From Amphiura filiformis (taxonomy: Eukaryota > Echinodermata > Ophiuroidea > Amphilepidida > Amphiuridae), in the NCBI RefSeq assembly GCF_039555335.1, contig NC_092631.1, positions 496,001 through 560,000 on the forward strand: 64,000 bases of DNA, in the 5' to 3' direction. Each line of letters starts with the position of its first letter. Position 1 is the stretch's first letter. Under the pieces are notes generated by a model that was given only the letters and a program-made list of their open reading frames with translations, made no database searches and was not told the DNA's origin. Below are positions 1-64,000 of the stretch, piece by piece. The position numbers and the translations under genes were made by a program.

Positions 1-1213
1 GGGGGCCCTCAGAGCCCGGCCAAAATTTAGAGGCACCAATCTCTGCACCGCAAGGCATGTGCCTTCACGTAGCCAAATTTTGATTTACAATATAGTAAAC
101 GTTCGGCAGTGGCGGAGACAAGCATATTTTGTTCCGATTTTACAAAGACATTTGCGCGCGGAGCGTGTGAAATTTTTTATATTTTAGACAATTTTAGGCC
201 TAAGTGAAGGTGAATTTTGCTATGAAAATAGCTAGTAGGTCCTACGTGCGAAGTGTGCAAAATTTTGCAATTTAATTTTACTATATTTTGGTCTGAAAAC
301 ATGGTGTTTTTGGACTAAAAAGAAACATGCACAGGTCAATTTTTGGGGCCCGGGCCCATCTGGCCCAATGGTAAATCCGGCCTTGGCCCCATGGTTAATC
401 TCCATTGGTGCTGATGAAGGGCGCGGTGCGAGGGGTGATGGGATGCGCGCATATTTTGTCAATCTTGCAAAATCATTAGTTCTTTGTCCACATCACCTTA
501 ATGCGTCTGGTCAACATCATCCTTACATTTTGGCTGAAATTGAGTTATTGACATGACATTATAGTGTGGGTAAATATACACATTTTGGTGGTTGTTTGAC
601 CTTCATACCACTTACCATTCCTTAGATATCGTATATTTCCCGTTTGGGAAATGTTAGGGAATTTCCGGAAATCTGAACTTAAAATGAATATAAAATTTTA
701 GGAAAATAATTTCTTAATGTATAAAAGTAGCCTTGAATGTTCTTTAACTATTAAAACCAAAAGGAACTATTTTGGGGTCACTATGTTTGAAAAAAATCAT
801 TGTAATTAAAGAAAGATGTAGCTTCGGAAATGCTCAAAAACGTCATTTCCCGGATTTAATTAAAAATTCATAATTAAAAAAGTAAATGAGATAATTCAAT
901 TTTTCTTTTTGATTTTGAAAGCATTAGTCAAGTTACATTAAGTTGTGCAAACGAATGGGCTCAAATTTGATTGCAAAGGTGATTTCTAGAAAAGGGGTAA
1001 ATTTATTTTGTTGAAAAGCCCTTACATCCACAAAAGGCGCGATATTAAAGAAATAATAAAATAAATAGGAAGGCTTGAAAATTGTACCAAAACTATTCTT
1101 TTAGTTTCTATTCATCAACACTTTATCCGAACCCAAATAAATTGAATTAAATCGAACAAGTAATACTTGCACAATTAAAAAAAGCTGTTTTTCTCAAAAT
1201 ATGTAGTTTTTAT
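1..1213. other. No gene seen; AT-rich intergenic DNA
   Basis: No reading frame here resembles a known protein and no exon with splice sites and coding similarity was found. The short open frames are explained by base composition. It is probably old repeat-derived DNA, but no ends could be defined. Confidence 0.5.
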
Positions 1214-1396
1214 CCCCTCTCTCTCATGTGATGTGGGACTGAGAGACACATCTCATATATACTATAACCCCTCTTCCACCTCTCCACCTCCCCCGTCCCT
1301 CCCTCTCTCTCACTCCTCTCTCTGTCTCTCCCACACTCTCTCTCTCTCTTTCTCCCCCTTCTCTCCTCCTTTCCTTTCTCTCTTTTCCCTTTTTTA
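1214..1396. repeat. Polypyrimidine (CT-rich) low-complexity tract
   Basis: About 180 bases are almost all C and T on the + strand, with runs of CTCTCT interrupted by a few purines. Its reverse-strand open frame of Arg, Glu and Gly codons is a product of the composition and not a gene. Confidence 0.8.
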
Positions 1397-1726
1397 GGGA
1401 TCGTCAGGGGGGGTGTCACACCCCCCATGGCGACGGCCCTGACTTAGAACTTTTAGTAGAAGGCTATGTTAGCACATCTATGACAATGTCAAAAGTACCA
1501 AAATCTGAATTTTGATGATTTTTACTATCGTCCGGATTAGACCGGCTTCAGATTGAGTTATGTGCCACCTGGAAAGGACATTAATGACACAATGTTTTCT
1601 GAGTTGAGTCCACTGAAAAGTTCAGGTAAACGTGCATCTTAGGGTGGGTTGGGAGAATATAGGGGTGATCATTCAAAATGGCCGCCAAAATAGCGTATTT
1701 TCATTGAAACAGCTTAAAGCAAGTTG

Positions 1727-2201
1727 CCCATATGACAGTTTTTAGTCATTTGACCTCAAATGACCCCTGGGAGAGGGGCCGGTGTCGGATGACTTAACGA
1801 ACAAAAACATCTTCTTGCCAGGACAGAACTACACCCACCCACCGAGTCAAGTTGAGCCCCGTAGGACCTAGTTTCATGCCCATCATTGACAGTTTTTAGT
1901 CATTTGACCTCAAATGACCCCTGGGAGGGGGCCCCGGGGTCGGACGACTTAACGAACATAAACTTCTTCTTGCCAGGACAGAACTACACCCACCCACGAC
2001 GGCCTCACATTAGCAGTCACAGACAAAATCTAAATCTACAGAATATATCCATTACTCATCGATACTCGATAGAGCGCAAAATAAATAACTTAGAAAATTT
2101 TCCTTCAACATATTTCCATAGTTAGCCACGGGGATCTATTCTGTAGAACTGTCTGTAGAAAAGTCTTTATTGGGCGGTCTATCGACCATCACCGAGTAAT
2201 G
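1727..2201 (+). mobile_element. Right-end relic of the 3.2-kb inverted-repeat element
   Basis: The sequence contains the same units as 21.55-22.57 kb: a GACAGTTTTTAGTCATTTGA block, then CCAGGACAGAACTACACCCA, then ATATATCCATTACTC, and ends with CGAGTAATG exactly like the right terminus of the complete element at 19339-22568. Only the right end is present. It shows that the element is repeated in this genome and independently supports the terminus. Confidence 0.7.
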
Positions 2202-2954
2202 GGGCTTCAACTTCCTTCGTTTTTTGCCAAATTTTGCATTTTAAAAATACCAAATGACAATTTGAATGACTTATCCCGGGGGTTCTTCCTGGTTGAAGGT
2301 GTACGGGGATGTGCCACGGTTTTGGGAGCGTACCTTTTCAGCGATTTTGGTATATCGATGGGTTATAGTGGAGACCAATGCGCCCTGGATGCCCTTAAAA
2401 GCGCCCAATTATGGCAAATCTGGGTGCTTTTTGGGTGCCTTTTCTTGAAAATTGGTATACTGATGGGTTGCAAAAACAGCAAAAAGTAGGTAGGGGCCTA
2501 TAGAGAAAGTCAGGGAGAAAGTCAGCATCCGAAAGTCTGCGTGGCAACATTTCGAAGAACCACCCCCCGGACTTATCCTTCACTTTTAAGCAATTTATAT
2601 TTATAAACAATTTCAATTTTTTTACACTTTTGCTGGGATCACTGAATGGGACTTTGAGGGACCGTTCACAAACACTTGTTGGGGGGGGGGGGCTGATGCA
2701 AAAAAAGGGGCCCTTAAAAATTTTGACCCTCCTAAGGGGGGGTGGCTGAAAAAATGACCACTAATTTTCCTGGGAAAATTGAGTTATTATATGCTTTTCT
2801 ATGGGGTTGACCTATAATTTTCATGTCAAAAAGGGGGACCTTGAAATTTGCGATGAAATTTTTTTGCATCTAACTGGCTAAAAAAAAGTGAAATCTTTAT
2901 TCCAGCTCACAGTGATTCCAGCATAACAAATCCCGGAATAGTGGCAGTGCGCCC
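2202..2954. other. No gene seen between two mobile elements
   Basis: Short open frames here have no recognisable motif. Several homopolymer runs are present, including a G run near 2680. Confidence 0.4.
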
Positions 2955-2958
2955 TTAA

Positions 2959-3332
2959 GGGGGTACTACACCCCTCGATAAATTTGTGTCTATTTTTGCA
3001 TTTTTCTCAAAAACTAATAGTACAGTGGTAACAAAAGTTATGTGTATTATAGGAACAAGGAATCCTATTACTACACTGGAATTTCAGTGACCCAAGACAA
3101 GCGGTTTGTTATTTATGATCAGAAATAAGGTACCGCTAGGATGTACCTCGTTTCCCCGGGCTCGTTTCCTATCATATATACTGAACCGCTTGTCTTGAGT
3201 CAGTGAAATTTCAGTGTAGTAAGTGGATTCCTTGCCCCAATAATATACATAACTTTTGTTACCAGTGTGTAATTATTTGTTGAGAAAAATGCAAAAATAG
3301 TCACAAATTTACCACATGGGTGTAGTACCCCC
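2959..3332. mobile_element. Foldback MITE flanked by TTAA
   Basis: Long imperfect inverted repeats start GGGGGTACTACACCC and end with its complement GGGTGTAGTACCCCC. Both ends abut TTAA (2955-2958 and 3333-3336). Each arm is roughly 140 bases and carries the same internal blocks (a Ca. ACAAGCGG motif and a GTAACAAAAGTTATGT motif). A TTAA target is typical of piggyBac- or Kolobok-related elements. No transposase is encoded. Confidence 0.75.
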
Positions 3333-3336
3333 TTAA

Positions 3337-5001
3337 ACCAAGATAGGAAATTCCGCGATTTAGTAGCCCAATTGGGCAACTTTTGAAGGGTTTCAATGCG
3401 ATTCTCATGTATTTTTTTCCATGGCTTTTTAAAAATTCTTTCACATAGAAATAAAGACTTACGCAATTTATTTGTTTTCAATTCAGCTTATTTGAATTTA
3501 GCTTGTTTAGGCTTTATATCTGTAAGCCCGGTCTGTACCTTCGATGACTTGGGCTGAAATGACTTGGCAACACTGTTGACTGACAGGAGATAAACAGAAA
3601 ATGGCAGCCTACACAGAATTACATGTGAAATTGGGACATGATTTATTGATACTAAAATTGTGTGTGAATTTGTGCGCTTATCTTCAAGAAATTTATGAAA
3701 GTCGCAGAGTTCAACCATCATTTTTCCAGTCACCGTCCAGTGACTGAAATGCATGAATGCTGCAGTGTAAATTTCCGAAGTTTAAGCTTACTGACCCGGC
3801 TTACTGAATGAGCAGATTCATGAGTGAGTGAAAGCTGAGTCGTCATCGAGAATGTTGTATGTTACAGCACTGCCACCAGAGGCTTTAAATCCCGGCTTTA
3901 AATATGAGCATGTCATTGTATTAAAGTGTGGGAATATAAATGAATAAATGTAGATATTTATATAGCGCTTTAATGCCGTAAACAGCCTCAAAGCGCTTTA
4001 GTACATTTATTCTAGGATTTATGCACTTTTAGTTTCCCACACGTTTGAACGGGAATTGGATTGCGTACTTTTTCGATGTCTAGTGAGCAAATTTCTTCAA
4101 TATTTTGAGAAAATTATGTCAAATTTTCTATTCTATATTGTTTGGTAATAATGTCTTTTGCCAATAGTATGTTTAAAGTTGTAATTTTGTGTTTTTGATC
4201 GCAAAGATCGGATATTTTCATTCCCGATTCGAATTCTGAACCCTTCGTAAGGGTGCCGATTTCGCAGAACTTTGACGATAATTTTGCCTTTTTGGACACT
4301 AAAATGCATTCGATCCTTAATTTTGTTTCAACCGAGTCTTAAATTAGCAAGCACAATAAGATTGGTACCTCTTTTATATACATTGATGAAATTTTAAAGA
4401 TTTTTTTCAAGTTTCTAACTTGGCGTAAATCGTTAAGTGTGTATTTCCCATTGACATCCAAAATGGCGTAAGCCAGTCCTTAATATACATAGGTACGGCG
4501 TATATAGGACTGGCAAGTGAGTCTAATTTATTCCGCTGTCGAAGTGGAAGCAGTGGCACTTCCCTGGCCTGGTGGAAGTTTAACCACATGATATAGAGAG
4601 GAGGACATGAGCAAGAATTTGTTGGCAAAGCAAAAAGGGCGGGTCACACAATTTTAGCCGGCCAGGTCGAAAGGCCAAAATGGGGGTGGGGGTGCATAGG
4701 TCACTCAAAAGGGAGGAAGCAATTTTTGGCACACATTTATAAAACGCTCTTAAAAAGGCTGGCCAAAAATGTATGAAAATGTTAATGCACAATTTCCTTT
4801 ACGTTTCACTAGCATTTTATATCTAGCAGGTGCGGATCCAGGCATGGACACATCATGCCCAAGCCCCCCCTTCTGGGGGGTCCTAATTTTAAATTTTTCT
4901 ACAATTTTGTTGGAAATAAATAAATATACCCCTTTGTATAAGCCCATTCGCAATTCCAGAATTCGGCAGACTCACAATGCATTATGGGGAAAAAAATTAG
5001 C
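3337..5001. other. No gene seen
   Basis: Around 3950-4015 there is a short stretch resembling the ATAGCGCTTT-type 3-prime tail of LINEs and SINEs. Nothing else can be assigned. Confidence 0.4.
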
Positions 5002-5236
5002 GATAAACACGACAAGGCTACTCTGTAAATTTGGTGAACTGTGCGGTTTGCATAAAAACATCTTGTACTGGAATTTTGCCGATTATTTTGTCTTTATTTC
5101 TTCATGATACATTGTATTTGATTAGATATATTGAAATATAGGCAAAATAATCGGCAAAATTCCAGTACAAGATGTTTTTATGCAAACTGCACAGTTCACC
5201 GCATTGGAAATGTTCAGTAGCCTCCTCGTGTTTATC
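5002..5236. mobile_element. Foldback element, arms about 100 bp
   Basis: The left arm from GATAAACACG at 5002 is mirrored by CGTGTTTATC ending at 5236. The inner 70 bases of the arms (CATAAAAACATCTTGTACTG and its complement) are nearly perfect, separated by about 40 bases. The matching translations from both strands come from this palindrome and do not indicate a gene. Confidence 0.75.
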
Positions 5237-5283
5237 TCTAAACTTTTGTTTCTGTACATGGGGCAGGCAGTTGTAATTGTGGA

Positions 5284-5500
5284 GCACGTGTGGCCAAGTG
5301 GATAAGGCGCCCGACTCATAATACATAGGTTGCGAGTTCGAGCCCCGCTCGTGGCAACGTGTTGTGTCCTTGGGCAAGGCACTTTATCCTCATTGCCTGC
5401 TGGGGGTGGATGGGGGTTGGATTGGATGTTTGTATCGTTGTTTGTTTCAATGTTGCAATATTGGCGCTGATTAAGCTGCTGCCTGCAAATTCCATTGTGT
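5284..5500 (+). mobile_element. tRNA-derived SINE
   Basis: The head looks like a tRNA, with an A-box-like TGGCCAAGTGGATAAGGCG and a B-box-like GCGAGTTCGAGCCCC. It is followed by the body motif CCTTGGGCAAGGCACTTTATCC, which recurs in SINEs of many animals. The acceptor stem does not close, so it is not a functional tRNA gene. Confidence 0.75.
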
Positions 5501-6366
5501 CTGTTTAGGTGTGTTTAATGTACAATTCTAGCAATTTGACCTGCAGGTCACCATTTGAGTTTGAAATAAAAAAACCTTCCTTTTTTTGTCCTAATTGTGA
5601 AAGGGCTTATTCATTGTATTGCATTTCATTTGTACAGTCATGTTTTATGGAAGACATAGATTACATCCACAATTTAATCATGATCAACAACCTCCCATGC
5701 CAATGGCGGATCCAGACAGGGGCATACCCAGCCCATGCCCCCTTTCATGTTAAAAAAACTTCAGTGAAAAATGAAATTTTGAAAAAAAAAAGCAACAGGC
5801 ACTGAATTTTCACATTGGCTTCTATTCACCCATTTCGGCCTTTATTTTTAATTTCTTCCAAACACTGAGGGGGTGCATCCTGTATTAGAACACCCTCCCT
5901 CCCATGTATGGATAAAGAAGTGCCAGGGGGGAGGGTACAGCCGGCCTGGAAATTGTACGTAATTGAGTGGGCCAAAGCCTACTTTTCTGTGATAATTTTC
6001 TGCATTATTTGAGCTTGAAGGCGGGTCCTTGGCCCAAAAGTCTTACTGCGGGCCTGCTGATACGCAGGGCCCGTCGCATCTTGTCACCAAAGCCAAGTAA
6101 TAAGACAGACTCAATGCTGACTTCAACATCAAATTTGCAAATTTCGGTTCTCATAAACGTGTAAAGGGGATAACTGTGCCGGGGGGGGGGGGGGCAAGGA
6201 TTTGTTTCCAGGCCGAGAGGGGTTGGGAGAGGGACAAGCAATTTTTGGCATGCTGTTTTTTTTATATTTATAAATAATATCAATTTATTTATATTTATAT
6301 TTTCTTTCAGAGAGGAACTAACAAGCATATTTGATCAAAAGCAACTCCTGCAGACCATAGTCAATT

Positions 6367-6391
6367 ATGTCTGAAATTCACCCATGCACAG
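6367..6391 (+). pseudogene. DHX15 pseudogene exon 1 (first recognisable codons)
   Basis: An ATG at 6367 begins MSEIHPCT and is followed by a GTAAGT donor at 6392. Joined in phase 1 to exon 2 it gives a CTG motif before MAYSPRY, matching the Asn-Pro-x-Thr-Gly segment that precedes the helicase core in DHX15. A CTTTCAG acceptor lies at about 6310, so an upstream leader exon is likely. The start is chosen because the upstream in-frame codons do not extend the similarity. Confidence 0.6.
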
Positions 6392-6963
6392 GTAAGTGTT
6401 GAGTGTTTACTGTTTACATTTACCACTGTAGGATCATTTGACAAACAAAGTTTGTGATAAAAAAAAGGAGGAAACATTTTCATTTCATATCGAATCACAA
6501 AACTAAAAGTAAAACATTTTACATAATTCACAATCTGCTCAAAAAGTCTCCTTCCCATTTTCATATTTGTTTTTGGATCATTAAAATATACCAGTTTCCC
6601 TTTAGCAGCATGCTCTGTGGAAAAGTCAAAGCAGGGCAATTTTGCTTTACACCCCCCCTCCCTCTGACTACGGGCCTGATACTGGGATGTCTTGGAATAG
6701 ATTGCGGCATGTACCTGTACTTATCGTTTTGGTGCAGCTTGTGTCAATCCTCAAAGTAAATTCAATGGCCAAATAGGAAAAATTCTGAAAAAAAGTTTTG
6801 ACAGGTATTCACATGACAAGAGTGAATCCCATTTATTTTTGCTGATGAAGACAATTATTTTCTTGTTGACATTGCCATAGACATTTGTTGTTTTCATGCT
6901 TTAAAAAAATTATAATTGTATGTAATAATAACAATCTAATTAATTTATCGATCTCTTTCACAG

Positions 6964-7112
6964 GCATGGCCTATTCACCAAGGTATCACCAGCTTCTAGC
7001 AAAGTGCAGCACCTTACCTGTGTGGGAGTACAAAGACAAATTTCTGAAGACGCTTGATAAGTCTAAAGTTGTGATACTGGTGGGAGAAACTGGTTCAGGA
7101 AAAACAACCCAA
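6964..7112 (+). pseudogene. DHX15 pseudogene exon 2 (Walker A / motif I)
   Basis: The exon lies between a TTTCACAG acceptor and a GTAAGT donor. It encodes the conserved LPVWEYKDKF segment and the ATP-binding motif I, GETGSGKTTQ, both intact. It ends in phase 0 after the Thr-Gln codons, the usual position before VPQWC. Confidence 0.9.
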
Positions 7113-7553
7113 GTAAGTATAATGTGTACTGCACATGTTTTCATGAAACTTGGTGAATATAAACAGTAATGAAAGTCAAAATTTTCAAAGTCATCTGATG
7201 TCAAATAAATAAAGATTGATGTATTTTCATGAAACCTTTGGGTACAATGTGATAGTCAGGGGACTTTGTATTTTTATACAGTCGATGTATGTGCTGTGCA
7301 GGTTTCGAAAAGTAAGATTGTGGGAAGTAAATTTTCACAAAATATTGTCTTTGGAGCTGAAACTTGAAACCTGTAATGCTTAAAAGTTTCAGGATTGAGA
7401 GCATCAGAACTGGAGCTAGCTGAAAACAGGTCTTTCAGGAGTAGGAGAGGAGCCTGAAAAGGGGGTTCATCACTGGGACACATACCCAAACTGCCTGTCA
7501 ATGGCCCCAGCTTTCTACACATGTAACTTTTTCTCTATTCATCTTTCTTTTAG

Positions 7554-7747
<194 letters not shown>

Positions 7748-8394
7748 TAAGTGAGTTTATATTCTATATTGAAATGGTAGAGACCAGGGCTTTGCACTTG
7801 TCTGTTGGCAGTTGAGAGTCATTAAACATATAGGGCAAGTTGTAACATGACTAGATGCCATGTACATAATTTAAGTCAATTTCACTTCTAGCACACCCAC
7901 TCGATTGATAATACAATTAAACAGACAAAACATTATCCGGGCAAATTGAACAGCAATTTCATCAATCTGTATCAAAGTTGGGCACAATTCTGGTTTACCC
8001 TGCGCATCCAGTTTTTTAGGGTTAGGGTTGGGGTTGTACTTGGCATACCAGAATAGCGCATGGTATACCAGAATTATTCCAAAAGTTGATCCTAAATTTA
8101 AATTTCAGCTCTGTCCATATTTACATCAAGAGGATGGAGAAATTCAAATCTTCTTGGAGTTTAAGTGATGTGTGACCCTTGTGTTCATTCACAAAACATA
8201 TGTACCTTTTTTTTCCAAGTTTGTAAAATGAAACAAAAAAATGCATATTTCTTACTCCCTTTCATTTTACATTTGCTCTTTTTAAATAAGCAAATTTTGT
8301 GCTCCTTCATTCTTCAAATGTGTACACATGGTTCATTGTTTGGTAACTTGTGGAATGATATCTTATGAAATCAAACATACAAATGAAATCTTCA

Positions 8395-9412
8395 TTTCAA
8401 AATTTCATTTAATAATACATTTATTTATATTGCATACTTACAAAACAAAGGAGTGATGTTTTACCACATTATCTATACAAATTACATACATGTAAAGTAT
8501 GCAGTGTGCAAATAGCCTTTCAAATGGCATTATTACTATAGCGCTCTACAAATAACGCAGCGCTTTTGCTCCAAAACAAAATACACAAGAAAAACAAAAT
8601 AAAAACAACAACAATAAATTACACATTTAGGAAAAAGGTACGTCTTCAGAATGCTTTTAAAAGCAGCCACAGATTCCGCTTCTCTGACATAAACAGGGAG
8701 CTTGTTCCAGTGCTGGGGCCCGAAAACGGTGAAACAGCAATCCTCGGCTCTTTATTGGAGCGAACTGTATAGAGCCTTGTTTTGTCAGATGATGAGCGGA
8801 GCCTGTGACTGCTTCTAGATGAATCTGGATGATTATAAAGCGTGACAAGATCTTGTAAATATGCGGAGCTGTACCTGATATGCAGTTGTATATGTGCAAC
8901 ATGATTTTGAAGTTAATTCTTTCTTTCACCGGGAGCCAATGGAGTGTATTCAACAAATCGGCAGAGCACCTGTCTCGTCCACATGCAAAGATCAGCCTGG
9001 CTACCTTATTTAGGAGACGCTGCAGCCGTTTTAGGTCCATTTCACAGGCACCATACATGAGGGAGTTGACATAATCTATGTGAGACAAGACAAGTGCTCT
9101 GACGGCATGATGACACACATCCTGACTGAGAAAACGTTGTACGCGCCATAAGTTACGGATGTGAAAGTTGAGAGTTTTACAAAGATTGCTAATATGGGAA
9201 GACATATTAAAAGTTCCATCAAAAACAACACCTAAGTTCTTAAAATTGGCAGATGGTTTGATTGAGTGGTTGCCCAAGCTCAGCTCAATGACGGGAAGCC
9301 TATTGAGAGCACTATTGGTGGCAATGATGAAAAATTCCATTTTGTCATGATGGCATGCTTTGATTTTTGAGTTTCTCCATTTTTCTAAACTGCAGTCCAG
9401 CACATTTTTGCA
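8395..9412 (-). mobile_element. 5-prime-truncated CR1/L2-like LINE fragment
   Basis: The reverse strand carries an open frame of about 248 codons matching the C-terminal part of non-LTR reverse transcriptases, after the catalytic domain: NLGVVFDGTF, ALVLSHIDYV and LHWLPVKERI are the conserved blocks. The element lies in intron 3 of the helicase pseudogene. The RT catalytic domain and the 5-prime end are missing. Confidence 0.85.
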
Positions 9413-9719
9413 AAATCACCCCCAGTTGGTCACCTCATAGTATAGGCCCTCTGTGGATTTCAGTCCCCAAAACAGCTGGATGATGTTTCCTGAATGGGAT
9501 AGCATTGTCAAAATCTGCTAAGTAAATAGGAATTAGGGCCAAACATTTTGCTTTTTTTCCCCATGTAAAGTTACACATTTAATTGTCTAAACACAGAGCT
9601 TTGCCTGAAAAGTAAGTAACTGAGTCATATTTTATAGCAGTTTGCATAATGTTTTCAGAATCTTCCTTGTACAGAGTTGAAAAGTCCAATATAATTAACA
9701 CTTGGACTGTGTTGGAATT

Positions 9720-9912
9720 TGTTGACCAGAACTCATTTTTGACTTAAACTCATACCAGAAGTCATATTTTTGACCAAAAGTCACATTTGTGACCAAAAAT
9801 CACATTTGTGTCCAAAAATCCCATTTTTGACCAAAATCACATTTGTGACCAAAAATCACATTTTTGACCAAAATCACATTATGACCAAAACTAACATTTT
9901 TGACCAAGAAAA
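9720..9912 (+). repeat. Short minisatellite, GACCAAAA-TCACATTT units
   Basis: About ten imperfect copies of a 16-18 base unit of the form TTTTTGACCAAAAATCACA lie in tandem in intron 3 of the helicase pseudogene. Confidence 0.8.
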
Positions 9913-10157
9913 GATTCTGAAAACATAATAATGATAAAATTTGATGGTTTTTTTTCACCCACTAGATGAGTTTTAAAATATTGGGTTCAAACCATCCAAT
10001 TTTATATCTTAAGTGTGATATGAAGCACAATACAGAAAAATATCAAACATAAATTATAAATAGTAAAGTTCTCTGAATACTGTGATGCTGTAAACACTAG
10101 AAATGCATATTGCAAACTTTTGTAGTTAGCTCATCTATTTACAATGCTTTGTCTTAA

Positions 10158-10415
<258 letters not shown>

Positions 10416-10435
10416 TAACCTGTGGAGTATCAAGT

Positions 10436-10800
10436 TAAGTTAGCTCAATTGATAAGGCGTTCGACTATCGTGCCAGAGGTTGCGGGTTCGAACCCTGGCG
10501 ATGCCTAGTACGCTCTCGTAGAATAATTGAGTTAGCTTGAAATTCCCCTGGACAAGGAACTTACTGCTAATTGTCTCGTTGTAACCTGTACGAAACTTGG
10601 GGAGCTGATCCTGGTTGCGAAAGTTATTTGAGGAATGTCTAGGGTGTGTGCTCTTGAAGCAGCAAAGTCCCTGAATTGTTGTTAAATGGTTTATGGAATG
10701 ATGTGGGCCGTAGTGGTCAGCGACAACCTTTAAAGTGTGCTGAGGCTTGTGGATCAACGTCTAGGCGTTATGCCTGTGCGTAGCGCAGTATAAATCACTG
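10436..10800 (+). mobile_element. tRNA-derived SINE
   Basis: The head TTAGCTCAATTGATAAGGCG is an A-box-like start and GCGGGTTCGAACCC a perfect B box, followed by about 280 bases of body. It lies in intron 4 of the helicase pseudogene. The tRNA fold is incomplete, so this is a SINE and not a tRNA gene. Confidence 0.65.
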
Positions 10801-11360
10801 CGTTTTATCTTAATAACTCCCTAAACCAGAAAAATACAGCACTAATTGTTTTGAATTAAAAGAATATGTACTTTAAGGTTATTAATTATTTTAAACTGTT
10901 GTAATTTGGTAGTTCACAGCATCTTACGAATGGTAGTGAGCTTTGGCAAAAACTGCATTGCTCAATTCATAGCGAGCGTGTAGAAGAATTAAAATATCAC
11001 AGATCTACTTTGATAGGTGCTGTGGTTCTTGAGTTACGTTGTAAAGAGGGCTGAAACAACAACACTTTTGTAAAACGTACATAACTCATTACCAACAATA
11101 AATTAAGCAAGTTTGCAAAGTATACGATTTGTAGAATGAACTTTTGCAAAACATCAAGGTGTTAATTTTCAATAATATATTGATCTAGATAATGGAAATC
11201 GATTTTTAGGTTGCTTCGACCAACAATACCTCATCTACCCTTAAGCAACCTTGGAGTATAGGAGCCCAACCATGACTAAAGAACCCCTGGAGAAAATGAA
11301 CTTAAAGAGTATACTTTGTTTATCGATCTAACAAACTATGAATGTGTTTTCTTTTCCTGA

Positions 11361-11798
<438 letters not shown>

Positions 11799-12328
11799 TG
11801 AACAAATTATAATACAAATACACTTGAATATATATTTAAAAAAAAACCATGAAGTTCTATTGTTTTAAAGTAATGAAGTCACCATTAATTTGCTGTCGAA
11901 GTGATGATGTAACAGGATTAACTACCATGGCAATAGATGAATACAATTTTTGAATTAGATCGCCCTGCACTACAACGTTTACCTGTGCTTTGAACCATAG
12001 ATGTCAAAGAAATGCTGATCACTTGCACCTGTAAGATTACTATCTTTGAAAAGAGCGGTATTGTATTCAATCTATGATTGCAGACACACACAGGTGATGA
12101 GTGCAACCTGCTTGTAGTGCAGGGCAATCTATTCAAAAATTGTATTCATCTATCGCTGTGGTAGTTAATCTGATTATTACATCACTTTGACGGCGAATTA
12201 TAGTTTACAGGGAGCATGATCATGGGCCAATGAGACACTGGGTCATGTCTAACTTTGTAAGCATTTCTGGGAACCAAAGCTAGAAATATGGGTTCATTTT
12301 CAGGCCAAAGCTATAAGACAAACTTCCC

Positions 12329-13137
12329 TCATTCTAAGCTGAATATTTTGCTACCAGGGGAGAAGAATGCAGATACTGCAAGTACTCCATCTGATGCGAC
12401 CGACAGCCCTCCATTACAGACCTCCTCCACATCATCAATGACACATCCAGTGCTGTTATACATTGGTGTGCCATTTGGATCCCTTATGTATTTACACACA
12501 TGCCCCTTCCCATTCCCCTTATGATAACATGCAGCATATAATTGATGTGCATCGTTCCTATAGGATACAGCGCAGAAGTCACAACCATCTGCTGGTTTTA
12601 TCCTGCACAGATCCTGACCCATATCTCCCATTGATTTGATTACCATCTCATGATATCCCATTACCAGCAAGTAATCTGTACTGATAGTGAGATCCCATGG
12701 ATTGAAACTAAGGTCTACAATCTTTTGCTGCGTAAACCCTGGCAAACTACACACTACCAATGCATCTGTAAGATGCAGACCTATCACAGCTGTATTGGCA
12801 TTAGCTGCAATACACAATGGCTTCACATTCCCATCATGAATCTGATATTTCTTTACATAGTTTGTTGCTTCATGGTTTGGGAACTGATACACGTAGGGGC
12901 TTCGGTAGCCCAACACTAATACACTGTCAGGCATAGACTCACTCACAGCTACCCCACATGGCCACACGTCCCCTGTCCACTCATCAGATTTTAGGGTGTA
13001 CAGAAGATGGGATTCTTCTCTGCTCACACGATGGACATTGACGCTCAGGAGTGTACACGTAGCCAGATGGTCGCTAGCCAGAAAACGTAATTCTCCGCCA
13101 GAATGATTAACCTCGTGTTTGAACTTCCACTCCAGCC
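12329..13137 (-). CDS. Kinase-propeller gene 1, exon 2: six-bladed propeller-like domain
   Basis: This is the C-terminal exon of gene 1. Its acceptor (TTTCAG, intron side at 13138-13140) and a phase-1 junction join it in frame to the kinase exon, giving 544 aa in total. About 45-50-residue repeats with hydrophobic strands can be aligned into six blades, recurring as PCGVAVSES, PLCIAANAN, PWDLTIST, CAVSYRNDA and GGLSVASDG, which resembles NHL- or TolB-type propellers. The exact family is unknown. It is paralogous along its full length to 44314-45173. A propeller would be expected to bind a protein partner or ligand; this is inference. Confidence 0.8.
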
Positions 13138-13646
13138 CTGAAATGTTAAATGATGATAAATAACTGATGCACTCTTTTAGCACTATTATTGTGAATAAAT
13201 GAATGGATCAAGTGAGTGGGTGAGTGAGCCAGGAGGGAGGGATATAGGGAGGGACTACAAGGGAATGAACGAACAGACTTGGTAAAAAATCAGTAGAGGA
13301 ATATTATATTTGTTAAGTTATCACAAGTAGTCATCAAGCCAAATACAAAACAGAGCAAATAAGTTGAAAGATGGGGTCAGTATGGCATGACGACATTGTC
13401 ACCCAGTTTTACTGGTGAAGACTCATTGCTCATTGATATAGAATCGTTAGAATGGTATGCAGGTACATGTAGTTGGTGCTGTACCCTAGTGGCGCTTTCC
13501 CTAACATGTGACCCTTTTATGTGTAACATGTGTACACTTTTATGTGGATTTATGCCAGCATAGGTTAGGACTTTATTGATGCACGCAGTAACAAAAACCA
13601 AATACTTTTTTGCCATTTATAAACCAAAGTATAAACAAAACGACAT

Positions 13647-14012
13647 TTTTATGTGACAAAACCAAGTGAATTTTTACTCACTACAATATTTCGTCCTTCA
13701 CATCGGAGGACTTCATTAGGTATGACTGATATATGGTCATCTGATCCACTTTCCCGGGAGATGGGTTTCCGGTGATGCTTAGACTCATTTGCAGTCTTTA
13801 AAAGCGAATCATATACTTGGCTAAGGAAATATGTGCCCTCCTCTCTGTTTAAGGTCTTGCTCCCCCTTCTTATCTCCATGGCTTCTCGAACTTCTCCCGG
13901 GAAAGTGGATCAGATGACCATATCAGTCATACCTGATGAAGTCCTCCGATGTGAAAGACGAAATATTGTAGTGAATAAAAATTCACTTGGTTTTGTCACA
14001 CAAAAATGTTGT
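13647..14012. mobile_element. Inverted-repeat relic, possibly Penelope-type terminal repeat
   Basis: Arms of about 100 bases containing CCTGATGAAGTCCTCCGATG and GACGAAATATTGTAGTGAAT face each other at 13647-13745 and 13895-14003. The CTGATGA...GAAA arrangement resembles the hammerhead core that Penelope-like terminal repeats carry, but stem III and the cleavage site do not fit. It lies in the intron of kinase-propeller gene 1. Confidence 0.55.
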
Positions 14013-14372
14013 TTTGTTTATTTAATCAACAAACCTGATGAACTTATTCAACAAACCAAAGTATGGTATCCTCTCCACTGGTGTTCTGATATTTACACCA
14101 CTGGTTATGTTATGGTGGTTGTACTAAAATTTTATTGTGAATGAATTGACCTTTTCGGTAAATCCCATAAGCCTTTACAAATACACCTTGCTGACTTGCA
14201 ATGCACAGTAACGATGTTCGATAAACGATGTGTGCATCAACGCAGATCGGTGTGACATCTCAGGTGTACTCGCAAAAGCTTATTATGGGATTTACTGAAA
14301 AGGTCAGTTGTTTTTGAATTATAACTACAATCATTTTCAAGCATCACTATGAGGTAATTTTGAAGTACCTAC

Positions 14373-15198
14373 CATCAGCTTCAGTAAGAATCTCATCAGT
14401 ACAAGTAGGTGTAGGTCTGTATTCACACCATACACGTCTCACTATTTCACTGCTTTCTGGTCTCTGCATGGGATCTTGATGCCAGCATTTCTCAATTAGT
14501 TCTCTCAAGAATTGGGGACAATCGTCAGGAATTGTTGGACGTAGATCATTTCCCATTACTTCATGGATAACCTTTTCGGATGTAAAACCTTTATATGGTT
14601 CTTCACAAGATATCAATTCCCAAACAATGATTCCAAAAGCATATGTAGCTGCTTTTGGAGACAGTACTCGGTCAGTGAAAATCTCTGGCGCTTGCCATCT
14701 AACATTTTCTTTGGTGCTTGCTTCTGTTCTTGTACTGGTAAGGTCTTTTGCGACACCAAAATCACATATCTTCAACACATCATCAGCAGTTATCATACAA
14801 TTGGGCGATTTCAAATTGAAAAGAGCCACATTGTTTTTCTTGAGGTAGTTAACTCCGCAAGCCAAATCATAGATCCAGCGATGAAGGTGTTTCTCTGGAA
14901 GTCTGTCTTTATCTTTGAGATAGTCATACAAGGACCCTTTAGCAGCAAATTCAGTTATGATAACTACATGTTCTTTTTCAATCACAGTATCATAATACCT
15001 GATAATATTCTTGTGATCAAGTTTCTTTAGGAATTCAATTTCATGTTTGTGCTGTTTTGTGGTTTCTTTGTCAAATTTTATCATCTTCTTAGCAGCAGCT
15101 TCAATGGTACCAAATTCCTTTGATTTCCATGTGCATCTGTAGACGATACCGTTGGACCCGCTCCCTAAGCACTCATGATAAGTCAAACTAGCACCCAT
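14373..15198 (-). CDS. Kinase-propeller gene 1, exon 1: predicted TKL pseudokinase
   Basis: The exon encodes a complete protein-kinase fold of 275 residues, closest by eye to MLK/ZAK-type tyrosine-kinase-like kinases. Visible are the glycine loop GSGSNG at residues 12-17, the ATP-anchoring Lys 37, alpha-C Glu 53, DFG at 146-148 and APE at 170-172. The catalytic loop reads ALFNLKSPN (125-133) where HRDLKxxN is expected, so the catalytic Asp is Asn and the His-Arg is Leu-Phe. The start ATG follows a TTTTTCAG acceptor, so a leader exon lies upstream. The donor GTAGGT after residue 275 joins the propeller exon. The gene sits antisense inside intron 5 of the helicase pseudogene. Confidence 0.85.
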
Positions 15199-15262
15199 GA
15201 CTGTAAATTGTGTTCTGAAAAAGTGATGAGAAATTGAGATGTTGGTTAATAGGAGAAATAAT

Positions 15263-15345
15263 ATTTTGTGAAAGAGTTTGGTGTAGTGATAAGAATACTT
15301 GTTTCTGGTGTATGAGGTCCTGGGTTCAATTCCCGGTGGTGGAAC
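15263..15345 (+). mobile_element. tRNA-like SINE head
   Basis: TTTGGTGTAGTGATAAGAAT resembles an A box and TCCTGGGTTCAATTCCCGGT is a B box with a paired T-stem. The acceptor stem is not closed and the anticodon arm is imperfect, so this is most likely a SINE head and not a tRNA gene. Confidence 0.55.
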
Positions 15346-16457
15346 CTGCTGTGGTATGCACTTTGAATCAATTAAATTGGTTGCATCGGTGGATTAAATT
15401 CAGATTTCCACTCTCCTTATGGTTAATTTAGAAAAAAATAAATCATAAGAGTAATCATTAGCGTCAATCAGGCTTGAAATGTGGGGGACAATCGGCCTGA
15501 TTTGTGGCTGAAAAAGTGACTGAAAAAAAACCCAAAAAAAGTCATTTTGCCATATGGTGGAGGGACGGGATTGACACCCATGAGAGTACTCCATCCTTTT
15601 GGAGGGGATGTTTTAACGCTTAAAAGTGTTGGTTCTGTGTATATCGAGACATAATCACAGTCAGTTTCTAAAAAAGTAGGGTGAAAAGCCCAACAGTCTA
15701 TATCCATCCCGAACACATCCAAAAGATAGACCATTTGGAAAGTACTGCTGCGGCATAAGTTGATTAAAGGGGTATGGTGCAATTTCTTCATGTTCTGTTC
15801 TCTATCTTACATTGCGGCCTACCATTTAAATAATATATGTGTTCAAATTCTGAGTTGTATTGTTGGGGCGTTGCATTTTTCCAAACGGGTGGGGGGGGTG
15901 TTTAAATGAAGTGAATTTTCAATGAAAAAAGCTTCAAAATCGGCGGCCAACTCACTTCCTGGTTCAAATTCAAGATGGCGGGGCACACAAAACCACATGG
16001 AACATGATATTTTTGCAGTAAATACAATGAAATTACATCCATCAGTGCTTCATCAAATAAGAATCTGATGAAATTAGTGCCATAATTAGGCAATGAACTG
16101 GATGGAATTTTTGAGTCATAATAGGTTTTGTCATGCAATTTAGCGACCATCACTGACATGACTGATGCAAGTTTTAAGCTTACTCACATAATATGGCATG
16201 GATACTTTATATTTGTCCATTTTCATTGAAAAATTGGAGGAGAGCATTTATTAGAGGGGGAGCATGCATTTAATATAAACAATACAGTATTTGTTTTGCT
16301 TTATTTTGTCCATAGAATTTTTCATGGAAATGATTTTAATACAAGTTTTATGGAATAATATAAAATAAACTTTTTACTTACCAAAGTGGAAAATCCTATG
16401 TATGTTGATTGTATCAATGCTTTATCATTTTGAGGCTGACCTTATTCAATGTAAATA

Positions 16458-16642
16458 AGGCTGTTCCAGTTGGAATCCCTACACCCCCTATCGAAGACAA
16501 GACCTTAAATCTTCCACACAGGGAGTGTGAATTTCAGTTGGGGTTACCTCAATGAGTTACTCCATTTGAAATCTACACCCCCTGTGTTGGAGATTAAGGT
16601 GATGTCTTTATAGGGGTGTATAATTTCAACTAGAATAAGCCC
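16458..16642. mobile_element. Foldback MITE
   Basis: Near-symmetric arms carry GGCTGTTCCAGTTGGAATCC on the left and the complementary ACTAGAATAAGCCC on the right, with CTACACCCCCTGT blocks facing each other. A relative lies at 29719-29890. Confidence 0.6.
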
Positions 16643-17225
16643 ATAGCAGGACAGGATAATACATGTATGACCTTGATCTTGTCACCATGATTATATTGAT
16701 CAAAGACTTGTTAGTGGGAAATTTTTATGTGGTTTTTAATTTTCGAGCTTTTCGTACTAATTTATAAGCCTGCGAAAATATTTTTTACCCATTTAGGCTT
16801 TCATTTGTAAATGGTCATTGTAATTGCGAGTATAAGAAACAGCAAAACTGCTTCAAACAGTTCAAAAAAGTTAGCGAAAAATTAATACTGCCAAAATATC
16901 ACGTTTTAGGAAGGTAGAATTGTTTGAGCAGGATGACATCAGGAAAGACCACACTATGTAACCACTTGACTTTGATTGAACCCTGGTCTTATTACCAATG
17001 TTACATGGCTTACAATGCTTACCACCAATTGAGATCCAAATGAACATCTTCCAGAAAAAAACCCAATAAAACAAACAAAAAAATCTTCCCAACTTAAACC
17101 TACCCTATTTGGCAAATACAACAGGTTATTTTCTGTTGTCTTAGAGAATTGATTAAGGAAATAAGTTATAAAGTTCTTACCATGCAAATGCAATGATTCA
17201 TTTTTTGCAACTTAAAATTCCACAG

Positions 17226-17649
<424 letters not shown>

Positions 17650-17813
17650 TAGGGTTATCTGATGAGCCTGAGATCAAGTAAAGAATGTTGGATTTTCATG
17701 AAACTTGGTAGAAATTATTACATGTAGGATCCTGTAACCATATTTTGGAAATTGTTTACATAATTGCAAAGATATATATGGCCCAAAATATTGACTTTAT
17801 GTAAGGGCTCATA

Positions 17814-18173
17814 TTGAAATTCCCTTACACAGGAAGATGTGCGCCATCCTGCAGCTTTCCTGTGCTAGCCTTCTTTTGTTAAAATCCTGTGTGATTATAA
17901 CACTGCAATTAGCCATTTAAATTAGGAGCGCGCTTTCCTGGGTTGTGCGATGAGCCGATTAGTTCAATTAGTTCAACAATCAATAAAATTGCCAATCTTT
18001 GATAAACTTTTATTATAATCCTTGTCACCAGACCACTTCAAAAGGCAGGGTGTATCACTGATGCATATAATCCATCCGTTTTATGACCAAGCTTTCCTGA
18101 GGCGCACGCTTAGCGAGGGGAATCCTGCCTTCTTTCTGTGTGAAAGCGTGGTAGGGTATTTCAATATGAGCCG
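17814..18173. mobile_element. GGGCTCATATTGAAAT-family MITE, copy 1
   Basis: The terminal inverted repeats start GGGCTCATATTGAAATTCCC and end with a near-complement. The interior carries an ACTTCAAAAGGCAGGGTGTA block shared with copy 3. There is no coding capacity. Confidence 0.75.
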
Positions 18174-18568
18174 TTATAGGGACATGGGTGTTTAATGGAA
18201 CAAAAAAGGCAATCCAAGGTCTAATTAATTTCATCTGAAGTCAAATTAGTAAAAATTGTTGGATTTTTATGACATTTTGTTGGAGAATATAACTTGCACC
18301 TCCCAATCATGAAAGCAGGTAACACTTGTGGTTCAAGAACTGCATGTATTGTTATATATTCGATCACATCTGGAATAGAAAATGTTTTAAGAAAGTATTA
18401 ATTGTGAAAAACTGTTTCAAGGAAATTAAAATTGGGCAACATTTTATGCACATGCAAGATAACTGGATCTGTTGGTTAAAACAAAGCACACAGATTGAGT
18501 TTTGCATCATATTAAAAAATAAAAAAGTAAAAAGTATAATGTGCATAAAAAGTGATGTAGATTATTTA

Positions 18569-18805
18569 GGGCTCATATTGAAATACCCTACCACGCTTTC
18601 ACACAGAAAGAAGGCAGGATTCCCTTTGCTAAGCGCACAACCCAGGAAAGCGCGCTCCTAATTTTTTAATTAATTTTTAAATTAACTTAAAAGTGGCTAA
18701 TTGCAGTGTTATAATCACACAGGATTTTAACAAAAGAAGGCTAGCACAGGAAAGCTGCAGGATGGCACACACCTTCCTGTGTAAGGGAATTTCAATATGA
18801 GCTCT
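18569..18805. mobile_element. GGGCTCATATTGAAAT-family MITE, copy 2 (internally deleted)
   Basis: It has the same termini as copy 1, in the opposite orientation, and lacks the central block. The flanks read TTA on both sides, which could be a 3-bp target duplication. Confidence 0.7.
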
Positions 18806-19007
18806 TAGAGTGTTCAGGACAAATTAAAAATTTCTTAAATTTTAAAGAAGTTCAAGAATGATTTAAAGAAAATTCCCAGGCAATATTGTTTTTGCGGTGG
18901 TTTTATTATCAGAAGTTTTTCATTTTCAAGATGAGAAACAAGTTAATTGTTATTTCTTAGAAACTTAGAAATCTTTTTCTTCTTGACACATACAGCTGTA
19001 CAACTCT

Positions 19008-19358
<351 letters not shown>

Positions 19359-19512
19359 TAAAACGCCCAATAAAGACTTAGTCACCGGACCGCGCCGGCC
19401 AGTTAAAGTACATGCCCTATCACACCACTCCACACCATACATAAATTCTCCCAGTCACATTTCCCAAATATGAAATTAAAAAAGTCAAATTTTAATTTAG
19501 TTCTTTTAAAGT

Positions 19513-19592
19513 TTGGCAGAGGCGGGGTTCGAACTCACGGCATAACGCTTAGTACTCTATGAGCCTAGCGCCTTAGACCACTCGACCACTTG
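19513..19592 (-). repeat. tRNA-like module in the 3.2-kb element
   Basis: The reverse complement reads TGGTCGAGTGGTCTAAGGCG, an A-box-like start of the leucine-tRNA type, and later GAGTTCGAACCCC, a B box. The T-stem and acceptor stem do not pair well, so a functional tRNA is unlikely. Confidence 0.5.
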
Positions 19593-20637
19593 TCTTGTTG
19601 TTATTCATCTGAAACTTATTTAAAAATATAATCGCAACTTCAATATATGCCTACCACGTTACAAGCAAAGACATAAAACGTATTATATTTTGGAATTTTA
19701 TCTGCTTAAAACATTAATGTGTATTATAATAGAGCTACCGTTATTTATATTGTTGAATTCTCAAGCGCATCATTTCGAATTGGGTTTTTATTCTCCTAAA
19801 GCCCGATACTGACTCCACCTGTACATTTTAATTTCATCGCGGGATGCTGAGATGTTTGAAAAGCATCGCAGCATCGCATACCGCCGCGAAGTGGAGTCAG
19901 GATCGGGCTTAATTCGAACCACCAGCATCCATGGTTCGATGTAGAGAGTCTTTCCTATTCAGAGGAAATACACACCTTATTGCCTTTTAACAATAACCAA
20001 TGACACTAGCACGTAATTCCAGTCAAGCACCAATCTTTAATCCTATTGTTGAAGAGGATAATAAGCTTATACTTATGTATAGTATTATTAAAAAGCTTAA
20101 GTCTTTGTTTGGCTAAATCCTGTTCAAGTGTGGCTAAATCCTGTACGAATGTCAGCGGCGAATGTCAGGTTATTATTTCCCAGTCTTGAAAAAAAAAAAT
20201 TGCAGGCAGAGGTGGGAATCGATCTCGGTACCTCCCGGTTAAAAAGCACTGTGCAAAACCACTAAGCCAACTAAATATCTGTTGTGAGATGCTTGACATT
20301 AATCTTTGATATTGCTTAATGGAACAAATCATGAATTAAATCAGTAATAAAAGAAGTAGATTCTTATTTAGCGGCCAAATTGGATAAAAGGGGAAATATT
20401 TGTCCCTGCTCTAAAGAAAATATAGGTTAGAAAATTATCAAATAAATTTAAATTAAAAATTGAGATTTTATATTTATTTATTTCACGAGGCGGCATTTTC
20501 ACAGACAAACACTGTATACGCTAAAAACTCGACCCTCATTACTAGATGGTAATGTCAATATCGGTGGTTCGAATCCGCCCGTCAGCAATGGTTATTATGA
20601 TTTTAATGCTACGCTACAATTTGTTCAATTTTTTTTC

Positions 20638-20777
<140 letters not shown>

Positions 20778-21549
20778 GAAAGGGGTATTTGAGCAATTTG
20801 AAATTTTTACCCCCGTATAATCATATGGGGTCATTTTGAACCCACCCCCTCCCAAATTGCCAAACTTAACGCACAACACCTATGAGTTTAAATCATACAT
20901 AATGATCAGTAGGCCCTACGTCCATCATGAATGAGTGGTCACTGCATTCATTTGGGAATGTGTAGGGACTGTAGCTTGATTCACCATCCACAACATGATA
21001 ATGTGTGCACATGCTACATTATATACACTTGTAGGCCTATGTTGTTGTTGGTGTATAAGTAATGGGCCTTGCAATTGAAATGCTTTTAATCCGATATTCA
21101 GATTATCTATTTGTTTTCATGAATTGGAAGACATTATTTGATGTATTATTGAGCTCAATGATCTGAAATTACTGGAATGTGAGGTCAGCATAGTATTTTA
21201 TTAACAGAAAGTATAGAGGCCCTGCATGAAATTATCGATTGGCTCCAAACAAAGGATTTGAGCCGGTGTCCTTCACCGTAGTTATGGCGGAGTGCAGTCC
21301 ATTCAATCAAATGTTGTCATCAACCTATTTGATTACAATCATGCTTTTGTTGAATGCATTTGAGTAGTCCGCCATATTTACGGGATGATATGTCACATGC
21401 AAGGCCTCTATTCTCCAAATTCATTTCCTAATGTATGTGAGAATGATACAATAATGACATGATGAACATAGTCATTGATGCATCAGTTTTAAAATAGACT
21501 AGGCGGTTACCATATTTGGCGGTTCTCGGCTGGGCGCGATTACCAGGCT

Positions 21550-22340
21550 GATGGTGACATGCCCATACGACAGTTTTTACTAATTTGACCTCACATGACC
21601 CCTGGCGACCCCAAAATGACCTTCCAAAAATTTGGCTCTAAATGTTGACTGTACCCACTAAGTTTCATGCCCATACGACAGTTTTTAGTAATTTGACCTC
21701 AGATGACCCCTGGGTGACCTTGGATGACCCCAAAATGACCTAAACTTATAACTCTAAATGTTGACTGTACCCACCAAATTTCATGTCCATATATGAGTTT
21801 TTACTAATTTGACCTCAGATGACCCGTGGTGACCTTGGATGACCCCAAAATGACCTTCAAAAATGTTGTTTTAAATGTTGACTGTACCTACCAAGTTTCA
21901 TGCCCATACGACACTTTTTAGTAATTTGACCTCAGATGACCCCTGGGAGGGGACCCGGTGTCAGATGACTTTAAAACGAACATAAACATCTTCTTGCCAG
22001 GACAGAACTACACCCACCCACGCGTTTGAGCCCGTGCACGACCTAGTTTTATGCCCATATGACAGTTTTAGTAATTTTACCTCAAATGACCCCTGGGGGG
22101 GCCCGGGGTCGGATGACTTAACGAACATAAACTTCTTCTTGCCAGGACAGAACTACACCCACCCACCGAGTTTGAGCCTCGCATGCGACCTAGTTTCATG
22201 CCCATATGACAGTTTTTAGTCATTTGACCTCAAATGACCCCTTGGAGGGGGCCCCGGGGTCGGATGACTTAACGAACATAAACTTCTCCTTGCCAGGACA
22301 GAACTACACCCACCCACCGAGTTTGAGCCCGTACGACCTA
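21550..22340 (+). repeat. Tandem blocks within the right part of the 3.2-kb element
   Basis: Seven or so copies of a roughly 100-150 base unit begin CATGCCCATACGACAGTTTTT and contain AATTTGACCTCAGATGACCC. The later copies also include CCAGGACAGAACTACACCCA. The unit is also present in the relic at 1727-2201. Confidence 0.8.
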
Positions 22341-22514
22341 CGACGGCCTCACATTAGCAGTCACAGACAAAACCTAAAACTACAGAATATATCCATTACT
22401 CGTCGATACTCGAAAGAGCTCAAAATAAATAACTTAGAAAATTTTCTTGATGTCCTTTAACATGTTTCCATAGTTAACCATCGTTAGCCATGGATATCTA
22501 TGCTGTAGAACTGA

Positions 22515-22754
<240 letters not shown>

Positions 22755-23591
22755 TAAATGTGATTTTTATAATGTTCCTATAGTTCGTACATGCCTTCCT
22801 TGAGGCAGTAAAATAAAATAAAATTTTGTGATTTTTTTTTTCAAAACTGCTCATTTTGCAGGAATCTGTTATGCTACTTGGATTCCTTTAGGCATTACCT
22901 TTCTGAAAATGTATATTTTTATATACTTATCATCATTACATTTAGAGACACTGAAAAACTAAACTACCGCCTCAAAGCAGGCATAGGGACTATAGTATCT
23001 AAATGCAAGTTTAATTGAAAAGAACTGGGATGGAAAAATGTGACACTTGATGGAAATGTTTGCTCTGAAGTAGAATTTGTTAATAATTGTAGATTTGTTT
23101 AGCCCTACATTTTAGTTCCAAACATCCTGTGACATGTTTGCTGTGTGATCAGTTCTGTTCAGAGAAGATATCTTACACTTCCTTCCCACAATGCATTTCT
23201 TCCAATTTTCTGTACTGATTTGCTATGTTGTGCAACATGGGTCGATAGTGACGAAATATACCTCAATGAACAGAGCACACACAGATCTTGCCAAATATAT
23301 TTATTTCCTAACTATCGACTCACGTTTAGCCAGTTTATTCTCAAAATTAAAACAAAGGAAACCTTCAAAAAGTAATGGAAGCATCATTTGATGAAAGGAG
23401 GTGATGTATCATGTTGCATAGGGTTCTGGGAAGGGTAAGATATCCTCTCTGATTTCTGTCCACATTTGTAAAAATACCGTACACCTCATTCATTTCAAAA
23501 GATACTTCAAAGCATCCTACTTCATTCCAAATAATTTCAAATCGGCTCGGTAAAACTATTGCTGATGATATTGTTTTGGTTTTTTTTTCAG

Positions 23592-23783
23592 CACCAGAGA
23601 CCCTGACAAGAGCTCTAGAGCTTCTCAGCTACTTGGGTGCCCTGAATGACAATGGTGAAGTGACCAAGTTGGGATCTATGATGGCTGAGTTCCCATTAGA
23701 CCCTCAGCTCTCCAAGATGTTGATTGCTAGCATTGATCATAACTGTACCAAGGAGATCTTGATCATAACAGCCATGTTGACAG
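23592..23783 (+). pseudogene. DHX15 pseudogene exon 8 (winged-helix / ratchet start)
   Basis: The exon runs from a TTTTTTTTCAG acceptor to a GTAAGG donor, phase 1 to phase 1. It encodes APETLTRALELLSYLGALND and MMAEFPLDPQLSKML, followed by ITAMLT, uninterrupted and close to the DHX15 C-terminal region. Confidence 0.9.
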
Positions 23784-24285
23784 GTAAGGATTTATAAATC
23801 ACTTGGATCAAATCAAATCAAATCAGCTCTGGAGCTCTCCAAGATGGTGACTGCTAGTATTAGTCATTACTGTGCTTAGGAGATCTTGAGCTATGTTCAG
23901 CTATGTTGACAGATCAAATCAAATAGGCTCTCCAAGATGTTTATTGTTAGCATTCATCAACACTGCACTGACGAGATCTTAATCACCACAGCCATGTTGA
24001 CTGGTAATGATTTATAAATCACTTGGATCAAATCAAATCAAATCAAATCGGATTAAATAAAATTGAATGAACTCTCCCATGATGTTGATTGTCAATGTTG
24101 ATGATAATTGCTCCGAGGAGATCTTGACCATCACAGCCATGTTGGCATGTAATGATTTGCAAATTACTTGGATCAAATCAGCTCTCCCAGATGTTGATTG
24201 CTCTCAGAAGATTTTGACTATCACAGCTATGTTGATGGGTAATGATTTATATATCACGAGATGATGATCATCACAGCCACGGTAG
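23784..24285 (+). repeat. Degenerate tandem copies of exon 8's 3-prime end and donor
   Basis: After exon 8 there are about four decayed repeats of its last 80 bases plus the intron start. Each carries forms of CTCTCCAAGATGTTGATTGC, GAGATCTTGA, ACAGCCATGTTGAC and ATTTATAAATCACTTGGATC. Copies are separated by (AAATC)n runs. They contain stops and are not exons. Confidence 0.8.
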
Positions 24286-24295
24286 TAATATTTAA

Positions 24296-24703
24296 GGGCT
24301 CATATTGAAATACCCAACCACGTTTTCACACAGAAAGAAGGCAGGATTCCCCTCGCTAAGCTCGCGCCTCAGGAAAGCTCGGTCATAAAACGGATGGATT
24401 ATATGCATCAGTGATACACCCTGCCTTTTGAAGTGGTCCATGATGAATGGGAAGATTTACACCGCCCACTACAACATAACGGTCTTTTTACAAGGATTAT
24501 AATAAAAGTTTATCAAAGACCTATTGATTGTTGAACTAATTGAACTAATCGGCTCATCGCACAACCCAGGAAAGCGCGCTCCTAATTTAAGTGGCTAATT
24601 GGAGAGTTATAATCACACAGGATTTTAACAAAAGAAGGCTAGCACATGAAAGCTGCAGGATGGCGCACACCTTCCTGTGTAAGGGAATTTCAATATGAGC
24701 CCT
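24296..24703. mobile_element. GGGCTCATATTGAAAT-family MITE, copy 3
   Basis: It has the same inverted termini as copies 1 and 2 and the same internal ACTTCAAAAGGCAGGGTGTA-type block. It lies in intron 8 of the helicase pseudogene. Confidence 0.75.
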
Positions 24704-24839
24704 AAAACCTCACCCTGTATTGTACATAAATAAATGTTGGCATTTAGACACCATCTTTCACATGTATCAAAGTGCCTTACATTTATTCCACTGTTGTTAG
24801 AATAATGTCAACTGCCATAAAATGCCCAAGGCATACGCT

Positions 24840-25020
24840 TACCTGTGGGCGGTGCTCAATGGACAATATTCTAACAGCTCCCCATTTCACCCCTGGGTAG
24901 AGAGAGGCAAGTGAGGTAAAGCACCTTGCCCAAGTGCAACACACAATGGCACTGCCAGGGCTCGAATTTGCAATCCTCTGAATGAGAGGCAGCACCTGTA
25001 CCGCAAATCAATCAATGGTA
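24840..25020 (-). mobile_element. SINE, reverse orientation
   Basis: Read on the - strand it has a tRNA-like head and a TTGGGCAAGGTGCTTTACCT body block, which matches the body motif of the SINE at 5284-5500. Confidence 0.6.
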
Positions 25021-25072
25021 AGATTGGCAGATCTGACAGTTGTGGTCTTGATTGATAACTGACTTTCATTAA

Positions 25073-26227
<1,155 letters not shown>

Positions 26228-26299
26228 GTAAGTAATCCAATAAGTAAAGTCACCTCTTTTTGTATCTTTTTAAGTTTTTAATTTTTAATTTTATTTGTC

Positions 26300-27284
26300 C
26301 ATGTTTCCTACACTTTTAAGGAAAACCTAACAACATTAACTCTAACACCTGTTAATACCACAGAAATTATACCACGATGAAAAATTCTGCGCATGCATGA
26401 ATCCCAGGGTCTGTGATGACGCAATCACCCTAGGTGTTATATGCTCACGGAATTGCTGGCCGGGCAGCAATAACCCGTGTAGCTACCGGTCCGTGATCGT
26501 GTGGTTGGCATGCGGGGGGTCAAAGGCTCGAATCCCGGGGGTGCCAAGTCAAAAATTCTTCTTCTTCTTCTTGACTTTTTCGTATCTTCTTTGACCTTCC
26601 GATATCAAAAAGCAGGGTTCAGTGTTAGGGGTAGGTAAGATGTATTTTTCCAGATTAGAGCCTATGTTAACCCTAACACCTGTTAATACCACAGAATACC
26701 ACAATGAAAAATTCTGCGCATGCATGAATCCCAGGGTCTGCGATGACGCAATCACCCTAGGTGTTATATGCTCACGGAATTGCTGGCCGGGCAGCAATAA
26801 CCTGTGTAGCTACCGGTCCGTGATCGTGTGGTTGGCATGCGGGGGGGTCAAAGGTTCGAAACCCGGGGGTGCCAAGTCAAAAATTCTTCTTCTTCTTGAC
26901 TTTTTCGTATCTTCTTTGACTTCCGATATCAAAAAGCAGGGTTCAGTGTTAGGGTTAGGTAAGATGTATTTTTCCAGATTAGAGCCTATGTTAACCCTAA
27001 CACCTGTTAATACCACAGAATACCACAATGAAAAATTCTGCGCATGCATGAATCCCAGGGTCTGCGATGACGCAATCACCCTAGGCGTTATATGCTCACA
27101 GAATTGCTGGCCGGGCAGCAATAACCCGTGTAGCTACCGGTCCGTGATCGTGTGGTTGGCATGCGGGGGGTCAAAGGTTCGAATCCTGGGGGTGCCAAGT
27201 CAAAAATTCTTCTTCTTCTTGACTTTTTTGTATCTTCTTTGACTTCCGATATCAAAAAGCAGGGTTCAGTGTTAGGGTTAAAGA
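26300..27284 (+). repeat. Three tandem copies of a 325-bp tRNA-like repeat
   Basis: GCATGCATGAATCCCAGGGT starts at 26391, 26718 and 27042, giving periods of 327 and 324 bases. Each unit holds a B-box-like GGTTCGAATCC within a tRNA-like segment (GATCGTGTGGTTGGCATGCG), a (TTC)n run and CCCTAACACCTGTTAATACC. The copies are over 95% alike, so the duplication is recent. They lie in intron 9. The repeat translations are not genes. Confidence 0.85.
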
Positions 27285-27479
27285 AACAAAGGAAGTCAGT
27301 GCTGTCTCCTGATTTGGACAAATGCAAAGGAAAAAAACCCTTTTTTCATCTAAACATTTGTTCTTTACCTATCAATTATGAGGGGCAAATTTCTGGCATT
27401 TTTTGGAATAAATTTATATTTGACAACATTGATACAGAAGTTATAAACTAATAGAATAAGTCATTAACCATCTTTATAA

Positions 27480-27740
<261 letters not shown>

Positions 27741-28529
27741 TAACTATGTGAGATAACACCCTCTCACCCCCCCCCCCCCTGAAAAAAATTCTTCCTGTCC
27801 TTAGACTTGCAATATAGCATATCAAAATCAACAAATGGCTCCAGAAGTCTTGTATAGGAGCTCAAATCCAGTCTTGGATAAGCTATCATCTCAATCCTTT
27901 AAATGTGGAGTGTGCATTTTTCAAGGGAATTATGTTAAAAGAACATCAGAAGATTTTCCTTTTTACTTTCAACAGGTTCATTCCTGTACCCCTTCTCTCT
28001 TTACATCATACTTGCTGTCTTCAGTGGCGGCACCAGGAAAACTTTTAGGGGGCAGGAATTTGGGGGGGGCAAAGTGAATGGGGGGGCAAAATCAACCAAT
28101 TTTGCGCAAAATTGCCACAAAAAGTGCAAATTTTTGTAATTTTGAGTTTTTACTGGGGGACAAGAGTTCTGACTGAGGGCATTTCCCCCATGTCCCCCCC
28201 CTGTGGCGCCACCACTGGCTGTCTTGAATTACATCATTTTATTCCTGATCTCTGTGAAGTTGATTATGCAGGATCTCTGATAGGGTATCATGCATAATGA
28301 TCTCAAATAGGTTATACTTGTAATCATAGGAAGATTCAGATAGTGAATCATTTTCCTTGTATGTTTGGGCTTGTATGGCATAACCATTGGATTAAGCATG
28401 GTTACCAAGCCACATTTGCATGATCAATCAAAAGAATAATGAATCAGGCTCTTTAGTAGAAACTATATCTTCAGGTCCCAGGCTTCAGGCAATGTATTGA
28501 AATAATAATATTATAGAGATACATAATGA

Positions 28530-28852
<323 letters not shown>

Positions 28853-28865
28853 GCATGGTTATAAT

Positions 28866-29046
28866 TGAAGACCAAATTAAAAGGACTAGTTTGCGTCTGA
28901 TGTCCTGTCAACCAGACCAAAAATGCTGTACTGCGCAGGTTAACAACGAGTCACGCCGCGCCTTTGCATGTTAGTGCAAAGGCGTGGCGTGATTGGTTGT
29001 TAACCTGAGCAGTACGGCAAACTAGTCTTTTTAATTTGGTCTTCAG
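28866..29046. mobile_element. Foldback MITE
   Basis: The arms GAAGACCAAATTAAAAGGAC and AATTTGGTCTTC face each other with matching inner blocks ACTAGTTTGC/GCAAACTAGT and GTTAACAACG/TTGTTAACCT. GTTATA on both sides may be a target duplication. Confidence 0.7.
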
Positions 29047-29289
29047 TTATAGTATCTGTACCATTTTTTGCCCTGATGTGACAGTGACGTCAGTGCCCAT
29101 TTCATTGGGCCTAGCCTCAAATTGCTAGTGTTCGCTCAAAGCTCTGGTGTACATGCTCACACGCTTTAAGACGCCGCATAGATGAGCGTGTGAAACAGCT
29201 GCCTCAACACAGTGACATAACTGCCACATCAGGGTGAGAAATGGTATAGAGGAGTACATATCACAGCTCCTGTGGACATCTTATATCTG

Positions 29290-29385
29290 ATGATGACCAT
29301 CTTGGAGCATGTTATTACCAAACTTCAGCCATGGAGTACACCTGGGATCTGCACTATAGGACAGAGAGCTTACATATAAATCTGA
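29290..29385 (+). repeat. Decayed duplicate of the terminal helicase exon
   Basis: CTTGGAGCATGTTATTACCA and the following bases through ACAGAGAGC mirror the last exon at 29500-29575. The stop codon context is altered, so this is a partial copy and not an alternative exon. Confidence 0.65.
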
Positions 29386-29416
29386 CCACCTTTTTCGTTG
29401 TTTACCTCTCTTTCAG

Positions 29417-29538
29417 GTTGTAGTATGCAGTAGTAGGTGCAGTATGCAGATCGGTATTATGACTTGAGTAAGTTTCCACAGTGTGAAGCAAGACATGCAC
29501 TGGAGCATGTAGTCACCAAGCTTCAAGCCAAGGAGTAG
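29417..29538 (+). pseudogene. DHX15 pseudogene exon 12 (C-terminus), frame broken
   Basis: From 29446 the codons read ADRYYDLSKFPQCEARHALE and end VVTKLQAKE followed by TAG, matching the helicase C-terminus. No AG acceptor between 29416 and 29448 joins exon 11 in this frame without a stop. A short GTAGTATGCAG/GTGCAGTATGCAG duplication sits at the exon start and probably caused the shift. Confidence 0.75.
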
Positions 29539-29718
29539 GCCTGGAATCGGGATAGCTTGACAGGAGAAAGCTTTGCAAAGAAGGTGACTTTGGAATTCTA
29601 TGTTGTATCCATTGTTTCTGTGTATGGATAATGGGTGCAACATTGAATGGATCAATTGGATACAGTTGAAATGTTTTTCAATGTACTATTTCATTACAAG
29701 TGACATGACAGATAAAAT

Positions 29719-29890
29719 GGGCTATTCATACATGCCTATGGGTGATATGACTTTAATCTCCCACACAGGGGGTGCAGATTTCAAATGGAGTCACCCATTC
29801 AGCTAGCCCTATCTGAAATCTACACTCCCTGTGTGGAATGTTAAGGTCATGTCATCTATAGGGGTGTATGGATTTCAACTGGAATAGCCC
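29719..29890. mobile_element. Foldback MITE, relative of 16458-16642
   Basis: The GGGCTATTC and GAATAGCCC ends enclose matching CACACAGGGGGTGCAGATTT and AATCTACACTCCCTGTGTGG blocks. Confidence 0.6.
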
Positions 29891-30756
29891 AATGTGCTGG
29901 ACCAATCTTTGGTAATGTTTGTGGCAAAAAAGAGGAACAGTTTGACTTGTCACTGTGCATGTAATCCAGAGCTTGTTAGTTGATGTAACATTGAATTGTC
30001 TATGGCAAAGTACACCAACCACTAACCTTCTATGCAATGATAACACAATGAGGAGAACCAGTAAGATAAAACAGGAATATTGGAAAAATACAATTTTATA
30101 ATCCAAGAGGAAATTAAGGTTGGAATTCCCAGAGAAAAAACTGAGGATGGCAACCATTTATCACCCAAATATTTGAGGGGGGTCTGTGTAATCATTCACC
30201 AAATGTTTCACATTATGTATATAAAGCAAATGAAATGGATGAGCAAATAAAATGGTCTATCATTCTTGTGAGCATATTATACACAATTATCCCATTATCA
30301 AGACGTCATTGAGGGATTAGACAGCTTTATTCTGTAAGCTGTCTAATCCTGTCTTGATATTACTAACTCTATGTATGCTTACTTGATGGTAATACCAAGA
30401 AAGTGGGCTGAAGTGGGATTTGAACCAGTGCACAGTGCTCCAACCAACTGAAGTATCCCAGGCCCTTATGTTGGAGTTGTATCATAGGCTATTGGCCACT
30501 AAATCATATCAATGCTCCAGGAATCAACAAACAGTACTATTTTGTAATGTCTGATTATTAATTATGCAATCTCATGAAATGGACTAATACAAAAACAGCT
30601 GATGGGACAGACGGCTAAAAAATATAAATATAAATTAATATTAATTATAAACTATATTTTATACAATTATTTAAATAATGCTCATAGTATAATGCCTTGA
30701 TGTAAATAATGTAGTCTTTCGTATAAACTATGAATTGTGGCATTGATACCATGTAT

Positions 30757-30832
30757 CTTTCATGATGATGATGATGATGGTGATGGACGATGGTGATGGT
30801 GATGGTGATGATGATGATGATGATGATGACTG
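30757..30832 (+). repeat. (ATG/GTG)n trinucleotide microsatellite
   Basis: About 24 triplets alternate GATGAT and GGTGAT units. The histidine-rich translation on the other strand is an artefact. Confidence 0.9.
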
Positions 30833-31239
30833 GATGAAAATGAAAATTGATGATGATCAGCTTTTCAAATGTAAAAATAATTGAATATTGTGATAATCTC
30901 CTCACTCTCATTGAACTTAAAAATATTTAGCTGAATTTGCATAATTTTATAAACAGAAGTTATGTGAATGTCCCCATGCACTCGCTATCATTCATTTGTG
31001 GCAAGATTTTATACTGTATATGAATGAATGATATTTTTAAACACATACTTTATTGATTGTGGATGCAAGTCACAGTATTTATAATATTATCATGTTTTAT
31101 AAGCGTATGTGATTTAATCATATATATAATCACTGTAGTCATGGAAATATAAACAAATACTTTTCCTCACAAAACTTATAAATGGTGTGAATAATATTTT
31201 AAGTTAAAAGTATATTTTATAAACAATGATATAAGTACT

Positions 31240-31560
31240 GATCATGGTGCATACTATTTGTAAATAATTTCACTGATGATATTTTAATATTTGTAATATA
31301 GATTTGTCAAAGAGAGCCTCTGTCAGCAATATAATATTGTTTTCACACTGAGATAAAAAACAGCAAAAAAATGTATTTTTTTAATAACCTACTTGCCAAT
31401 AACACCAAAGAAACAAATAAAAATTATATTACTGATGATATTGCAATATATTTATGATGGACTTGTCAGAGAGATTTTGTCACCAAAAGAACTAATATTG
31501 TTTTCAAACTAAGATAAAAAGACAAGTGTTTAATTAATAACCCACTAAACACAGTAATTT
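31240..31560 (+). repeat. Two-copy tandem repeat, unit about 165 bp
   Basis: CACTGATGATATTTTAATAT...GACTTGTCAGAGAG-type segments occur twice in tandem, each followed by ATATTGTTTTCA and GATAAAAA. The copies are clearly diverged. Confidence 0.6.
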
Positions 31561-31791
31561 GTCTTGGGCCTTTCTAAGAAAGGCTACCTGTTGTTACATG
31601 AGCACAATTCAAGGAAACCATTAGAATTTAGATTATAACATTCGTCGTCTACAATGTGCACATACTTGTGGTATACTTGTAGTGACAACTGAAAAATTAA
31701 ACCATTCTTATCTTGTCAGACTCATGATAAATATTCTCCTGTGTCTTTGGTTGTGCTCCATAACGCAGCAGTCTATCGGCCCTCATTGTCT

Positions 31792-33071
31792 GGCTACTGC
31801 TGATATGGGTATTGATGAAGTAGCTATCTACTGCTAATATCGGTGTTGATGAAGTAGCTGTCTACTACTGATATGGGTGTTGATGAAGTTGCTATCTACT
31901 GCTAATATCGGTGTTGATGAAGTAGCTGTCTACTGCTGATATGGGTGTTGATGAAGTTGCTATCTACTGCTGATATGGGTGTTGATGAAGTTGCTATCTA
32001 CTGCTGATATGGGTGTTGATAAAGTAGCTATCTACTGCTAATATTGGTGTTGATGAAGTAGCTGTCTACTGCTGATATGGGTGTTGATGAAGTTGCTATC
32101 TACTGCTGATATGGGTATTGATGAAGTAGCTATCTACTACTGATATGGGTGTTGATAAAGTTGCTATCTACTGCTGATATTGGTGTTGATGAAGTAACTG
32201 TCTACTGCTGATATGGGTGTTGATGAAGTTGCTATCTACTGCTGATATGGGTGTTGATGAAGTAGCTATCTACTACTGATATGGGTGTTGATAAAGTTGC
32301 TATCTACTGCTGATATGGGTGTTGATGAAGTTTTTATCTACTGCTGATATGGGTATTGATGAAGTAGCTATCTACTACTGATATGGGTGTTGATGAAGTT
32401 GCTATCTACTGCTGATATGGGTGTTGATAAAGTTGCTATCTACTGCTGATATGGGTGTTGATGAAGTTGCTATCTACTGCTGATATGGGTGTTGATGAAG
32501 TAGCTATCTACTGCTGATATGGGTGTTGATGAAGTAGCTATCTACTGCTGATATGGGTGTTGATGAAGTTGCTATCTACTGCTGATATGGGTGTTGATGA
32601 AGTTGCTATCTACTGCTGATATGGGTGTTGATGAAGTAGCTATCTACTGCTGATATGGGTATTGATGAAGTAGTTATCTACTACTGATATAGGTGTTGAT
32701 GAAGTTGCTATCTACTGCTGATATGGGTGTTGATGAAGTAGCTATCTACTGCTGATATGGGTATTGATGAAGTAGTTATCTACTACTGATATAGGTGTTG
32801 ATGAAGTTGCTACCTACTGCTGATATGGGTGTTGATGAAGTAGCTATCTACTGCTGATATGGGTGTTGATGAAGTAGCTATCTACTGCTGATATGGATGT
32901 TGATGAAGTTGCTACCTACTGCTGATATGGGTGTTGATGAAGTAGCTATCTACTGCTGATATGAGTGTTGATGAGGTTGCTATCTACTGCTGATAGGGCC
33001 AGGGGTGTTGATGAAGTTGCTATCTACTGCTGATATGGGTATTGATGAAGTTGATATCTACTGCTAATATG
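31792..33071 (+). repeat. 34-bp minisatellite array, segment A
   Basis: About 37 units of the form TGCTGATATGGGTGTTGATG + AAGTAGCTATCTAC (34 bases) lie in tandem. The unit is not a multiple of three and holds stops in the frames, so it is not coding. It ends at the left target duplication of the Penelope-like element. Confidence 0.95.
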
Positions 33072-33599
33072 AATTAGTGGATAATTAAATCTGGTCAACC
33101 AGAAAAACTCACATTTTGGTCAGATGGAATCACCGACGTTTCGGCCAAAACCTTTGGCCTTCAGCTGGGTGGATGATTTAGGGTCATCCGAGGTCAATCG
33201 ATGAGGAAGTTGCTTGATGACCCGATCCCAACCATGTGACAGATTCACTCTAACGCCCCGCTCCTGTTGAGTGACGGTTGTTCGCTCGCACCCACACTGC
33301 TTCTTTGACTCCCGTTCGTACTCAGCGGGGTTCACGATCCAAAATGACAACGTCGTCAGTGTCAAAACTGTGACCACTGCCCTTAAGGTGTTTGTAGACA
33401 GCTGAATCGTTGCCACTTGAACTGGCGCGTCTATGTTGGGACATGCGACTCTGCAGTGGTTGGCCGGTTTCACCAATGTAATGTTCTTGGCACCCCTGAT
33501 CTTCAGGTTTTGGCCGAAACGTCGGTGATTCCATCTGACCAAAATGTGAGTTTTTCTGGTTGACCAGATTTAATTATCCACTAATTGATCAAATCCCAG

Positions 33600-34484
33600 A
33601 TGACTGAAAGTATACACAGTGTTATTCGAAAGGAATACGGCAAGGATTGCCTCAAACTAACGAAGGATTTCGAGAAAACATCGAGGAAAGTTGCTAACTA
33701 TCGTAACCATTTACGTTTTTCTCTACGGTGCCTACACGCTGATGTAATACCTCGTAGCGCCAGATTACAATCTACGATCAAAGGATCGCGAGTAGAGAAG
33801 ATTCTCCATAATACTGAACGCAAATTATTAAATGAGAGAATAAGACAGATTAACTACACGATCAACAAGTTAAATACCAAAAAGGAAGAAATTTCCGGCG
33901 AGTTGGAAACTCAGTTGCCATTGGAAACATACAAAAGGGTTCAGGAGTTCACCGCACATGCGCAGTTATCGCAACACGAGAAAACAAAAACAAGGCAGGT
34001 AGCAAAATTCGGAAGACTTGCTTCGTCCGGCAGGGCCGATAAAGACACCAATTGGCGCTGTAAAGAGGATAAATCCGCTCACAATATCAGAGATAGATGG
34101 GTTAAGAACCTCTCAGACCGTCCGCTATCGTCTAACGAACAGAGTTTATTGGAAAAGGGCTTGAATTTCGCCGTTACTTCCAAGCGTGTACAAGTGACTG
34201 ATATCATTACTGCCACTGAATCGGCGATTCGCAATGCTCGTTTGGGACCAGCTAATGCTGAAGAACTGAGATCGCGGGTAAGTGCTAGTGTCATCAGCGC
34301 TAAACCCCCCCAACATAACTTGTCTAAAGCTGAATTTACTGCGTTGGAAAGTCTTAAAAAGAACAAAGACATTACCATCCTTCCAGCTGATAAGGGTCGG
34401 TGCACAGTGGTGTTGAATTCGACAGACTATGACAAGAAAGCTAAAGAGTTGTTAGGGATACAAAGACTTATACCCCCTCAATAA
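33600..34484 (+). pseudogene. Penelope-like element, N-terminal and early RT region
   Basis: About 295 codons begin MTESIHSVIRKEYGKD and run through a coiled-coil-like stretch (RKLLNERIRQINYTINKLN) to ITILPADKGRCTVVL, a hallmark block at the start of Penelope-like RT. A frameshift near 34460 ends this frame, and the next frame continues the protein from about 34470. Confidence 0.82.
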
Positions 34485-34524
34485 AGACCCCACGAGTGGT
34501 ATTAAACGCAAGATCGCGGCTAAG

Positions 34525-34936
34525 TTGAACCAATTCTTGGAGAAAGACAAGGTTATTGACATTAAATTGAAACATCAATTATACCCCACGCCTGAAACTA
34601 TACCTACCTTCTATGGACTTCCGAAGGTTCATAAGGCCAGTGTACCTTTACGTCCTATTGTCAGCAGCATAGGATCGGTTACTTATAACATTGCCAAGTA
34701 CCTCGCTAAGATCGTAGGCCCTTTGGTTGGCAAATCGAAACATCATATTTGGAATTCAAAGGACTTCGCGGAGAAAATTCAGGGTATTGTGGTGGACGCG
34801 GACGAGACGATTACATCCTTCGACGTCACTGCCTTGTTCACGAGCATCCCTCCAGCAGACGCGGTACTCGCGGTTCGGGACGTTTTGAAGGAGGATAAGT
34901 CTTTGTCCGAACGCACAGACTTGTCGCCAGATCAGA
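34525..34936 (+). pseudogene. Penelope-like element, RT motifs 1-3
   Basis: The frame encodes FYGLPKVHKASVPLRPIVSS, then YLAKIVGPLVG and the catalytic motif SFDVTALFTSIP, whose Asp is the first RT metal ligand. It is cut at 34937 by the hAT-like element. This is a broken RT. Confidence 0.85.
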
Positions 34937-35490
34937 CAGACGATGGTGGACTACATTATTCACTGTGGCAACAGCCAATATCGTAAACAAAACAGACAAT
35001 ATGACGGCAACACTGCCTGGACATTGGACGCCCGTGCTGAGTTGTGTTTTTAGCTCTATTGGCCCGTTACAGAAAAAAAAATGCACAAAATATATTTCTC
35101 AGTGAATGTATAAATTTTCACATAAAATAAATATTTTTGGATTCAAAATAAATGTGAAGAAAAAAAAAAATAGCCGGAGTCAGCGGGACTCGATCTCGGG
35201 ACCCTATGCACCGCAGGCGAGACCCGTTACCATTAGACCAATAGAACCGTGATACACAATGAGGGAAATTTTAGGTATATATCATAAACAAACAGTGCGT
35301 TATTCATACAAAACATTCAAAAAAACAGTACTTACAATGAGGTTCACTGGCGAACCTCAACGGATTTAGACTGATAAAATAGTGCTTAATAACATACGTA
35401 CAGTTTTGGAATAATTTGAGACATTTTTGTGTTTACGTGTAAAACCAATGACAACGTCAAAATTCAGCCAATCTTGGCCGGCCCCCCCTG
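34937..35490. mobile_element. 554-bp hAT-like element inside the Penelope RT
   Basis: The 8-bp duplication AGATCAGA (34929-34936 and 35491-35498) and CAG...CTG ends point to a non-autonomous hAT element. A homologue at 60561-61125 has its own, different 8-bp duplication. The interior carries a reverse-oriented tRNA-like module at about 35168-35245. No transposase is encoded. Confidence 0.88.
35168..35245 (-). repeat. tRNA-Gly-like module within the hAT-like element
   Basis: On the - strand, TTGGTCTAATGGTAACGGGT is an A-box-like segment, TCTCGCCTGCGG resembles the glycine GCC anticodon loop, and GAGATCGAGTCCCGC a B box. The cloverleaf is imperfect. The matching part of the 60.8-kb copy is at 60818-60895. 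Confidence 0.55.
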
Positions 35491-35498
35491 AGATCAGA

Positions 35499-36024
35499 TT
35501 TGTGAATTGTTGAGCCTTTGTTTGGACAATACTTACTTCAGCTATGGCAATAACTTTTACCAACAATGTCATGGTTGTTCGATGGGCTCCCGGTGTCGCC
35601 GATTATTTCCAACTTGTACATGGAGCGATTTGAACAGTGTGCCTTGTCGTCTTACCCCAGATCTCCACCTTCCAAATGGTATCGTTATGTTGACGATACT
35701 TGGGTTATAGTCAAGTTTTCGGAGTTCGACAAGTTCTTTGCGCATATTAACCAAGTGGATAATAACATCAAATTCACCCAAGAAGGTCTGACGGACAATA
35801 AACTTCCATTTTTGGATTGCTTGGTTACTGTCAACCAAGATCGCACTCGCTCAGAATCTGTATGTCGCAAACCAACACATACTGATCAATATTTGCAGTT
35901 CAGCTCTAATCATCCATTGGTCCAGAAACTCGGTGTAGTGAATACTCTTTATCACAGGGCCGATACCATCATCACAAAGGACTCTGATAAGATCAATGAG
36001 CACCAACACTTGCACCACGCCTAG
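35499..36024 (+). pseudogene. Penelope-like element, RT motifs 4-7
   Basis: After the insertion the RT resumes with CSMGSPVSPIISNLYMERFE (split by a frameshift near 35590), the catalytic RYVDDTWVI and GLTDNKLPFLDCLV. The YVDD box matches the family. A stop near 36024 follows and the downstream part is frameshifted. Confidence 0.85.
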
Positions 36025-36244
36025 AAAGCGTGTGGTTACAAAGACTGGGCAATTGACAAGGCCCTAAATCGTGGTGAGAATGACGCTAATCCAGCCAGCG
36101 AACCCACCGCGTCTTCTGGTACCAAGACTTTTGTCACCATCCCCTACCATGGGGATGTTTCAGAGAAATTAAAGAGGATCTACCGCGATCACGGCATCAC
36201 TACACACTTCAAGCCAACCAATACCCTGCGGCAGTCGCTAGTAC

Positions 36245-36640
36245 ACCCTAAAGGACAAACAGCCCAAGGGCCGTTTAAGTGGTGTTGTGTATGGTGTCCA
36301 GTGCGCTGAAGATCAGGGGTGCCAAGAACATTACATTGGTGAAACTGGCCAACCACTGCAGAGTCGCATGTCCCAACATAGACGCGCCAGTTCAAGTAAC
36401 GATTCAGCTGTCTACAAACACCTTAAGGGCAGTGGTCACAGTTTTGACACTGACGACGTTGTCATTTTGGATCGTGAACCCCGTTGGTACGAACGGGGAG
36501 TCAAAGAAGCAGTGTGGATACGAGCCGAACAACCGCCACTCCACAGGAGCGGGGGCGTCAGAGTGAATCTGACACATGGTTGGGCTCGGGTCATCAAGCA
36601 ACTTCCTCATCGATTGACCTCGGATGACCCTAAATCATCC
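36245..36640 (+). pseudogene. Penelope-like element, GIY-YIG endonuclease
   Basis: The sequence encodes VVYGVQCAEDQG, then HYIGETGQPLQSRMSQHR, the GIY-YIG nuclease core with its conserved Tyr, Gly and Arg, then SFDTDDVVILDREP. It follows the RT as in Penelope-like elements. Confidence 0.85.
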
Positions 36641-36775
36641 ACCCAGCTGAAGGCCAAAGGTTTTGGCGAAGCGTCGGTGATTCCATCTGACCAAAATGTG
36701 AGTTTTCTGGTTGACCAGATTTAATTATCCACTAATTGATCAAATCCCAGATGACTGAAAGTATACACAGTGTTA

Positions 36776-39700
36776 TACTGCTAATATGGGTGTTGATAAA
36801 GTCGCTATCTTCTGCTGATATGGGTGTTGATGAAGTAGCTATCTACTGCTGATAAGGGTGTTGATGAAGTTGCTATCTACTGCTGATATGGGTGTTGATA
36901 AAGTTGCTATCTACTGCTGATATGAGTGTTGATGAAGTTGCTATCTACTGCTGATAGGGCCAGGGGTGTTGATGAAGTAGATATCTACTGCTGATATGGG
37001 TGTTGATGGAGTAGCTATCTACTGCTGATATGGGTGATGATGAAGTAGCTATCTATTGCTGATATGGGTGTTGATGAAGTAGCTATCTACTGCTGATATG
37101 GGTATTGATAAAGTTGCTGTCTACTGCTGAAATGGGTGTTGATGAAGTTGCTATATACTGCTGATATGGGTGTTGATGAAGTAGCTATCTACTGCTGATA
37201 TGGGTGTTGATGAAGTAGCTATCTACTGCTGATATGGGTGTTGAAGTAACTTTCTACTGCTGATATGGGTGATGATGAAGTTGCTATCTACTGCTGATAT
37301 GGGTGCTGATGGAAGTTACTATCTACTGCTGATATGGGTGTTGATGAAGTTGCTATCTACTGCTGATATGGGTGTTGATGAAGTAGCTATCTACTGCTGA
37401 TATGGGTGTTGATGAAGTAGCTATCTACTGCTGATATGAGTGTTGATGAAGTTGCTATCTACTGCTGATAGGGCCAGGGGTGTTGATGAAATAGATATCT
37501 ACTGCTGATATGGGTGTTGATGGAGTAGCTATCTACTGCTGATATGGGTGATGATGAAGTAGCTACCTGATATGGGTGTTGATGAAGTAGCTATCTACTG
37601 CTGATATGGGTATTGATAAAGTTGCTATCTACTGCTGAAATGGGTGTTGATGAAGTTGCTATATACTGCTGATATGGGTGTTGATGAAGTAGCTATCTAC
37701 TGCTGATATAGGTGTTGATGAAGTAGCTATCTACTGCTGATATGGGTGTTGATGAAGTTGCTATCTACTGCTGATATGGGTGTTGATGAAGTAGCTATCT
37801 ACTGCTGATATGGGTGATGATGAAGTTGCTATCTACTGCTGATATGGGTGCAGATGGAAGTTGCTATCTACTGCTGATATGGGTGTTGATGAAGTTGCTA
37901 TCTACTGCTGATATGGGTGTTGATGAAGTAGCTGTCTACTGCTGATATGGGTGTTGATGAAGTTGCTATCTACTGCTGATATGGGTATTGATGAAGTAGC
38001 TATCTACTGCTGATATGGGTATTGATGAAGTTGATATCTACTGCTAATATGGGTGTTGATAAAGTCGCTATCTTCTGCTGATATGGGTGTTGATGAAGTA
38101 GCTATCTACTGCTGATAAGGGTGTTGATGAAGTTGCTATCTACTGCTGATATGGGTGTTGATAAAGTAGCTATCTACTGCTAATATTGGTGTTGATGAAG
38201 TAGCTGTCTACTGCTGATATGGGTGTTGATGAAGTTGCTATCTACTGCTGATATGGGTATTGATGAAGTAGTTATCTACTACTGATATAGGTGTTGGTGA
38301 AGTTGCTACCTACTGCTGATATGGGTGTTGATGAAGTAGCTATCTACTGCTGATATGAGTGTTGATGAAGTTGCTATCTACTGCTGATAGGGCCAGTGGT
38401 GTTGATGAAGTAGATATCTACTGCTGATATGGGTGTTGATGGAGTAGCTATCTACTGCTGATATGGGTGATGATGAAGTAGCTATCTATTGCTGATATGG
38501 GTGTTGATGAAGTAGCTATCTACTGCTGATATGGGTATTGATAAAGTTGCTATATTCTGCTGATATGGGTGTTGATGAAGTAGCTATCTACTGCTGATAT
38601 GGGTGTTGATGAAGTAGCTATCTACTGCTGATATGGGTGTTGATGAAATTGCTATCTACTGCTGATATGGGTGTTGATGAAGTAGCTATCTACTGCTGAT
38701 ATGGGTGATGATGAAGTTGCTATCTACTGCTGATATGGGTGCTGATGGAAGTTACTATCTACTGCTGATATGGGTGTTGATGAAGTTGCTATCTACTGCT
38801 GATATGGGTGTTGATGAAGTAGCTATCTACTGCTGATATGGGTGTTGATGAAGTAGCTATCTACTGCTGATATGAGTGTTGATGAAGTTGCTATATACTG
38901 CTGATATGAGTGTTGATGAAGTTGCTATATACTGCTGATATGGGTGTTGATGAAGTAGCTATCTACTGCTGATATGGGTGTTGATGAAGTAGCTATCTAC
39001 TGCTGATATGGGTGTTGATGAAGTTGCTATCTACTGCTGATATGGGTGTTGATGAAGTAGCTATCTACTGCTGATATGGGTATTGATGAAGTAGTTATCT
39101 ACTACTGATATAGGTGTTGATGAAGTTGCTATCTACTGCTGATATGGGTGTTGATGAAGTAGCTATCTACTGCTGATATGGGTATTGATGAAGTAGTTAT
39201 CTACTACTGATATAGGTGTTGATGAAGTTGCTACCTACTGCTGATATGGGTGTTGATGAAGTAGCTATCTACTGCTGATATGGGTGTTGATGAAGTAGCT
39301 ATCTACTGCTGATATGGGTGTTGATGAAGTTGCTACCTACTGCTGATATGGGTGTTGATGAAGTAGCTATCTACTGCTGATATGAGTGTTGATGAGGTTG
39401 CTATCTACTGCTGATAGGGCCAGGGGTGTTGATGAAGTTGCTATCTACTGCTGATATGGGTATTGATGAAGTTGATATCTACTGCTAATATGGGTGTTGA
39501 TAAAGTCGCTATCTTCTGCTGATATGGGTGTTGATGAAGTAGCTATCTACTGCTGATAAGGGTGTTGATGAAGTTGCTATCTACTGCTGATATTCGTGTT
39601 GATAAAGTTGCTATCTACTGCTGATATGGGTATTGATGAAGTAGTTATCTACTACTGATATAGGTGTTGATGAAGTTGCTACCTGCTGCTGATATGGGTG

Positions 39701-41250
39701 TTGATGAAGTAGCTATCTATTGCTGATATGAGTGTTGATGAAGTTGCTATCTACTGCTGATAGGGCCAGGGGTGTTGATGAAGTAGATATCTACTGCTGA
39801 TATGGGTGTTGATGGAGTAGCTATCTACTGCTGATATGGGTGATGATGAAGTTGCTATATACTGCTGATATGGGTGTTGATGAAGTAGCTATCTACTGCT
39901 GATATGGGTGTTGATGAAGTAGCTATCTACTGCTGATATGGGTGTTGATGAAATTGCTATCTACTGCTGATATGGGTGTTGATGAAGTAGCTATCTACTG
40001 CTGATATGGGTGTTGATGAAGTAACTTTCTACTGCTGATATGGGTGATGATGAAGTTGCTATCTACTGCTGATATGGGTGCTGATGGAAGTTACTATCTA
40101 CTGCTGATATGGGTGTTGATGAAGTTGCTATCTACTGCTGATATGGGTGTTGATGAAGTAGCTATCTTCTGCTGATATGGGTGTTGATGAAGTAGCTATC
40201 TACTGCTGATATGAGTGTTGATGAAGTTGCTATCTACTGCTGATAGGGCCAGGGGTGTTGATGAAGTAGATATCTACTGCTGATATGGGTGTTGATGGAG
40301 TAGCTATCTACTGCTGATATGGGTGATGATGAAGTAGCTACCTGATATGGGTGTTGATGAAGTAGCTATCTACTGCTGATATGGGTATTGATAAAGTTGC
40401 TATCTACTGCTGAAATGGGTGTTGATGAAGTTGCTATATACTGCTGATATGGGTGTTGATGAAGTAGCTATCTACTGCTGATATAGGTGTTGATGAAGTA
40501 GCTATCTACTGCTGATATGGGTGTTGATGAAGTTGCTATCTACTGCTGATATGGGTGTTGATGAAGTAGCTATCTACTGTTGATATGGGTGATGATGAAG
40601 TTGCTATCTACTGCTGATATGGGTGCAGATGGAAGTTGCTATCTACTGCTGATATGGGTGTTGATGAAGTAGCTCTCTACTGCTGATATGGGTGTTGATG
40701 AAGTTGCTATCTACTGCTGATATGGGTATTGATGAAGTAGCTATCTACTACTGATATGGGTGTTGATGAAGTTCCTATCTACTGCTGATATGGGTATTGA
40801 TGAAGTAGCTATCTACTACTGATATGAGTGTTGAAGTAGATATCTACTGCTGATATGGGTGTTGATGGAGTAGCTATCTACTGCTGATATGGGTGATGAT
40901 GAAGTAGCTATCTATTGCTGATATGGGTGTTGATGAAGTAGCTATCTACTGCTGATATGGGTATTGATGAAGTTGATATCTGCTGCTGATATGGGTGTTG
41001 ATGAAGTAGCTATCTACTGCTGATATGGGTGTTGATGAAGTAGCTATCTACTGCTGATATGGGTATTGATGAAGTTGATATCTGCTGCTGATATGGGTGT
41101 TGATGAAGTTGCTATCTACTGCTGATATGGGTGTTGATGAAGTAGCTATCTACTGCTGATATGGGTGTTGATGAAATGGTGATATGTATATTTTTGAAAT
41201 GGCTATCTACTATTGAAGTGATGAAGAAGTAGCTATCCTGATTGCTGATA
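36776..41250 (+). repeat. 34-bp minisatellite array, segment B with higher-order repeats
   Basis: About 130 units continue after the Penelope-like element. Marked variants recur, such as GATAGGGCCAGGGGTG (36955, 37465, 39415, 39760, 40245) and a unit truncated to GTAGCTACCTGATATGGG (37553 and 40330). The latter and a GGGTGCAGATGGAAG variant (37848 and 40627) both recur 2.78 kb apart, showing a large internal duplication. Confidence 0.93.
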
Positions 41251-41890
41251 TGGATGTGTGGTTAAATCACCGTAGCTATTTACTGCTGATATGATGTATA
41301 TTTTATTTGGACAATTGACAATTTCCCATGTAAAATTTCACCTGCTTTGGACCAAAATGGACAAAATTCACCAAAGATATAATGTATTCTCCAAATGTCA
41401 TCTAACAATATAAAATGATGCATCTTGAAGATACTCCCAAAAATATAATAAAAATATTGCTGATGTAGGTAGGTATCTACTTCTGGTATGGGTGTTTGTA
41501 TGATGTGATATGGGTGCTTATGAATAGCTATCCTCTCTAAAAATGTTGTAATATGGCTTTAAATAAAACTAATATCATAAGGAGGACTATCCCCCCAGAA
41601 CGTCCTACCCGAACACACACATGAATAATACAGGCAGATTAAATGCATTTATTGGTGGAAAAGGCACAAAAGGTGGGTGTTTATTTCACTTCAGCATTAA
41701 CTTAGTACAATATAATACAAAATATAATGGTGTTTGAAGTAAGATAGTATACTTCTTGTATCACATATACTACACAACTCCCACCCCTAAAGCTTATTTT
41801 GCCATGTTAATAAAAGTTGTTAACCGTTTTGGTCATTTTGCTTTAATATGCACTTTTATAGGATTTCATTGCCAGGTCAGATAATACCAA
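41251..41890. other. Array edge and unassigned DNA
   Basis: Decaying 34-bp units fade out by about 41530. The remainder has no recognised feature. Confidence 0.5.
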
Positions 41891-41904
41891 ACAATAGAGG
41901 AAAC

Positions 41905-42232
41905 TTTTAAGTTAACTGAAGTTAACTTAAGTTAACTTAAGTTAACTAAGTTAACTTAAGTTAACTTAACTTACGTTAACGTAAGTTAACTAAGTTAACT
42001 TAAGTAAGTTAACTAAGTTAACTTAAGTTAACTTAACTTAAGTTAAAAGTTAACTTAAGTTAACTTAAGTTAACTTAAGTTAACTTAAGTTTAAGTTAAC
42101 TTAAGTTAACTTAAGTTAACTTTTAAGTTAACTTTTAAGTTAACTTTTAAGTTAACTTTTAAGTTAACTTTTAAGTTAACTTTTAAGTTAACTTTTAAGT
42201 TAACTTTTAAGTTTAACTTAAAAGTTCTCATT
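41905..42232. repeat. Palindromic AAGTTAACTT satellite
   Basis: More than 25 units of AAGTTAACTT and its variant TTTTAAGTTAAC repeat for 330 bases. The unit is its own reverse complement, so the whole tract can form hairpins. Its right half is a regular 12-base repeat. Confidence 0.93.
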
Positions 42233-43211
42233 TGCATGAAGTTATTTTCTGAAATTTCTTGAAATCAAGATGTTTTATTTCCAGTTTTTGACATATGAAG
42301 TTCACAATAGGACCATGACAAGAACATTGTATGTACCACACAGAACTTTTTATTCTTATAACAAGGACTACAAGACATATCAGTAATATAAAGAATTCTT
42401 CACTGCTACCTTTTCTAGCAAAACTGTCTAAACTTATTGATATTAAAATAAACAATATGTGAAGTGATCAAGCACAAATCAGTCTGAAGTCGGGTATATT
42501 CAATTCTCAGTTTTTTTTAAATGATTGTATAAAGTATTTGCAAAGCTACATTTTGCAGCAAACTCCATTAAAATTGAACATATAGTTCCAGTTGAAGTGT
42601 TTCCAAAACAATATGCAACAAAAGATATTATTGTGTTTATTTGGCTATATCTGAAAATCAATATATCCAACTTCTGACTGATTTTGCTTGATCACATATC
42701 AGATCACATATACAGGGTGTCCGATAAATAGCAGGTTCCAATGAATGTGGTGATATTTTAAAATGTATTTTCAACCCTTATTTGGTGTTTACATATGATA
42801 AAACAGTTTCAAAGATATGACCTTGAATGTAAAAGTGGTTGCAGGACCAATTTTGCAAGTTGTTTTTTTTAAAGTGATATATGCTTTGTGTAGGACATTT
42901 TTTGAGAATTTTTTGAATGACCCTCGTATATGTGACATGATCTGGTCCATGGGGGCCAAAGGTGGCAAATTTGAAACTGAGATAAAGGTAAAAATATGGA
43001 GTAAAAAAACAATAAAATACTTAAGAAAATAGAAACAAAAATACCAGATCGTGTAAACATTATGTACATGAACATGATAATAAGAATATAAGAAATATAT
43101 ATTATACAAATTGAAGGACTTAAACATGATACGAAACAAAATGCAACAATGTTTATCTCAAATTATTATACAAAACTTACAGACCAATTGCATTTTTAAA
43201 TTAGCCCAAAC
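42233..43211. other. No gene seen
   Basis: A possible mariner-type end (TATACAGGGTGTCCGATAA) lies at about 42712 but a partner end was not found. The short frames on both strands have no family motif. Confidence 0.4.
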
Positions 43212-43990
43212 TCATTGAATTAAAATTGATACGGAGATTGAGAGGAAGCTTGTTCCAAGCAACTGATATGAAGATCTATAAAGAAAAGTTTTCTTTCCAG
43301 AAGAGGTTTTTCCATATTGGAACAACCAAACTGTTTTGAGCTTGGCCCCTTGTGCATTTGGAATGTGTAGAATGAGTGGAAATAAAATTTGAAGAAAGAT
43401 ACTCAGGAGCAATGTTTGCGAGAGGTCGTTCATCATATTGTCTTGAAGTTATGATGTCTGCAGAGAGCAAAACATGGGCCATCTTATTATGCAAAATCTG
43501 GAGCTCATTATTGTGATAGGCATTGAAATTGGACCAAACAGAACTGCAGTAGTCAAAATGAGGAATGGCAAGGGCTTGTGAAAGCATTTTAACAGTTTTC
43601 CATGGAAGGTATTGCTTTATGAATAACTCCTATGTGCTTAGATAAACAATTTATATTGTTCATTCCATAATAGATGTGAATCAATTTTATTTTATTTATT
43701 TCAGACATATTTAAAGAGGGTAGCCAAGATCAGTGGACCAGCACTGCTTTACACAAGGGCCCTCTGGTAACTCCTAAATATCTATACCTTTCAACTCTTT
43801 CAATTTTTTCATTTCCATAGACAAGAGATTGTTAAACTTATGAAGAGTTTTCCTTGTTCCAAAAACATCAGTTTAGGTTTCTTTACATTTAGAGTTAAAT
43901 TGTTTGCCTGGAACCAATCAGTAATGTTATTCAGGCTAGTATTAAAATCATTTTGCAGAATATTAGGATCAGATGATATATTTAGTCTAA
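43212..43990 (-). mobile_element. Decayed LINE fragment (RT C-terminal region)
   Basis: On the - strand, an ALAIPHFDYCSSVWSNF-type segment and LLSADIITSRQ match the end of non-LTR RT proteins. Upstream pieces of the RT are frameshifted. It is truncated and inactive. Confidence 0.7.
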
Positions 43991-44313
43991 TTTATTTGGT
44001 ATATTATATTTAGTCTAATTAGGCAAACAGAGGATGTAAAGTTACGGGTACCTTATGTATTTTGGGTACTGTATTTTCCTCGGGTGCCTATATTGTAACA
44101 TTCATTTTGCACTTTCCATTTTATCAGATACTGCATGCACTGTTCTATTATGTGTTTGTGGTTGTAAGGCTTTTAAAATTGTGCAATTTGCTTATGTAAT
44201 TAATTCTTAACATAGAGGTTTGCATGTTCCTATTTTTGATACGCCTCCATGACCGTGGCAAAATTTACAAAAGATATAATACAATCTTATACAGTATGTA
44301 TGGCAGAACTTAT

Positions 44314-45173
44314 TTATTCTAAAACAAATATTTGTGTTCCTTGATGTGGACTTTGTTCTACTACAGCATAAAAGTGGGTGCCCATGGATACAGCAAGTGC
44401 CCCAGCTGATGTGACTGACAACTGTCCGTCCCACACCTCACCCAAATTATCAATGACACTTCCAGTGTTGTGATACTCTGGTGTGCCATTTCCTTCCCAG
44501 GTGTATTTGTACACACACCCCTTCCCATTCCCCTTATGATAACATGCAACATATAACTGCCTTGCATCATTCCTATAGGATACAGCTTGAAATGCGCAAC
44601 CATCAGGTGGTTTTATGCTACACAGATTCTGACCGATATCACTCAACGGTTTGATAACCATCTCATAGCGATCCATTACCAGCAAGTAACCTGTACTGAT
44701 AGTGAGATCCCATGGATGGAAACCATTACTAAGGTCTAAAACCCTTTGCTGTGTAAACCCTGGCAATTGACAAACTACCAATGTATCCCTATCAATTAAA
44801 CCTATCACAGCTGTATTTTCATTAGCTACAATACACACTGGCCACATATTCCCATCATGAATCTGATATTTCTTTACATGGTTTGATGCTTCGTGGCATG
44901 GGAATTCATAGACGTAGGAACTTGTGTAGGCTATCACGAATATGCTGTTAGGCATAGACTCACTCACAGCTACATCCCATGGATACACATCACCCTTCAG
45001 ATCACCTCCTCTCCACTCATCAGATGTTAGGGTGTACAGTAGATGTGTGTCATTCCTGCTCACATGATACACTTTCACACTGCGTAGTCTAGTGATAATA
45101 GCCAGGCGGTCACTAGCCAAAAACTGCAGTTGTCCCTGAGAATATATCTCATGCTTCAACTTCCACTCCAACC
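44314..45173 (-). CDS. Kinase-propeller gene 2, exon 2: six-bladed propeller-like domain
   Basis: This is the C-terminal exon of gene 2. Its acceptor TTTCCAG is followed by the Gly-Leu-Glu-Trp codons, joined in phase 1 to the kinase exon, and the full protein is 560 aa. The blades are visible as repeated strands: SDRLAIITRL, PWDVAVSESM, PVCIVANENTAV, PWDLTISTGYLLV, QAVSYRNDA and LSVTSAGALAV, about 45-50 residues apart, giving six. The fold is NHL- or TolB-like by appearance, with no exact family named. The stop TAA overlaps an AATAAA, which may be the poly(A) signal. Confidence 0.82.
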
Positions 45174-47458
45174 CTGGAAAGGGAAATAATAGTCATTGAC
45201 AAACTACTTAATTCAATTTTGTTATTTCAACAAGGATTAAAATAAATATGCAAAAGTCTTCTTAACTATCAAATATGGAACAAGCAAGTACAGCGGGGGC
45301 ATACAACAAATTAGGCAGTTACTACTAATAAAAGGCCATCTTCCTCTGTAGGGGCTCACCACAATTCTGATGAACACAAATTTAACACGACAATATCAAA
45401 GTGCTTGACTCCAACTCGAGATGGCTTCAGAGGGGCATCAAGGAAGCGTATTACATAGTGGCCTTGGACCCCGACCTTAACCAAGACAAAGGAAGACATG
45501 TGCTATCTGGCGTCTACAAACCGATCATCAAGTCATGTGACCATGGGTTACCCTGTGGGTCACATGACTAGGTGTTTACCGCACTACCTCACTTTCTGAT
45601 GAAATGGATGTGGGATGAAATATCAAGTAAGTCAAATATTTGTTGAGAGAACTGTTTAAAATCTCTGTTTATCTACTAATCTGCTTGTTTGAGAGGTTTC
45701 AAGTACCCTATAATTTCTTGCTTGGAATATTACTGGTCCTGTGTCTCAACCTGGGGTACCTTTGTGTTACATATAGTAAAAAAATGAAATGTTTCAAACA
45801 TGTTACCTACACGTCTCATTTGAAGTGGTTCATCCTCCTGAGCATTTTGACACCTTTTTTTTTTTATGGAAATCGGTTAAAAAATGAGAGAGTGCGGGCA
45901 AAAATAATCACAAAGTAGCTGGGATTTAACCCCACCTCTTTTTTCCACATTTACAATCATTCTGAGCAAGTATTAGTCTTTTAAATGACCTTCTGTATTA
46001 ACTTGGTTTAGATGTCTGGGAGTTCATTAAAAATTTTTCTACTAGATTCAAATTTTTAATGGGGGTTTTAAGGCCAGAGTAATGGAAGACACATCCATCC
46101 ACGCCCGAATTTGAGATTTCTTGATATTTATCAACACTAAGATGTATTCTTTCACTTGAAACTGATAGAATACAACTTGCTAATATTTACTCGTATTTTT
46201 GCTTGATTTATTTTACTCGTTTCAACTCTAAACAGTCACATGGCTCAAGACAGCTTAGTAAATTGGCGGGAAATAATGAGTCAGAATGTGCGAATGCGAA
46301 ATATTGTGATTATGCGCGTGATTCGCGTGGCGTGACGCGGAGCAACTCTGCGCGTATGTCCAACACAGTCAAGGCGCATTCGGTATGTTGTTAACGCCAA
46401 CAAATGTGGTGTAAACAAAACAAAAATTTGCAGTCAAAATGCCACTTAGATTTTTTAATTATTTTGAATTTTGGCGCACTGAAAACAGACATAGATTCAT
46501 TGGTGCAAAAAGATGCATATTTAGACCATGCACCAGTTACAGCTTTTACAAGCGTGAAAGTCTTACCGTTTTAAAATATAAGGACGTTTTGTGCGTAATT
46601 TTGACATTTTTTTTACAAAAACATCAATTTCTCAGAGTTCATATTTGACAATATTGCACGATTTTTGTTACATGATAACTCGAAAAATATGCAAGCAATC
46701 GTTTAGAGTACATCAAAGTCTGGGGGAGGTTTTCTCATTTTTTCAAAATATTTATTTTAAACAAAAATATACACCATTACGTGCAATTTTTAGCTTAATA
46801 GAGTGACAAAATGACTTTTTTTTCACATGTTTTTTTCAATATTTCGAAAAAAGAGATGAATATCTAAAAAATAAAAAAACCTTCCCTAAGTTCATATCTC
46901 TTCTTCATGAAAAGCTAACTGAATTTTTTTTACTCCGAACGGATTTTTTTCTAAGTGGTCACAAAAAAATTGGGGTAAAAAAGTGAATTTTTGTGATTTT
47001 TTCAAAAACTAGAGATTTTTGAACCCATCTGACGTCACCATGAGACTCCTTGACTCATTTCCTTTCCAAAAATGTATAGTTTTATATACTTTGGACATAC
47101 AATTAAGAAATAATGATGCTCAAAAAGGGCCATGTTCTCTCCCATTACTCTGCCCTTTAATCAAATTTACGATATGAATCCCTCCCCCTAATCCTCAACC
47201 ACCCTTGGCACATAACATTTCATGCCAAACATCATAAGAAAATAATTATTTTAAAACAGGTTAAAAACATGAGTAATATAGAATAAATTAGCCTCAATTT
47301 AAGACCTAATTGAATCTTCTAAGTGAAGAAATACTCAAGAGACAGTGTTTTGAAATCCAAGCTGCACATCAAAATGTAACAATACCACCTTTTTGGGTAC
47401 CCCAGTATATGACACAGGATCTACTACATTGAATTAACTCTAAAAATAGATTACCCAC
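45174..47458 (-). other. Intron of kinase-propeller gene 2
   Basis: The intron is 2.3 kb, phase 1, and bounded by a GTGGGT donor and a TTTCCAG acceptor on the - strand. It contains the inverted-repeat element at 46069-47163. The corresponding intron of gene 1 is 1.2 kb, so the two introns differ by later insertions. Confidence 0.75.
46069..47163. mobile_element. About 1.1-kb element with TTAA...CAGAGTAATGG ends
   Basis: The left end TTAAGGCCAGAGTAATGG and the right end CCATTACTCTGCCCTTTAA are inverted repeats, imperfect at two positions. No coding capacity is evident. It lies inside the gene 2 intron, between kinase and propeller exons. Confidence 0.65.
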
Positions 47459-48281
47459 CATCAATCTCGTTAGGCTCATCAGCATCAGGAAGTCTAGGTC
47501 TGTATTCACGCCATACTCGCCTCACTATTTCACTGCTTTCTGGTCTCTTTGTGCGATCTTCAAGCCAGCATTGCTCCATTAGTTCTCTCAAGAATTGGGG
47601 ACAATCGTCAGGTATTGTTGGACGGAGTCTATTCGCTACTACTTGGTAGATGACCCTCACAGGTAGAAAGTCTTCGTATGGTTCTTCACATGATACCATT
47701 TCCCAAACAATGATTCCAAATGCATATATAGCAGCTTTTGGAGAAAGTACTTGTTCATCAAATATCTCTGGTGCCTGCCATTTCACACTTCCTCTGATGG
47801 CACTCCTTGTGGTCTTGCTACTGGTAAGGTCTCTTGCAATACCAAAATCACAAATCTTTATGACATCATCAGTCATTATGATACAATTGGTCGATTTCAA
47901 ATCGCAATGAGCCACATTGTTTTGATTGAGATAGTTAACTCCGCAAGCCAGTTGATAGATCCACGAATGAAGGAGGTTTTCTGGAAGTCTATCTTTATCT
48001 TTGAGATAATCATACAAGGACCCTTTAGCAGCATATTCAGTTACAATGGCTACATGTTCTCTCTCTATTACTGCATCATAATACCTGATAATATTCTTGT
48101 GATCAAGTTTCTTGAGGAACTCTATCTCACGTTTTTGTTTCTCTTTGATTTCTCCATCAATTTTAATCTTCTTGGCAGCAGCTTCAATAATACCAAATTC
48201 CTTTGACTTCCATGTGCATCTGTAAACGGTACCACTGGACCCGCTCCCTAGGCGTTCATGATAAGTCAAATTAGCGCCCAT
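47459..48281 (-). CDS. Kinase-propeller gene 2, exon 1: TKL protein kinase, catalytic residues intact
   Basis: The exon encodes a 274-residue kinase domain, closest by eye to MLK/ZAK. The glycine loop is GSGSSG (12-17), with Lys 37, alpha-C Glu 52, catalytic loop HCDLKSTN (125-132), DFG at 145-147 and APE at 170-172. The HRD Arg is Cys but the Asp and Asn are present, so activity is plausible. Residue 185 of the alpha-F helix region (AIYAFG) is Ala where Asp is usual. The start has a strong context (GCCATGG), 17 nt after a TTTCAG acceptor, so a leader exon lies upstream. It is a paralogue of gene 1 over its whole length. Confidence 0.88.
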
Positions 48282-50513
48282 GGCTTCAAGGTATGATCTG
48301 AAACAAAGGTTATGGTTGTTGATTAAACCCATATTATAACATATCTGTAAGAATAGATTAGTATTTATTTTCCATAAAATGTTAGCTTTTACTGTCAGAT
48401 ATGTGCCCTCTTAATTTTGAGCCGAACAAGTGAGGTAAAGCATAGAAAATTGGAATTTACTACTATAGCTAAAATAATAGTTTCTTGATCATGAGAACTT
48501 AATAGGCACGCAATGACAATTGCATCGGCGTACAATGCCTACCACACACGCTTAGGGTAGCACTGCATTTCCTGTGTGTGCACAATCAATTGCGCTATCG
48601 CACACCGACATCGCCCGGTTAATATTAAATTACACTATACAGCAAGAGACACTGAAATGAATACACAGGATCGATACATGTGGATGTGCTATGCACGATT
48701 GATATTCAGACGATAAATCTTTGGATACCGGGGTTGAAAATGCTGAATATCTCCCGTAAATGATTTCGTATAAAGAAACCAGATGTGGTTCCTTGCACTT
48801 GAATATATATTTTGAACAGATATGATAGTCGTTAGCTTGCGTCTTGAAAAAGAACCGTGCGTCTTGAGTCAAAACCTGACAATAATTTTGATTTATATGT
48901 GCCGAATTATATAGCGCAGTGTATAGGCCAATCGTGAAGGTAGACTAAAAGCATATGACCTATGGTGTACCATGCTCAACTGACACACAGCGAGGTCAGT
49001 AACCGAGCTAATCGGGGCTATTGTCAGTAGCCTTAGTCAGATGTCCTTCGGCCCATTAATGCGACTCAAAACTATTAAACAGGTCGATACAAAATGGCTA
49101 TGCGTGGCGGTGGATTCAACCTACCATGGCGATTTCTGCCATGAAGATATCGGGGCGATGACACTGTGTATCGTGTCATTCCACTAAACTTGCGACATTA
49201 CGCAGTGCAGGCAGTACATTCATACTCTCATGATCGAGAAATTATTATTTTAGCTATAGCGCCAATGCATGTTACTCCCGCAGTTGTAATACGGTGTGTA
49301 TGTATGTGTATTCCGCATGCCGTGTAAATACTGTGCATACGTGTTCAACTAATATTTCCATCATAATAATAAAACAACGGTTCCTGCGTTTTATTCAAAA
49401 TCTCAGATTTTGACAAAACTACAGCACCTAAAGTCTTGATTTTTGCAGAGTATCTTTATTGACTAAAGTACATTACAATTGTGTAAAAACCAGAATTTAA
49501 CATTTTTTTGAGGGCGTTCTCCTCAGCAAATGTTATGGCTTTAATGGGAGAAATAATCCTTCTGTGTATATGTATATGGGCAGGGGTGTTAATGTAGGGG
49601 TGTGTTTGTTTACTGTGCCAAATGAGGACACACACCTGACTCTTAACGAGGACACACTTGCAATGGGGGATGCATCCTCACTCTTTTATAGCTGCAGTGG
49701 ATTAATTGCTGATAGCCTAAATATGTATTTTATGCTTTATGTGTACCCCAAAAACAACTATATAAAAAGTCCATGTTTCGCTGCAGTTTGACCAGATGTT
49801 ATGGTCGGATAGTAAAAAGTCCTTGGTGTAAGAGTTTTTACCTAACATCCACATTTGATAGCAGGAACGTGTAGGGGTGGATGTGTGTGTGGATGTATGT
49901 GAAAGTTTTGGTTAAGGTTTTGCTACCACCTCCAATGCATAAGGCCTCTCTACAAAATAACTTTGACACAAGTGCCCATGAGTAAAGTTGGTTATTATGT
50001 CAGCTATGTTGTCAAAGATCACAGGTGAAAGGTCATTTGAGGTAATTTTCTAAAATTGTTCCAACTGCTTCTTTTGTTGATGCAGCTGCATCTAGGGGTC
50101 ATGTAATGTCTTTGTGCACATATTTTGAGGGTTCTTCATGCATTTTATTTGGTTAAACATACATGTATTGTTTAAGAAAGTTACATAAAACAGTACACAC
50201 AAGTATAACAGCCAAAATAGAGTTAGAAAATAGACAGCACCTGTGATCCACCGATCTCCTTGTCTTGAGATAATTATGTTTCTTCTAATGATAAATAAAA
50301 TCATTCAGGTATTTAGCAAAATGTTCTGTAATTTTCCTTATTATAATTCCTATAAATCAGAAGAAAAATGGATATTCAAACTTTTCTTATCCATTTTTCA
50401 TTTACACAAAATAAGGGAGAAAATAGAAATTGTACTGTGGATGAACAAACTCTTCACTCACAAGCACTCATCCAATCAATGATAAAATCAATAGCGGCAC
50501 AGAATGTTATAGC
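48282..50513. other. Upstream region of gene 2; promoter not located
   Basis: A leader exon is implied by the acceptor just upstream of the kinase start, but neither it nor a TATA box could be placed. The remaining sequence has no recognised gene. Confidence 0.4.
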
Positions 50514-50514
50514 C

Positions 50515-50640
50515 GATTCAACCCATCATGGGATGTTTTTCAGGCTGCCAGTCATTCAGTCAATCATCTGTACCTCGTCTTTAGCATGATCGCCCGGTAG
50601 CCTGAATTTGTTTGGAAAACATTCAATGATGGGTTGAATC
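50515..50640. repeat. Inverted repeat around GATTCAACCCATCATG
   Basis: GATTCAACCCATCATGGGAT faces ATGATGGGTTGAATC with a matching TTTTTCAGGCT/AGCCTGAA pair inside. This is probably a small foldback element. Confidence 0.6.
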
Positions 50641-50645
50641 TGCTA

Positions 50646-50859
50646 TAGAGGCCTTGCATGTGACGTATCATCCCGTAAATATGGCGGACTACTCAAATGC
50701 ATTCAACAAAAGCGTGATTGCAATCTACGGTGACAGTTCGTCTCACACACATAACCCTGCACTACTAGGTTGATGACAACATTTGATTGAATGGACTGTA
50801 CTCCGCCATAACTACGGTGAAGGACACCGGTTCAAATCCTTTGTTTGGAGCCAATCAAT
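50646..50859 (-). repeat. Interspersed repeat shared with the 3.2-kb element
   Basis: TAGAGGCCTTGCATGTGACG through TTTGTTTGGAGCCAATCAAT matches 21235-21411 in reverse orientation over about 180 bases. The two copies share blocks such as CCGTAAATATGGCGGACTAC. Confidence 0.7.
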
Positions 50860-50868
50860 ATTTTCATT

Positions 50869-51872
50869 TAGCTGTCTGTGTTAAGTGGAATTAATGGCTC
50901 AAGAAATTCACAAGATTTGAATGTTAACTTTCTTGCTCATTGATAATGTTTTTCATATCAGCTAATTTAAATTAAAGCCATTGTCAGAATGTAATTAACT
51001 CTTAGATTATGATTTGTATGAATCCATACTTCTAAAACCTGTGCTCAGCTTTTGATTCTTTCAGAAAAGTGTTGAATCATAAAATATAATCTACAGTTTA
51101 TTGAATAGACTCATGTTATAGCAATGCTACATTGTACATTAGGCATAACTGCCCTAGTCTGTATAGAACTTACCCTTGATCAACGAAGCGTGCAAGTCAA
51201 GGTCAGCCACTAAATGCACAGTCATGGATGTATATGGGTTTTATACACTGTAAGTTACAGTAGTTCAACCACATGGAATCACAAATTTCCGGAAAAATAT
51301 GCTAAATAAGCTCCTATAATTCCACAAAATAGTCACATAGGTGAAGGCGCAAGTACTCACAAAAGCAAATAATAATCATAGAAGTTAAAACAAAGTCAAT
51401 GTCACATGAAATATATTGCATGAAGTTGAGACAGAACACTATTTCACAGTTCCATGGTTCCAAGATAAAATATGTGCAAAATGCCTCTTCTGTCACACAC
51501 ATGCATTGTCATTTACCAGTGCCTATGTGTTCTTTATAGATTTGAGGTCAAATATCATTAAAGGTTGGCTTCCAGTCTGAGATGAAACAGCAGAATAATG
51601 CCAATTGGACACATGTAATGACATAAGTGTCTATGGGGTGTTCACAGATTTGGGGTCAAAGGGTGTCATTTCTGGGCTGAGATAAAATTCCTTCAAAACG
51701 TTTATGAAAATTGATAAAAAAAAGTTTTTGTTATGTTGTCTGAAAAAATCATGCTTTTTATGATACTCTCTAAAACTGATAATTTTTATGTAAATCTGTC
51801 ATCACAGTTGGATTTGTCTAGATTCTTTAGACCAACCCAACATTTAGCAGTAATGAGACCAAAATATGCCAG
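50869..51872. other. No gene seen
   Basis: Short frames carry no family motif. Confidence 0.4.
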
Positions 51873-51877
51873 GGTTC

Positions 51878-52054
51878 CAGGGGCGGATCCAGGAATTTTC
51901 AATAGAGGGGGCGCCGAGCCACCGCTGCCACCGCAGCGGCTCGGTGCCCACACAAAGTCAGGCGCCGCTCTGAAAAAATACACAGAGTCAGGCGCCAATC
52001 TAAAAAAAATAGAGGGGGCGCGTGCCGGAGGCGCCCCCTCTAAATCCGCCCCTG
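51878..52054. mobile_element. 177-bp MITE with CAGGGGCGGAT ends, second copy
   Basis: The CAGGGGCGGAT...ATCCGCCCCTG ends are identical to those of the copy in helicase exon 7. The 5-bp duplication GGTTC (51873-51877 and 52055-52059) differs from that copy, so insertion was independent. Confidence 0.88.
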
Positions 52055-52364
52055 GGTTCATACCAACCTTAATGAAGTAGCAATTATAAAAACTTCTGAT
52101 ATAGATGCTGATGAAGTATAAAAAGGACAAATTTCACTGTCAACAATATTCACCTTATGCAATATTTGTCATTTGACATTGATCTTATATTGAAAAAATC
52201 CTTGTTCTAACATCATATGATGACTTAAAGGGCATGAGGCAAATGTCACTCCATTCGTCATCATTAATATTAAGATACTTCTTGTATCTTTTCAGAGATG
52301 TTTGTGGCTCTTGTATTCTCAGAACCAAAATTAATATCATAGATACATCAAAATCTACTCATCT

Positions 52365-53606
52365 ATTACTGATATGGGTGTTGTAGTAGCTATGGGTGTT
52401 GATGAATAAGCTGTGCACTGCTGATATGAGTGTCGATGAGTGAAGTAGCTATCTACTGCAAATATGGGTGCTGATGAAGTAGATATCTGCTGCGAGTGTT
52501 GATGAAGTATACTGCTGATATAGCTATTGATGAAGTAGCTATCTACTGCTGATATGCGTGTTGATGAAGTAGCTGTCTACTGCTGATATGGATGTTGATG
52601 AAGTAGCTATCTACTGCTGATATGGGTGTTGATGAAGTAGCTATCTACTGCTGATATGGGTGTTGAAGTAGCAATCTACTGCTGATATGGGTGTTGATGA
52701 AGTAGCTATCTACTCCTGATATGGGTGTTGATGAAGTAGCTATCTACTGCTGATATGGGTGTTGATGAAGTAGCTATGCACTACTGATATGAGTGTTAAT
52801 GCAGTAGCTGTCTACTGCTGATATAGGTGTTGATGAAGTAGCTATCTACTGCTGATATGGATGTTGATGAAGTAGCTATGCACTGATATGAGTGTTAATG
52901 CAGTAGCTGTCTACTGCTGATATAGGTATTGATGAAGTAGCTATCCACCTTTGATATGGGTGTTGATGAAGTAGCTATCCACCCTTGATATGGGTGTTGA
53001 TGAAGTAGCTATCTACTGCTGATATGGTTATTGATGAAGTAGCTATATACTGCTGATATGAGTGTTGATGAAGTAGCCATCTACTGCTGATGTGGGTGCT
53101 AATGGAAGAAGCTGTCTACTGCTGTTATGAGTGTTGATAAAGTAGCTATCTACTGCAGATATGGGTGTTGATGAAGTAACTAATGTACTACTAATATGGG
53201 TTTTGATGAAGTAGATATTTACTGCTATAAGTTCTGATGAAGTTATTATCTACTGCTGATATGGGTGTTGATGAAGTAGCTATTCTGCTGATTTGGATGC
53301 CTATGAATTAGCTGTCTACTGCTGATACAATTATTGAAGAAGTATCCATCTACAGCTGATATGAGTTTTGATGAAGTAACTCTCTACTGCTGATATGGGT
53401 GTTGCTGGAGTAGCTATTCTGCTGATTTGGGTGTTGATAAAATAACTATTTATTGCTGGAGTAGCCATCTACTGCTGATATGGGTATTGATGAAGTAGCT
53501 ATCTACTGCTGATATGGGTATTGATGAAGTAGCTATCTACTGCTGATATGAGCTTTGATGATGTAGGTGATATCTACTGCTGATATGGGTGTGGATGAAG
53601 TAACTA
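52365..53606 (+). repeat. 34-bp minisatellite array, segment C
   Basis: About 35 units of the same 34-base family as segments A and B, more diverged, are split from segment D by a 1-kb element. Confidence 0.92.
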
Positions 53607-54611
53607 GGGGAGAGCGGGGAGTGTTCGCCCTAGGGGCAGGTTCGCCCACCCCTTGTTTCTCAGCACTACGGCTATCAGGGAATTTGGTGATGGCAAAATT
53701 AGGTGACATAGGTCATTATAAACTTCTCATATTAGCTACGCGACATATAGGGACGTGTTCATCGAACTGCAGCCAAAACAAAAATATTACACCAAAATGT
53801 AATATTTTCTTGCATTTATAATGTTGTATTATCATTGATACATAAATACAGATGGTTTTAATGGAAATCTGTATTGGGAACATATGGGATTTGTCAAAGA
53901 TTTAATGCAGTTATAATCTCCTTATTCGATTTGTGTTTTGCATACCCTGAAGAAAATACAAAATGTGCACAAGGGGCTTGTTCGCCCTTTTGAGGATGGG
54001 GCATGTTAGCTCTATATCTTCCCGGGCGGACTTACCCCAAACTGGAGGGCTTAACCTGCCCCATCAGCGTATTATGCAAAATATTGATAATTAAACCATT
54101 AAACAAGGTAAAACTACTGAAAAACATGTTTTTTAAAGTTATGTGATATCGGTATTACTCATACCACAGTTTATGTCCTAATCCATTTCTCCACGAAGTT
54201 GTAAACATGATACGTTTAAGCTCACTTTGGACCCCTACATTTTACCCTGACCCGACCCTGCAACAAATTTAGTGACTCCCCAGAAGAGAATGAATGCCCT
54301 GTATACTCTTGCTAAATGTTTGCATTGAATATGTTATTGTTATGCAATGTTTAAACCTTTTTTGTGATTAGGGTGAACTTACCCCACCATATGGGTGAAC
54401 CTGCCCCAATATGGGGCAAGTTCGCCACTTTGCAAAACGTTTTTGTTTGCTCTATCCTGTTGCTATTGTAAGGCCTATAGATCTGGGATTGTGGCCGTAT
54501 ATAGCTAATACATAGGGCTTTCACATGGGCTAATCAGGTCATCCCTAACCTTAAAATTGACATCGCTAGGCTGGTCAGAAAAAAATAGGGCGAACACTCC
54601 CCGCTCTCCCC
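53607..54611. mobile_element. 1-kb TA-flanked element with GGGGAGAGCGGGGAGTG ends
   Basis: The inverted ends GGGGAGAGCGGGGAGTGTTC and its complement abut TA at 53605-53606 and 54612-54613, typical of Tc1/mariner-type elements. A paralogous unit at about 55375-55400 shows the empty site GAAGTAACTACTCACAGC, where TA is single. No transposase is encoded. Confidence 0.88.
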
Positions 54612-54613
54612 TA

Positions 54614-55560
54614 CTCACAGCTGATATAGTGTTGATTTACTGCAGTTATGGGTGTTGATAAGATGGAAGTAGCTATCTACTGCAAATATGGGTGTTGATT
54701 AAGTAGATATCTGCAGCGAGTGTTGATGAAGTAGCTATCTACTGCTGATATGAGTGTTGATGAAGTAGCTATCTACTGCCTACATGGGTGTTGATGAAGT
54801 AGCTATCTACTGCTGATATGAGTGTTGATGAAGTAGCTATCTACTGCTGATATGGGTGTTGATGAAGTAGCTGTCTGCTGCTGATATGGATGTTGATGAA
54901 GTAGCTATCTCCTGCTGATATGGGTGTTGATGAAGTAGCTATCTACTGCTGATATGGGTGTTGATGAAGTAGCTATCTACTGCTGATATGGGTGTTGATG
55001 AAGTAGCTATCTACTGCTGATATGGGTGTTGATGAAGTAGCTATCTACTGCTGATATGGGTGTTGATGAAGTAGCTATCTACTGCTGATATGGGTGTTGA
55101 TGAAGTAGCTATCTACTGCTGATATGGGTGTTGATGAAGTAGCTATCTACTGCTGATATGGGTATTGATGAAGTAGCTATCTACTGCTGATATGGATGTT
55201 GATGAAGTAGCTATCTACTGCTGATATGGATGTTGATGAATTTGCTATCTACTGCTGATATGGGTATTGATGAAGTAGCTATCTACTGCTGATATGGGTA
55301 TTGATGAAGTAGCTATCTACTGCTGATATGAGCTGTGATGATGTAGATGATATCTACTGCTGATATGGGTGTGGATGAAGTAACTACTCACAGCTGATAT
55401 AGTGTTGAGTTATGAGCTATCTACTGCTGATATGATTGATGATGAAGTAGCTATCTACTGCAGTTACGGGTGTTGATAAATTAGCTGTCTACTGGTGATA
55501 CAATTACTGAAGAAGTAGCTCTCTACTCCTGATATGAGTTTTGATGTAGCTATCTACTGT
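54614..55560 (+). repeat. 34-bp minisatellite array, segment D
   Basis: About 28 units, including a nearly identical run at about 54920-55190. It includes the empty-site unit described for the 1-kb element. Confidence 0.92.
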
Positions 55561-56110
55561 TGTAAGAGAAATTCACTGTTGGTAACTTCAAACTTGGTAC
55601 GGTATGAGTATATGTTGGCCTCATGTGCTGTACACTTTTGTGTCATGTTATTTGCATATTTATGAATATTAGTAGCTTAAAATGGCAAAAATTATGGACA
55701 GCCCTCATCATTACATTTACCCAATGCATACCTAGTAGTAGGCCCTCTGTTATAAATGCTAGTACATTGTTATGTTACTTACCTCATCTTGATGTTGCAT
55801 TCGTCAGCCTGAACTGGTGATTTCCTGTTGCTATATAAACATTCTTGTCAGCAAATTTACTGATATTCTGTTGATATGAATAACTGTTTTTTTAATTATG
55901 GGATTTTACCCAATTCTGTTCCCAAAGGGATGAGGCAAAACTTCATTCAGAAGCTATGGATGTAATCTGCTCATCTCTTGTTTGCTTAAACATTGGGGTG
56001 GTGCCATGGTAAAGGGTGGCAAAGATAATGAGGTGGTCCAGAAACCCTCGGTGGGGGTCAGGTGGCTGAAGCTAATTAGTTTTAACATGAAATATACAAG
56101 GAGAACACAG
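55561..56110. other. No gene seen
   Basis: No coding similarity or repeat structure was recognised. Confidence 0.4.
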
Positions 56111-56302
56111 CCAGTGGGCAAACTGAGCATATGAAAATTTGTAACATTATTGTAAAGTTATTACAACATTACCGCAAAGTTGTCAACAATGTTGTGGCAC
56201 AAACTTTCATATACGACCATCAGACAACCAAAATACAACCAATGAATGAATTCATTGTTTTGATGTCAATGCAACTAAGTTGCAAGCAGTTTTGCCCACT
56301 GG
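56111..56302. mobile_element. Small element with CCAGTGGGCAAA ends
   Basis: CCAGTGGGCAAACTG on the left is complementary to CAGTTTTGCCCACTGG on the right, over about 15 bases. Confidence 0.6.
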
Positions 56303-56807
56303 GTAACAAAGCAGAAATTTCATTATGGCTGCCGGATAGCTATTTTTAACAACGCATATGTGATGCGATCAAGCAAAATCAGATGGAACTCGGAAATACT
56401 GATTTGAGCTATAGCCAAACAAAGGAAATATTTCCTTTTGTTTCCGTTGTTTTGGATACTCTTTGAAACTGGTTGTTCAATTTCGATGGGGTTTTCAGAG
56501 TCAATAGAGAAGTGGGATTCGGATTGGCCAATTCAATCATCTGACAATTGTAACAACAGACCAATAATCTGATGGCCAATTACCCGTCAAAATGTTGGTC
56601 AATGCAGAGCAGTGTTCTTGAAGGTAACACAAAGCTTGGCGTATATGTCGCTGGTGTGCGCGTCAATCTGAGCAAGGGACTGCAGTTCTTCTCTGAAACC
56701 TAGTGTAGTCATTTCAAATGGACCCATTGGGGCATTTAGCATGTTTATTAAGCAGGCTTTTCAAAAATTGGATGGAGAGCAATCATTTTGATACAGCCTG
56801 TAATGCA

Positions 56808-57442
56808 GAAACAATTGAATACATGAATACAAAACCCACCCAAGTCCATGGGAAGTGATTTTGAGAGAAAAACCTGTGTATCATTTTAATTCCTTCAGTT
56901 AGATTTATCTGGTCAATATGGTAAAGTTTTACGTGCAAATGGGTGGGTTAAACTGTATTAGGTATGACGATTAGCATTTCAGGGACTTCGTGGGGTTCAT
57001 TTTAAATTTTGGACTTGGGTGGTTTTTGAATCATATACAAAGACAACAATGTTTGAATGAGATTGCCACTAGTAAGATAATACAAAATAAAGCACACAGG
57101 TATGTATAATGTTGATAAGCATTCTGCCATGTAATATAAACCATACACGTTCCTTTATTAAACCCATTTTTTTTTCAAAAGTCACTCTCCAGCAATGAAT
57201 GTGTTACAAGTGGACTTTTATACATACTGGATTTCAATCAATGTGTTACAAGACTTTTAAGTCATGGAATTGAGTGGTTCTTTCATATATGCTATTTTTC
57301 ACATGCTCAGTAGACACAGAGGATGAATTCAAGTTCTTTCATACATATGACAGGCCTATGTATAGCAACAATTTCCCATGCTTAACTTAATTTGGCCAGA
57401 GTATGGACTTGGGTGGGTTTTGTATTCATATATTCAATTATT
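56808..57442. mobile_element. About 635-bp element with 38-bp inverted repeats
   Basis: ATTGAATACATGAATACAAA and the following CCCACCCAAGTCCAT face their complement at 57405-57442, with two mismatches. It has no coding capacity. The exact outer ends are uncertain. Confidence 0.65.
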
Positions 57443-59480
57443 GTTAATTTTACTCTTACTGTGCTGCAAATAAGCACATTTGAATGTTTGGTTTCTATTA
57501 TTCTATTAGAATACTCTGTAGTGGTACCAAGTTCTCATTTCAGTGATTGATAAACTTGTGTTCAGTGGCTGAATTTTTTTCCAGGAGGCATTGATGATCG
57601 AGGGGACATGGATTTTTTTGGGGGTGGGTGGTAGGGGGGGGGGGTTTAAATCTGCCTACAAGTTTGCCTATATTTGTTGGATTTTCAGTGGATTGTGATC
57701 TGACTGGGGGGCTGGGCAGGGCAAAGCCCGTAATTGGATTGAAAATGACTCCACCATGGTGGTGCTACCACTGCATATTATACAACCTGTGAAATAATAT
57801 TTGACAATTGACATTACAAACAAAAAATATTTAAGTAACACAAGAAGTAAGATACAGTCCAGGGTGTACTTAAAGCAATAATGTGTGATTTGCATAAAGA
57901 ATAGATTCCAATTTAAATGTTAGTTTTCATTGATCATGTTGATTGCATTGTCCCCTTTTAATTTTGATGTAAAATGAAGAAATTGGATACTATTTCATTC
58001 CAGCGCCTACAATGCATACTATTGTCATGAATATTTAGCTTCATGCAGCTGGGACAAACAAACAAGACGTAAGATGTATAGCGATATGCGCACTGTTTAT
58101 ATGTTAAGACGTAAGACGAATAGCGATATGTACACAGTTTATACGTCAATGATTCAATAATAAACATGTACGCGATGTGTTTAGCCACCACTCGATCAGT
58201 GAACTCAGAATAAAACCAGAGATCTCTGGATTTAATATAAAAACTAAAATTTGTCTAATTGGAGTGTACTTCAGGCTTATTCTTTCACATGGTATTTTAG
58301 TACACCATTGGGCATTACAATCATGCAAAAACTAGAAATTCAAGAAAAATTGAGGGCATCACTGTGGAGCAAATCACATACATGTATTATGGCTTTAAGT
58401 TTTGTTTGAGTAGATAGGTAAATGCCTCCGAGAATTAAAACAAGTGGATCATTCTCTATACCAATTTTCCAAACTTTGTGCACCCAATAGATATTTTGTC
58501 AAATTAAAGGGGGGTAACCCTATTGGATTTGGATATGGATTGTCTTTAAAATTACATAATAATATCAAATATCGCCCCCTTTATGCTGCTTTGTGAAAAA
58601 AACGAGAGCATTTTCAGCGTAAATGTGAATAAATAGCTAAATTTGCAATCCAATACCTTGGCATACGTGAATTGCATTCTGGGCAGGCAAGCAACAACAC
58701 TGAACAATTCCCGTTCGTATGACGAATGCTGACATGCTGTACAATGCCCGGCCCGTATTGAATGGAAAATATTTGTTTTTTTCGTACCGTTTCAGAAAAA
58801 AAGGAGACAAAATATATTTCCCCTTGCAATATGTACATTTCAAATGAATATAAAAAAGTTTTGGTTAAAAATGGAGAGGAAAAAAAACCTGTCCGTTACT
58901 GGGTTTTGAACCGGGTACCTCTTGGGTATAAACATGGTGCGCTAACCAATTGAGCAATTCAGCCCACTACGTTCATCGTGGAATTTTTATAACTAGATCG
59001 GCACACCGTCTCCTCAGCAGTTAGTGTGGTTTGCTTTTTTCACAGAATGTGTATGACGCGAAACCAAAGTAGCTGTTGAGGAGACTGATGATTCGCAATT
59101 AATTCCCTGCCCAGAAATCCGAAGTAATTTTTAGTATTTACAAAATGGTAGCCTGTAAAAACCGCTGTGTTTCATAATTTCTCCGAAAATACATCGACTT
59201 GTAGCGTCAAATTTCAGGATAGTAATAAGAAAAATAGTATCTATTATGTGATACCAAAACCTCATCAACAATGAAAAAAATCGGGGGGATGATGCTGTCG
59301 ATCGGGTTACGGACCTTTAAGAACAAATATTGGCACTGTTTTTACTACAATTTCCAGAATGGGGCAAAATCTGTTTATATTTGTTTCAACAATTTGAAAA
59401 AATTTGAGAACGATAAAACAAATACAACCACAGTATACAAATGTACCCAAAATTGACCTTGGAAAAAAAGGGTGGCATTG
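57443..59480. other. No gene; contains a diverged hAT-type relative and a tRNA-like module
   Basis: Around 58600-58990 a stretch resembles the hAT-like family (TTTCAGAAAAAAAGGAGACA, ATATTTCCCCTTGC) and ends with a tRNA-like module in reverse orientation (GTTTTGAACCGGGTACC). The match is partial and ends are not defined. Confidence 0.45.
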
Positions 59481-59484
59481 ATAT

Positions 59485-60301
59485 TGTTGCTGTTTTGGCA
59501 TACTGTCGTATGACGAAAAATGCAGTTTTGAGAAAATCGCATTTAAAGGCCCACTGGAGAGCACCAAAGTAAAATATGTTTATTATTATCAAAGAATATA
59601 ATCAATTGTGACCGATTACAGCACGAATGAGCGTAAATGTCCTCAATTGTATTCTGAGTTACAGTGTAAAATGGGCATGAAGGTCATATTCATAGGTATT
59701 TCAATTTGGTGCTACGTGTATCTCATTAAATGAGGTACACGTAGCACCAAATTGAGGTACCTATGAATACGACCTTCATGCCCATTTTACGCAGTAACTC
59801 AGAATACAATTGAGGACATTTACGGCTCATTCGTGCTGTACGGTCACAATTATATATTTGTCTTTGTTTTCAACATAATACAAACTTTTTATTCATTCAC
59901 TAATTAGAAGCAATTAATCTAGATGTAAACTCATACGACAGTATGCCAAAATATGCACAATTTGACAACCTATATATATGTAATACATTAATTTATGATA
60001 CGCCATGTGATACGACAGTATGTCAAAACAATAGGCAACTACAGTTACACAGTGGCCTATGGCGACGTATCATGATACGACTATGATACGACTGTATGCC
60101 AAAACACAGAATGAAGATTTAGGGGGGGTTTACATGAAAGCCATGTCGTATCATACTAATTAGGGCCATATCTCATTAATTAAGTACATTTAGGTCTCAA
60201 AACTTTGTGAATATATAGAGTTTCATTCATAGATTTTGAATGTAACTCATTTTGCCCAAAAATCGTCATACGACAGTATGCCAAAACAGCAACGATATAA
60301 T
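59485..60301. mobile_element. Foldback element with CATACTGTCGTATGACG ends and internal palindrome
   Basis: GTTGCTGTTTTGGCATACTG at the left mirrors CAGTATGCCAAAACAGCAAC at the right. GATAT flanks both sides and may be a target duplication. Extra copies of ATACGACAGTATGCCAAAA occur inside. A separate long palindrome occupies about 59604-59850, with 115-base arms (CGAATGAGCGTAAATGTCCT and complement) and a short loop. Confidence 0.78.
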
Positions 60302-60560
60302 ACATTATAATACAACCTGTGAAATACTTGACAATTGACATTACCAAAAAAAATCTACATAATCTACATTAACAGTCAGACCTTTTATATACAAGTGTTA
60401 TCTATGTCTGTTTACAAGTATTATATATATTACATTTGTATACAAAATGACTATTTGTACAGTACTGTTTACAGCAAGATCAAAGTGTAATATGAACCAT
60501 ACAAAGTATAAAAAGTGGCACAAAGCAAACAAAAGTGACGGTTAATTTCTCACTTGGTAT

Positions 60561-61125
60561 CAGACGACGGTGGACGACATTATTCAATGTGGCATCAGCC
60601 AAAAGCGTAAACAAAACAGATAATATGACGGCAACACTGCCTGCACGTTGGACGCAATTATTTTTTCCCGAGCCAAGATGCATTTTTAGCTCTATTGGCC
60701 CCATTACAGAAAAAAAATGCACAAAATATATTTCCCAGTGCAATGTATACATTTTCACATGAAAATAAATAATTTTAGATTCAAAGAAAAAAGAAGAAAA
60801 TTTTTTAATCATTGCAGGGGGTGGGAATCGATCTCGGGACCCTCAGCGTGGGAGGCGAGACTCTTAACCATTACACCACGTAGTCGCATTGGTATACGTG
60901 GGGGAATTTTCAGTATATATCGTAACATATCGTGTGTTATTCATACAAAACATTCAAAAAACAGTACTTACAATGAGGTTCACTGTCGAACCTCAACGGA
61001 TTTAGACTGATAAAATAGTACTTAATAACATGCGTACAGTTTTGGAATAATTTGAGACATTTTTGTGTTTACGTGTAAAACCAATGACGACGTCAAAATT
61101 CAGTCAATCTTGGCCGGCCCCCCTG
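60561..61125. mobile_element. 565-bp hAT-like element, second copy
   Basis: It is homologous to 34937-35490 along its length. The 8-bp duplication CTTGGTAT (60553-60560 and 61126-61133) supports a separate insertion. It contains the tRNA-like module at 60818-60895. Confidence 0.88.
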
Positions 61126-61133
61126 CTTGGTAT

Positions 61134-61900
61134 GAAGTGTCTGAAGTTCAATATTGCATTATTTAAAAGCAACCCTTACTATTTCCACATACAAATACAA
61201 CTATTGAAAAAGGAAAACAATTACCGTGTTTTACTTGAAGTAAGCTCAATATTTTATTGAAAATAAAGCGTGGGTCTCCCGCTAGTATAATAATAATTGG
61301 AAATTATCCAGTTAAATTACATACCCATTGGCTGTTCCATTTAATTTATATACTTCCTCTGAAATGACCCCAAAATAGACTGTTCCGTTTAATTTACATA
61401 CTCCATCTGAAATGGCTGTTCCATTTAATTTACATACTCTCTCTGGAATAGTTTATCCCTAATCATATTACATAGCCTCACTGTGAATAAGAGAGACTGA
61501 CAACAGCAACCTATGGAGAGTAAGAGAGACGACTCCCCTGTGAGGGGACTCATTACAATTTCTTTATTTTAAGTGCTACGAGAGTGCAACCTACATTAAA
61601 CCCGCATGCAGAGCATGCAGGGTATCTTTATACTCGCATGCGACAGGCACGTCGCAAGCGGGGCACCCCACTTTTTTGCCACTTTTTTTGCCCTTCTACA
61701 ATGCCACTTTTTTTGCTAAAATGCAAATAATATTTCTAATATACCCCTTTTTGATGGAAACACATTAATTAATGTACGGCACCCGCGGTTGTATATGCAT
61801 CGTATAATTTATGTGACCTAATGTAATGTGCACCAAACGGAATAATGAAACTGAAATTCATAAATGAATTGAATAATGAAATTACAGTGATTATTAAGAC
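61134..61900. other. No gene; short local repeats
   Basis: A roughly 50-base unit with TGTTCCATTTAATTTACATA is repeated three times at about 61332-61452. The remainder is unassigned. Confidence 0.45.
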
Positions 61901-61919
61901 GGACTCCATGCTGAGTCTT

Positions 61920-62560
61920 AACTTAAATAGTGTAAAAATGATGCACAAAATGGCTTCAATTGTACCTTCATTTTGCAAAATTTCCCAAGTTCTGAGGGGG
62001 GAACATCCCCCTCAAACACCCCCTGCATAGTGGGTAAACAAGTGCCCATTTTCGCTTCTGTTTTCAACATTTGCCAGTTTTGGCCCTATGTTTAACACAA
62101 TTTATAGGCCTACAATAATAGGGAAAACTACTTGTCCACGACCGTCATTTCACAAATTTTCGGCTTTTTCAAACTAAACTTTTCTCACTATAGTGCTAAA
62201 ATGGTCCACCAAATCGCTTCAATTAGGTCTTCATTTTGCAAAAGTTTCTTACTTCTGAGGGGGGACATGCCCCCCCCCCTGCGTAGTGGACAAACAAGTG
62301 CCAATTTTCGCTTCTCCTTTCGACATTTGCCAATTTATGTTTCAACATAATTTATAGGCTATACAATAATAGGGAAAACTTGTCCACGAAATTCGCGCGA
62401 AAGGATTCATGGAACGCTCATTTCATAAATTTTCCGCTTTTTCAAACTTAAGTTTTCACACTAATAGTGCTAAAATAGTCCAACAAATCGCTTCAATTAG
62501 GTCTTCATTTTGCAAAAGTTTCTAACTTCTGAGGGCCTCCCTCAGACACCCCCCTGTGTC
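61920..62560 (+). repeat. Tandem repeat, unit about 270 bp
   Basis: CTTCAATTAGGTCTTCATTT-type starts occur at about 61953, 62215 and 62489, each followed by GCAAAAGTTTCT and an ACAAGTGCC...TTTCGCTTCT block. Spacings are about 263 and 274 bases. Its translated frames are not genes. Confidence 0.8.
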
Positions 62561-63750
62561 GCGCAAGCACGACGGCGGTCATTTCTTTACATTTTTTTCG
62601 GTGTCATATTGGGTCCATCTATTGGGCGCCCCACCTTTACACGCCTACAAGGGCACTAGGGCGCACATGTGGCACACCTATGGGCCCGAACTTGTAGATA
62701 TGCATTTTGCCCATTTTGGCCCCAGATTTTTAAGGCCAGGGGCCCCAGAGGCCCAAATGTTAAAACAAAGGGCCGGCCGTTTCTCAGCAAATAAAGTAGC
62801 TACAGGGCTCAGATTTGGTACATTAATAGATCTTTAGCATTATATTGTTATATGAATATAAGAGCTCCATATGTCACATAATATGTGCCCCATATGGATT
62901 TCCCATTCGGATTTTATAAATAAATAAATTTTGAATAAATAATGAGTACGCTTACCTTTCTGCAACACTTCCTGATACCATTGGGCATCTGCTGATAGCC
63001 AACATTTTAGCTGAAAACAGTCCCTTCCTATCATTTTTGAACAAAATATGGTTCAAAAGTGCGTACACTACGCTTATATACTGGCACAGCGAGGTAATGA
63101 CGAGAGCTATTTACGGTGGGGTATCTATTGTAAGCTATTAGGGTATAGTCAGGCCCTGGGTATAGTATATCTTCCCGCAAGTGACAAGATGTGTCAAGCT
63201 GGTGCATACATAAGGGCGGTATATTCAAATGGTATTGTCTGGATCATTGTGTATCGATTGCGCGCGTATACACGGATGTGTGTGGTCACTCCCAGGTTTT
63301 GACATGAATTACAAATGATGTCGTAAATGACCCAGCGTTTTCATTTTATTATTACAAAATTAATTGTCCTTTATCACGAGTCCTAGGAGTCATACCAGTA
63401 GTGTCTGACCGATTAGGTCCTTATCTGAATCGGCCGATTGGCCGATCAATACCCTCTTTGATCTGCTGATTTGATCACCGATCACCGATTTCCAATTCCC
63501 CAATTGTAAACAATGGCTGCCATCGCCGTGAGTAAATTTCACCCGTATGTTGAAAGGGTACTTGTACGCAAAGTATTACCATAATTATGCCAGCTCTGAG
63601 CACAAAAAGAAACACTCCCATATACATTTAAAATTCGTAATTTTACCATGATTATTCTAAATTCAATGCACCTTTTCCCCCTGATGTCCGAATCCATCGA
63701 ATCATTCGATCACCCCTTTTTAATATTGTGTTTACGTTCAAGTCAGTACC
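62561..63750. other. No gene seen
   Basis: No recognised coding frame or repeat with defined ends. Confidence 0.4.
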
Positions 63751-64000
63751 CAGCAAACACAAAAACGTTTTAAAACGTTTTAAATAAGTTATATTTTGGC
63801 TTTTGGTTTAGGTAAAACGCGTTTTAATAACATTAAAATGTCGGGTTATATAAAGGTCATGATAACGTTTTAAAACGTTTTGTATGAAAAACACACTACA
63901 ACAATATTTTTGAATGTTTTCAAAAAATGTTATTGTAAACTATTTTTGCAAACATTTTTGCCAAATATTGTGTCAATACTTAAATAACATTATGTTAAAA
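63751..64000. mobile_element. Truncated MITE with CCCAGCAAACACAAAAACG end
   Basis: The left terminus CCCAGCAAACACAAAAACGT is followed by repeated AACGTTTTAAAACGTTTT blocks, a pattern common in invertebrate DNA elements. The right end is beyond the window. Confidence 0.7.

Follow-up and report, generated by a model that had tools for sequence, protein, structure and literature searches.

Two genes of the same layout on the minus strand

The window, the whole 64,000-nucleotide stretch of Amphiura filiformis DNA analysed here, carries on its minus strand a two-exon gene, designated copy A. Exon 1 (47459..48281, minus strand; 823 nt), which begins with an ATG at 48281 and has its donor after 47459, encodes a kinase domain assigned to the TKL (ZAK/MLK-like) group. 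It is followed by a phase 1 GT-AG intron of 2285 nt (45174..47458, minus strand) and by exon 2 (44314..45173, minus strand), which has its acceptor before 45173, ends with a TAA at 44316-44314 and encodes a probable divergent six-bladed propeller domain. Spliced in frame, exons 1 and 2 give a product of 560 aa, in which no SAM or SH3 match was found in Pfam and no membrane span was detected; an Rfam search gave 0 matches.

A second copy, B, is found at 15198-12329, also on the minus strand, with the same layout and intron phase. It consists of a paralogous kinase exon (14373..15198), predicted to encode a pseudokinase, a phase 1 GT-AG intron of 1235 nt (13138..14372) and an exon 2 encoding a paralogous, probable propeller domain (12329..13137), which terminates at a TGA. 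The preliminary description had proposed for copy A an in-frame product of 560 aa with one domain per exon and a phase 1 junction; this was borne out, and the GT-AG intron, its phase and the division of the domains between the exons are also kept in copy B. An acceptor-like AG (TTTGTTTCAG; 48298..48299, minus strand) is situated 16 nt upstream of the copy A ATG and another (TTTTTCAG; 15215..15216, minus strand) 16 nt upstream of the copy B ATG. Their presence in both copies suggests a 5' untranslated exon, which in the case of copy A probably lies further upstream. Neither copy B nor these upstream AGs figured in the preliminary description.

Between copies A and B, 197 of the 273 kinase residues are identical (NG86 dN/dS 0.154/0.482, ~0.32), as are 181 of the 268 residues compared in exon 2 (0.206/0.514, ~0.40), and both exons are under constraint. 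Because the copy A kinase matches Pfam PF07714 with an E of 2e-62 and both exons are conserved in copy B, the two-exon gene is more than a chance arrangement. It is extremely improbable that the exons belong to two distinct genes or that their junction is a gene-model artefact: the GT-AG signals, the phase and the place of the intron are identical in the two copies, and the same parts are united in P0001 and P0002, the former being an A. filiformis database protein of 561 aa with the two-domain layout of copy A at the protein level. In P0034 and P0036, moreover, the kinase is followed by GK, consistent with a GGT AAG donor at approximately the same place (codons inferred).

Kinase domains and their catalytic state

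The copy A kinase had been taken for a TKL, ZAK-like enzyme, and the searches agree. Among the best 60 of 2621 PDB rows, 9p9u_A (labelled EGFR) comes first and is directly followed by MLT/ZAK and then DLK; CTR1, MLK4, TAK1 and MLK1 appear further down, with a SRC-ABL ancestor between them, the rest are tyrosine kinases, and no MAP4K is present among these 60. Of the 120 matches listed, the named non-Amphiura kinases of highest identity (39-43%) are vertebrate MAP3K20-like/Npk proteins, so that sequence comparison supports a TKL kinase with ZAK/MAP3K20 as its nearest relative. In a tree of 24 rows, 19 family kinases and P0047 stand apart from the four ZAK/Npk rows. The likeness to ZAK/MAP3K20 (MLT) and teleost Npk concerns the kinase. 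ZAK carries a leucine zipper and a SAM domain, and two SAM accessions are annotated in P0135; no SH3 or SAM match was obtained in nine Amphiura relatives, and no propeller match in the Npk and MAP3K20-like proteins compared.

Copy A keeps the Lys (AAAKK), the catalytic Asp, in an HCD catalytic loop, and DFG; it is a non-RD kinase, and its alpha-F Asp is changed to Ala (AAIYAFG). With these three key residues (Lys, catalytic Asp and DFG) in place, copy A may be catalytically competent. Copy B also keeps Lys and DFG; its catalytic-loop Asp is changed to Asn (LFN), its alpha-F motif reads AATYAFG, and it is predicted to be a pseudokinase. Across the family, HRD is present in 14 of 19 kinases, the catalytic Asp is absent from copy B and P0002, and the alpha-F Asp is absent from five of the 19, which cluster in the tree (99/95). 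Such losses might mean that the window copies are decaying or purely non-catalytic, with B a pseudokinase and A impaired because it lacks the RD Arg as well as the alpha-F Asp, and that they act as scaffolds or are heading for loss. The catalytic-loop and alpha-F motifs of both copies, as well as the single tree group formed by the five kinases, fit this explanation. However, the frames are open, Lys and DFG have been retained, and the A/B dN/dS values given above are low in the kinase and propeller parts alike; we consider decay or a purely non-catalytic role unlikely.

A probable propeller encoded by exon 2

Whole-domain searches of Pfam, NCBIfam and PDB with exon 2 returned no family above the cut-off, so the possibility, raised at the outset, of a match to a named propeller family met a negative answer at that level. 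The best weak matches of the exon-2 members are not propellers (Pfam Me-amine-dh_L, E 0.027; NCBIfam Lsa16, E 0.0092), while weaker ones include WD40_like, NHL, Lgl_C and one PQQ propeller family. No NHL match in Pfam lies above the cut-off (1 of 29 members, E 0.14), nor does any WD40 match (WD40_like PF17005 in 1 of 29 members, E 0.11, 12.2 bits vs a cut-off of 40), and Pfam CNH matched neither copy A (E limit 1) nor any of the 29 domain members (E limit 10).

In a six-repeat chain test with a window of 18, no column shuffle and no block shuffle (100 of each) reached the true score; with a window of 26 the test fails, 13 of 100 block shuffles reaching the true score. A blade profile run against the PDB gave 25 rows (top E 7.6e-5), in part one protein repeated (four TRIM71, three TRIM2) and with matches confined for the most part to the initial two thirds of the repeat; 22 of the 25 are known propellers (TRIM-NHL, WD40), and the reversed control gave a single row, which was not a propeller. 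Self-alignment of one propeller-profile repeat pair was not significant (the score was reached by 6 of 60 and 9 of 60 shuffles), and hhalign on 15 blade pairs gave unconvincing probabilities of 0.06-31%. A propeller of this kind is a closed ring of six similar blades, each some 40 residues long. Exon 2 could be a beta-rich repeat domain other than such a ring, as the lack of a Pfam family above cut-off, the nature of the top weak matches and the two non-significant repeat tests would allow. Yet the six-repeat chain, the blade profile with its reversed control and the propeller families among the weak matches all argue against it, which makes this alternative very unlikely. The six-bladed propeller of the preliminary description is supported by the repeat and profile tests with their controls, and exon 2 probably encodes a divergent six-bladed beta-propeller.

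When the loops were assigned to faces by eye from the repeat pattern, the putative top-face loops varied more than those of the bottom face (mean entropy 2.38 vs 1.53 bits; 35 rows, p 5e-8). Across the family, the propellers seem to vary most on one face, a pattern that would befit a surface used for sensing or docking. In the A/B pair, the one pair with DNA, the dN/dS of the top-face loops is ~0.40 (0.334/0.844), which gives no sign of positive selection on the variable face for this pair.

A kinase-propeller family and its possible function

Copy A is a member of a multi-gene family whose named members to date all come from one brittle star. Seven full-length A. filiformis relatives have both domains (P0001, P0002, P0004, P0005, P0007, P0008 and P0040). 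Among nine full-length proteins, the kinase is more alike than the propeller in 30 of 36 pairs, and the kinase and propeller trees both give the pairs A/P0001, B/P0002 and P0005/P0007; the union of A, B and P0004 in the kinase tree (95/94) is absent from the propeller tree, in which the rival forks are weak (58/53, 45/13), so that the two trees fit a single fusion as well as later exchange. An MGxxx[ST] N-terminus occurs in 10 of 19 family members. P0003 has a weak macro-like partner domain (Pfam E 0.026), for which a PDB search gave no macro match. One scan each of prokaryotic and viral contigs confirmed no relatives. No description of this kinase-propeller architecture was found in the titles and abstract openings listed for open-licence PMC papers, and 'propeller' and 'NHL' have 0 occurrences in the main text, as available, of the A. 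filiformis genome paper (PMC11310086).

The TRIM-NHL proteins TRIM71, TRIM2 and TRIM3 rank near the top of the PDB rows hit by the exon-2 blade profile, and one chain of the bacterial PkwA also occurs among its rows. TRIM-NHL proteins have a six-bladed propeller whose partner is RING/B-box and not a kinase. In LRRK, a TKL kinase is followed by a seven-bladed WD40 propeller, and the protein also contains LRR, ROC and COR, none of which has a Pfam match in the 560-aa product of copy A. Beyond LRRK, propellers C-terminal to a kinase are known in HPK1 and other MAP4K enzymes, which have a STE20-group kinase, a long linker and a C-terminal citron homology domain, as well as in the bacterial PkwA and PknD, in which kinase and propeller share one chain; in PknD a membrane span separates the kinase from the propeller, which lies outside the cell. 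Kinase plus propeller is thus already known as a kind; the pairing with a ZAK/MLK-like kinase and the family itself look new. In its layout of an N-terminal kinase and a C-terminal propeller, copy A resembles HPK1/MAP4K, where the propeller binds and regulates the kinase; according to one report (PMC11066036), the HPK1 propeller has seven blades, against the six proposed for exon 2, binds its own kinase, lowers its activity and contributes to the docking of the substrate SLP76.

With HPK1 as the model, we see about even chances that these genes represent a brittle-star family of intracellular kinases in which the propeller regulates and addresses a ZAK/MLK-like kinase. The variable D-A and B-C loops, on one face, would bind different ligands or partners in different paralogs, the conserved face or the sides would contact the kinase or a common partner, and engagement would release or cluster the kinase to give a MAP3K-type signal. 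The HRD members would be catalytically active, copy A could be active with no need of the customary switch in the activation loop, and copy B might serve as an allosteric or decoy partner; the MGxxx[ST] start suggests membrane anchoring by myristate. We infer that the propeller may sense a ligand or partner and regulate the kinase, a view to which the unequal variation of its presumed faces lends some support. A further proposal, tentative and on balance rather doubtful, is that of a sensor-kinase family, possibly in innate immunity, in which the propeller exon would be an exchangeable recognition cassette placed on active, non-RD and pseudokinases and, in one protein, on a macro-like domain, with a putative ligand face diversified between paralogs.

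Alternatively, the propeller could serve as a fixed module for scaffolding or for docking substrates, with a kinase that is constitutively active or regulated elsewhere and paralogs that hold different substrates, such as a MAP2K. The role of the HPK1 propeller in SLP76 docking (PMC11066036) is in line with this, and substrate specificity could account for the variable face just as well. However, the catalytic Asp has been lost in copy B and P0002, yet both A/B exons are constrained; a docking role alone needs no kept pseudokinase, which counts against fixed docking and leaves it, in our judgement, somewhat improbable.

Since the exon-2 domain has no Pfam match, a family model would give better annotation to proteins that at present bear the label 'MAP3K-like' or 'uncharacterized'. 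If regulation by the propeller proves true, this regenerating echinoderm would possess a MAP3K-type kinase wired straight to a propeller, and the active, non-RD and pseudokinase members would make up a built-in comparison series. The divergence of the putative propeller recognition face between paralogs would then make it possible to test directly whether an animal lineage employs propellers as variable sensors within the cell.

Two paralogous genes and their surroundings

The coordinates that the preliminary description assigned to copy A, a minus-strand gene at 48281-44314, proved exact, and minus-strand translation bore out its in-frame product of 560 residues. Exon 1 (48281-47459, 823 nt, ATG at 48281) encodes the kinase, as seen from its translation and a Pfam match to PF07714 (E = 2e-62). 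As had also been described, it is joined to the second exon through a phase-1 intron (2285 nt, between 47459 and 45173) with GT-AG borders and an open frame; exon 2 runs from 45173 to the TAA stop at 44316-44314. A second paralog, absent from that description, is found on the same strand: copy B, of 544 residues, has a kinase exon at 15198-14373, an intron of the same phase at 14372-13138 and a propeller-like exon at 13137-12329. The two copies are identical at 197 of 273 kinase positions and 181 of 268 positions of exon 2. With NG86 dN/dS values of 0.154/0.482 for the kinase and 0.206/0.514 for exon 2, both exons have therefore been constrained since the copies split. An acceptor-like AG lies 16 nt 5' of the ATG in both copies, which suggests a predicted 5' untranslated exon upstream. 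A tblastn search of the window at E up to 1, using six proteins of the family, yielded two further pieces at chance level (E = 0.46 and 0.21) and no third copy.

Probable exons of a DEAH-box helicase-like gene lie on the plus strand within 7083-23797, with a Walker A peptide near 7083 and HA2 domains (Pfam E = 1.4e-11) at 23453-23794; two more helicase-like pieces, at 11361 and 17302, gave no Pfam match at E = 0.01. Because the probable exons flank copy B on both sides, copy B probably lies within an opposite-strand intron of this gene. Inverted arms resembling a short inverted-repeat transposon were seen by eye in the intron of copy B (about 14160-14300). Elsewhere, a broken plus-strand retroelement (33585-36724) shows, at 35554-36021, weak similarity to reverse transcriptase (Pfam E = 8.5e-05, below the cut-off) and, downstream, a frame that looks GIY-YIG-like by eye and has no Pfam match; GIY-YIG occurs in Penelope-like elements. 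Minus-strand frames at 8660-9415 and 25297-26277 resemble non-LTR reverse-transcriptase tails by eye, with no Pfam match at E = 0.01 for 8660-9415 and 25541-25951, and a long short-unit TTTA-type repeat at 20464-20820 translates as FIYLFIYL.

The propeller-like exon

Whole-domain searches placed exon 2 in no family above the curated cut-offs of Pfam and NCBIfam, whether with copy A, nine relatives or 29 members. The weak Pfam matches of the 29 members fell in 11 families (best Me-amine-dh_L, 0.027), three of them propellers (WD40_like 0.11, NHL 0.14 and Lgl_C 0.23), and those in NCBIfam in five (best Lsa16, 0.0092), one a propeller (PQQ_ABC_repeats, 0.011). Against the PDB at E up to 10, neither the single sequence nor a 9-row profile found a match; a 29-row profile gave three weak rows, the best being 2hes_X (E = 0.51), presumably a WD40 protein.

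The repeats were more informative. Exon 2 contains six, as segments of 28-49 residues alignable by MAFFT. Self-alignment of one repeat pair was not significant (6/60 and 9/60 shuffles reached the score), and hhalign gave probabilities of 0.06-31% over 15 blade pairs. A chain test for similar windows at a spacing of 34-56 columns located six places when the windows spanned 14, 18 or 22 columns, the true score being reached by 0/100 column shuffles each and by 1, 0 and 0 of 100 block shuffles; a window of 26 found five places (0/100 column and 13/100 block shuffles). The strongest test was a 69-segment repeat profile, which retrieved 25 PDB rows at E up to 10, rows that are not independent (four TRIM71, three TRIM2) and mostly leave the last third of the repeat unmatched. 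We take 22 of these to be propellers, among them UTP4 (7.6e-5), TRIM71, TRIM2, TRIM3, Aip1, RACK1 and PkwA, and including all 13 at E up to 0.25; 7ytt_B, 9f5x_V and 9uzo_F are presumably other folds. A reversed-segment control profile gave a single row, the non-propeller 1em2_A. Exon 2 is thus very likely a propeller, and the chain test, blade profile and reversed control make the six blades proposed earlier likely.

Kinase residues and family membership

Among the best 60 of 2621 PDB matches of the kinase half, MLT/ZAK and DLK are followed by an SRC-ABL ancestor, CTR1, MLK4, TAK1 and MLK1, the remainder being other tyrosine kinases. Ranked first, above ZAK, is 9p9u_A, a 678-residue chain labelled EGFR (4.9e-56), a label that may not describe the matched part. 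By identity, among the best 120 of 1157 matches, the nearest named kinases outside Amphiura are vertebrate MAP3K20-like/Npk (39-43%), and some fungal proteins, 31-33% identical, score above fish MAP3K20-like kinases. A 24-row tree, for which the program gave a long-branch warning, separates the 19 family kinases and P0047 from four ZAK/Npk rows (support 100/100); the position of P0047 outside the 19 is unsupported (39/38). P0047, an A. filiformis kinase of 647 residues (44% identical), has a membrane-span-like hydrophobic stretch near residue 355 and no match in the comparison with the family propeller domain.

The catalytic-loop motif is HRD in 14 of the 19 family kinases and HCD, a non-RD state, in copy A, P0001 and P0004; the catalytic Asp is gone from copy B and P0002. 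Exactly these five have lost the alpha-F Asp, and all 19 retain the Lys and DFG. Non-RD kinases have been linked to innate immune signalling across kingdoms (PMC8463890), a tie that is an association only and no evidence for the present gene.

In the whole-protein setting, exon 2 was found in 9 of 591 candidates, all from Amphiura filiformis. P0001 is nearest copy A (90% kinase, 91% propeller identity) and P0002 nearest copy B (92% and 96%), identities that point to this brittle star or a near relative as the source of the window. Of 25 proteins retrieved by a profile search at E up to 1, 23 (P0010-P0022 and P0024-P0033) are reading frames on contigs and two, P0006 and P0023, are from A. filiformis, the latter with a low-complexity N-terminus; a kinase-region search added P0040, from another long A. 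filiformis contig (propeller domain at 344.7 bits). Both full domains are present in seven A. filiformis proteins (P0001, P0002, P0004, P0005, P0007, P0008 and P0040); P0006 holds only the kinase end and P0009 only the propeller start. In P0003 (A. filiformis, 505 residues), the propeller follows a macro-like N-terminus (Pfam E = 0.026, below the cut-off) rather than a kinase, a join that may stem from exon shuffling or from a fusion in the gene model. Altogether, 34 of 146 proteins compared have the propeller domain; the others score at most 1.2 bits (best 69 rows of the sorted table) and include vertebrate MAP3K20-like kinases and nine single-exon kinase frames that could not show a propeller. 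These searches rely on shared words and are length-limited, so they may have missed relatives elsewhere. Single scans of prokaryote contigs and of viral contigs yielded no confirmed relative.

A probable variable face and its possible role

The repeat pattern served to assign strands and loops by eye. In propellers, as is known from WD40 proteins, the D-A and B-C loops share one face. Here, over 35 rows, their mean entropy is 2.38 bits (63 columns) versus 1.53 (57 columns) for the A-B and C-D loops (p = 5e-8, a guide only, because columns are non-independent and rows related); the contrast holds in the 12 window and Amphiura rows (1.66 versus 0.99) and in 10 rows without P0023 and P0040 (1.40 versus 0.70). 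Between copies A and B, dN/dS is 0.334/0.844 in top loops, 0.220/0.548 in bottom loops and 0.172/0.367 in strands, which indicates faster change of the top loops in this pair and no positive selection. Of 36 pairs of full-length proteins, 30 are more alike in the kinase than in the propeller.

Hydropathy gives no sign of a membrane span (highest 19-residue values 1.45 in copy A and 1.61 in copy B, versus 2.79 in P0047). Starts of the form MGxxx[ST], the N-myristoylation pattern, which is frequent by chance, occur in 10 of the 19 family kinases, which are related, with uncertain starts in contig frames and an internal Met as that of P0035; they fit predicted N-myristoylation.

Kinases joined to propellers are already known, as in MAP4K, LRRK, PkwA and PknD. 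The combination of a compact ZAK-like TKL kinase, a single phase-1 intron and an unnamed six-bladed propeller, in a family with both non-RD and pseudokinase members, was not found in the literature searched and appears to be new. HPK1 (MAP4K1) provides the nearest worked case found of a kinase with a C-terminal propeller: its seven-bladed domain binds the kinase domain, a contact linked to lower activity, and helps to dock SLP76 (PMC11066036). By analogy with HPK1, the propeller would regulate and address the kinase, and its variable face may contact different ligands or partners from one paralog to another.
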